From: a virus | Length of the DNA: 38,380 nucleotides | Virus record (IMG/VR): IMGVR_UViG_3300042391_001057 | Location: 1 to 38,380 of that record | Reading direction: 5' to 3' (one strand) | In this document: in pieces, positions 1 through 38,380 of the stretch | Numbering within the stretch: the stretch's first letter is position 1 | Layout of the letters: every line of letters starts with the position of its first letter | The notes under the pieces: generated by a model | The model's input: the letters and a program-made list of their open reading frames with translations, nothing else | What the model was told of the DNA's origin: nothing | Database searches by the model: none | Made by a program: the position numbers and the translations under genes

Positions 1-25
1 TGTTTTGCTGTTACTATCCTAAAAA

Positions 26-100
26 TGGTGGTAAAGGTGAGATTCGAACTCACACCGGGCACCGTATGAAGGTGTTGCACAACCATTATGCTACTTTACC
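26..100 (-). tRNA. tRNA-Met (CAT)
   Basis: Full cloverleaf read on the minus strand: acceptor GGTAAAG/CTTTACC, T-loop TTCGAAT, anticodon loop TTCATAC, encoded CCA. The G1-C72 pair argues against an initiator. An elongator Met or a lysidine-modified Ile2 tRNA cannot be told apart by eye. Confidence 0.9.
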
Positions 101-329
101 ATATAGAAACACACTAGGCTACTTACCGATTTATCTCGGAATTCTTTTTCACAAAATATGTTTTTATATGGTAGCTCTTTACTTCGATACGAGCGAATCG
201 TGTCGGTCTGGTGGAGTTAACCACGGAGTTAAACTACCATATAGAAACACACTTATGCCGTTTTCCTAGAAGGTGGCCGTTCCTAGTACTCTAACTATGT
301 TTGGAGTTAAATGTGTTTTTATATGGTAG
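98..329. repeat. Four alternating inverted copies of an 18-nt element between tRNA-Met and tRNA-Lys
   Basis: The element CTACCATATARAAACACA occurs at about 98-114 and 234-251 on plus and, reverse-complemented, at 158-174 and 312-329. Copy 1 overlaps the 5' end of tRNA-Met and copy 4 the CCA end of tRNA-Lys(TTT), so the element sits at tRNA boundaries. Neighbouring copies can pair over 14-18 bp in mutually exclusive ways. Confidence 0.75.
168..238 (-). other. tRNA-like element with no recognisable T arm
   Basis: The ends pair as a 7-bp acceptor-like stem (GGTAGTT/AGCTACC, one G-T pair) followed by A, without an encoded CCA. A stem ACACG/CGTAT encloses loop ATTCGCT, which would give anticodon TCG (Arg). 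Only about ten bases lie between this arm and the acceptor 3' strand, so there is no room for a T arm, and no TTCRANY loop is present. It may be a decayed tRNA, a minimal tRNA or a structured spacer. Confidence 0.3.
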
Positions 330-397
330 GGGTGTTCGGGAACGATCCGAATTTTACCGGTTAAAAGCCGGTTACTTCACCTTAAAGTTTCACCCCC
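324..397 (-). tRNA. tRNA-Lys (TTT)
   Basis: Acceptor GGGGGTG/CACCCCT (G1-U72 wobble), anticodon arm ACCGG-CTTTTAA-CCGGT, T stem TTCGG/CCGAA with the unusual loop ATCGTTC, encoded CCA. All arms form, though the T loop departs from TTCRANY. Confidence 0.8.
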
Positions 398-400
398 ATA

Positions 401-477
401 TGGTCCACAGCGTCAGATTCGAACTGACACCTCATCGGTTAAGAGCCGAGTACGCTACCGTTAAACGCCAGCTGTGG
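401..477 (-). tRNA. tRNA-Lys (CTT)
   Basis: Acceptor CCACAGC/GCTGTGG, T arm GTCAG-TTCGAAT-CTGAC, anticodon loop CTCTTAA, encoded CCA. It lies 3 nt from tRNA-Lys(TTT), so two lysine isoacceptors are adjacent. Confidence 0.9.
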
Positions 478-503
478 ATGATTCGTAATAGATTTTCTTT
501 CAC

Positions 504-540
504 GTGCCATCCAGGACCATACGGGGGTCTAGGATGACAC
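504..540 (-). other. Strong hairpin behind a six-codon leader ORF
   Basis: On minus a 9-bp stem (GTGTCATCC/GGATGGCAC), a 2x2 internal loop and a further 4-bp stem enclose a 7-nt loop. It abuts the stop codon of the tiny ORF at 540-560 and has no U-tract, so it is not an ordinary terminator. The two tRNA-Lys genes lie just downstream. Confidence 0.55.
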
Positions 541-560
541 TATCGTTTAGCACGTTTCAT
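540..560 (-). CDS. Possible leader peptide MKRAKR
   Basis: A six-codon ORF (Met-Lys-Arg-Ala-Lys-Arg-stop) sits behind a near-perfect Shine-Dalgarno, AAAGGAG, six nt upstream of its ATG, and runs directly into a strong hairpin. A ribosome-binding site this good inside a tRNA array is otherwise unexplained. The Lys/Arg content and the two Lys tRNAs downstream suggest an attenuation-style leader, but this is inference; the site could be fortuitous. Confidence 0.3.
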   Translation of the reverse strand: MKRAKR

Positions 561-585
561 GTCGTTCTCCTTTGAACATTGATTA

Positions 586-658
586 AAATAAAACAGGATG
601 TATTTTTACTGGTTAGATTAAAAGTCTAGTGTATAAATTTGCTGTTAACATCCTAAAA
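586..658 (-). repeat. Intergenic repeat of the tRNA cluster, copy B
   Basis: On minus, TTTTAGGATG-TTAACAGCAA, about 40 variable bases, then ACATCCTGTTTTATTTT. AGGATG pairs with CATCCT and is followed by a U-rich stretch, so it may be a weak terminator or processing element. Related copies lie at 1666-1729 and, truncated by the window edge, at 1-25. Confidence 0.6.
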
Positions 659-659
659 T

Positions 660-735
660 TGGTGCAACCTAGAGGGATCGAACCTCTTTCAACGGTGCTT
701 CAAACCGCCGCTATGACCACATCAGCTAAAGTTGC
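660..735 (-). tRNA. tRNA-Phe (GAA)
   Basis: Acceptor GCAACTT/AGGTTGC, D arm, anticodon arm GCGGT-TTGAAGC-ACCGT, T arm AGAGG-TTCGATC-CCTCT, encoded CCA. Confidence 0.88.
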
Positions 736-742
736 ATTGTAT

Positions 743-820
743 TGGTCTCCATGGTAGGATTCGAACCTACAGCCTCCTGACTCCAGATCAGGCCGTCTAC
801 CAGATTGACATTACACAGAG
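743..820 (-). tRNA. tRNA-Pro (TGG), unusual C33
   Basis: Acceptor CTCTGTG/CATGGAG with C1-G72, as in proline tRNAs; T arm GTAGG-TTCGAAT-CCTAC; anticodon stem CCTGA/TCAGG with loop TCTGGAG. Counting from a 5-bp stem gives anticodon TGG, but position 33 would be C instead of the near-universal T. If the loop register shifts by one, GGA (Ser) is the alternative. Confidence 0.65.
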
Positions 821-825
821 ATAAT

Positions 826-899
826 TGGTACTTCGTTAGGGAATCGAACCCTCATCATTGCTATGTAAAAGCAAAGTTCTGCCATTAAACTACCGAAGC
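826..899 (-). tRNA. tRNA-Val (TAC)
   Basis: Acceptor GCTTCGG/ACGAAGT, anticodon arm TTGCT-TTTACAT-AGCAA, T-loop TTCGATT, encoded CCA. One acceptor and one T-stem mismatch. Confidence 0.85.
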
Positions 900-903
900 A
901 TAT

Positions 904-975
904 TGGAGCGGGCTACAGGGTTCGAACCTGCATCTTTCGGCTTGGAAGGCCAAACGTATTCCACAAACAACCCGC
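904..975 (-). tRNA. tRNA-Gly (TCC)
   Basis: Acceptor GCGGGTT/AGCCCGC with discriminator T, as usual for bacterial glycine tRNAs; anticodon arm TTGGC-CTTCCAA-GCCGA; T-loop TTCGAAC; encoded CCA. Confidence 0.9.
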
Positions 976-981
976 ATTAAC

Positions 982-1056
982 TGGCATACCCCCAAGGACT
1001 CGAACCTTGTCAAACGGACTTGGAAACCGTCGTGCTGCCATTGACACTAGAGGCAT
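982..1056 (-). tRNA. tRNA-Trp (CCA)
   Basis: Acceptor ATGCCTC/GGGGTAT, discriminator G as in Trp tRNAs, anticodon region ACGGT-TTCCAAG-TCCGT, T arm CAAGG-TTCGAGT-CCTTG, encoded CCA. A one-base shift would read TCC (Gly), but the D-arm count and discriminator favour Trp. Confidence 0.75.
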
Positions 1057-1064
1057 ATAAAACT

Positions 1065-1155
1065 TGGCGGAAGGATGGCGTAATCGAAACCCTGGGCATC
1101 ACTGCCTCCACCTGTGTTCAAAACAGGGCCAGCATCCCCGGCTGGACAACCTTCC
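1065..1155 (-). tRNA. tRNA-Ser (TGA)
   Basis: Class II tRNA of 91 nt with a long variable arm, acceptor GGAAGG.../CCTTCC, discriminator G, anticodon arm CCTGT-TTTGAAC-ACAGG. The T stem around TTCGATT is imperfect. Confidence 0.8.
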
Positions 1156-1162
1156 ATTAATT

Positions 1163-1250
1163 TGGCAGAGAGTAAGGGATTCGAACCCTTGTGCCGTTTC
1201 CAACTCACTGTTTAGCAAACAGGACGCTTTAGCCACTCGCGCAACTCTCT
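1163..1250 (-). tRNA. tRNA-Ser (GCT)
   Basis: Class II tRNA: acceptor AGAGAGT/ACTCTCT, discriminator G, anticodon arm CCTGT-TTGCTAA-ACAGT, long variable arm, T arm AAGGG-TTCGAAT-CCCTT, encoded CCA. Confidence 0.9.
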
Positions 1251-1257
1251 ATAAATT

Positions 1258-1332
1258 TGGTGGAGGCCGAGGGAATCGAACCCTTCTAGTCACGATGCTT
1301 GCAAGGCAACGCCGTAACCCATTACTGCCCCC
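1258..1332 (-). tRNA. tRNA-Ala (TGC)
   Basis: Acceptor GGGGGCA/GGCCTCC, anticodon loop CTTGCAA with one stem mismatch, T-loop TTCGATT, discriminator A, encoded CCA. Confidence 0.82.
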
Positions 1333-1344
1333 ATAAAAACTTTG

Positions 1345-1419
1345 CTGTACATCTAGGGATCGAACCTAGCTCATTCCTCATTAACAGTGAGGCGCATACA
1401 CCATGCTTGCTCATGTACA
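1345..1419 (-). tRNA. tRNA-Asn (GTT), no encoded CCA, extended acceptor helix
   Basis: Acceptor TGTACAT/ATGTACA, discriminator G, anticodon arm CCTCA-CTGTTAA-TGAGG, T arm CTAGG-TTCGATC-CCTAG. Unlike its neighbours it lacks a genomic CCA. The acceptor helix continues ten more base pairs outside the tRNA (1336-1352 with 1413-1429, 17 bp perfect), which should affect how the ends are processed. Confidence 0.88.
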
Positions 1420-1430
1420 GCAAAGTTTTC

Positions 1431-1509
1431 ACTTTGCGATAGTTTCTATAGCACCCATTGAAACTAACAAACATTGAATGGATGATCCTACCAGTTCCAT
1501 TATTTGCTC
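1431..1509. other. tRNA-cluster spacer, no gene seen
   Basis: About 80 bases between the Asn and Asp tRNAs. I find no T-loop motif, promoter or convincing stem here; a decayed tRNA is possible. Confidence 0.4.
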
Positions 1510-1584
1510 TGGCGCCGCTGATGGGAATCGAACCCACCTAAGTCTCGCAGACAACGAGTTACCCTCCCAGAGAGCTACAACGGC
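1510..1584 (-). tRNA. tRNA-Asp (GTC)
   Basis: Acceptor GCCGTTG/CAGCGGC, discriminator G as in Asp tRNAs, anticodon loop TTGTCTG (T37 is unusual), T arm GTGGG-TTCGATT-CCCAT, encoded CCA. The D loop is short. Confidence 0.72.
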
Positions 1585-1588
1585 ATGT

Positions 1589-1663
1589 TGGTACTGTCGA
1601 CGGGTATCGATCCCGCTTCTCCACCTTGAAAGGGTAGCGTCCTAGCCACTAGACGACGACAGT
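1589..1663 (-). tRNA. tRNA-Glu (TTC)
   Basis: Acceptor ACTGTCG/CGACAGT, a Glu-like D arm (GTCGTCTAGTGGCTAGGACG), anticodon arm CTACC-CTTTCAA-GGTGG, T loop ATCGATA between GCGGG/CCCGT, encoded CCA. Confidence 0.88.
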
Positions 1664-1665
1664 GT

Positions 1666-1729
1666 AATAAAACAGGATGCATTTTCTTTTTACCATAAAA
1701 GTTAAAAGTTGCTGTTAGCATCCTAAAAA
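1666..1729 (-). repeat. Intergenic repeat of the tRNA cluster, copy C
   Basis: Same layout as the copy at 586-658: minus TTTTAGGATG-CTAACAGCAA, a variable middle, then GCATCCTGTTTTATT. It separates the Glu and Arg tRNAs. Confidence 0.6.
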
Positions 1730-1788
1730 TTTGTGCTGGGTAGGTGCTCCAGCGCCGATCGTCTTGATACAATCTCACGGCCCTTGTT

Positions 1789-1863
1789 TGGTATCGCTGT
1801 ATGGAATCGAACCACAATTCCCACGTTCGTAGCGTAGTGTATTATCCATTATACTACAGCGAT
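1789..1863 (-). tRNA. tRNA-Arg (ACG)
   Basis: Acceptor ATCGCTG/CAGCGAT, D arm GTATAATGGATAATAC, anticodon arm CTACG-CTACGAA-CGTGG, T-loop TTCGATT, encoded CCA. A34 implies inosine modification by host TadA. Confidence 0.9.
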
Positions 1864-1868
1864 AAATT

Positions 1869-1953
1869 TGGTGGAGTATCCTGGGATCGAACCAGGCGTG
1901 CCCGAAGGCGGCGGATTTACAGTCCACTGCATCACCATTGATGCTTCTACTCC
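1869..1953 (-). tRNA. tRNA-Tyr (GTA)
   Basis: Canonical class II Tyr tRNA: acceptor GGAGTAG/ATACTCC, anticodon arm GTGGA-CTGTAAA-TCCGC, variable arm with a TTCG loop, T arm CCTGG-TTCGATC-CCAGG, encoded CCA. Confidence 0.92.
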
Positions 1954-2032
1954 AGTGAAAGTTCGTTACTTGCCAAGGATAGGTTCTACCTGTCGCTTCC
2001 TTATAGCATTTCGCAGACAACTTTCAAAAACT

Positions 2033-2121
2033 TGGTGGAGCCTGATGGAATCGAACCACTTGCCAGCCACCCCACTTGACAATGGCTACCGGGTTACAGC
2101 CGGCAATGGGGGACAAGCTCC
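2033..2121 (-). tRNA. Aberrant tRNA, anticodon arm reads GTA (Tyr), D arm missing
   Basis: Acceptor GGAGCTT/AGGCTCC, T arm with loop TTCGATT and encoded CCA are clear. The best anticodon arm is GCCGG-CTGTAAC-CCGGT (GTA), followed by a long variable arm AGCCA/TGGCT. Only ten bases (GTCCCCCATT) separate acceptor and anticodon stem, too few for a D arm. It may be a second, rearranged Tyr tRNA, a pseudogene, or a tRNA whose CCCC pairs with GGGG in the variable loop. Anticodon assignment is uncertain. Confidence 0.5.
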
Positions 2122-2123
2122 AA

Positions 2124-3590
2124 TTAACTTATTAACAATGATTTGTAATCTTTTAAATACTTTTCTGTAATATTATCAGGAACTCGTCTACTTTTATTTT
2201 TAAAAAAGTCTTCGTGTATCCCTAATCCTAAGTATTGAGCTATTAGCCAGGAAGAATATATAGATCGTTGTCTTAGCAGTTTCGGATTAATCACTGTGTT
2301 AACAAAATTGCTTGCTTCATCATGTGACCAGTAATTGTTTTTCCAATTACCGTAACCAGTTACACCTTCATCAAAAGTGTATCCGTATTTTTCTGAATTC
2401 TTTTCAAACTCACTTAAATTTTTTAGTTCTTTATTTGCTGTAAGTCCTAAAGGCTGAAACAAAATATGATACAAGTCGTTGTCAATAAACCAATTAACTG
2501 TATCTAAATTATTTTCTTTAGTATCTCCAGGTAATCCAACTATAAAACTAAGTGTTTGTGCTACATCGTTTTTCCAAATGTTATGATATAACTCCGGAAT
2601 GAAGGTTTTTGCGTTGGTACTACTCCATCCTTTTCCGATTAACAATGCAGACTCTCTGTTTAAGGATTCAATGCCGTGAAAACAAGAAACTAGTCCGCTT
2701 TCTTGAAGCATGTAAGGAACATCTCTAAACTTGTCTAACAAGTCAGCTCTTAGATATGCAGTATACTTTATTTTGAAAGGTAAGGATGATATCATCTTAT
2801 GCCATTCAGACATTTTATAAACTGTGTCATTAAATGTATCACATATTATGTAATACGATGTTGTACCCCAGTTAGTATAATTGTAGATTAATTCTTCTTT
2901 GACTAATTCAAAGTTTCTAAGATAATCTAACTTTCCACGACCTAGTAGTAAATGATTACAAAATTTACATTTAAAAATGCAACCTCTACTTATCTCTAGT
3001 GGCAGTGTTTCTCCTGCCACTATTGTATCGTCGGGATGAAACCTAAATGCATCTGTTTCTATATTATGAGTATGAAACAACGGTTCACTATAAACACGAA
3101 TCATTTTATTCGAAACTGTGTTAAAGTCAATTGTAAATTTAGGTTCAGCAGTTTTTCCTGCAATAAAATTAACTACATCTTTAAAAATGTCCTCACCATA
3201 TTGATTAATTACAGCATAAGTATCAAACTCAGTTATAGTTTTTGAAATAACTGTATGATACCCTCCCATAATTATCTTAAGATTTGGATATTCTTTTGAT
3301 ATAGCTGCAACGGCATTAATGATATAATGCGGCATACTGTCAATCCCTGCAATAAATGTTGTACTAATGCCTAAAACTAATGTTTTAGAATCAATACACT
3401 TTTTTAATGCAGAAAGTAACTCACTCTGTGTAAAGTGAAGTACGTGATCAATCACTTTTACAGAAAATCCCGAGAGTCTGCACGAATGTGCAACTTTGTA
3501 AGGACCCAATGTTCTATACACACAAAGACGGCCACCGGCCTGAAATCCAGGCGGACTCTTCGGTCCAGAATTTAACAAAACAATATCCAT
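2124..3590 (-). CDS. Radical SAM protein with B12-binding-like N-terminal domain
   Basis: A 488-residue protein. About residue 204 it carries SRGCIFKCKFCN, the CxxxCxxC motif that binds the 4Fe-4S cluster of radical SAM enzymes. The N-terminal ~150 residues (glycines and hydrophobic strands such as LVLGIST and KIIMGGYHTVIS) resemble the Rossmann-like cobalamin-binding domain of the B12-radical SAM superfamily, but the cofactor-binding histidine motif is not obvious. IVGLPGDTKENN is a typical later motif of that group. It ends 2 nt before the aberrant tRNA and is the first large gene downstream of the tandem promoter array. The substrate is unknown. Confidence 0.8.
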   Translation of the reverse strand: MDIVLLNSGPKSPPGFQAGGRLCVYRTLGPYKVAHSCRLSGFSVKVIDHVLHFTQSELLSALKKCIDSKTLVLGISTTFIAGIDSMPHYIINAVAAISKEYPNLKIIMGGYHTVISKTITEFDTYAVINQYGEDIFKDVVNFIAGKTAEPKFTIDFNTVSNKMIRVYSEPLFHTHNIETDAFRFHPDDTIVAGETLPLEISRGCIFKCKFCNHLLLGRGKLDYLRNFELVKEELIYNYTNWGTTSYYIICDTFNDTVYKMSEWHKMISSLPFKIKYTAYLRADLLDKFRDVPYMLQESGLVSCFHGIESLNRESALLIGKGWSSTNAKTFIPELYHNIWKNDVAQTLSFIVGLPGDTKENNLDTVNWFIDNDLYHILFQPLGLTANKELKNLSEFEKNSEKYGYTFDEGVTGYGNWKNNYWSHDEASNFVNTVINPKLLRQRSIYSSWLIAQYLGLGIHEDFFKNKSRRVPDNITEKYLKDYKSLLIS

Positions 3591-3661
3591 GCTTTATTTA
3601 ACAATTAACACACTCCCCGCTATGCGTTTTGACGCTCGTCAAAGGAGCGAAAGGGAATGTG

Positions 3662-3731
3662 TATATTAAAACGCACTCGGCTTGTGGCCTTGTCCCCTAA
3701 ACATTCTAGTTTTGGAGTACGCTTTAATATA
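3662..3731 (-). other. Long stem-loop, candidate structured RNA
   Basis: Seventeen-base arms at 3662-3678 and 3715-3731 pair completely when two G-U pairs are allowed (TATATTAAARCGYACTC), enclosing a 36-nt loop. It lies just upstream of the radical SAM gene on the transcribed strand. The tRNA-like size recalls the paired elements in the tRNA cluster. No U-tract follows, so it is not a simple terminator. Confidence 0.5.
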
Positions 3732-3849
3732 ACTAGTATTTTTTTATCCACACAAGGATAAGCCATCCACTAGTCCGCCCGTTTACAGCTTGTTTATAGT
3801 GCGCTGTCAGGTCCTCGTTACCTGTATATTCACACTTTGCGGTCCACGA

Positions 3850-3993
3850 TCACCCTTGAGCAATCCCGCGCTTTCTATCTGCTTCGTAATACTGTCTAGC
3901 ACGAGCCATCTTGTCTTCGAGCAATTTTTTAAGTTGCTCTGGACTAAGCGTATGCTTTCTAGTAAACTCTGCTTGTCTCTTCAAATCTATCAT
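3850..3993 (-). CDS. Small basic/acidic helical protein, 47 aa
   Basis: Reads MIDLKRQAEFTRKHTLSPEQ..., ending in QG. Shine-Dalgarno AAGGAA lies five nt before the ATG. The composition (many Lys, Arg, Glu, Gln, no cysteines) suggests one or two amphipathic helices with a proline start at SPEQ. It is downstream of the tandem promoters but behind the hairpin at 4014-4043, so its expression may depend on read-through. No family recognised. Confidence 0.5.
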   Translation of the reverse strand: MIDLKRQAEFTRKHTLSPEQLKKLLEDKMARARQYYEADRKRGIAQG

Positions 3994-4013
3994 TTTTCCT
4001 TGCGGAAAACAAA

Positions 4014-4043
4014 AAACCCCAGGGTTTTAATCCTAGGGTTCTA
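4014..4043 (-). terminator. Intrinsic terminator or attenuator
   Basis: On minus AACCCTAGG pairs with CCTGGGGTT (9 bp with one G-U) around a short A-rich loop and is followed by TTTTTTG. It lies between two small ORFs, only about 20 nt before the start of the second. Confidence 0.65.
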
Positions 4044-4067
4044 AAAGTTTTAGTAGTTTTTGCTTAA

Positions 4068-4223
4068 TTAAGCATAACCACTTCCCTCCAAGAACCCCGA
4101 GCTAAAATAGCCCTCCGGTGTGCGATCTGAATGCAGACTATTAATCGCTAACCACACGGCGGACATTAGTCCTGCCTGTTTGGCTATAGAATTAAATTGT
4201 CTAAAATTACAAATTGCGTTCAT
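4068..4223 (-). CDS. Small ORF, 51 aa, first gene after the tandem promoters
   Basis: Starts MNAICNFRQFNSIAKQAG and ends EGSGYA. The ribosome site is weak (GAGA about eight nt before the ATG). It is the first reading frame downstream of four consensus promoters and ends just before a palindrome (TGCTTAATTAAGCA) and a terminator, a layout typical of small early phage proteins. It matches no family I recognise; the region could instead be an untranslated RNA. Confidence 0.4.
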   Translation of the reverse strand: MNAICNFRQFNSIAKQAGLMSAVWLAINSLHSDRTPEGYFSSGFLEGSGYA

Positions 4224-4281
4224 TTTGTTTTCTCGTTAATCTCTTAAAATTTATACACTACATTGTGTAGCGTATGTATCA

Positions 4282-4310
4282 ATTATAGTGTCTTTCAACA
4301 CCCTTGTCAA
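4282..4310 (-). promoter_or_regulatory. Sigma-70 promoter P1 of the tandem array
   Basis: Perfect consensus: TTGACA (4305-4310), 17-bp spacer, TATAAT (4282-4287), directed leftward. Confidence 0.85.
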
Positions 4311-4375
4311 CAACTTTTGGCTAACTTGTTAAAAATAAATTTTAACTTGCTCACCTTGCTTGCTAACTTGTTCTT

Positions 4376-4404
4376 ATTGTAGCGTCTTTCAACTCTACTG
4401 TCAA
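4376..4404 (-). promoter_or_regulatory. Sigma-70 promoter P2 of the tandem array
   Basis: TTGACA (4399-4404), 17-bp spacer, TACAAT (4376-4381), leftward. Its spacer shares GTTGAAAGAC with that of P1. Confidence 0.8.
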
Positions 4405-4474
4405 CTACTTTTGAAATTTCTTTTGTTGTATTTTTACAACGCTAGAAAGTTACATTGTTTGCTAACTTGTCTCT

Positions 4475-4503
4475 ATTGTACTGTAATTAGTTCTTCTTGT
4501 CAA
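4475..4503 (-). promoter_or_regulatory. Sigma-70 promoter P3 of the tandem array
   Basis: TTGACA (4498-4503), 17-bp spacer, TACAAT (4475-4480), leftward. Confidence 0.8.
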
Positions 4504-4561
4504 CTACTATTTGCAAACTGGCAAATAATTTTTTGTAAAGGAATTCCTTAACAGTCTTTCT

Positions 4562-4590
4562 ATTATAGTTTTATTTATATCTTTTGTCAA
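4562..4590 (-). promoter_or_regulatory. Sigma-70 promoter P4 with embedded TATAAATA
   Basis: TTGACA (4585-4590), 17-bp spacer, TATAAT (4562-4567), leftward. The spacer contains TATAAATA, identical to the T4 late-promoter element, which may be coincidence in AT-rich DNA. Confidence 0.8.
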
Positions 4591-4647
4591 GACCGATGTG
4601 ATAATGTGGTGTTTTTACAACAAAATAAAAAACACCACACTAAAGTA

Positions 4648-5154
4648 TTAACTGTTTAAAACTTTTGCAACGCTGTTCATCACACTGGCAATACGACCGA
4701 TGTCACGAAGTTGTTCAACTGTGTAGCCTTCTGTCTTCAATGTCTCGTAGTGTGCCTTAACACAGAAGTGACACTTGCCCACAATACTAGCAGCAAGACT
4801 GAACGCTTCAAAGTTTGCCTTGGTAGTTCCACCATGTGATGCAATAGCATTCATGCGTAACTGTGCCGGCAAGCCTTTTAGTTGCGGATCATCTGCCATC
4901 TCAACGAATGGATACCAAACGTTATTCTGTGCCATAATACTTGCGGCTGTCATTGCCGATTCGGCATGCACTGGAGCGTCAGCTAACATAACAGCAAGTA
5001 CTTTTCCGTTACCAGTTGCAGCGAGTGCGGCTACAGCACAACCCATGGCCACATCAGCATCTAATGTACTACGCACTAGCACAGCGTCAAGATTTAACTT
5101 GGTGTCTTTTGCGTAGTCTGGCAACGCTGATTTAACTGCGTCGATGAATGCCAT
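4648..5154 (-). CDS. ahpD: AhpD-like alkylhydroperoxidase (carboxymuconolactone decarboxylase fold)
   Basis: A 168-residue protein. CHFCVKAHYETLK about residue 128 contains the CxxCxxxH thiol motif of AhpD, which passes electrons to the peroxiredoxin AhpC. Length is close to mycobacterial AhpD (~177). The ATG at 5154 overlaps the AhpC stop as TAATG, so the two are translationally coupled; a longer in-frame extension has no support. Located in the cytoplasm by family. Preceding it in the same transcript is its expected partner, which strengthens the call. Likely role: peroxide detoxification during infection. Confidence 0.9.
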   Translation of the reverse strand: MAFIDAVKSALPDYAKDTKLNLDAVLVRSTLDADVAMGCAVAALAATGNGKVLAVMLADAPVHAESAMTAASIMAQNNVWYPFVEMADDPQLKGLPAQLRMNAIASHGGTTKANFEAFSLAASIVGKCHFCVKAHYETLKTEGYTVEQLRDIGRIASVMNSVAKVLNS

Positions 5155-5693
5155 TATAGAGTCTCTCCGCCTACAGTACGGTTGCAAGCACACAGTTCGC
5201 CAGTTTGTAGCGCATCGAGGACACGAAGTGTTTCTTCTGGGCTACGACCAACATTCAAGTTATTAACTGTAACGTGCTGGATCTCGTTGTTTGGATCAAC
5301 GATGAATGTTGCGCGAAGTGCAGCACCTGCTGGAGCATAGAATACGCCAAGTTGCTCAATCAAGCTCAACTCACCACGTTGTGTGTCGGCAAACTGATTG
5401 TGTGTAATCTTCTTTAGATCTGCATGGGCCGTTTGCCAGCTAACTTTACAGAACTCATTGTCTGTGCTGCCTGTGAGCAATACCGCATCACGATCGGCAA
5501 AGTCGCCTGTCAACTTGTCGTATGCTACGATTTCTGTTGGGCATACAAATGTAAAGTCTTTTGGGTAGTAAACGATTACTTTCCACTTGCCTGGGAATGA
5601 TTCGTCTGTGATGTCAAAGAACGCATCTTCTGGTTGTCCTGGCTTAACGCCTGTGACTACGAATTTTTCTAATTTATCGCCAACTGTTTTCAT
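5154..5693 (-). CDS. ahpC: AhpC-type peroxiredoxin
   Basis: A 179-residue 2-Cys peroxiredoxin that reduces hydrogen and organic peroxides. The peroxidatic cysteine lies in YPKDFTFVCPTEI about residue 51, and candidate resolving cysteines are in LCACNRTVGG near the C-terminus. The double C-terminal cysteine resembles the AhpC class that works with AhpD rather than AhpF. Shine-Dalgarno AAAGGAG is well placed. A promoter at 5749-5777 precedes it. Coupled to ahpD downstream. Confidence 0.95.
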   Translation of the reverse strand: MKTVGDKLEKFVVTGVKPGQPEDAFFDITDESFPGKWKVIVYYPKDFTFVCPTEIVAYDKLTGDFADRDAVLLTGSTDNEFCKVSWQTAHADLKKITHNQFADTQRGELSLIEQLGVFYAPAGAALRATFIVDPNNEIQHVTVNNLNVGRSPEETLRVLDALQTGELCACNRTVGGETL

Positions 5694-5748
5694 ATTATCT
5701 CCTTTGTGTGTGAATGAAAAACTTACAAGAACTATTGTTCATGTATGT

Positions 5749-5777
5749 ATTGTACTTTTATTTAACCTATAGATCAA
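5749..5777 (-). promoter_or_regulatory. Probable sigma-70 promoter of ahpC-ahpD
   Basis: TTGATC (5772-5777), 17-bp spacer, TACAAT (5749-5754), about 55 nt before the ahpC start. The -35 box matches the consensus at four of six positions. Confidence 0.55.
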
Positions 5778-5828
5778 GCAACTTCCATAGATTTTGACTA
5801 ATATTTTTTTATAAAGCTAATAGGTTTT

Positions 5829-7091
5829 TTAAATATCGATTTTATCCCAAAATTTAGTTGTAGGTACTATTTTGTTTCTTCTGAATTCTTTAACTTCTCG
5901 AGTCATTTGAGCAATGCCTGTGTGGTTAGTAGAGTCTGTGTTATGAGGCGTACTATGATTTAGAATTAATTTACCTTGCTGCCATCTCAGATGTACTACT
6001 CGCCTTGCTGTGGCATACATCGAAGGACGACTTACTGTGATTAATTCTAGATCACAGCCCCGATGAGCTAGTTGCACACATCCCAGCACGGCAGTGAGAC
6101 TCATTACTTTTACGTATGGCCCAGGGGGACTCAATTTAAGTCCTTTCGAGACAGGGAATTGAGGCCACCGGCCTTTATAATTTAAGTCCATCATTGTAGA
6201 ACTAATAAATCCTGTGCTGACTATTGTGGTCTTTAGACTAGCAGGTACTTGATGTTCAAAAATATCGTAGTACTGCCAAGGTTGGATGTTTAATTTATTT
6301 TTGTATTCTGCTAATTCCAATCCTACTAAATTTATCATTTGATTTGGATAGTGTACTAGTTGTTGCTCGGCGTCTATTATTTTTCTAAAGGTTACATTTC
6401 CAAAGTCGTTGGGTGCTTTAATATCTAAACTAGTAAACGGTTTATTCCATCTCTGGCTGATCCACGGCGTATTATGGCCGCCACCGATATCCCAATAGTT
6501 ATTGCTGTCTTGCCAAGGTTCTATATTTTCCAAATCGTCTTTGTATATATTCAGCAAAGTGTTACGAAATCCGCCCATATCTGTAATGCTGATATTATCT
6601 TGATACATAACCCGTTGCCATTCTTGGTCGGTGCTCACTAAAATTTTCAACTTGTCTGCAAATACCTGTTGGCATGCTAGACTTTCTTGATCTTGTAATA
6701 GCTCAGGGTCAACGTTGTAAGCTGTTATGATAATATTTGTTAGAAGATAATTTAGATCAGGTGCAGGTTCGCTTGCATTTGCTAGGTAATTTAAAAAATT
6801 TCTACTGGACAACCAGTCGCAGTTTGCCATGTGAAGAAAAAATATAGAAAAATTTCTCAGAGGATTCGACAACCACGTTTGTAATTTAGTCAAACTTTGT
6901 GCTTGCTGGTCTATCCAATGTTCATGCCAAGGCCATTGTCTATTATATTTTTCAATGTCCAACGGTTCTAATATAAGATTAGTTACAGCGTTTGCTGTAG
7001 CGTACAGATCATCTGCTGTATCAGGGATCCCACAATACTCGTTATCTCTGGCAAATTCTGCAATTACTGATATGTCGAAATTATTTGTCAT
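5829..7091 (-). CDS. Unknown 420-aa protein with a methyltransferase-like motif
   Basis: I do not recognise the family. Around residue 205 YWDIGGGHNTPWIS followed about 15 residues later by FTSLDIKAP resembles motifs I and II of class I SAM-dependent methyltransferases (glycine loop, then acidic residue after strand 2). The N-terminal 190 residues are helical and rich in Trp, Asn and Gln, with no signal peptide or membrane segment. No clear Shine-Dalgarno precedes the ATG; TATAAT lies almost on top of it, so a leaderless start is possible. It ends in a basic stretch. Methyltransferase function is a guess. Confidence 0.6.
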   Translation of the reverse strand: MTNNFDISVIAEFARDNEYCGIPDTADDLYATANAVTNLILEPLDIEKYNRQWPWHEHWIDQQAQSLTKLQTWLSNPLRNFSIFFLHMANCDWLSSRNFLNYLANASEPAPDLNYLLTNIIITAYNVDPELLQDQESLACQQVFADKLKILVSTDQEWQRVMYQDNISITDMGGFRNTLLNIYKDDLENIEPWQDSNNYWDIGGGHNTPWISQRWNKPFTSLDIKAPNDFGNVTFRKIIDAEQQLVHYPNQMINLVGLELAEYKNKLNIQPWQYYDIFEHQVPASLKTTIVSTGFISSTMMDLNYKGRWPQFPVSKGLKLSPPGPYVKVMSLTAVLGCVQLAHRGCDLELITVSRPSMYATARRVVHLRWQQGKLILNHSTPHNTDSTNHTGIAQMTREVKEFRRNKIVPTTKFWDKIDI

Positions 7092-7141
7092 ATATTATAT
7101 AGCATAACGCCGATAGAGGTATAAAATTATTAGAGTCAATA

Positions 7142-7195
7142 AGGGCTAAAGCCCAAAGCGTCAACTATCGTTTCGCTTTATTTTCTTGTTTTTAT
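7142..7195 (-). terminator. Tandem hairpins, possible terminator region
   Basis: On minus AAAGCG...CGCTTT forms one stem and GGGCTTTAGCCC, followed by TTATT, another. They lie between the tmRNA terminator and the 420-aa gene. Confidence 0.35.
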
Positions 7196-7215
7196 TTGCG
7201 TTTGCTAAAATGTAG

Positions 7216-7245
7216 TCAAAAGAATAGGGACCGAAGTCCCTATCT
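7216..7245 (-). terminator. Terminator of the tmRNA gene
   Basis: GATAGGGAC and GTCCCTATT pair around a TTCG tetraloop on minus and run into CTTTTGAC. It closes the coding piece of the tmRNA. Confidence 0.8.
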
Positions 7246-7590
7246 AGTTATTGGTTTATAAGGTGACTAACCCCAGAGCTGTTGTTTCTTAGGCAACCAT
7301 TTCAAATTGCTCGTCATTCATTGCTGAAATGTCGAAGTCAACTGTGAAATACTCAAAAGTAGATGTGTTTGCATTTACTAGATTTGCTTGATTTAGAGTC
7401 ATCGCCTACTCAGTTGCCGTCTCTATTATCTCACCCTGTCGAAACCGGTCGGGCCCAGTAGGAAGTATATTAGAACTCAGTTTTCCCAGTTCAGACTTTA
7501 GAGTGTCTTATCGGGCTAATATACTTTCTGGTGGACCCGGGGGGAATCGAACCCCCGTCCAAGATGCCTTCACTTTGAAGGGATTACAAC
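7222..7590 (-). ncRNA. ssrA: Permuted (two-piece) tmRNA
   Basis: tmRNA rescues stalled ribosomes and tags the nascent chain. Here the order is inverted. On minus the acceptor piece comes first (about 7590-7529): T arm GGGGG-TTCGATT-CCCCC, acceptor strand CGGGTCC, A, encoded CCA. Then comes an intervening segment (7528-7457) whose arms AAGTATATTAG/CTAATATACTT pair. Then the coding piece starts at 7456 with GGGCCCG, which pairs with CGGGTCC, and the hallmark GGTTTCGACAGGG. The tag frame is at 7372-7289, and the piece ends at a terminator. Permuted ssrA genes are known from alphaproteobacteria, cyanobacteria and some betaproteobacteria. I did not resolve helix P2 or the pseudoknots. Confidence 0.88.
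7289..7372 (-). CDS. tmRNA tag peptide reading frame, 27 codons
   Basis: Resume codon GCA follows CTAGTAAAT, similar to the region upstream of the E. coli resume codon. The tag reads ANTSTFEYFTVDFDISAMND followed by EQFEMVA and TAA. It is longer than the 10-residue E. coli tag but starts with the common Ala-Asn and ends in small hydrophobic residues (MVA), compatible with protease recognition. Confidence 0.75.
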   Translation of the reverse strand, partial: ANTSTFEYFTVDFDISAMNDEQFEMVA

Positions 7591-7595
7591 TATTC

Positions 7596-7664
7596 TTACA
7601 TATAAAAATGTATCCAAAATAGAATAACAATTAAAACTGCTACAATAAATGGATACGCTTTCAT
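7596..7664 (-). CDS. Possible 22-aa single-membrane-span micropeptide
   Basis: The ORF reads MKAYPFIVAVLIVILFWIHF plus YM: almost entirely one hydrophobic helix. It begins 7 nt after the csp stop codon and sits before the tmRNA acceptor piece. The ribosome site is weak. It could be coincidental. Confidence 0.3.
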   Translation of the reverse strand: MKAYPFIVAVLIVILFWIHFYM

Positions 7665-7670
7665 ACTTAT

Positions 7671-7874
7671 TTAGGCAGGCTGAATATTGCTAGCCTGTTG
7701 TCCTTTCATGCCCATAGTCACTTCAAATCTTACACTCTGTCCTTCTTGTAAGCTCTTGAAGCCACTTGAATTAATCTGTGAAAAGTGTGCGAACAAATCT
7801 GCACCACCATCGTCGGGAGTAATGAATCCAAAACCTTTTGCATCATTAAACCACTTTACTTTACCTGTTACCAT
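7671..7874 (-). CDS. Cold-shock protein (CspA family)
   Basis: A 67-residue single cold-shock domain, the normal length for the family. RNP1 is KGFGFI and RNP2 is DLFAHFS, both intact, so it should bind single-stranded nucleic acid and act as an RNA chaperone or antiterminator. Other conserved features include the GKVKWFND start. It follows a promoter with a short leader of about 20 nt, unlike the long cold-responsive leader of E. coli cspA. Phage-encoded Csp proteins may support transcription or translation late in infection; here the neighbour is the tmRNA. Confidence 0.95.
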
Positions 7875-7900
7875 TTTACTCTTTTTCCTATTAAAACACT

Positions 7901-7929
7901 ATTATAGTGTCTTGTATTTATCAGTGCAA
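7901..7929 (-). promoter_or_regulatory. Sigma-70 promoter of csp with palindromic -10
   Basis: TTGCAC (7924-7929), 17-bp spacer, TATAAT (7901-7906). The -10 lies in the palindrome ACACTATAATAGTGT, a possible operator. The spacer begins TGATAAATA. Confidence 0.6.
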
Positions 7930-7982
7930 TCGCTTTGGCAAATTAAAGCTAAATATTATTGTCAGTAAGTTAGGAGCGAAAA

Positions 7983-8264
7983 ATGGGCGATATTTTTAAA
8001 ATTATCGGAGATCTAGGATTTCCGGTGGCAGCGGCATTAGCAGGTGGATATTTTGTATATCTAACAATAAAACTATTGTTACAGGGCGTACTTGGATCTA
8101 TTAATGGTATGAAAGGTATCATTATTGCCCTAGACAATCGTGTAAAAACGATGAATCATGATGTAGTACGTATTGACACTATTGTATCAAATGCATTGGG
8201 TTTAAAGCCCGATGTTGATCGAATTGCTCGTGCAGACGGCAAAAATGATGCAAGAAGGGATTAA
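7983..8264 (+). CDS. Small membrane protein, first gene of the plus-strand operon
   Basis: A 93-residue protein with one N-terminal membrane segment (about residues 12-35, GFPVAAALAGGYFVYLTIKL) followed by a charged, probably helical tail with RVKTMNHDVVRIDTIV. It has good Shine-Dalgarno AGGAG. The protein of the last gene of this operon has the same plan (DLGFPV.../KYGFPI..., then R..M..D..R.), so the two are probably paralogues. The plan resembles BhlA/UviB-type holin-like proteins, but this is only a resemblance. Confidence 0.75.
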   Translation: MGDIFKIIGDLGFPVAAALAGGYFVYLTIKLLLQGVLGSINGMKGIIIALDNRVKTMNHDVVRIDTIVSNALGLKPDVDRIARADGKNDARRD

Positions 8265-8266
8265 TA

Positions 8267-8461
8267 GTGTTACATTTTGATTATAGCTGGGACCTACGTC
8301 CAGACAGCATTTTGTTAGATGAAGAGCTTAATACCGACCGATTAGGATGGCGTGCCGGAGATGTGTTTAAGTTTGTCAATGTTAATGGCCGCCAAATGTT
8401 AGTTAAACTAGATCCTGTTGAGCAATTTGCAAGAGGGTATAAGGTGAATAGCGATGAGTAA
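8267..8461 (+). CDS. Small hypothetical protein, 64 aa, GTG start
   Basis: It begins with GTG 2 nt after the previous stop, behind AAGGGA. The protein is acidic and soluble, with Trp and Asp-rich start (FDYSWDLRPDSI) and a beta-like core (AGDVFKFVNVNGRQMLVKLD). No family recognised. It overlaps the next ORF by 8 nt, so the four genes form one translational unit. Confidence 0.65.
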   Translation: MLHFDYSWDLRPDSILLDEELNTDRLGWRAGDVFKFVNVNGRQMLVKLDPVEQFARGYKVNSDE

Positions 8462-8600
8462 GTATGAAGCATGGTGGGACAGTCTAAGTCCGTCAACAAA
8501 AGAGTATTTGAAGAATCAGCCTATATGGCACGATAGTGACATGTGGCGAGCTGGCGTGTTTGGTTTAGTAATAGGGTTTATCCTAGGGGTGATATTATAA
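8454..8600 (+). CDS. 48-aa membrane protein
   Basis: ATG at 8454 overlaps the previous gene; its stop overlaps the next start as TAATG. The N-terminal half is soluble (MSKYEAWWDSLSPSTKEYLK) and the C-terminal 18 residues are one hydrophobic segment (AGVFGLVIGFILGVIL). C-tail-anchored topology is likely. The overlaps on both sides are the main reason to believe it is translated. Confidence 0.65.
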   Translation: MSKYEAWWDSLSPSTKEYLKNQPIWHDSDMWRAGVFGLVIGFILGVIL

Positions 8601-8920
8601 TGGATGTCGTAGAATTAGTAAACAAGTATGGTTTTCCAATTGTTATGGCAGTTGGAATGGGCTTTATTATCAAGTATGTTTGGGAATGGGCCACTAAAGA
8701 AGTCAAACCAGTTATCAGTGAAGCAAATACTGTATTGATTGCACTCATCGATCGAATTCGTATGTTAGACAACGACTTAATTCGATTAAACCAAAAAGTA
8801 AACACAGTACTGCACTTACGTGGAAAGACTATTGAATACGAACGTGTAGAAGCCGAGAATCAGATTAATAGTAAGCATACTGCCAGTGACGATAAAGAAG
8901 CTAATGGCGGTAGCTCTTAA
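8600..8920 (+). CDS. Small membrane protein, paralogue of the operon's first gene
   Basis: A 106-residue protein; ATG at 8600 is chosen because it overlaps the upstream stop. It has an N-terminal membrane segment (GFPIVMAVGMGFIIKYVWEW), then a helix with LIDRIRMLDNDLIRLNQKV and a polar tail. The arrangement matches the 93-aa protein. Possible holin-like or membrane-scaffold function, not established. Confidence 0.75.
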   Translation: MDVVELVNKYGFPIVMAVGMGFIIKYVWEWATKEVKPVISEANTVLIALIDRIRMLDNDLIRLNQKVNTVLHLRGKTIEYERVEAENQINSKHTASDDKEANGGSS

Positions 8921-9027
8921 AGAACCCACCTTAGGGACCGTTGTCGTCACGGGAGCAAGTTTGCTTGCTCAGGCGTCCGCGCAATTGAACTGAGTCGCGT
9001 AGTACTCGCCAGATAAAGTAACTGGCA
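8921..9027. terminator. Convergent intergenic region with hairpin
   Basis: The plus operon and the minus curli operon converge here. GAGCAAG-TTTG-CTTGCTC (about 8961-8978) is a perfect stem, with no U-tract on either strand, so it may protect 3' ends or stop transcription factor-dependently. Confidence 0.4.
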
Positions 9028-11091
9028 TTATTTCTCGTGTGCCACGAACTCGCCGTTCCAGTTGTCACCCAAATCTTGCTGTTTCATGAACTCACAACGT
9101 TCAATCCACATCTTGTAGTACTTGTCCATTTGTCCACCAAAGTTGCCTTTTAGCTTTGCACACATTGCGGCAGCTTCATCAAACTTTTTCTGTCGATATA
9201 AATCGTGCATTACATCGTGTGCTATTTTATCTCTAGTGTAGTCAACGCCACGTGTACGCAAGACTGTATAGATTAAGTCGGCTACAGTCTTACCTTTAGG
9301 CTGTAAATTATCCAACAACAAGTAGAAGAAATCATCTTTAGTTCTGTTGTATGTTTCAGCACCAATAATACATAGTACACCATAGGCCTTACAACGTGCT
9401 TCTAAACGTGCCGCTGTTGAAACCATATCACCTAGAATGTCATAGCCGTGTCTTGCTGTTGATCCCATTTCGCCAATATAGCCATCGCCGGTATTACAAC
9501 CCCAACCCATTGCGGCTGGAGGCAAGCCCTGTGCTTCCATTATCTTAGTATACTCATCTACGCGATCTAACATCTCTAGTCCAACAGCAACGATAGTGTG
9601 AGCGTGTCGGTCATCATCTAACGGAGCACCGTGTATGTGCATACTCGCATCACCTACATACTTAAGAACCATGCCGTTAGCGTCAATAATAGGAATAGTA
9701 ATAGCATCCATATAGCCGTTCATATACTTGGCTAGTCCTTGCGGCCCGCCGTTGCCCGGCTTGTCAAAATATTCCCCAATTGGAGTGAAACCGCGTAAGT
9801 CACTGAACATAACTGATACGTCTTTCTTAATACCCTTCTTGATTAGGTCTGGATTCTCTTGTAACAGTCTAACAACTTCCGGACTACAGTAACCTGCAAA
9901 CTGTTTTTTAATTGCCTGCTTCTGTAAGAACTCGCTTACAAACTTAACGCCATAAGTATGAAGAGCAACGATAACAAGCCCAGCCGCGAGCGCAGTCGCG
10001 TCTCCCAGGATGAGCCAATTAGTGAAAGCGTAGATAGTACCAGGAACGACGGCACCAACAATAACCACAGTAGCACCAATGCCAACATAAGTCCACCTCG
10101 ATAAGAAAATTAGTAAAATACCAAACGCCAGTAATGCAGCAATTTCAACACCATCAGCATAATCTGGACGTTGTATAACAACCCCGTTGACCATTGTACC
10201 GATAACAGCCGCTTGTACTTCATGTGGAAATACTGCGCCCTTACTTGTTGGTACAGGATTGCTAATGCCTGCAGCCGTTGGTCCAACAATAACAATAGCA
10301 CCCATTAGGTCTTTTGGTAGTTGGGTAAGACTAAAATTACGACTTTCTTGACTCCAGTCAATCCATACACGACCTAGTGGATCCGTTGAGATAGGACCAA
10401 ACTTGGGTATACGCATTTTCTCAACGCCGCCTTCAAATAGCTTTACTTGGAATGTGGAATCGCCTGCGGCCACACGTAGCGTTTCTAAACTTAGTGCTGG
10501 ATATAGTTTGCCATCTACTGTGACAATTAAAGGCATACGACGATTAACACCGTCTACTTCAGGTAGTGTGCTGACAATACCAACACCCGCAGCATTGTTC
10601 TCTAACTGAGGTATGTTAGCAATCAGTCCCGGATACTGTACAATCTGATCTAAGAACTCTGGCCCTAGTACAGCACTACCCGGAACCCGAGGAGTGTTCT
10701 TTGTTTTGTTACTAGGAACTGAACCTAGCACTACAGGAAATTCTTTTAGAGTTTGACCCAGCGTACTGTCGCCACCTGAACGATCTGGTTCTGGCATGAG
10801 TACATTAAGTACAACAAGCCCTGCTCCCCTCGAATATAAGTCTCGTACAATTCGGGAATACTCAGCACGAGGCAACGGCCATTGTCCATATTTGTCTAAG
10901 CTCCTTTCATCAATGTCTACAGTAACTATGTTGTTAACAGTTACTTCTTTGCTAGTGATTAGTGTGTCAAAGTAGCGTAGTCTTACGCTTTCAACAAACG
11001 TAGGGTCTGCGATTCGTATGCCCACTACTAACGCTAGGGTTAATAGAGCAGTCCAAGGACTAGTTAATATTTTTTTAAATTGTATTCTCAT
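9028..11091 (-). CDS. CHASE2-domain class III adenylate cyclase
   Basis: A 687-residue membrane sensor. Order: membrane segment at 13-30; CHASE2-type extracytoplasmic domain to about 320 (VTVDIDERSLDKYGQWPLPR is its signature); three further membrane segments about 325-390; cyclase domain about 425-610. The cyclase has the metal-binding FSDLRGFT, KYVGDASMHIHG with the adenine-selecting Lys, and GDMVSTAARLEA with the transition-state Arg. The usual Asn of GDxVNxAARL is Ser here, which could lower activity. It should make cAMP in response to a periplasmic signal. It is the last gene of the curli-like operon and overlaps the preceding gene by 4 nt. Confidence 0.9.
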   Translation of the reverse strand: MRIQFKKILTSPWTALLTLALVVGIRIADPTFVESVRLRYFDTLITSKEVTVNNIVTVDIDERSLDKYGQWPLPRAEYSRIVRDLYSRGAGLVVLNVLMPEPDRSGGDSTLGQTLKEFPVVLGSVPSNKTKNTPRVPGSAVLGPEFLDQIVQYPGLIANIPQLENNAAGVGIVSTLPEVDGVNRRMPLIVTVDGKLYPALSLETLRVAAGDSTFQVKLFEGGVEKMRIPKFGPISTDPLGRVWIDWSQESRNFSLTQLPKDLMGAIVIVGPTAAGISNPVPTSKGAVFPHEVQAAVIGTMVNGVVIQRPDYADGVEIAALLAFGILLIFLSRWTYVGIGATVVIVGAVVPGTIYAFTNWLILGDATALAAGLVIVALHTYGVKFVSEFLQKQAIKKQFAGYCSPEVVRLLQENPDLIKKGIKKDVSVMFSDLRGFTPIGEYFDKPGNGGPQGLAKYMNGYMDAITIPIIDANGMVLKYVGDASMHIHGAPLDDDRHAHTIVAVGLEMLDRVDEYTKIMEAQGLPPAAMGWGCNTGDGYIGEMGSTARHGYDILGDMVSTAARLEARCKAYGVLCIIGAETYNRTKDDFFYLLLDNLQPKGKTVADLIYTVLRTRGVDYTRDKIAHDVMHDLYRQKKFDEAAAMCAKLKGNFGGQMDKYYKMWIERCEFMKQQDLGDNWNGEFVAHEK

Positions 11092-11555
11092 TCTGGCCTT
11101 CTTATCTCTACGTCATGCAACGACCCGTCTTCTTTTGTCCAGTTGGGTAATAGCCTGCTGAAAATACGACTATATACTCCTGCTCTCCCGCTTGATCCTT
11201 GTACATCATATTCTATCACTTGAATTTTATGGTCGTATTTTGTTATAAAATCTTTTATTATAGCAGTGATTGCTGATATAACTTGTGCCGCATTGCCGGT
11301 TCCAAGCATATTGGTCTTTCCATTGCCGGTGAAACTTATTTCCCAATACCCTCTATAGTCAACTTCTTCGACTTCCTCTTCATCATCGTAACCTACCATA
11401 TCGCGGTCTGCGTCTACGTGATCGTATTCTGAATTCTTTGCTTTGAATTCATACCGTACTTCGCCCACAGTGAATTCAGCAGTGGCTTGACGCTCGCTGC
11501 TATAAGTCCATTTCCACGGAACCGAAGTCGCCGCCATTAGTTCGTTGATTTTCAT
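11088..11555 (-). CDS. Unknown 155-aa protein, short N-terminal targeting-like peptide
   Basis: It begins MKINELMAATS, similar in style to the capsid-targeting starts of two nearby proteins but without an LxE site. The middle is acidic (DDEEEVEEVDY) and the rest mixed alpha/beta (YWEISFTGNGK, AQVISAITAIIKDFI). It overlaps the genes on both sides by 4 nt (ATGA type). No family recognised; such proteins are common in marine T4-like phages. Confidence 0.7.
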   Translation of the reverse strand: MKINELMAATSVPWKWTYSSERQATAEFTVGEVRYEFKAKNSEYDHVDADRDMVGYDDEEEVEEVDYRGYWEISFTGNGKTNMLGTGNAAQVISAITAIIKDFITKYDHKIQVIEYDVQGSSGRAGVYSRIFSRLLPNWTKEDGSLHDVEIRRPE

Positions 11556-12106
11556 TCTCTTCTATCCGTAGTTGAACTTTGGGGAATATGATCTTGTCCG
11601 TAACTTACACGGCTTCCAACAATTGCTTCTAAAGCAACGTGTAACGCTGTTCCAGACAAGTGTTTACGCAACCATTTTTCTGCTAGGTTGTTGATAATCT
11701 TTTCATTTGAATAAGCACGGCCGGCACCCTTAATTTTATCATGAACGTATGCGTGGCATGCTTCGTGAACAGCAATAGCAACATCTCGTGCAGCCTTGCT
11801 TTCTAAATTTGGTACATTGATACTACCGCCTGGGCCCGATTCTTCAGTGTCCCTAAACATAGGAGGTTCGTTGCTCTGATACACATAATACATACCGGGT
11901 TCTAAGTCGTCTTCGTCATCAGTAACACGCTTACGACCTAAAATATTTTCAATAGCATCATAGCAAGTCCACAATGTAGGAGCAGGTGCGCCACCTACTT
12001 TAGTTGTTGGCAACATTGGTTTATCTTCGGGATCAAATTCACCATATCGTTGTTTTAATTCAGCATCACTAGCTTCTGCTTCGGAAAGTATTTCGTATAT
12101 TTTCAT
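11552..12106 (-). CDS. HEXXH protein with T4-type capsid-targeting peptide
   Basis: The 184-residue protein starts MKIYEILSE/AEASD. This matches the short amphipathic capsid-targeting sequence of T4 internal proteins, with an LxE cleavage site (LSE) for a prohead protease. VHEACHAYVH about residue 120 is an HEXXH zinc-metallopeptidase motif. Together they suggest a protease packaged in the capsid and injected with the DNA. A third zinc ligand is not evident by eye. It lies within the curli-like operon, directly after the curlin-repeat adhesin. Function is inferred. Confidence 0.65.
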   Translation of the reverse strand: MKIYEILSEAEASDAELKQRYGEFDPEDKPMLPTTKVGGAPAPTLWTCYDAIENILGRKRVTDDEDDLEPGMYYVYQSNEPPMFRDTEESGPGGSINVPNLESKAARDVAIAVHEACHAYVHDKIKGAGRAYSNEKIINNLAEKWLRKHLSGTALHVALEAIVGSRVSYGQDHIPQSSTTDRRE

Positions 12107-12124
12107 CCAGTATTTAGCGAGATT

Positions 12125-13903
12125 TTACTGACGTACTACAGTATTACACCCTGCTGGATTTGTACAACTTTGAATAATAGTAAATGATTTGCCGCCTGTT
12201 TGCTGTAAATCTACGCTGGCAGCACCGCCTGCATTAGTTAGATCTATGTTGGCTTTATTTGCAGTGCTGCCAGACTGGTTGGCAATGACACTATTGCCGT
12301 TGCCTGTTAATTTATTCTCTAGATAGTGTCCGCCGGTTCCTTCTTGAACGGCGTTGATAGAGTTGTTACTACCATTAACTGTATTAAACATTATATTGTT
12401 TCCATTATCTTTTTGGATAGCGTTAATGGCGTTATTGTTACCTGTTAGTATTTTGGTTTCTTGATAGTTAGTACCTGCCGTATTAGATTGATTAGATGTA
12501 AGTTGATTTAGGTTGCCTTGTATTGCTGCTTCAAGATAGTTAACTCCGGTTTGGGTATTAGTAACTGTGTTACTATTGCCAACAATACCTAGGTTCATTG
12601 TATTCTTTGTGCCAGATTGCGTAATGGTTACATTGTTATAGTTGCCACTAACTTGATCAATATACAAATAGTTATTGTATTGCTGTGCAGTATTTTTCCA
12701 AGTATTCACTCTAGTTTGTTGACTGGCACTAATTCCTGCGGTACTAGAGCCGCCGCTGGTAATAGTTTGATTGGTAGGTGCATTTGTTTGTGAGATAGTG
12801 CCGCCTTCTACAGTTGGTCCGGATGCCGCAGTTACTGGGTCAACAATATTATTACTAGAAGCTGTACTTGTTGTTGTATTGTTAGCATCGTAGTAATAGG
12901 TAAGTTCAGCAATTTGCATACTGTCACAATTTAGTCCGCAGCCGTTACCTGCCTTAGTTGTAGGGAATAACATAAAGTAATATGCGTATGCTGTAGTATT
13001 GGTTATACTAATTACTGAACTTGTAGCAAAACGATTGTCGCTTAAAGTGATAGCGTCTTGTTTAATTAATACCCATGTTACTCCATCATTACTACCATAC
13101 AGTTTATAACTCGTAGGATCTCTACCACTAAAGTCGTTAGCAGTAGTAACAGTAAATCCTGTAACTACCCGACCTGTATTCAGTTGTACAGTAACTCCTG
13201 CATTTGCCTTGTCAAAATTTAGATACTTAGTATTAGGGTTATTGTCAAAAGCATTGTTAGGACCTTCTCCGCTTGGACTATTACTAGTTGTTGGAATCGC
13301 CCGTGTTATCTTCACTGTGGCATTATTCATATAAATTGCTGTCGGTGCCGGAGCAGGTGTAGCTGTATAAGTTTGTCCTGCTGCTAAGGGTGTAGTTGAA
13401 CCTGTTGTAGAAAATGTATTTGTTTGTGTTATTGTAGGATTAAGTGTGCCTGTGAAACTAAATCCAGTGCTATTAGGAAATCCGTAATCTGTACTAAACA
13501 CGGTACCGTTCCAGTTAGCGTTCATAAAGAAAAAGAAATGTTTTCCGCTGCTATCCGTAGCTGCTCCTTGTACACTTAGTTTACCATTGCCTAAGTTAGC
13601 AGCCACAGTGCCGTCACTATTATACACTTTCATAGTCCAAGGATAGTTAGCATCATTGCTTTGATTAAACTGTATGTACTGGGTACTAGATAAGGTATAA
13701 GGGCTCCCAGTGTTCCAACTTGTTCCAATACCGCTTAGACTATAAATTTGGCAAGTGTTAGTTTGTGTACAAGCAGAGACGTTCCATTGGGAATCACTAA
13801 ACTGAGATTTACCAAATTTTAAATCAGCAAAGCCGGCAGCTTGACTATGTGCGCTCAAGCAAAACGAAAGCAAAAAAGAAAATAATAGTAATAAACGAGT
13901 CAT
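12125..13903 (-). CDS. Exported discoidin-domain adhesin with curlin repeats
   Basis: A 592-residue secreted protein. A signal peptide (1-22, ending AHSQAAG) is followed by a domain of unknown type. A probable F5/8 type C (discoidin) carbohydrate-binding domain spans about 205-335 and contains YKLYGSNDGVTW. A Ser/Thr/Asn-rich linker leads to curlin repeats from about 425 to 575, such as YIDQVSGNYNNVTITQSGTK. E. coli CsgA and CsgB have only the repeat part, so this looks like an amyloid-anchored sugar-binding tip or minor subunit. The ATG overlaps the FecR gene stop by 4 nt. Confidence 0.85.
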   Translation of the reverse strand: MTRLLLLFSFLLSFCLSAHSQAAGFADLKFGKSQFSDSQWNVSACTQTNTCQIYSLSGIGTSWNTGSPYTLSSTQYIQFNQSNDANYPWTMKVYNSDGTVAANLGNGKLSVQGAATDSSGKHFFFFMNANWNGTVFSTDYGFPNSTGFSFTGTLNPTITQTNTFSTTGSTTPLAAGQTYTATPAPAPTAIYMNNATVKITRAIPTTSNSPSGEGPNNAFDNNPNTKYLNFDKANAGVTVQLNTGRVVTGFTVTTANDFSGRDPTSYKLYGSNDGVTWVLIKQDAITLSDNRFATSSVISITNTTAYAYYFMLFPTTKAGNGCGLNCDSMQIAELTYYYDANNTTTSTASSNNIVDPVTAASGPTVEGGTISQTNAPTNQTITSGGSSTAGISASQQTRVNTWKNTAQQYNNYLYIDQVSGNYNNVTITQSGTKNTMNLGIVGNSNTVTNTQTGVNYLEAAIQGNLNQLTSNQSNTAGTNYQETKILTGNNNAINAIQKDNGNNIMFNTVNGSNNSINAVQEGTGGHYLENKLTGNGNSVIANQSGSTANKANIDLTNAGGAASVDLQQTGGKSFTIIQSCTNPAGCNTVVRQ

Positions 13904-15009
13904 CGCTGTACTATGGTAATGATAGTATTACCGCCTTGATTGATTCTGTTCTTAAACTCCAGTGTGCCCTGTGTTTGAAAGAGTGTTGAGTTTTGTGTAG
14001 TCGGAGTTGAGATACATTGTATATCTGCACCGTTGTCTCTACACAGTTGAATATTCATTTCGTCTCGAGTGACCACAATGCCACTGGCTTTTCTATAGTC
14101 AGGTAATACAGGATCTACTGGTGCTAAAAAGTTTTCGTCTAAGGCACTTCCAATAATGTCAAACAAACTACCTAGAAAATCATTTGCCAAAAAGTTTCTC
14201 TCTAATTGACTTGTATAGAACATTTTGTTCTGCTCATCTAACATGTTTTTTAATTCTTCTCTATCTAGCGCATTAACGTCTAGTGCATTAAATGATTTTG
14301 ATTCTGCTGCTACTGCTCGTCTCACTTCTGCCGGAGGACTAAGTATTAACAGATTGCCAATGGCCATTTCGCTTAGATTTAAAATCACAGGCTTGCTTGG
14401 CGGCGTATCTCTGCTGGTAACTTTTGTAACTTGAAACGGTTTGTTTAGTATAACAAATCCAGCATCAGTTTGCACTTCGATTTCGCCAGTCTTACAAGCT
14501 GCTTCGACGTCTTTTACAGTTCTCATGGGTCTATCATTTGGGCAACTTGGTAGTAGTACTATAGTACTTTCACCTAGTTCTTCAACTGTAGCTGTAAAGT
14601 CGGTGCCACGAACAGCAATAGTAGCAGTAGGTGTACTAAGCGCAACATTTCTTGGGCTATTATGTGCAATCGCTCCGCTGGCATATCTCACAGTGCCTAG
14701 TGCAATCTTTGCACCAAGTTTACCAGTTTTGCTTTTTGGATCATAAACGAAATCATCTATGACTAGTTTTGAATTTTCGTTGACTTGTACTCTAGTGGCA
14801 TCTTCAAACGTAATACCAATCTTTCCTTGTGAAGTTTTGATAGTGTCGTTCATTTCTACACCCACACCTTTTTTTGCATCAAGTGTTTGTTTTTGTCTTT
14901 GTATTTCTGCAGGCCTATTGATCTGCTCGGTTACGTTGCCAATGGCAGCACTAACAGCCGATGAAATCCCTAGCAATATTAATGCTACAATACATTTGCG
15001 AGATCTCAT
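13900..15009 (-). CDS. Exported FecR-domain protein
   Basis: 369 residues. Signal peptide 1-21 (VALILLGISSAVSAA). A FecR domain at about 45-150 shows GVEMNDTIKTSQGKIGITF, ENSKLVIDDF and VALSTPTATIAVRGTDFT, the hallmark ending. Such domains are periplasmic; in bacteria they often accompany surface systems and CHASE2 proteins, which this operon also encodes. The C-terminal half is helical then beta-like, and residues 360-369 (NTIITIVQR) resemble a curlin-repeat end. It may sense or anchor the fibre in the periplasm. Confidence 0.85.
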   Translation of the reverse strand: MRSRKCIVALILLGISSAVSAAIGNVTEQINRPAEIQRQKQTLDAKKGVGVEMNDTIKTSQGKIGITFEDATRVQVNENSKLVIDDFVYDPKSKTGKLGAKIALGTVRYASGAIAHNSPRNVALSTPTATIAVRGTDFTATVEELGESTIVLLPSCPNDRPMRTVKDVEAACKTGEIEVQTDAGFVILNKPFQVTKVTSRDTPPSKPVILNLSEMAIGNLLILSPPAEVRRAVAAESKSFNALDVNALDREELKNMLDEQNKMFYTSQLERNFLANDFLGSLFDIIGSALDENFLAPVDPVLPDYRKASGIVVTRDEMNIQLCRDNGADIQCISTPTTQNSTLFQTQGTLEFKNRINQGGNTIITIVQR

Positions 15010-15021
15010 CAGCCATGTACC

Positions 15022-16005
15022 TTAGTTTTTCTGTAGAACAGTAAGACTATTACTGCTGCCCGATACTTTGATATTAGCAAGATTATCAACACTTCCTTGT
15101 TGTGTAATACTGATAGTGTTTAATGTACTACCTGCTACTAATTCTAAAGTAGTTTTTTGACCTAGTGTATTACCACCACTCTGCGCTAGAGTAATAGTAT
15201 TGTCATTGCTACCGCTGTTTAGTTTAAGATTAGCATACTGGTCAAATGCACCAGTTTGTGTTATAGTAGTATCATTGCCAGAACCGATTATATCTAATAT
15301 AATCTGTGCGCCATTTGTACTGGATGCACTTTGAGTAATATTAGTAATATTAGTAGCGCCAAGTGTAGTTACACTAACTTGACCTTTGTTGCCAGTCATG
15401 TTTACTGTGGTCTCGTTACCACCACCGCCGGTTTGATTAAATGTTGCTACAGTTTCGTTAGCATTAATATCACCAGTGAATATGTTACCACTACCACCTG
15501 CTGTATTTACAGTCAATTGATTAGATGTACCTGTCATACGTAGGTCAACAGTACCACCGCCGTCTTGAGTAATTCCTACTACGTTACCGCTGGCAGTGCC
15601 TTGACCGTTATTGTTAATATTAATAAAGCCGGTGTTATTGCCGCCAGACACTTGATAGTTTAAGTTTACGCCAATGTTGGTATTGTTTGCAACATTGCCG
15701 CCTTGGGTTGAGTTAATACCTAACGTCAGGACGTTGTTTGCGCCAGTTTGTGTAATGTTAACTGTTTGTGCATCTCCTCTTAGTTTAGCAGGATCAGTAT
15801 TGCCTCCTGCTGTACCGTTGGTTAAGACACCTTTAACTTTATTACCTGCACCATCTTGCGTCATGTTGATAGTACTATTATCACCGGCCTGATCAATGTA
15901 TATGCTGTTGTCCGCAGCATAGCCCAGTGTTGCTATTGCAGACAACACCAGAATTGTGAGTAATTTTCTCGACAACTCACCACCGCCTGTTTTTATATTT
16001 TTCAT
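15022..16005 (-). CDS. Curlin-repeat protein (CsgA/CsgB-like amyloid subunit)
   Basis: 327 residues: signal peptide, then imperfect repeats along the whole chain, rich in Asn, Gln, Gly and Thr (IDQAGDNSTINMTQDG, NITQTGANNVLTLG, TITQTGAFDQYANLKL). This fits functional amyloid subunits exported through CsgG, and it is about twice the E. coli CsgA length. The annotated ATG at 16005 gives a charged N-tail MKNIKTGGGE. A TTG eleven codons later, behind GGTGGTGAG, would give a more typical signal peptide (SRKLLTILVLSAIATLGYA), so the start is uncertain. It follows csgG in the operon. Confidence 0.88.
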   Translation of the reverse strand: MKNIKTGGGELSRKLLTILVLSAIATLGYAADNSIYIDQAGDNSTINMTQDGAGNKVKGVLTNGTAGGNTDPAKLRGDAQTVNITQTGANNVLTLGINSTQGGNVANNTNIGVNLNYQVSGGNNTGFININNNGQGTASGNVVGITQDGGGTVDLRMTGTSNQLTVNTAGGSGNIFTGDINANETVATFNQTGGGGNETTVNMTGNKGQVSVTTLGATNITNITQSASSTNGAQIILDIIGSGNDTTITQTGAFDQYANLKLNSGSNDNTITLAQSGGNTLGQKTTLELVAGSTLNTISITQQGSVDNLANIKVSGSSNSLTVLQKN

Positions 16006-16096
16006 TATGTTTCATAGTTGAGTTATTTGTAATTTTTGCCCCAACTAGCTCCTTGGCTATTAGCCGTTATTTTTATCACCCTTACTAAATCTAACA

Positions 16097-16918
16097 TTAC
16101 TCTTGAGGAACTAACGGAGTCTCCGTTTTAAATTCCCATACACCCTTGCGTTGCCCTTCTTTGATTAGCTCTACGACTGCCATCTCTACTGTTGCTTTAA
16201 CCGCATAAGTGCCCGGTTCGTTGATTGTTAATCCTGCTTCTGCTTCAAATGCCTGTGTACCTTGATCAAAGAATTTAAATGCAGTTACTGAATCAGCACT
16301 GCTTAAAATAGTTTTCTGTACTGCAACTGTTGCCAATACCTTACCAGTGTTTACGCTCACTGCTCGTAGACTTACTGTCACTGTATCAGTTGACCACTGT
16401 GTCTGCTTACCAATGCCGAATACACGTTGCCCTATACCTCCACTAGTTGTGCTGGAATCATAACCGACAATACCGCCTTCTAAAATAAGTCCAGCAAACA
16501 TCATCGGCATCAACGGTTTAGCATCTTTGCCTTCGTATGCTTCACGCATCTGTCTAATGATTAATCGTTCTTTAGTTAGATTATCAATTCCCACACGCTC
16601 AACAACATCAAACCATTGCCCACGACCCACATTCTGCAATGATTGGATTAGAAAAGTTTCAGCGCCTTGTGTAACAGCCGAACTTAAACTTGCAATGTTA
16701 GCCTGTGGCTTACGCTGTCCTGTTAAATCTCGAAAACTGTAAACTGCCACGCTAACTGGTCTGCCTGCTGCCGGCGCAGGAATATTATCAAACTCTTTCT
16801 TAACATTCTTCATCTGAGTCGTTAGTTCCGGAGTCTTATCAAGTTCTCCAGTTGATTGCATTAGAGCACAGCCAGATAATAAACTTGTTATTGCTAGAGA
16901 TAAAATAATTTTCTTCAT
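16097..16918 (-). CDS. csgG: CsgG-like curli secretion channel lipoprotein
   Basis: 273 residues, close to E. coli CsgG (277). A lipoprotein signal with lipobox LLSGC (Cys about 17) targets it to the outer membrane. VSVAVYSFRDLTGQRKP is the characteristic CsgG motif, followed by the conserved domain through about 250 (FDVVERVGIDNLTKERLI, GGIVGYDSSTTSGG). CsgG forms the nonameric outer-membrane pore for curli subunits. It starts 1 nt after the csgF stop and is followed by the curlin gene. Such a protein in a phage-like context is unusual. Confidence 0.93.
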   Translation of the reverse strand: MKKIILSLAITSLLSGCALMQSTGELDKTPELTTQMKNVKKEFDNIPAPAAGRPVSVAVYSFRDLTGQRKPQANIASLSSAVTQGAETFLIQSLQNVGRGQWFDVVERVGIDNLTKERLIIRQMREAYEGKDAKPLMPMMFAGLILEGGIVGYDSSTTSGGIGQRVFGIGKQTQWSTDTVTVSLRAVSVNTGKVLATVAVQKTILSSADSVTAFKFFDQGTQAFEAEAGLTINEPGTYAVKATVEMAVVELIKEGQRKGVWEFKTETPLVPQE

Positions 16919-16919
16919 A

Positions 16920-17426
16920 TTATAATCCCGGCATCTGGAATGACTCTAATGGAACATAGATAGCTGTTGTACTACCGTTAGTATCAGTTACATTTAGTAG
17001 TATACAAGTACCGTTGGTAGATCCTGTACAGTTTATAGCATCGCTAACCCTACTCCAGGCAATAGTACTTCCTTGGAATGTAATCGATCCTTGGCAATCT
17101 GCAGATCTTACACTACAACTATTATTGGCAAACATAGCGGTTGCAACGTTCTGTGATATCTGTGCGTATATGCGACTTTCTAAGTTGCTTAAAAACTTAG
17201 AAAGATTAGTGTTTTTAGCTTCACTAGCAGCCTTATCGATCGCTGCTTGTATTTTGTCTTGTTGTGCTTTTTGGCGTGTTGCTTCTTGATTCTCAATAGT
17301 TAAGACGTGACTACTGTAACCTGCTCCATTAAAAGCCGGGCTTTTAAATTGAAAATCTGCCAATGGAGCCGACAAGACTACAGTTGGTAATAGCAGGGCC
17401 GCTATCAGGCTTTTTGTTTTGGACAT
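16920..17426 (-). CDS. csgF: CsgF-like curli assembly factor
   Basis: 168 residues: signal peptide (1-19), then FQFKSPAFNGAGYSSHVLTIE, which resembles the mature N-terminus of CsgF that inserts into and narrows the CsgG pore. A coiled/helical middle (about 45-85) follows, then a beta-rich C-terminus with CTGSTNGTCIL. It is the first gene of the operon, with Shine-Dalgarno GGGAG. A stable hairpin lies just upstream. No CsgE candidate is seen nearby. Confidence 0.85.
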   Translation of the reverse strand: MSKTKSLIAALLLPTVVLSAPLADFQFKSPAFNGAGYSSHVLTIENQEATRQKAQQDKIQAAIDKAASEAKNTNLSKFLSNLESRIYAQISQNVATAMFANNSCSVRSADCQGSITFQGSTIAWSRVSDAINCTGSTNGTCILLNVTDTNGSTTAIYVPLESFQMPGL

Positions 17427-17437
17427 CGATTCGCTCC

Positions 17438-17478
17438 CGGTGTTCCGTAATAGTATTTACTACGGAAACCGGATCGAT
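17438..17478 (-). promoter_or_regulatory. Structured leader of the curli-like operon
   Basis: Minus-strand TTCCGTAGTA pairs with TATTACGGAA around AATAC, and outer CCGG/CCGG extend the stem. It ends only a few bases before the csgF Shine-Dalgarno, so it could modulate translation. I see no consensus promoter directly upstream. Confidence 0.5.
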
Positions 17479-17505
17479 TAAATTACGCTATTATTGAAGA
17501 TTAAG

Positions 17506-18999
17506 TTACTTAATAGCAAAGCTAAGTGGAGCAATAGGCTTACGTGTAGCCATATAGTTGTTATCTGCAACCATTAAGAATGTACCACTAAAGATAGGAG
17601 GATAAATTACTGTAAACTGATTAAAGGCTGCACCGTCGCCATTTTTCTTCACTGAAGTTTTTACCTGTACCATGTTAGATCTTTCTAAAATGGCTCTAAA
17701 TAACTCACTAGTGCTGCTATCTTTGTTTACAATATTGGCAATATTCTTTGCTACACAGGCCAATAAATGATAACCTAGATTATAAGCAGGGTCGTCAAAC
17801 TTGGCGCCTTTAACCTTGATTAACCCGTGGAGGTTAGAAGTAATCATTCGTTGTTTAAGTGCAGCATCCGGATGGATTCTAACCTGTTTCTTCATCAAGT
17901 CTACTATAGTTGTTGCTTCTCGTTCTGTAATAAATCCAAATGTGTCTACACCAATAATTAACGGACCATTGATGCCTTTGTTTCCCTGAGTAGCTGTTCC
18001 CCAATAGACGCTAGGGGCTGATGCAATAGTTTTTAAAATTTCAAAAGTTTGAGACCATTTCTGATTTTCAAAGATGTCTTGATACTTCTCTGGCGTCTTT
18101 GTAACAGCGTCGACTAGTCCAGTAATACTAGCTGCTGCGCCGCCCTTCTTATCCTTTGAGCTTACTTTTAAATTGTTATTTTTATCAAGTTTTATGTAAC
18201 TGTCATAGATCTTTTCGCCGCCGGCACTAGGGAACAATACTTGACTAAGACTAGCCCAAGTTAATCCTAATGGTGCAAGTAGTCCTTCTTCGGCTGCTTG
18301 ATAATCGCCACCTACAAAATTTCCAGTAACTAATGCAATGGGTGCTGCTGTTTCGCCAAAATCAACTTCTAGCGAAGTATCATATTGACCCATGCCAGCA
18401 ACCGGCTCTTGCGAGCCGTCTGTAATATTTTGTAATAACTGAACTAATCCAGCTTTCATATTATCATCAAAATCTTGTCTTCCTGCAATAAACGATTCAA
18501 CGGCTGTCGGAATAGTAGATGCCTGCAGCCAAGAGTCAGATTGAATTACGTCTTTTGGTTTTAATTTTAATGTTTGACGCTGTGCTGTCTTACCTTGAGC
18601 GCCGTATCCGAATGATTTTTTAAAATCTGCATTTGTCTGTAGTACCGGAGCTGCACCTGCTCCTGGTTTTTTAACTAGTTTTACAAAGGCCATTAACTCT
18701 TCTGTTTCGACATCTTTCCAAATGCTAACTAGACCTGCACGAGCAGTTGCCGGGTTACCGGTAAATTGAGTTTTTTCTTGTGCTACACTGTTAGTGGAAA
18801 GGTAGTCTTGCAACCCTTGGTCTAACTCATCTTCAGTTTCAAAACTACCAGTAGTAGGAACCATTTGGGCGCTGACTAAACTAATTTCGTTATTATGTTC
18901 TGCATGTTTAAAGCGAACTTCGCCGCCTTGGCCTACTTCTTGGGCTCTACGGAATATTCCGCCCTGTGACTCGGTTAGTTTGAATTCGTGAAATCTCAT
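17506..18999 (-). CDS. 497-aa probable internal virion protein with capsid-targeting peptide
   Basis: The ATG at 18999 is chosen because the protein then begins MRFHEFKLTE/SQGG, a capsid-targeting-like start with an LxE cleavage site (LTE). The longer frame adds 17 residues from inside the preceding gene. The rest is mixed alpha/beta without membrane segments (KLKPKDVIQSDSWLQ, PLIIGVDTFGFITER, NMVQVKTSVKKNGDGAAFNQ). I cannot name its fold. In T4, proteins with this start are packed in the head and ejected. Its position between the curli-like operon and the bilin genes gives no functional clue. Confidence 0.7.
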   Translation of the reverse strand: MRFHEFKLTESQGGIFRRAQEVGQGGEVRFKHAEHNNEISLVSAQMVPTTGSFETEDELDQGLQDYLSTNSVAQEKTQFTGNPATARAGLVSIWKDVETEELMAFVKLVKKPGAGAAPVLQTNADFKKSFGYGAQGKTAQRQTLKLKPKDVIQSDSWLQASTIPTAVESFIAGRQDFDDNMKAGLVQLLQNITDGSQEPVAGMGQYDTSLEVDFGETAAPIALVTGNFVGGDYQAAEEGLLAPLGLTWASLSQVLFPSAGGEKIYDSYIKLDKNNNLKVSSKDKKGGAAASITGLVDAVTKTPEKYQDIFENQKWSQTFEILKTIASAPSVYWGTATQGNKGINGPLIIGVDTFGFITEREATTIVDLMKKQVRIHPDAALKQRMITSNLHGLIKVKGAKFDDPAYNLGYHLLACVAKNIANIVNKDSSTSELFRAILERSNMVQVKTSVKKNGDGAAFNQFTVIYPPIFSGTFLMVADNNYMATRKPIAPLSFAIK

Positions 19000-19009
19000 A
19001 GTATAATAT

Positions 19010-19696
19010 TTATCGTATTTCGGGAAACAGACAATCTTGTACAAATACATCTACATCCGCTTCACTAAGCCCTAAACTAACCATTACCTTAGGAGTATGG
19101 GGGTTCTGTTTTTGATTTTGTGCGTAGTAATTCTGTTCTGCTTTAGTACTTGTTACTGTATTATTTGTTTCGTCTACAGCACTTAAATAGTGGTCTAAAT
19201 GCTTTCGGGCCATACTGAGTATTTGTTCTAGTTCAGCTGGATCGCTTACATTTCCAGCTGCAATCATATGTTTAGTAAAAATGCGTTGAGCCCATTCAGG
19301 TAATGCACGAGGCTTATTCCATTCTAATTTGCCGGATTCGTTGGCAAACCAATCAATAAGCGGATGTTCTGTATCGCCTGCTGGACTGAAATCATGAAAG
19401 CATCCGGTGATTTTATTTTTACCGGCAACTATATCAAACCCAAATATTGGAGCAGGGTTATGTAGATGTGGGAATACACAACAATGCATCATCCACAGCC
19501 CTTTTGTATCTCGAGCATCTACAACATCAATATGGGCACGTCGATATCGACTACTGGCCCAGACCTTGTTTACCCAGCCAGGTTGATTAAATCGATGCAT
19601 ACCGGGTTCTTCAATTATACTGCCGGTAGCATAAAACTTTGATTCAAAGTATTGTTCTACTTGTACCAATGTTTCCCACACATTACTCGCCGTCAT
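19010..19696 (-). CDS. Ferredoxin-dependent bilin reductase (PcyA/PebS/PcyX group)
   Basis: 228 residues. PIFGFDIVAGKNK and GCFHDFSP match the conserved core of this family, which reduces biliverdin to phycobilins with electrons from ferredoxin. The start overlaps the heme oxygenase stop by 14 nt, so substrate-producing and substrate-using enzymes are coupled. Marine phages are known to carry PebS and PcyX. The compact length and heme-oxygenase partner suit PcyX, but choosing the subclass needs a phylogeny. The second catalytic Asp in the C-terminal half was not pinned down. Confidence 0.85.
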   Translation of the reverse strand: MTASNVWETLVQVEQYFESKFYATGSIIEEPGMHRFNQPGWVNKVWASSRYRRAHIDVVDARDTKGLWMMHCCVFPHLHNPAPIFGFDIVAGKNKITGCFHDFSPAGDTEHPLIDWFANESGKLEWNKPRALPEWAQRIFTKHMIAAGNVSDPAELEQILSMARKHLDHYLSAVDETNNTVTSTKAEQNYYAQNQKQNPHTPKVMVSLGLSEADVDVFVQDCLFPEIR

Positions 19697-20228
19697 ACAG
19701 ATCTCGCATCATAGAGATGGCAAATTCAAATGCCATTTTAGCTTCGTCGCCTAGATCATCTGTTAGCATACTGCGGATGGACATTTTCATAGCATCGGCA
19801 TTGTTAAATTCGTAAAACTTGCCGCTAGAAATATGTGCTACTTGCTTCTTAATAATCTGCCCACCAAACAGATCGCCCATATGGCGAACATATAAGTGTG
19901 CTTTGACTAAATGCTTGTTATCAGGATCGTTACCTAGTGCATGTAGGTATGCTTGGTATTCTAAGGTTGCAGGAGTTAGGTAGCAATATGTACCGTCGTC
20001 TAGTTCTAAAAAGTCTGCTAGAATGCCTTTGAGTCTAGGCAAGTCTTGCATATTATCAAAAAACCCTTGACGCTTACAGTACCACTCAATTGGATCATAG
20101 ATAGCCAGCAAGTTGTACAAATAGTTTTTGTACTCCTGCTTGCCGATCTTACCGCTAAGTAGCATCTTAGCGAATGTAGTTGTTTCTGCTTCGTGGTGTA
20201 AATCTTTTGTGATTTCTTTTAAGCTCAT
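19683..20228 (-). CDS. ho1: Heme oxygenase
   Basis: 181 residues. The proximal His lies in KDLHHEAE about residue 11, and the distal helix with HMGDLFGGQIIKKQ about residue 117, both diagnostic. The enzyme opens heme to biliverdin, CO and iron. It overlaps clpS upstream by 4 nt and the bilin reductase downstream. It is shorter than cyanobacterial HO1 (~240), lacking a C-terminal extension. The product may serve as bilin precursor, or the released iron may feed IscU and the diiron ribonucleotide reductase encoded in this window. Confidence 0.93.
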   Translation of the reverse strand: MSLKEITKDLHHEAETTTFAKMLLSGKIGKQEYKNYLYNLLAIYDPIEWYCKRQGFFDNMQDLPRLKGILADFLELDDGTYCYLTPATLEYQAYLHALGNDPDNKHLVKAHLYVRHMGDLFGGQIIKKQVAHISSGKFYEFNNADAMKMSIRSMLTDDLGDEAKMAFEFAISMMRDLYDGE

Positions 20229-20527
20229 TCTTCTTCCATTTTAATCTGGAGCGGAAAGCCATTTGATCTTGCTAACTGTGTTGATTCAACAGCCTTTACT
20301 TCGGCAATCTCAAAACTATATATTCCGGCTACACCACTTCCTGTATTATGTATCTCTACAGTAATTTCCTTTGATGTTTCTTGAGTATGTTTAAAAATAG
20401 TTTCTAAGATTCCCATTACGAAATCCATTGGAGTTGAATCATCGTTCAACAATATAACTTTAAAACGTTTAGGTTCCTGAACTTGTTGCTTAATCTTTTC
20501 GTCAATTTGAATTTCAGTTGTTGGCAT
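20225..20527 (-). CDS. clpS: ClpS N-end-rule adaptor
   Basis: 100 residues from the ATG at 20527, which has GGAG seven nt upstream. The core FKVILLNDDSTPMDFVM is the ClpS signature containing the N-degron pocket residues (NDD, M), and the GSGVAGIYSFEIAEVK segment fits the ClpA-binding side. ClpS hands proteins with destabilising N-termini to ClpAP and inhibits ssrA-tag degradation in E. coli, which is notable since this genome also encodes a tmRNA. No ClpA or ClpP is in the window, so it must act with host protease. Confidence 0.92.
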   Translation of the reverse strand: MPTTEIQIDEKIKQQVQEPKRFKVILLNDDSTPMDFVMGILETIFKHTQETSKEITVEIHNTGSGVAGIYSFEIAEVKAVESTQLARSNGFPLQIKMEEE

Positions 20528-20544
20528 GATAGTCTCCAAAGTGG

Positions 20545-20564
20545 GGGAGTTGCCTCCCCCGGTT
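20545..20564 (-). other. GC-rich hairpin between hsp20 and clpS
   Basis: GGGGGAG-GCAA-CTCCCCC forms a very stable 7-bp stem. No U-tract follows, so it may stabilise mRNA ends or lower read-through. Confidence 0.6.
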
Positions 20565-20575
20565 GATGTATATAT

Positions 20576-20998
20576 TTACTTAATTTCGATACGTCGAGGT
20601 TTCAAAGCTTCTGGAACTAGACGTTGGATATCAATGTGTAGCATTCCGTCTGCTACTTTGGCGCCAACGACTTCCATGTACTCAGCTAGGGTAAACGTCT
20701 GTTCGAAATCTCTAGCGGCTAATCCACGGTGCAAATATTCAACTGCTGAATCGTTAGGACGATTCTTAATACCGCGAATTGTCAGCTGATCTTGATCTAC
20801 TTCTACCGTAACTTCGTCTTTAGTAAACCCTGCGACAGCAACTTCGATACCGTAACTATTGTCACTATATTTTACAATATTATGTGGAGGATAGTTACCA
20901 TTTTGATGATGCGGTGCTGTAAAGTAGCGATCAAACCCTACTAGGGCTCTACTTAGATTAGCCAATGCGGCTGTGTCGATTGTTCTTAATTGTGTCAT
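20576..20998 (-). CDS. Small heat-shock protein (Hsp20/IbpA family)
   Basis: 140 residues, the size of E. coli IbpA/IbpB. The start LVGFDRYF and the alpha-crystallin domain (about 35-125: IEVAVAGFTKDEVTVEV, LTIRGIKNR, YLHRGLAARDFEQTF) are clear, followed by a C-terminal tail with PEALKPRRIEIK. It prevents aggregation and hands clients to DnaK, encoded immediately upstream. It has a separate promoter and a stem-loop leader. Hsp20 genes are common in marine T4-like phages. Confidence 0.95.
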   Translation of the reverse strand: MTQLRTIDTAALANLSRALVGFDRYFTAPHHQNGNYPPHNIVKYSDNSYGIEVAVAGFTKDEVTVEVDQDQLTIRGIKNRPNDSAVEYLHRGLAARDFEQTFTLAEYMEVVGAKVADGMLHIDIQRLVPEALKPRRIEIK

Positions 20999-21008
20999 TA
21001 TATTTCTC

Positions 21009-21088
21009 CTTTAATTAAGCAAGAATTAAGTGAGGCCTCACCCGAGCGCCTCATTCTTAAGTATACATTATCTGTATGTGTGTGTCAA
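21009..21088 (-). promoter_or_regulatory. hsp20 promoter and structured leader
   Basis: TTGACA (21083-21088) overlaps the dnaK stop codon; a 17-bp spacer leads to TATACT (21060-21065). The leader forms a stem-loop (AAGAATGAGGC with GCCTCACTTAATTCTT, partly) and ends in TTCTTGCTTAATTAAAGGAG, almost the same as the dnaK leader. Confidence 0.8.
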
Positions 21089-22980
21089 GTCTTATCCTTA
21101 ACTTCTGTAAATTCAGCATCCACAATGCCGTCATCACTTGGTTTAGGTTGCGATGCTTCTTGTTCAGCTTTGGCTTTGGCTTCCATTACTGGCTGTGCTT
21201 TTTCAAACAATGATTGCATTGCCTTATGAATAGCTTCAGAGTCTTCACCTGCCTTGGCATCATCTACAGCTTTGATAGCATCTTCGATAGCTGTCTTCTG
21301 TTCATCAGTTAATGAACTTTCGACATCTTTCATATCAGTGTGCAGGTTGTGTACAGATGCTTCTGCCTGATTACGTGCTTCAATGAGAGTACGTTGCTTC
21401 TTGTCAGATTCAGCGTTAACTTCTGCTTCCTGAACCATGCGTTCAATCTCTTCCTTGGTAAGTCCACTATCAGATTTAATAGTAATCTTGTTTTCCTTAC
21501 CTGTGTTCTTGTCCTTGGCGCTAACGTGCATAATGCCGTTAGCATCAATATCAAGTGTAACTTCAATCTGTGGCTGGCCACGGCGTGCTGGAGCAATACC
21601 TTCTAGATTAAATTCACCAAGTGCTTTGTTATACTGAAACAGTTCACGCTCGCCTTGTGCTACCTTGATAGTAACAGCTGGCTGATTGTCATCCGCTGTA
21701 CTAAATGTTTGACTGGCTTTAGTTGGAATGGTTGTGTTCTTGTTAATCAACTTGGTAAACACGCCGCCCATTGTTTCAATACCAAGACTCAATGGTGTAA
21801 CGTCTAACAATAGAACGTCTGTACGATCGCCTGCCAATACACTACCTTGAATGGCAGCGCCTGCTGCAACTGCTTCGTCTGGGTTAACATCACGACGCGG
21901 TGCTTTGCCAAACAACTTCTCAACAGTTTCCTGTACCTTAGGCATACGTGTCATACCACCAACAAGGATAACCTCGTCAATGTCGCCGGCTGATACACCA
22001 GCATCTGCCATTGCTGTTTTGCATGGCTTAACACTACGCTCGATTAGTTCTTCTACTAGACTTTCTAGTTTGCTACGAGTCAACTTGACATTCAAATGCT
22101 TAGGTCCTGCAGCATCCGCAGTTACATAAGGCAAGTTAACATCTGTCTGAGCACTGCTAGACAGTTCAATCTTGGCCTTTTCTGCCGCTTCTTTCAAACG
22201 TTGTAATGCCAGTACATCATTCTTAAGGTCAATACCGTTGTCCTTCTTGAACTCATCAACTAGGAAGTCCATAATACGTTGGTCAAAGTCTTCACCACCT
22301 AGGAATGTGTCACCGTTGGTACTTAGAACTTCAATTTGCTTATCACCATCAACATCTGCGATCTCAATGATTGATACGTCGAATGTACCACCACCAAGGT
22401 CGTAAACAGCAATTTTCCTATCTTTTTTATCAGCTTTATCAACACCATAAGCAAGAGCTGCCGCAGTAGGCTCGTTAATAATACGGAGTACTTCCAAGCC
22501 TGCAATTTTTCCAGCATCCTTAGTCGCCTGTCTTTGGCTGTCGTTAAAGTACGCAGGAACTGTAATAACTGCTTGTGTAACTTCATGTCCTAGATAATCC
22601 TCGGCAGTCTTTTTCATCTTGCGAAGAACTTCTGCGCTAATTTGCGGAGGAGCCAACTTGTCCTCATTTACCTGTACCCATGCATCGCCATTGTCAGCTT
22701 TGACAATTTTGTAGGGCATTAAATTGATATCTTTCTGAACCGCTTGCTCGTCAAACTTACGTCCGATTAGTCGCTTGCTGGCATAGATAGTGTTTTTGGG
22801 GTTTGTTACTGCTTGACGCTTTGCTGAAGCGCCTACTAGAATTTCATTGTTAGCGTATGCTACGATACTAGGTGTAGTACGTGCGCCTTCGCTATTTTCA
22901 ATTACTTTTGTGACTCCGTTTTCAATAACGGCTACGCATGAATTTGTAGTACCTAAATCGATACCGATGACTTTGCTCAT
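21085..22980 (-). CDS. dnaK: DnaK (Hsp70) chaperone
   Basis: 631 residues, full bacterial DnaK length (~638). Nucleotide-binding motifs [26 protein letters not shown] and [11 protein letters not shown], linker [18 protein letters not shown], a substrate-binding domain and a C-terminal [12 protein letters not shown] tail are intact. It should be an active ATP-driven chaperone, with host DnaJ and GrpE since neither is seen here. Hsp20 follows; IscU with its LPPVK site lies 8 kb away. Shine-Dalgarno AAGGAG. High similarity to bacterial DnaK suggests acquisition from a host. Confidence 0.97.
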
Positions 22981-23043
22981 AATTTTCTCCTTATATTAAG
23001 CAAGAACTTGTAGACCCTCGCGGCGTTCTACAAATTTATTTAT
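22981..23043 (-). promoter_or_regulatory. dnaK leader with hairpin and GATAAATA motif
   Basis: GATAAATA (23036-23043) is followed by a stem TTGTAGA/TCTACAA and then TTCTTGCTTAATATAAGGAG. The leader's 3' part repeats that of hsp20, which suggests shared control. Confidence 0.55.
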
Positions 23044-24119
23044 CTCAAGAAGACATCATTTATTTGTCTATTGACTCGAATAAATGTTGTACATTTTGAA
23101 AGTTGTTTTAAACTAGGTGCGCCCACGTAAGTACATGCACTACGCAATCCGCCTAGCATATCAAATACAGTTTTGTTAATATCTCCACGATATTGAACAC
23201 GCACTGTACGTCCCTCGCTGCTACGATAACTGGCTACGCCGCCGTGGTGTTTGTCCATGGCTGTATCAGAACTCATTCCGTAAAACTCTACAAATTTTCG
23301 GATCTCGTAATCTGGTGCATAGCTATTTTCTTGTCGTTTCGATAGCTCATGCATTTCTTCAACTACTTTTCCGCCACCTTGGGTATGTCCAGCCAACATT
23401 CCTCCCAACATAACAAAGTCGGCGCCAGCCCCAAAAGCCTTAGCAATATCACCTGGGCAAGCGCAACCTCCATCAGCAATGATATGCCCACCAAGGCCGT
23501 GAGCGGCGTCAGCGCACTCGATAATGGCACTAAGTTGAGGATAACCCACGCCTGTTTGAATCCTAGTAGTACAGACACTACCAGGGCCGATGCCCACTTT
23601 AACGATATCAGCGCCACGTAAAATTAACTCCTGTGTCATGTCTGCAGTAACCACGTTACCTGCAATAATAGTATGTGTGGGATATTTTTCCCGAACCTTT
23701 GCTACATAATCACCAAATCTTTCACTGTAGCCGTTGGCTACGTCAATGCAAATAAAGTGAATCTCTGGATAACTATTTAAAATTAATTCAAGTTGTAAGA
23801 AGTCTCGGTCACCTGTGCCTGTACTAACGGCCAAGTAATTACCTCCAATCTTTCCTACAGTATCACCAAGGTCGCTTTCATTGTAGCTTTTAACTAGACA
23901 GGTAAACATTCGATGTTTGTAAAGTTCTTCGGCTATTTCTAGTGTGCCTACTCCATCCATGTTAGACGCCATAATTGGAACGCCAGTCCATTCCCACCCG
24001 CTGTGCTTAAATTTGTAAGTGCGAGATAGGTCTACTTCTTTACGACTACTAAGAGTACTGCGCTTGGGACGAATTAGTACATCTTTAAAATCTAATTTAA
24101 TGTCGTCTTCAATTCTCAT
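23040..24119 (-). CDS. guaC: GMP reductase
   Basis: 359 residues (E. coli GuaC 347). The catalytic Cys is in [11 protein letters not shown] about residue 182; [11 protein letters not shown] and VMLGGMLAG are phosphate-binding loops of the IMPDH/GMPR family. The absence of CBS domains, and the GMPR-like [11 protein letters not shown], favour GMP reductase over IMP dehydrogenase. It converts GMP to IMP using NADPH, which would let the phage recycle host RNA guanine nucleotides into the purine pool. It overlaps the exonuclease gene by 4 nt. Confidence 0.93.
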
Positions 24120-24703
24120 TTTTTTCCTGCTAATGGACTAAACAATTTTCCATCAATACCACTACTGGCCATGCGTAATGTTTTATATACATTTTGCACA
24201 CCCACAGCTTGATTCCAAGCATCTTCAAGCGCATGATGTTTCAGTACTGGGGGTCTGTTTGGATTAATACCGATATCGAAAAGTGTCCGTGTACAACGTA
24301 CTTCCCAGAAGGCCCACGGTACTGCTTTTTGTATTTTTTTGAATATGTGTTCACAGATGACTACGTCAAATGCGGCACCATGCGACCAAACTCGTTTAGC
24401 TCCCCAACAAAATTTATATAGTTGATGCATAGCATCTACAATATCGATTCTGTTTTCGGGATTAAATGCTTCGTCTTGAGCAGCTTGCTCTTGTTGAGCC
24501 CACCAAGCAACGGTGTCATCGTTAACCACTAGTCCTAATCTGTCGCAACTGTCAAGGTCGACTCTTACATAAAACTTTTGACAACTTGGTTCGTTAACAT
24601 CATCTCCGAACGGATCAAATCTTACAGCACCAATTGTCAAAATAGTAGCATCTGGGCTAGTTGCTAATGTTTCTAAGTCAATCATAATATCTGTTAAGGC
24701 CAT
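24116..24703 (-). CDS. dexA: DexA-like 3'-5' exonuclease
   Basis: 195 residues. DEDD-family motifs are in order: DLETLA (ExoI) near the N-terminus, [10 protein letters not shown] (ExoII) about residue 108 and [10 protein letters not shown] (ExoIII) about 155, giving the HxxxD form. The length and motifs resemble T4 DexA and the Rv2179c-type exonucleases (T4 DexA 227 aa). It could degrade host DNA or RNA for nucleotide reuse, in keeping with guaC downstream and the ribonucleotide reductase genes. Its own promoter lies at 24732-24760. Confidence 0.82.
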
Positions 24704-24731
24704 ATAAACTCTTTCTTTATTGTGAGCTTAC

Positions 24732-24760
24732 AGTATAACAGATTTAAATTACAATGTCAA
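24732..24760 (-). promoter_or_regulatory. Sigma-70 promoter of dexA-guaC
   Basis: TTGACA (24755-24760) overlaps the last codons of rpsU; a 17-bp spacer leads to TATACT (24732-24737). Confidence 0.8.
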
Positions 24761-24999
24761 TACATTTTTTTAGGTAATTGCTGATCTCGGACTTTCTTTG
24801 CCCAACGAGATACCGCAGCCGCTTTTTTGCGCTTTCGTGCGGTAGTTGGCTTTTCGTAGAATTCTTTCTTTTGGAGATCTTTTAGTTTGCCACTGTCTTC
24901 AACTTTGTTTTTAAATTTACGCAATGCTCGATTTACATCGTCACCGTCTCGTAAATACACTGTTGGGCCATTACATTTTACCACGTTACTTTCCTTCAT
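24757..24999 (-). CDS. rpsU: Ribosomal protein S21 homologue
   Basis: 80 residues, near the 71 of E. coli S21. VYLRDGDDVNRALRKFKNKV aligns with the S21 core, followed by a very basic segment (KPTTARKRKKAAAVSRWAKK). S21 sits near the anti-Shine-Dalgarno end of 16S rRNA and is the ribosomal protein most often found in phages. A phage version may favour phage mRNA initiation. It overlaps the preceding ORF by 14 nt. Confidence 0.92.
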   Translation of the reverse strand: MKESNVVKCNGPTVYLRDGDDVNRALRKFKNKVEDSGKLKDLQKKEFYEKPTTARKRKKAAAVSRWAKKVRDQQLPKKMY

Positions 25000-25408
25000 T
25001 GTCTTCCTCTTCTGAGTCGTCGTCTTCTTCGGATTTTATTGCTTCTAAAATCCAATCTAAATTGTAAATTCGATTCCTACTAATCAAATTCCACGGAGTA
25101 ATCTCATCCGATGTCATATAATAACATTTAGGATGGACTAATAAAAAACTTATAAAGTTTTTAGTTATTGTGTCACAGTTATCAATATCCAATATGATAA
25201 AATCCACTTGTTGTGATACATTGAGCATCCACGCAACATCTGCTTCATCTGTGTCATACACATATACATTTATGTCGTCTTCGCTAGCACTGAGCAAAGT
25301 TTGAAATTGCATTTTCAATTTAGTGCTGGGTTTGACTAACAAATAGCCCGGGTTAAGATTAAACAAATTATCCGGGGGTGTTATTAGATTGATTTTTCCT
25401 AAGTTCAT
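24986..25408 (-). CDS. Unknown 140-aa protein with acidic tail
   Basis: ATG at 25408 is preferred because AAGGA precedes it. The protein begins MNLGKINLITPPDNLFNLNP and ends in a run of acidic residues (EEDDDSEEEDNEGK). The middle (QVDFIILDIDNCDTITKNFI) looks like a receiver- or Rossmann-like beta-alpha fold. No family recognised. It overlaps both neighbours. Confidence 0.65.
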   Translation of the reverse strand: MNLGKINLITPPDNLFNLNPGYLLVKPSTKLKMQFQTLLSASEDDINVYVYDTDEADVAWMLNVSQQVDFIILDIDNCDTITKNFISFLLVHPKCYYMTSDEITPWNLISRNRIYNLDWILEAIKSEEDDDSEEEDNEGK

Positions 25409-25577
25409 AGATCCTTCTTGCAAAATATTCTATTGTTTCTTCATCGTACCCGTAAAATCGAGCACCGTTTGCTTTACAGTCTTCTACAAAGTTATATAAC
25501 TCTGGTTCTGCTTCTTTATCGATTAAAATACTAGTAAACTGGTCTTTAGAGTACTCTACATACAACTGATCCTTCAA
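25368..25577 (-). CDS. Small acidic protein, start unclear (TTG or made by -1 frameshift)
   Basis: From a TTG at 25577 the frame gives 69 residues (KDQLYVEYSKDQFTSILIDK..., then RFYGYDEETIEYFARRIYEL). That TTG has no Shine-Dalgarno. The frame stays open upstream, without ATG or GTG start, through a plausible sequence (TLWSRIQIRPKLK) back to a run of nine A inside the end of the 403-aa membrane protein, where it is the -1 frame. So the product may be a frameshift extension of that protein. No family recognised. Confidence 0.6.
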   Translation of the reverse strand: MKDQLYVEYSKDQFTSILIDKEAEPELYNFVEDCKANGARFYGYDEETIEYFARRIYELRKNQSNNTPG

Positions 25578-25651
25578 TTTTAGTTTAGGGCGAATCTGGA
25601 TTCGAGACCATAGTGTTTCGTCACCTTGTTCTTCGTTTTGAACATAGGTTT

Positions 25652-26863
25652 TTAATCCTTGGTCTTGACTATCTGACTGTCCCCTTGTTTGATCATGTAA
25701 CTCTTTTTTTTTGACTCTTCGTCTAATTCGGGTAAAATTTGAAATGTTGGCTCGTTAGCTTTTACTTCAGTTGTGTCCACTGTTACCTTTGCTTGCTGCA
25801 TTTCTTCTTCGAGTTGTTTATTAGCAACTTCAATAGAAGAGTAGTCTTGTTCAACTGGATACTGTTGTATGTCAGTCTGTTGGATGTCTTTGTATTCTGC
25901 TAAGAATTTAAATTCTTCATCAGTCGGCTTAACAGGCTCTGGCGTTACTGTTTTACTTGGAAACGGCCATAAGGCACTTGCGGGCGCATAGAAAGGCTCA
26001 ACTTTAACGGACTGTTTAATTTGATCTAATTGCTCTTCAGTTAGTGGACCTTCATCGGGTTCGTAACTAGGTTCCGGTACAGACGCAATAACTGGTACTA
26101 TTTTTGATTCACGACGCCAGCCAAAAGACATTTGGGCCGCTAATAGCATAATAACCGCCAACGGATCAAATACTGATACAATGATAATAATTACCCAGGT
26201 TACGGCTTTTTCTAATAGATTGGCATCTGGGTTATCACCGTAGACAAATGCTGCAATATATTTGATTGGACCTACCTCTGCTTCAACTTTACGTATTTCT
26301 GCTCGAATGGGTGCCGCTTGATCATTTAACTCAGCAATGAGTTTTTGATTAGCTTCGATATTTTTACCTAATGCAACACGATCTCGCTGTTGATTTCTTC
26401 GTATGGTGTTGGCATTGGTTGCGCCACGCTCGTCTTTGCTACGGGCCATGACCTGATCAACAGCTTCATCCATTTGTTTTAGTTGTTTACGATCAGCATC
26501 GATATTCTCTTTTGCTGTTTGAATTTTTTGATCGTATATTGCTAACTTACTTTGGACATCGCCTGATACTAGGCTTTGATCCGAGTGCGCTTTTGATAAG
26601 AAACCAAAGATGCCCATGCTGGTGATAATCATAAGAACTACAACCGCGGTGGTCATGTAGGTCTTCATTAACATCGGAACTCGTTCCCAGTTGGCTTTGA
26701 GCCAAGAGGCACAGACTAGTTTACCAACCTCTAAAGTAGTTCCCATAATAATAATTGGGATCAATGCTGCAGAGAAGATAGCAGCCAAACCTACTACGGA
26801 GTAGTAGATTGCAACTGCTGAAATTGTTAAACCGGTGAGAAGTAACAGCCAGGCAAGTATCAT
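25652..26863 (-). CDS. Polytopic membrane protein with periplasmic/cytoplasmic coiled coil
   Basis: 403 residues. About three N-terminal membrane segments (4-24, 28-50, 70-92), then a coiled coil about 105-205 (KIQTAKENIDADRKQLKQMD), a further hydrophobic segment about 222-248 (AVTWVIIIIVSVFDPLAVIM), and a Pro/Glu-rich C-tail. Similar proteins occur in marine T4-like phages without known function. Near the end, TCA followed by A-runs (nine A in total) is a potential -1 slippery site. Confidence 0.75.
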   Translation of the reverse strand: MILAWLLLLTGLTISAVAIYYSVVGLAAIFSAALIPIIIMGTTLEVGKLVCASWLKANWERVPMLMKTYMTTAVVVLMIITSMGIFGFLSKAHSDQSLVSGDVQSKLAIYDQKIQTAKENIDADRKQLKQMDEAVDQVMARSKDERGATNANTIRRNQQRDRVALGKNIEANQKLIAELNDQAAPIRAEIRKVEAEVGPIKYIAAFVYGDNPDANLLEKAVTWVIIIIVSVFDPLAVIMLLAAQMSFGWRRESKIVPVIASVPEPSYEPDEGPLTEEQLDQIKQSVKVEPFYAPASALWPFPSKTVTPEPVKPTDEEFKFLAEYKDIQQTDIQQYPVEQDYSSIEVANKQLEEEMQQAKVTVDTTEVKANEPTFQILPELDEESKKKSYMIKQGDSQIVKTKD

Positions 26864-26872
26864 TAGATGCGC

Positions 26873-27460
26873 TTAATCAAAAAGAGTTGACTCGTCAATG
26901 AGTGTAACAGCTACAGTTCCGTAAGTTTGACTTGCAGTTGCACCAGTATGGGTAACAGTGATAGATTCTTGATTACCTTCTGACGATGCTGGATCTAATA
27001 CACGCATTGAAACAGTAGTGCTAGCTCTAATTGCTTTGGCAATTTCATTCTTAAGAACAAGTGCTCGTGTAGTCAATGCTGTTGCTCCATCGATAGCTGT
27101 ACCAGTTACTTGAATAAAGTCTGGACGTTCGATTAACAAGGTAAATGCCAAGCTAGTTGCTTGAGCATCACCGTTAGCTTCAGTAATAGTAATATCACGG
27201 ATCTGCATGTCCGTTAGCCCAGTTACCTGGTTAACAATGTTTTGGAAACGTAGATTGCCACGGGCACGATTCTGTGCAAGTGCTAGGGTAGTTGGTAGAT
27301 TTGCTGTTGTAAAAGCGTCCCATGCTGTAGGGGTAACGCCGCCACGATCTGTAGCGGTTCCGCCTGTAGTTGGGTAATATGTAGTGTTAGTCATAGTAAT
27401 CACTACTCTGTGCATTTCAGATTGGATCTGATTTGCGTCGTTTTGAAATCCTGATGGCAT
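26873..27460 (-). CDS. Probable virion or structural protein, 195 aa
   Basis: Rich in Thr, Ala and Gly, without cysteine, signal peptide or membrane segment. Beta-rich segments such as VTVTHTG-like ESITVTHTGATASQTYG near the C-terminus suggest a tail or capsid decoration protein, but I do not recognise the family. It has a good AAGGAG, preceded ten nt upstream by GATAAATA (27484-27491), the putative late-promoter motif. That context supports a late structural gene. Confidence 0.6.
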   Translation of the reverse strand: MPSGFQNDANQIQSEMHRVVITMTNTTYYPTTGGTATDRGGVTPTAWDAFTTANLPTTLALAQNRARGNLRFQNIVNQVTGLTDMQIRDITITEANGDAQATSLAFTLLIERPDFIQVTGTAIDGATALTTRALVLKNEIAKAIRASTTVSMRVLDPASSEGNQESITVTHTGATASQTYGTVAVTLIDESTLFD

Positions 27461-27479
27461 TTGGATGCTCCTTAATTAT

Positions 27480-27938
27480 TTAATATTTATCTACAAAAGT
27501 CCAAGTCTTGTGATTACTGTCCAAACATGCCGAATCTGTATAGGTTTTAAAGTTATTTTTAACCCTAACATAGCTGTAAATTCTACAACATGTACCGGTT
27601 GTAGTAGCATATCGAACCGCAAGGGTTACTTTTCCCTCAGAATCTGTTGATTCGTTATTCCAAACCGCTGTTTCGCCCGGATCAATGTTATTAAGTGCAA
27701 ATAAAACTACCCTTTGATGTTTAACAGCATCTTCTTTACTAAGGCTTGCACTAAACCATTTACTGATGTTATACAGTATGCCTGCACTGGTACGATTATC
27801 AGCCCAGTTATCAAACGCTGGACTTTGATAACTTTGGGCAACACTAGCTGTACTAAAAAGTATACTACTGAGTAGCAGGAACTTCCCAAATCCCGTCCGG
27901 CCTGCGGCACGATACAAAATTGGTTTCAACATAGCCAT
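27480..27938 (-). CDS. Exported protein with surface-antigen-like C-terminus
   Basis: 152 residues. A positively charged N-tail precedes a signal-like segment (FLLLSSILFSTASVAQS). The C-terminal half, GTCCRIYSYVRVKNN and YTDSACLDSNHKTWTFV, has the paired-cysteine and Trp pattern of 17-kDa-surface-antigen-like domains. The start overlaps the upstream lipoprotein gene by 74 nt, unusually long, so an internal start is possible. Function unknown. Confidence 0.6.
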   Translation of the reverse strand: MAMLKPILYRAAGRTGFGKFLLLSSILFSTASVAQSYQSPAFDNWADNRTSAGILYNISKWFSASLSKEDAVKHQRVVLFALNNIDPGETAVWNNESTDSEGKVTLAVRYATTTGTCCRIYSYVRVKNNFKTYTDSACLDSNHKTWTFVDKY

Positions 27939-28176
27939 TTCCTTTTCTTACGTACTGTTTAGACCAACCGCATTGTGGACTAAGTCCAACTTTTGCTGGT
28001 AGGTATCGGGTTGTAGGATCATCTGAACAGGAAACTTGGACCTTACTAGATACAGTTTCTCCGTTAGTCAACTCTACATTTTTTGTAGTAAAACAATATT
28101 GACCAGTCGGTTTAGGAGGAGCAGAACTACAGCCCACTAAACCAACTAAGCCCAATACAATTAAGTAAGTCTTCAT
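27865..28176 (-). CDS. Small lipoprotein
   Basis: 103 residues. Signal with lipobox GLVGC (Cys about 16) and a mature part with four further cysteines; the end NFVSCRRPDGIWEV again resembles the CR-PDG-W signature of 17-kDa surface antigens. It probably sits in the inner leaflet of the outer membrane. It follows the LPP20-like lipoprotein with a 4-nt overlap. Phage-encoded lipoproteins often serve superinfection exclusion; that role is only a possibility here. Confidence 0.75.
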   Translation of the reverse strand: MKTYLIVLGLVGLVGCSSAPPKPTGQYCFTTKNVELTNGETVSSKVQVSCSDDPTTRYLPAKVGLSPQCGWSKQYVRKGNGYVETNFVSCRRPDGIWEVPATQ

Positions 28177-28646
28177 TGTTTTGATTGCGCTTCGGCCATT
28201 AACTGATCAAACGTGCTCTTCTTCATCTCAAGGCGAACATAAGTGTAATGACGCCCAGCCATGGTAAAGTGGCCTTTTTCGCTCTTTACGTGTCTACGGA
28301 TGGCAGTGTTGCTAACTTTGTAACTGATCATAGTACGAGTAGTTTTCTTGTCGTCTTTGATATCAATTACGGTTTCACTGTTAACAGTACCGTTGATGCG
28401 TTTGGCAAAGTTATTCATAGCGATAGCATCCATTTGCTCTTCGGCGGCTTGTGCGTATACGCTTTCGCCAGCACCGCAGGCATAGACCATATCTTCTCTC
28501 CACCAGAACCAGCCCTTAACACCTTCTTGGGCACAGTCTTTGTACCAAGTAGGTTGTGCATAAGTTTTGCGTTCTTGGATAGTGCTCATGCCTGAACAGG
28601 CAGTAAGAGCTATGATTGCTGGAATTAACAATAATGTCTTTTTCAT
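28173..28646 (-). CDS. LPP20-like lipoprotein
   Basis: 157 residues. Lipobox LTAC (Cys about 17), then ACGAGESVYAQAAEEQMDAIAMN, which is typical of the LPP20/LppC-like lipoprotein family (an ACG.G.... helix with repeated Ala), and a C-terminal beta-rich region ending KKSTFDQLMAEAQSKQ. Acts at the cell envelope by family. Overlaps the next and previous genes by 4 nt. Confidence 0.7.
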   Translation of the reverse strand: MKKTLLLIPAIIALTACSGMSTIQERKTYAQPTWYKDCAQEGVKGWFWWREDMVYACGAGESVYAQAAEEQMDAIAMNNFAKRINGTVNSETVIDIKDDKKTTRTMISYKVSNTAIRRHVKSEKGHFTMAGRHYTYVRLEMKKSTFDQLMAEAQSKQ

Positions 28647-28771
28647 TTTGCCATCTCCTGTGATTGAGTTTTAACCGTTTCAACGCCTTTGTCTAGCATA
28701 CGTGCTACACCGGTAAATCCTACTGTAAAGAAAATACCGCCTGCAATGAATACAACAAGATACTTAATCAT
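28643..28771 (-). CDS. 42-aa membrane protein
   Basis: ATG at 28771 with AAGG upstream gives IKYLVVFIAGGIFFTVGFTGV as a single membrane helix and a polar tail (LDKGVETVKTQSQEMAK). The longer frame lacks a ribosome site and crosses the terminator. It begins the transcript from the promoter at 28821-28849. Confidence 0.7.
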   Translation of the reverse strand: MIKYLVVFIAGGIFFTVGFTGVARMLDKGVETVKTQSQEMAK

Positions 28772-28799
28772 AATGAGCCTTCTTTCTGTGTGTGTTAAT

Positions 28800-28849
28800 A
28801 AAAAAACCTCTACAGTACATAGTATACTATAGAGGCTTGGGTATGTCAA
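28800..28849 (-). promoter_or_regulatory. Overlapping terminator and sigma-70 promoter
   Basis: Terminator: 11-bp stem (28807-28817 with 28825-28835) and a run of seven T on minus. Promoter: TTGACA (28844-28849), 17-bp spacer, TATACT (28821-28826), inside the terminator stem. RNA reading through from 28859-29164 forms the whole hairpin; RNA starting at this promoter lacks the 5' arm and escapes. Confidence 0.75.
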
Positions 28850-28858
28850 CTCGTTTGG

Positions 28859-29164
28859 TTATTTAAAGAATATCAAAACCATTAAGGTGCTTTGGATAAT
28901 AAATCCAAGTCCGATCGTGATAACATTGAGCATATCCTTTTGAACAGCTGCTTTGGCAAACAATAAAGTTAGGCCTGCCCAAATCAAAAGAACAATGTCA
29001 GCTGTAGGCATCTTATCAGTTAGTCCAGCCATAACGGCTAGTAAACTAGGAATAGTTGCAGCATGAATAACAATTACGGCTAACCATCCCAACGTTTCTG
29101 CACTAATATGAGCAAACTTTTCTTTGACGAAATTGCTTACATTTTGAATATCAAAGTCTTTCAT
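28859..29164 (-). CDS. Membrane protein next to the cell-wall hydrolase
   Basis: 101 residues with about three membrane helices (LGWLAVIVIHAATIPSLLAV, TADIVLLIWAGLTLLFA, MLNVITIGLGFIIQSTLMVL). Overlaps the hydrolase gene by 4 nt. The pairing suggests a holin for the lysis cassette, but neither sequence nor topology proves this. Confidence 0.6.
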   Translation of the reverse strand: MKDFDIQNVSNFVKEKFAHISAETLGWLAVIVIHAATIPSLLAVMAGLTDKMPTADIVLLIWAGLTLLFAKAAVQKDMLNVITIGLGFIIQSTLMVLIFFK

Positions 29165-29706
29165 TTCGGTTCCTTATAAAAAACATGTCGACCAATCTTA
29201 CCAATTTTTTCTAGTTTCCAATTTGGATTAACATAGTCAGCATGATAATACATGGCTTTCTTCATAATGTCAAGTCTAAACCCTTCCAGCAAAACTTTTT
29301 TGGCTACTTCGTAACTCTCAGTATAAGCCGGCTTGTTGATTGGTCTATTTCGATGTACACTATCACATGCCCATGAAAACTGACATATGACTCGTTCCAT
29401 AACTACATTTTTTTGGTATACAACGCCACAGACGTCTTTACCAAAACGACCATCAACTACTCGATTCATAGTTACTTGACCAACAGCAACTTTTCCTTCG
29501 AATGGTTCGTGGCCTGCTTCTCTGTAAATGTTGATAGCTAGGCAATCTAATTGCTTTTCTCTATCCCTAATTGAGACAACATCAGTTGATGCTGTCATTT
29601 GCATGTCTTCTAAGGCAATAAATTTTTTCTTAGTGACTGTTTGGATCATTGATGCTACTAATATAAAACTAATAACAAATATCCCTAACCGCAATATTTT
29701 TTCCAT
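29161..29706 (-). CDS. SleB/CwlJ-type cell-wall hydrolase
   Basis: 181 residues. An N-terminal membrane or signal-arrest-release segment (LGIFVISFILVASMIQ) is followed by the Hydrolase_2 domain from about 55: CLAINIYREAGHEPFEGK with the likely catalytic Glu, then AVGQVTMNRV and CQFSWACD. Such domains cleave peptidoglycan and are used as endolysins by several marine phages. It is probably the lysis enzyme, exported by its own N-terminal segment. Shine-Dalgarno AAAGGAG. Confidence 0.85.
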   Translation of the reverse strand: MEKILRLGIFVISFILVASMIQTVTKKKFIALEDMQMTASTDVVSIRDREKQLDCLAINIYREAGHEPFEGKVAVGQVTMNRVVDGRFGKDVCGVVYQKNVVMERVICQFSWACDSVHRNRPINKPAYTESYEVAKKVLLEGFRLDIMKKAMYYHADYVNPNWKLEKIGKIGRHVFYKEPK

Positions 29707-29842
29707 ACGTTTCTCCTTTAAGTTAATGCATTATTGCTAATGCACCAGAAGTCCAAAAAAATATTAAAAACTTCTGATTCTTAAAACTATTGCATAACAT
29801 AGTTTTAAGCGGGTTAAGTAGTTATCTTTAAAGATGGCCTAG
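29707..29842 (-). other. Structured intergenic region
   Basis: Three stems on minus: CTTAAAACTAT/ATAGTTTTAAG (11 bp perfect), CAGAAGT/ACTTCTG around a U-rich loop, and GCATTA/TAATGC just before the hydrolase Shine-Dalgarno. The last could affect translation of the lysis gene. No consensus promoter seen. Confidence 0.5.
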
Positions 29843-30238
29843 TTATCTGCGCATTTTGCTGATAGCCACGGCTTCTTCGTCCGAAAACACAGGCACTGCA
29901 TTGCTCTTATGCATAGTTGCAATACCCTTAACTTTTGTACCAGTGTAAACTGGATTGGGCTTTAATAGTGCGTTACCACCAGTGTTAACACTTTTGATAT
30001 GGGCTGTAGTATTACGGCCTTCTGGTATGGTAAGACTATAAGATCCTTTGAGCGGTTCTGCAGATAATGCACGTTTACGCTTTTTGTCTTCGATTTCGAC
30101 AGCCCATTTCTTTTGTAATTCTTTCCAGCTGTCCTCTAATTCTCTAGATTTTTTAGCATGGCTAGCTGATGCAAACTTTTTCTTACCCTTTTGCTTACCT
30201 GTAGTACTAAGCCAAGGGCCCTCTAAATGCATACTCAT
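29843..30238 (-). CDS. Unknown basic protein, 131 aa
   Basis: The ATG at 30238 follows TTTGGAG. The protein starts MSMHLEGPWLSTTGKQKGKK and has a Lys-rich coiled segment (KKSRELEDSWKELQKKWAVE). This type of small basic protein is common in marine T4-like phages and has no known function. A weak promoter (TTGACT, 17 bp, TAACAA) lies about 15 nt upstream of the ribosome site. Confidence 0.7.
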   Translation of the reverse strand: MSMHLEGPWLSTTGKQKGKKKFASASHAKKSRELEDSWKELQKKWAVEIEDKKRKRALSAEPLKGSYSLTIPEGRNTTAHIKSVNTGGNALLKPNPVYTGTKVKGIATMHKSNAVPVFSDEEAVAISKMRR

Positions 30239-30276
30239 CAGAATCTCCAAATTGTTACAATACTGCTATTGTACAG

Positions 30277-30609
30277 TCAATACCAGTTTTCTACAACCAT
30301 TTCGAGCAATTCGTCCAATTCTGTGCCGTGAAATCGTTCTGATAGACTATATTCGGCATCTTCAGTGTTGTAGTAGTCGGATACGCCTACAATTTCCAAA
30401 ACTTCTCGTTTCGATAACGGTTCGTTTCGCATGTGGCTTACCCAAACTACAGTCATAACAGCACAGACAAATACTGCCTGATCGTTATCTATCCCTCGTT
30501 CTTCGCACCAGTTAACTGTATGATTGAGATAGTAGTCGATATCTTCAATTCTATTTTCTAACTGTGTTATCCAGTGTTGCGTGTGAGATCTGGACCAAAC
30601 TCTTGTCAT
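30277..30609 (-). CDS. Unknown 110-aa protein linked to the Isc genes
   Basis: Helical protein rich in Trp and acidic residues ([40 protein letters not shown]). Its start overlaps the iscA stop by 4 nt, so it belongs to the iscU-iscA operon. No family recognised. Confidence 0.65.
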
Positions 30610-30926
30610 ACCCTAAATGATTCTCCGCAGCCGCATTTATCTCTTTCATTTGGATTGGTAAACTCAAAACCTTCATTAAGTCCATTGCGTACCCAATCCA
30701 TTTGTAGTCCTTCTAAGTAGACTAGACTTTTCGGATCTACAAAAATATGTACACCGTAATCCACAAAACTCATATCGTCGGCTGTGGGTCTATCTACGTA
30801 TTCTAATACATAGGCTAAACCAGAACAACCAGTAGTCTTTACACCTACACGAATTCCTAGGCTTTGTGTCCGGCGATCTAATTGTTGTTTGATCTTACTA
30901 GCAGCCTTTTCAGTTAGCGATATCAT
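30606..30926 (-). CDS. iscA: A-type Fe-S carrier (IscA/ErpA family)
   Basis: 106 residues, the normal length. Three conserved cysteines: one in [13 protein letters not shown] about residue 34 and two in DKCGCGESF near the C-terminus. The family accepts Fe-S clusters from IscU and delivers them to target proteins, or binds iron. It overlaps iscU by 17 nt. IscS, ferredoxin and HscB are not in the window, so host enzymes must supply sulfur and electrons. Confidence 0.92.
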
Positions 30927-31296
30927 ATTTTGTTCGATAATCTGCTACAGCCGCTTTGATTGCATCTTCTGCAAGTATGCTACAATGTATTTTAACCGGT
31001 GGAAGGGCAAGTTCCTCAGCAATTTCTGAATTAGTAATCTTTCCCGCTTGGTCAAGTGTTTTTCCCTTGACCCATTCTGTAACGAGGCTTGAGCTTGCAA
31101 TGGCTGATCCGCATCCGTATGTTTTGAATTTGGCATCTGTAATTACTCCGTCTTCTACTTTGATTTGCAGTTTCATGACGTCACCGCAAGCCGGAGCCCC
31201 CACCATACCAGTGCCAATTGTAGGATCATTCTTTTCAAACGATCCTACATTGCGTGGATTTTCGTAGTGATCAATAACCTTTTCTGAATACGCCAT
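30910..31296 (-). CDS. iscU: IscU Fe-S cluster scaffold
   Basis: 128 residues, same length as E. coli IscU. Cluster ligands are visible: [10 protein letters not shown] (Cys and Asp), [11 protein letters not shown] (Cys) and [12 protein letters not shown] (His-Cys). LPPVKIHCS contains LPPVK, the motif recognised by the Hsp70 HscA. Start [19 protein letters not shown] is typical. An AAGGAG and a GATAAATA motif ten nt further upstream precede it. In this genome a DnaK is available as chaperone partner. Confidence 0.96.
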
Positions 31297-31318
31297 TACT
31301 GTCTCCTTGTAGACACTA

Positions 31319-31326
31319 TATTTATC
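31319..31326 (-). promoter_or_regulatory. GATAAATA motif, possible T4-like late promoter, upstream of iscU
   Basis: GATAAATA differs by one base from the T4 late element TATAAATA and lies ten nt before the iscU Shine-Dalgarno. Other minus-strand copies are at about 7916-7923, 19007-19014, 23036-23043 and 27484-27491. Confidence 0.4.
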
Positions 31327-31329
31327 GTA

Positions 31330-31524
31330 TTATTTTGGCTCTTTACGTGCGTTCTTAACAGTAGTTACATCGTTACGTGTTTCTTTACACAGTTTGGCTA
31401 GTTCTTGTAAATGCTTGCGTACTCGTGTACCAGCGGCACCTACTTCTTTATCATAGAACTTTTCAAAGTCTGCCTCCATTGCTTCTACGATTGCTGTAAA
31501 TTCTGAATATTTGTTTTGTGCCAT
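31330..31524 (-). CDS. Histone H1-like (Hc1-type) DNA-binding protein
   Basis: 64 residues. The segment AAGTRVRKHLQELAKLCKET resembles the chlamydial Hc1/histone H1-like family, as does the N-terminal amphipathic helix (FTAIVEAMEADFEKFYDKE). It lacks the long Lys/Ala tail of full-length Hc1. Likely a small nucleoid-type DNA-binding protein of the phage. Good Shine-Dalgarno. Confidence 0.65.
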   Translation of the reverse strand: MAQNKYSEFTAIVEAMEADFEKFYDKEVGAAGTRVRKHLQELAKLCKETRNDVTTVKNARKEPK

Positions 31525-31551
31525 GTTATGGTCTCCTTGTTATATTAGTTA

Positions 31552-31722
31552 TTACCAGTGTCGAATTACACCCGCAATAATGAAACAGTTTGTTATTATG
31601 TAGGTAATAATAATTACTGTTCGAATTATGGCTACTTGATCTGCTTCTTGTACAGTTCTACCAGCTTTTTCACCAATTGATTTTGCCCAAAGTCTCCAAA
31701 CTTTACGCAGTAATTCTTTCAT
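31552..31722 (-). CDS. 56-aa membrane protein
   Basis: ATG at 31722 follows GGAAAGA. A basic N-terminal helix (MKELLRKVWRLWAKSIGEKA) precedes one membrane segment (IRTVIIITYIITNCFIIAGV). It overlaps the phosphatase gene by 20 nt. Function unknown. Confidence 0.65.
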   Translation of the reverse strand: MKELLRKVWRLWAKSIGEKAGRTVQEADQVAIIRTVIIITYIITNCFIIAGVIRHW

Positions 31723-32287
31723 AGATGTCTTTCCAATTCTTGACTCTAGGAATGTTTGGATCATTGTAGTCCATATTATGACCGTGTTCCATGAGTAAAC
31801 TATTGAGTCCTAGACTAGTGCCAACTTGACAGTTTACAATTTTATCCTCTATCCACCACAGACCGCTATCACGATATTGTTCAAGTACTTGATCTTTATC
31901 GGCTCCAGTATCTAAGAATATAAATTTCTCAAATGCTGTAGCACCAAATAGTTTACGCAGATTCATACGCCTAAGTTCTTGTGCGTTTTCATCTGTACTC
32001 AAACTGGTAATACAGTGGAATACATATCCGTGCTCTTCGTGAAGTCGTTTAACATAGAACATAGCATCACGTAGTGGGGGTAGGAATCCCATGTGAGCTG
32101 ATTCGTTAAAGATTTTAATTAAGCGTTTACCTTGATCCGGGTCAATACCATATCGAGCTCCGATATTGTATTTTAGATTGCCGCCGTCTTGTTTAGTAAA
32201 GCCGTGTTGTTGCATGTATACATCGAAAGCATACTCCCAATCTAAGAGTACACCGTCTGCGTCTGTAAGTATGATTTTATTTTTCAT
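31703..32287 (-). CDS. HAD-superfamily phosphatase / nucleotidase-like
   Basis: 194 residues. Motif I LTDADGVLLDW has the two catalytic Asp; TSLST about residue 96 fits motif II; ADKDQVLEQY with a Lys and IEDKIVN fit motifs III and IV. The layout resembles phage 5'-(deoxy)nucleotidase-like HAD proteins. Substrate unknown, perhaps nucleotides given the nearby reductase genes. Confidence 0.75.
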   Translation of the reverse strand: MKNKIILTDADGVLLDWEYAFDVYMQQHGFTKQDGGNLKYNIGARYGIDPDQGKRLIKIFNESAHMGFLPPLRDAMFYVKRLHEEHGYVFHCITSLSTDENAQELRRMNLRKLFGATAFEKFIFLDTGADKDQVLEQYRDSGLWWIEDKIVNCQVGTSLGLNSLLMEHGHNMDYNDPNIPRVKNWKDIYERITA

Positions 32288-32335
32288 ACTTATATTGTAA
32301 AGTCTTGTTTGAGAATTGTCAATCGGTTATGAGCG

Positions 32336-32644
32336 TTATCCGGCAAATACATTAGAACTACCTGCGGCAATAGTATCGTCTTCAACTGGATCCCCAATTC
32401 GTGCAATTGCCTTATTGTTGGCAAACACCGTTCCGGACCCTGCTGAAGTAGTGTGGTTACCTTCTCCCGGATGGGGGTCGCCGCGGTAAGCTGGGTCGCC
32501 GCCGTGCGGAGCCCATCCGTCACCTTCTCGGTTAACCGGAATGTCGTTGACAAATACATTAGGACTTGCTCCGGTTGCTGGCCTTGGTTTGTAAGTACTA
32601 TGCCCGGTAGTTTTGTCACCTTTTCGTGTTACTGGATTTCCCAT
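32336..32644 (-). CDS. PAAR-domain spike protein
   Basis: 102 residues made of repeated PAAR-type hairpins: MGNPVTRKGDKTTGH, RGDPHPGEGNHT and ARIGDPVEDD, with Gly-Ser-Asn-Val-Phe turns (GASPNVFVND, GSSNVFAG). In contractile phages such proteins cap the needle spike of the baseplate and bind a metal ion. This is one of the clearest virion-associated genes in the window. Another frame over the same bases (32290-32619) is a shadow. Confidence 0.88.
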   Translation of the reverse strand: MGNPVTRKGDKTTGHSTYKPRPATGASPNVFVNDIPVNREGDGWAPHGGDPAYRGDPHPGEGNHTTSAGSGTVFANNKAIARIGDPVEDDTIAAGSSNVFAG

Positions 32645-33084
32645 TATGATACCGCCTGTAGTAAACTTTTTAGTTTGTTTGCAATAGGAGTGTAACTTGG
32701 AAGCACAACAGTATGTGCAAAGCTATCTCCGTTAATTGCATACGTGCAAATAGCAGTTCGAGATGACGGACTATCTACTTTAGTAATAGTTCGATACGTA
32801 CCTAGTTCGGGAGGTTCGGGATCTGTTACTAAAATACCAAACGTATCCAACCAGGTCCACGATGTTGGCAATATTGTTATATAAGATCCAGATATTACCA
32901 CAGTGCCAGGTGACGTAGTAACAGTTACTCCGGGATCACTAAAGCTCGGAGTAACTGTCGGCAAGTCTGTACTTGGTGCTGTTGTTTCCTCGCCAGTTAG
33001 CGGATCGATTACTGTCACTAATACAGTTATAGTCTGTGTAAATGGTGTAGTAAAATCCACTGTAGCTTCGGTGATGTCTAACAT
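32644..33084 (-). CDS. Beta-rich, probably structural protein
   Basis: 146 residues, rich in Thr, Pro, Ser and Val with many beta-strand-like runs (QTITVLVTVIDPLTGEETT, PGTVVISGSYITILPTS). No cysteine except one, no signal peptide. Its stop overlaps the PAAR start (TAATG), so it is likely a baseplate or tail component. Family not recognised. Confidence 0.65.
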   Translation of the reverse strand: MLDITEATVDFTTPFTQTITVLVTVIDPLTGEETTAPSTDLPTVTPSFSDPGVTVTTSPGTVVISGSYITILPTSWTWLDTFGILVTDPEPPELGTYRTITKVDSPSSRTAICTYAINGDSFAHTVVLPSYTPIANKLKSLLQAVS

Positions 33085-33087
33085 ATA

Positions 33088-33402
33088 TTATTTAATAATG
33101 CTGCCTGCACTAACTTGTTGAATACCAGTAGTTTGAAATAGGTATTGATCTGCAATTTCTTTAACCGTTGATCCGTTGAATAGGATTACTGATTTTGTAA
33201 TGCTATAATCATTATCGGGATCAACAGTCATCATCACCGGTGCCATTGCTGGACCTTTCTGTGTCATTGCTAGCATTACTGGTCTTGCAATGGTATAACA
33301 GGTCATATCTTCTTTTACATATTTTCCAATTACTTCGTCGCCGCTTACTAGTTTAAAACTAACAATGTCGCCTTCGGCGAATTTTGATTTTTCTAATAAC
33401 AT
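33088..33402 (-). CDS. Sm/LSm-like small protein
   Basis: 104 residues. EGDIVSFKLVSGDEVIGKYV resembles the Sm1-type motif of LSm folds, and the second half (NDYSITKSVILFNGSTVKEI) can form the remaining strands. Such LSm-like proteins occur in marine T4-like phages, perhaps binding RNA. Function not established. Confidence 0.6.
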   Translation of the reverse strand: MLLEKSKFAEGDIVSFKLVSGDEVIGKYVKEDMTCYTIARPVMLAMTQKGPAMAPVMMTVDPDNDYSITKSVILFNGSTVKEIADQYLFQTTGIQQVSAGSIIK

Positions 33403-33404
33403 TT

Positions 33405-33647
33405 TTATCCTTTAAATTGTTCAAAAAATTCTGATGGCTTACTGGCAAGGCCTTGATAACCACCTTCTAACAAAGCATCACCGTTAAAAATTTGTGGAAC
33501 TGATCGTAAACCTTGATCAACTAAAAACTGTCTAGCATCTGGTTGTTGTCCCACATTTATTGCATTATATTGTACGCCCTTATTTTCTAATAGTGCTTTA
33601 GCACGATCACAAAATGGACAATTATCTTTCGTATATACTGTTAACAT
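33405..33647 (-). CDS. grx: Glutaredoxin
   Basis: 80 residues. Redox site NCPFCDRAK (CPFC) near the N-terminus, cis-Pro in RSVPQIFNG and the GG pair in LEGGYQGL are all present. It can deliver electrons to class I ribonucleotide reductase, whose genes follow upstream in the same transcript. Confidence 0.95.
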   Translation of the reverse strand: MLTVYTKDNCPFCDRAKALLENKGVQYNAINVGQQPDARQFLVDQGLRSVPQIFNGDALLEGGYQGLASKPSEFFEQFKG

Positions 33648-33664
33648 TATTTCTCCTTGCTGTA

Positions 33665-34765
33665 TTATAGCATAGGTAACTCGTCATAGTCAACAGCATC
33701 ACTCATTACTCCAATAACATAATTTGTGCTTTCGCTTTCTTGAAGGGCTGTTTGCTTTTTGCTTGTATCGCTATGTTTGTTAAACCAAGGAATAGGTGTT
33801 GACTTAGGAGCAGTGCTTTGATATTTAATACCAATATCCTTTAGTGCCCCCATTGCTGTGTAATCTACAAAGTCTCGAAGGATGTTAGCATTAAGGCCAA
33901 TAACTGGACCCATTTTAAACAAATAAGTAGCCCACTCTTTTTCTTCACGAATAACATCCATATACAGTTGATAGACTTCTGCTTCGCACTCAATCTTTGC
34001 TTGAGCAAATCGAGGATCTTCTTTGACCACTTGATTAATCAAATAGGCTGTCCAACCTTTGTGTAGCAATTCGTCTTGTAGAATCAAACTGATAATGTTG
34101 CCGTTGCCGATAAAGATTTTATTCTCTACCATGGCTAGACTTGTAGCGAACGATACCATAAAGCGGAAGGCTTCTAGTGCATAGCTGGCATTAAGTGCCA
34201 TCCAGATTGCTTTAATGTGTTCGTGTTCTGTTACAGCAATGCCAGCTTCTTTGCGGCAATTGATTACATGTAATTTGTCATAGTAATTGCCAACTGAACT
34301 GGCCATGTCGACAATCTCTTTAGTGTCGTGGATAGTATTAAACACATCCTTAGGTACATTGTAAATGTTACGAATGATGTGACTGTATGAACGACTGTGA
34401 ATGTTTGTTTCGAAGAATGTCCAATTATAGACCAGTGCTTCTAATTCTGGAAGACTTACTACAGGAGTAAAGATTTGGCTTGGTCCACGACCTTGTAGAC
34501 TATCTAAGGCTGTTTGACGTAGGAGGTTACTGGTAAAGATATGTTTGACTGCATCACTGGCATCTTTGAAGTCGTTGGCATCTTTACTTAGGCTAATTTC
34601 TTCCGGAACCCAAAAGAATCCCCGAGCTGTTGTTTCAAAATTTTGAATCTTAGGATATTTAACTTCTTCAAAGCGTTGGATAGTAACTGGTCCTGCTGGA
34701 TCCAGAAACATCTTACGATTAGTGTAGTCTGTTTTTGTGTGTAAGTCGTATTGTTGTTTTGACAT
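33665..34765 (-). CDS. nrdB: Class Ia ribonucleotide reductase beta subunit
   Basis: 366 residues from the ATG at 34765 (AGGA upstream); a longer frame starts inside the aldolase gene. Diiron ligands and radical Tyr are seen: WTFFETNIHSRSYSHII (Glu, His, Tyr) and AMVENK plus LQDELLHKG (Glu, Glu, His). The beta subunit houses the tyrosyl radical and diiron centre and works with NrdA. The C-terminal YDELPML should bind alpha. Confidence 0.96.
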   Translation of the reverse strand: MSKQQYDLHTKTDYTNRKMFLDPAGPVTIQRFEEVKYPKIQNFETTARGFFWVPEEISLSKDANDFKDASDAVKHIFTSNLLRQTALDSLQGRGPSQIFTPVVSLPELEALVYNWTFFETNIHSRSYSHIIRNIYNVPKDVFNTIHDTKEIVDMASSVGNYYDKLHVINCRKEAGIAVTEHEHIKAIWMALNASYALEAFRFMVSFATSLAMVENKIFIGNGNIISLILQDELLHKGWTAYLINQVVKEDPRFAQAKIECEAEVYQLYMDVIREEKEWATYLFKMGPVIGLNANILRDFVDYTAMGALKDIGIKYQSTAPKSTPIPWFNKHSDTSKKQTALQESESTNYVIGVMSDAVDYDELPML

Positions 34766-34766
34766 T

Positions 34767-35423
34767 TTAATAATTTCCTGAAGCAAGTACTATCTTGCAA
34801 ATGTGTTCTAGTCGTTCAATGTGTTCATAAGCACGCCATGGACTAGTATCAATAGCTACTACGCCATGGCCTTTAATGCCTACTATGTCGTAGGCTATGT
34901 TACCATGCTTATCTAATTTCAACTGCTTATGGCATTGGTCTGCAAGCTCTTGACTAATAGGAGGTACATCACCAACGTTAGGTGCTACCTTTGTATATCG
35001 ATTAAGTTCCGGAAACGCTGCACTAACCGTACTTAGATCAATACCGGCATGCATGGCTGCGATACAATACGTAGGATGTACATGTACTACTACACGAACC
35101 TCGTCATTATGCTGCCCTAATTCTTTCTGTAGACCAAAGTGTAATGGAATCTCTCCACTAGGTATAAGATTGGCACTGATATCTGTATACGGCACTTCGT
35201 GCCAATTATAATTAAAAGTAGCTGTACCACTACCACTGTTAATAGTTTGTTCAATTCTAATCTTTTTAAACTGATCAGGTTGTAGAGTCTGCTTACGTAC
35301 ACCGCTAGGTGTAATGTAAAAGTGATTACGGTCGTGGTGACGAATACTCACATTGCCATCACGACTTGTAATCCAATTACGCTTATAAGCGTCTACCATT
35401 ATATCACATATAGTTTCTAGCAT
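34767..35423 (-). CDS. Class II aldolase-family protein between nrdA and nrdB
   Basis: 218 residues. Zinc ligands are suggested by VHVHPTYCIAA and KGHGVVAID; ITSRDGNVSIRH and PSGEIPLHF are the usual phosphate/metal-side motifs of the fuculose-phosphate aldolase family (also ribulose-5-phosphate epimerase). It is coupled to both reductase genes (1-nt overlap with nrdA, 1-nt gap to nrdB), which is unusual. It may act on a sugar phosphate feeding nucleotide synthesis, but the substrate is unknown. Confidence 0.85.
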   Translation of the reverse strand: MLETICDIMVDAYKRNWITSRDGNVSIRHHDRNHFYITPSGVRKQTLQPDQFKKIRIEQTINSGSGTATFNYNWHEVPYTDISANLIPSGEIPLHFGLQKELGQHNDEVRVVVHVHPTYCIAAMHAGIDLSTVSAAFPELNRYTKVAPNVGDVPPISQELADQCHKQLKLDKHGNIAYDIVGIKGHGVVAIDTSPWRAYEHIERLEHICKIVLASGNY

Positions 35424-37759
35424 TATAGTTTACAAGCCTCACAATCTTCGTCTTCAATTAATTCACGTTCGTTATGGAATCCGTTATAATGTACTTCTGG
35501 CGTCGGTTCTTCTAAAGCCTTGCTACCCGCTTTATTAATCAAACTGTAGTAGAAAGTTTTTAATCCCCATACGTGAGCCTGCATTAAGTTCTTGGCAATC
35601 AATGTAGTTGGCACTTTACGATCTGCCCAGTGTGCTGGATTGTAAAAGGTATTAGTTGAAATACTTTGATCGACATAGGCCGCAATAACCGATGCTGTTT
35701 TTAAATAACCTACGCAATCTTTTTGTTCCCACATCATTTGATACTTGTTTTTAAGTTTAGTATACTCTGGAACAACTTGTACAAATGATCCAGCTTTTGA
35801 TTCTTTAACTGAAATCAAGCTCATAGGCATTTCGATACCGTTAGTTGAATTAATTACTACACTGCTGGATTCAACAGGAGCAACTGCCATTTGTGTAGCG
35901 TTACGCACACCATATTCTTTCATCTGTGCTCTTAGAGTTTCCCAGTCAAGCTCAGGAGTAAAGTCTGCTAGTTCGTTTACGCCATTGGCACGTAGCTCCC
36001 AGGGGAAAGTGCCTTGACCGTAGCGTGTCTTCTCACTATGTAAGCAAGCGCCACGTTCTTTAGCCAGTTCAACACTAGCTTCAGTTAGGTAGTATGCCTG
36101 ATGTTCCATCCAAGTCTTAACTTCACCTAGAGCATCCTTCTCACCGTACCTGAGGCTTCGCTTGGCGTGCCAGTAGGCAAGGTTTGTGATTCCGATTCCG
36201 AGCGGTCTAATTTCGTCGTTGGATAGTTTAGACTGGATGGAAAGAAAGTCTTGATAGTCAAGAATATTGTTGAGGCTACGATGCAGTATACGACAAGCAC
36301 GGCGCATATCTTCTGGGTTACGGAACGCACCCCAATTGATTGAGCCCAGGGTGCAAAGTGCGATACGACCGCTATCGTCATCCAGACGTTTAAAGGACTT
36401 AGTAGGTAAAAGTATTTCACAGCAAAGATTACTCTGGTAAATGGCGTGGTATTCAGGATCAAACGGACCTTGATTCATCACATTGTCAATGAACACTAGA
36501 TAGATACGTCCAGTGTCAGTGCGTTCTTTTAGAATGCCACTCTTGAATACTTCTTCAGCTGACATTGTCTTAGTGCGTAAGTCTTTACGCTTTTCATATG
36601 TTACATATAACTGTTCAAACAACTTTGTATCTGTATAGAACGCTTCGTATAAATCCGGAACTTGATTAGGATCAAAGAAAGTTATGTCTTCTTTGTTTCT
36701 GAATCGTCTCCAGAAGAAGCTACTAAGCACAACCCCATAATCCATATGACGGACTCGGGTTTCTTCGGTTCCTTGGTTGTTCTTAAGTACGATAAGATCA
36801 TCAAACTGATGATGCCAAATAGGATAAAATACTGTAGCACTAGCATTGCGGATACCTCCTTGTGAACACGAACGCAAATCTCCAAACCATTTTTTCAGGA
36901 ATGGTATCATACCTGTGTGCATGATCTCACCACCACGGATGGGACTGCCTAAAGGACGTAGTCGTCCTATCTCTAAACCAATGCCTGCTCGCTTGCTGGC
37001 ATACTTGGCCATCATCTCCCCAGAGGCAAAGATGCTGTCTAAATCATCATCGCTGCGAATAAGGACGCAACTGCTGAATTGCTTAGTCGGTGTTCCGAGG
37101 CCAGCCAAGACAGGCGTTGCCAAGGTGAATAGTCCGTCGCTAGCCGCGTTATAATATTCTTTGATAAATCGCATTCTGGCAGCGTTTGGCTCTTCTTTAT
37201 GAAAAACTGTAGCTGCCGCGACCATGTATCTAATTTGGGGTGTTTCATAAATTTCCTTAGTGGCACGATTCTTTACTAGATATTTTTCAATTAGCTGTTC
37301 AATTGCAGCGTATCCATACTGTTCATCTTTCTCATGATCCAGCATGTCATTCATCTTGTTCCAGTCGTCCTCTGTGTACCACTCTAATAGTTCTCGAGTG
37401 TATAGCCCAGTCTCAACATTCTTTTTTACAATGCTGTAAAGGTGCGGAGGTTCGTAGCTACCATATACATCCTTACGCAACATACTTAATCGTTGCTTGC
37501 CTGCTACATATTGATAGTTAACATGTCCGATGTCTGGATTGTGTTCGATGTTGATTAGATCAACAATAGCTCTTAGAGTGATTTCGTCAATTTCTTGTGT
37601 TGTAATACCGTCATAAAAGTGCGGCTGGCTTTTAATTTCGATCATTGATTGGCTAACATCGGCTATACCCTTGCATACCTTTGCAATTTGAGTTTGCCAT
37701 TTTTCAATGGTCAATTGTTCTTTTTTGCCGCTACGTTTAATTACAGTAATGTTTGTCAT
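35423..37759 (-). CDS. nrdA: Class Ia ribonucleotide reductase alpha subunit
   Basis: 778 residues. N-terminal ATP-cone (ITVIKRSGKKEQLTIEKWQ), catalytic motif NLCCEI (Asn, thiyl Cys, Glu), active-site cysteines in SSCVL and ALCTLGSINW, radical-transfer tyrosines KTFYYSL, C-terminal EDCEACKL cysteine pair. Length and order match E. coli NrdA (761). It reduces ribonucleoside diphosphates to deoxynucleotides for phage DNA synthesis. A weak Shine-Dalgarno precedes the start. Confidence 0.97.
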   Translation of the reverse strand: MTNITVIKRSGKKEQLTIEKWQTQIAKVCKGIADVSQSMIEIKSQPHFYDGITTQEIDEITLRAIVDLINIEHNPDIGHVNYQYVAGKQRLSMLRKDVYGSYEPPHLYSIVKKNVETGLYTRELLEWYTEDDWNKMNDMLDHEKDEQYGYAAIEQLIEKYLVKNRATKEIYETPQIRYMVAAATVFHKEEPNAARMRFIKEYYNAASDGLFTLATPVLAGLGTPTKQFSSCVLIRSDDDLDSIFASGEMMAKYASKRAGIGLEIGRLRPLGSPIRGGEIMHTGMIPFLKKWFGDLRSCSQGGIRNASATVFYPIWHHQFDDLIVLKNNQGTEETRVRHMDYGVVLSSFFWRRFRNKEDITFFDPNQVPDLYEAFYTDTKLFEQLYVTYEKRKDLRTKTMSAEEVFKSGILKERTDTGRIYLVFIDNVMNQGPFDPEYHAIYQSNLCCEILLPTKSFKRLDDDSGRIALCTLGSINWGAFRNPEDMRRACRILHRSLNNILDYQDFLSIQSKLSNDEIRPLGIGITNLAYWHAKRSLRYGEKDALGEVKTWMEHQAYYLTEASVELAKERGACLHSEKTRYGQGTFPWELRANGVNELADFTPELDWETLRAQMKEYGVRNATQMAVAPVESSSVVINSTNGIEMPMSLISVKESKAGSFVQVVPEYTKLKNKYQMMWEQKDCVGYLKTASVIAAYVDQSISTNTFYNPAHWADRKVPTTLIAKNLMQAHVWGLKTFYYSLINKAGSKALEEPTPEVHYNGFHNERELIEDEDCEACKL

Positions 37760-37824
37760 TTATTATTCTCAGTGTCTTTCTTTATTGCCAATGCGGCATA
37801 CTCTTTATCTGTTAGAAAACTTAT

Positions 37825-38259
37825 TTAGTGGAGAGGCGCCATGCTGTAGATCTTTAAATTCATCAGCGTTTTCGGTAGTGTTTTAGCGGAGATCCAGCCG
37901 GTTTCATCGTAGCCGTAGACCTTATCATCTATGAATAACAAATAATATACTGTTTTATTGATTTTGTCTAGTGTAATGGTAATCGTGGGTGTTACATTTT
38001 TAAATTGATTACTTAATTGAAGAGTATAACACATTGCTAATATAATGTTAAACGGACAGTATTCGTTTTCATTAATCAGTTCCCATGCGGTTGGCCAAGT
38101 GGATTGGTCGTACGGATCGGTGTATATTTTTACTCGAGGTACAGTTTGGAAGTATTGGTCCACATCGGCCAATGGACTAGCCGATGTGTCAAGTTGTTGT
38201 CTAAAATTATACCAATCGAGTAACCGTTGGTTAGAATTTCTTTCGACGGTTTTATACAT
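37825..38259 (-). CDS. Unknown 144-aa protein
   Basis: Soluble, with several aromatic and Asn-rich segments (YFQTVPRVKIYTDPYD, YYLLFIDDKVYGYDETGW). No motif recognised. Its start overlaps the preceding stop as TAATG. Confidence 0.65.
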   Translation of the reverse strand: MYKTVERNSNQRLLDWYNFRQQLDTSASPLADVDQYFQTVPRVKIYTDPYDQSTWPTAWELINENEYCPFNIILAMCYTLQLSNQFKNVTPTITITLDKINKTVYYLLFIDDKVYGYDETGWISAKTLPKTLMNLKIYSMAPLH

Positions 38260-38380
38260 TAACTAAGTGCGGTATATGTGTAGGTGAATGTGTTAGTTCC
38301 AATTGTAGTACTAGTATATTGAACCACGATTGATTTAATGCCGTCGGCTTGTTTAATCACAGCTGAAAACACCAAATTAG
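38259..38380 (-). CDS. C-terminal fragment of an unknown protein (cut by window edge)
   Basis: About 40 codons, ending in VVQYTSTTIGTNTFTYTYTA then LS. The Thr/Tyr-rich strand pattern suggests a beta-structured protein. It is translationally coupled to the next gene. Confidence 0.6.
   Translation of the reverse strand, partial: NLVFSAVIKQADGIKSIVVQYTSTTIGTNTFTYTYTALS

Follow-up and report, generated by a model that had tools for sequence, protein, structure and literature searches.

Curli modules of phages were published between 2020 and 2022 (PMC7029224, PMC9004378, PMC9599517), from CsgF and CsgG in pelagimyophages (PMC7029224) to a full pelagiphage set with CsgA/B, FecR and cyclase, found in both podo- and myoviruses (PMC9599517). 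We have analysed a 38,380-base IMG/VR entry (the whole record, hereafter the window) that contains a locus of this type. Its closest described counterparts are in two cultured phages, the pelagimyophage HTVC008M (gp014-gp019) and the Methylophilales phage Melnitz (gp99-gp104), in which CsgF-CsgG-curlin-FecR-curlin-adenylate cyclase occur in the identical order and strand; the CsgG proteins of these phages and of the window are 46-47% identical. Considering this gene order together with the literature, the window is a further example of the known phage type VIII secretion (curli) modules, and therefore a new member rather than a new kind. The novelty implied by an earlier, sequence-only reading of this DNA was thus set too high.

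That reading had described a same-strand curli run, and all eight of its open reading frames and junctions were verified, every frame being on the minus strand. The first gene, csgF (16920..17426; PF10614, 8.7e-8), encodes the outer-surface partner of the CsgG pore, with a signal peptide; it is separated by 1 nt from csgG (16097..16918; PF03783, 8.7e-47), which encodes the outer-membrane lipoprotein pore with the lipobox LSGC. After 91 nt comes the first curlin (15022..16005), a CsgA/B-like fibre subunit with a signal peptide and N/Q/G/S/T-rich repeats, and after another 12 nt a FecR-domain protein (13900..15009; PF04773, 9.9e-10) with a Sec-type signal peptide, a disordered linker and a C-terminal beta-tail. 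Its gene overlaps by 4 nt that of the second curlin (12125..13903; PF00754, 2.9e-12), which combines an F5/8C (CBM32-like) N-terminal head and a C-terminal curlin solenoid. An 18-nt junction, missing from the earlier account, leads to a metalloprotease-like HEXXH protein (11552..12106), followed with 4-nt overlaps each by a small protein of unassigned function (11088..11555), both without a Pfam match, and by a membrane CHASE2 adenylate cyclase (AC, 9028..11091) composed of a periplasmic sensor (PF05226, 5.7e-38) and a class III catalytic domain (PF00211, 2.5e-12). The CsgG, CsgF, FecR, F5/8C, CHASE2 and cyclase domains all score above the curated Pfam cut-offs; Pfam thus placed the CsgG, CsgF, FecR, CHASE2 and Guanylate_cyc assignments as proposed, and the identity of the module components is virtually certain.

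The secretion pore is clearly recognizable. Each of the 62 relatives has csgF directly ahead of csgG, Cys17 of the CsgG lipobox is invariant in the alignment, and the CsgG profile fits the solved CsgG structures 6lqh/3x2r at about 1e-67. In some relatives CsgG ends in a linker and a bacterial SH3 domain, absent from the CsgG of the window. The constriction of E. coli CsgG has the aromatic residues Tyr51 and Phe56; at these positions the phage loop appears to have non-aromatic residues instead. A search with the CsgE profile PF10627, which detected E. coli CsgE as a control, gave no match in the window and 15 related contigs (16 records), which may be fragments.

The two curlins are unequal in their profile matches. 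The first falls just below the Curlin_rpt threshold (PF07012; 20.1 bits where 20.7 are required, E 6e-4), so that its Pfam assignment is borderline, and a homologue occupies the same position in 52 of 52 relatives. This count, like that for csgF and those below, covers loci with enough flank; since different assemblies contributed several of these as near-identical copies, such conservation counts are not independent. The window's own second curlin has no Pfam curlin match, and simple regular expressions for curlin repeats did not rise clearly above shuffles in the window proteins. We nevertheless assign this second protein to the curlins because 24 proteins in its alignment of 39 match the Pfam family, its tail aligns profile-to-profile with the first curlin family (hhalign probability 99.5) and the AlphaFold2 model has a beta-solenoid at residues 411-591 (pLDDT mostly 84-95); no solved curli fibre was among its best 50 Foldseek matches. 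The curlin calls of the sequence-only reading therefore held through relatives and profile comparison for the second protein, and on the borderline match for the first.

The second curlin, in place in 49 of 49 relatives with enough flank, is a constant solenoid stalk bearing an exchangeable head. A conserved pair of Cys residues closes the conserved stalk, whereas the head varies: the window shares F5/8C with a few relatives, others have PA14 or GLEYA, and roughly 14 short relatives have no head. HTVC008M gp018, annotated as hypothetical, combines a previously unannotated PA14 head (2.7e-6) with curlin repeats; no head was recognised on the Melnitz second curlin. In Foldseek searches the window head groups, weakly, with CBM32 sugar-binding modules, and the family membership of the heads suggests that they may bind sugars. 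For the headed curlin of a cultured phage, gp018 of HTVC008M, such binding is assayable.

The FecR-domain protein calls for a different interpretation from that given to its pelagiphage counterpart, namely an iron regulator (PMC9599517). It shares with the FecR/PupR cell-surface signalling regulators their periplasmic fold: the AlphaFold2 model (mean pLDDT 72) has a FecR fold, and Foldseek retrieves the FecR/PupR periplasmic folds 4m0h and 6ovk at about 1e-4 and, more weakly, the cell-surface anchoring domain 5ix9. Unlike those regulators, it lacks the N-terminal anti-sigma domain and the membrane helix ahead of the FecR domain, both in the 36 aligned proteins and in the model; instead, these proteins have a signal-peptide-like start with the FecR domain straight after. 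They also bear an additional C-terminal beta-tail, modelled in the window protein as a six-strand arcade (311-368, pLDDT about 78-90) beyond a low-confidence linker (223-298). In the tail, an N[ST]xIxxxQ motif recurs at 21-residue spacing (52 observed vs 2.5 in shuffles, a ratio inflated by relatedness). True homology of this tail to curlin was rejected (hhalign probability 0.7-2%), and it is curlin-like by motif and predicted fold only. A FecR homologue is in place in 48 of 48 relatives with enough flank, and its gene shares 1-4 nt with the second-curlin gene in 41 of 49. With its signal peptide and beta-tail and without an anti-sigma part, the protein is probably an exported partner of the fibre, neither a sensor nor an iron regulator; as hhalign finds no tail-curlin homology, the term fibre partner refers to the motif, the predicted fold and the gene coupling. 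This assignment would change the published model.

The sixth core gene encodes the CHASE2 cyclase, which is present in 30 of 34 relatives with enough flank and was not seen in the other 4. Class III cyclases have two metal-binding Asp residues, a Lys and an Asp that specify adenine, and transition-state Asn and Arg residues. In the alignment, both metal Asp, the Lys, the Asp and the Arg are kept, but the window's clade and Melnitz have Ser in place of the catalytic Asn; in other relatives, the same position is occupied by a second cyclase, of the Asn type. In Sinorhizobium meliloti, the CHASE2 cyclases CyaD1/D2/K read the outer-membrane protein NsrA (PMC13001267), and by analogy the phage cyclase may read fibre assembly. 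The pairing of FecR with CHASE2 as a common bacterial habit was considered and rejected: no more than 3 of the 32 CHASE2 loci from bacteria had a FecR-domain ORF next to them, a result that is suggestive only, with flanks of just about 1.5 kb.

The HEXXH and small proteins, which the sequence-only reading had included in the operon, are instead variable cargo unrelated to curli. The HEXXH protein was found at 35 viral loci, many of which lack curli genes, and homologues of the small protein (85-87%) were found only adjoining it, at 4 loci. The HEXXH protein begins with a T4-type capsid-targeting leader that terminates in a gp21-type (I/L)xE site (MKIYEILSE/A, the slash marking the leader's end). 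The neighbour upstream of csgF (17506..19050, minus strand) has, from an inner start, a capsid-targeting-like leader (MRFHEFKLTE/SQGG), and in relatives this slot is occupied by unrelated leader-bearing genes. Of 936 unique ORFs around the module, 21 have the leader motif, 20 of them credible and one, inside a CsgG, evidently due to chance, against a background of 0.09 in shuffles and 0 at 3673 internal Met. This is reminiscent of the internal proteins of T-even phages, a diverse set of defence proteins that have only such a leader in common (PMC3012670). As in T4, a short leader at the N-terminus (M[KR]xxEF[IL]xE) precedes unrelated bodies; here, the gp21 protease is encoded on three related contigs and packaging is predicted from sequence. 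Because of this T4-like leader, the HEXXH protein and several proteins encoded between csgF and the bilin reductase gene are probably virion cargo rather than parts of the curli system; the motif would thus mark a set of probable virion-packaged proteins.

Upstream of the module, many relatives match all or part of the window's gene order, DnaK-Hsp20-ClpS-heme oxygenase-bilin reductase. The window also has a ribonucleotide reductase with phage-type profiles. The exact T4 late-promoter octamer TATAAATA precedes hsp20 in 9 of 30 and dnaK in 5 of 13 relatives, but near the curli genes there is next to none (1 of 36 relatives at csgF), nor does one precede the window's operon. Since the octamer hardly ever precedes curli genes, a late promoter of the operon was rejected. 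All six core genes are under purifying selection (dN/dS 0.03-0.21, four pairs computed).

Taken together, the best explanation, to which we give a slightly better than even chance, is a phage type VIII module that builds surface fibres on the infected cell; fibre display by infected cells is likely. The first curlin would leave the infected cell through CsgG-CsgF and polymerise at the surface. By the same route, the headed second curlin and the FecR-domain protein would be exported and would act as cap, nucleator or decoration of the fibre, with the head attaching to sugars of neighbouring cells, of particles or of the cell's own envelope, while the CHASE2 cyclase would sense the state of the periplasm or fibre assembly and raise cAMP. 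The likeliest benefit would be that new hosts are held close ('sibling capture') or that the infected cell is masked from rival phages. A more specific version, which we put forward tentatively and with some doubt, is a sugar-binding amyloid fibre with a constant shaft, an exchangeable adhesin head, FecR as cap or adaptor and CHASE2 reporting on assembly. If true, this would be a phage-made cell-surface adhesin of exchangeable binding specificity, also present in the cultured HTVC008M. Clumping was not observed in Melnitz cultures (PMC9004378), which counts against the fibre model, although the second curlin of Melnitz is headless and the missing clumping may reflect just that. The sequence-only reading had seen a channel, its plug, substrates and a sensor in a phage-like segment: the channel, the plug and the amyloid substrates stand, but FecR is probably not the sensor, being exported, devoid of an anti-sigma domain and encoded by a gene that overlaps the second curlin.

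The same genes could also serve mainly to exclude other phages instead of gathering cells, and curli protection against competing viruses has already been raised (PMC9599517). Taken by itself, this purpose leaves the exchangeable heads of sugar-binding type unexplained, unless they mask the cell's own receptors, and we regard it as unlikely. Quite improbable, in our view, is a role of the CsgG-CsgF pore in lysis, whereby the pore would be held closed and opened late, the envelope would collapse and lysins would be triggered. Such a function was proposed for Melnitz from gene order and pore modelling (PMC9004378), and the absence of the usual gate, CsgE, would fit it. However, no relative with enough flank lacks the two curlins or FecR, these genes are under purifying selection, and a pore on its own has no need of them; the window, moreover, encodes a cell-wall hydrolase of its own (29161-29706). 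Use of the pore at lysis, one of the roles first envisaged, would alone leave two conserved curlins and the lectin-like heads without explanation. Nutrient uptake (iron, siderophores, heme) through an open CsgG pore, under an iron-regulating FecR as suggested in PMC9599517, seems to us very improbable. Heme oxygenase and bilin reductase are indeed encoded upstream in the window, but many relatives have the curli module without heme genes, no iron-transport genes were recognised among the window proteins scanned, and a FecR protein with a signal peptide and without an anti-sigma domain cannot regulate as FecR does.

That the module is a decaying bacterial passenger, a piece of bacterial chromosome or an assembly chimera is extremely improbable: no structural phage genes were recognised in the 38 kb window and its heme, chaperone and peroxiredoxin genes look cellular, but the frames are open with low dN/dS, the 13 tRNAs and permuted tmRNA (beta_tmRNA) near the record end are as in large phages, and gp23 and gp21 accompany curli genes on contigs from several independent assemblies. 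A CsgG scan of IMG/VR returned 62 loci (54-86% identity); curli-bearing contigs of 215, 230 and 329 kb encode T4 gp23 as well as the gp21 prohead protease, and two others (270 and 246 kb) have gp23. The linkage to phage structural genes is thereby confirmed on the contigs of relatives. By virtue of these longer syntenic contigs, which link the module to gp23/gp21, the window is assigned to a large aquatic T4-like phage. The beta-type tmRNA suggests a betaproteobacterial host, bearing in mind that, as in Melnitz, a phage tmRNA may differ from the type of its host (PMC9004378). A bacterial source of the module was sought and rejected: in a survey that was not exhaustive, clear chromosomal CsgG loci, mostly of Rhizobiales and Hyphomonas types, were without matching FecR and cyclase genes. 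Six-gene loci in 'bacterial' records, mostly on small metagenome-bin contigs and in two cases on contigs of 121-142 kb, are probably phage.

Compared with the csgBAC and csgDEFG operons of Escherichia coli, the phage module has the CsgG pore, CsgF and curlin substrates in common; no CsgE was found, CsgC and CsgD were not recognised, and the FecR protein and the CHASE2 cyclase are additional. With the pelagiphage system (PMC9599517) it shares the six genes, the absence of CsgE, the CsgA/B repeats, FecR and the cyclase. The main text of that study makes no mention of heads, of a FecR signal peptide or of CHASE2, and the podoviral modules it describes begin with a histidine kinase, not seen in the window. 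In relation to HTVC008M and Melnitz, the window is distinguished by the HEXXH and small genes inserted ahead of the cyclase, by the DnaK-Hsp20-ClpS-heme oxygenase-bilin reductase neighbourhood and by the head of the second curlin, which is F5/8C here, PA14 in HTVC008M and missing in Melnitz. The curli module is now extended to large T4-like phages with chaperone and bilin genes.

A conserved run of ClpS, Hsp20 and DnaK genes is located upstream of the curli operon (window 20225-22980), and in relatives hsp20 (9/30) or dnaK (5/13) is preceded, at a distance of 65-90 nt, by an exact match to the T4 late-promoter octamer, TATAAATA. The window also encodes a heme oxygenase and a ferredoxin-dependent bilin reductase in overlapping genes (19010-20228; PF01126, 3.7e-21, and PF05996, 3.5e-17, respectively). 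Many relatives likewise have this pair upstream of their curli genes, and some (the loci L009, L012 and L013) have two consecutive reductase ORFs; related cassettes have been described (PMC11480375).

Elsewhere in the window, a permuted tmRNA (7198-7637) matches the Rfam family beta_tmRNA (RF01850) with 121.5 bits, and a B12-binding radical SAM protein is encoded at 2124-3590 (PF04055, 1.3e-8). The AhpC of a peroxiredoxin pair, AhpC plus an AhpD-like (CMD) protein (4648-5693), is 92% identical to the AhpC of L012 and L013, where the gene is near the cyclase of the curli module. Sequence inspection identified IscA- and IscU-like iron-sulfur assembly genes at 30606-31296, homologs of which are close to curli genes in L020 and L037.

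In eight relatives (L002, L006, L007, L016, L026, L028, L033 and L060), the C-terminus of CsgG consists of a linker followed by a bacterial SH3-like domain, which possibly ties the pore to peptidoglycan. Complete or near-complete phage-type curli modules are also present in contigs filed under bacterial genomes (L107, L115, L125, L128 and L130-L132), with taxa given as Rhodobacteraceae, Maricaulis, Sphingobacteriales and others; these are probably mis-binned phage contigs. In the cultured phage HTVC008M (L071), gp018 (10638-11963), annotated as hypothetical, is a curlin with a PA14 head domain.

Finally, an N-terminal leader of the MRAKEFLxE type is common to some 20 ORFs in the vicinity of the module that are for the most part unrelated to one another, found in L002, L009, L012, L013, L031, L040, L042, L044, L050, L052 and L054. 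This leader may mark virion-packaged proteins and is reminiscent of the capsid-targeting leader of T4 internal proteins.
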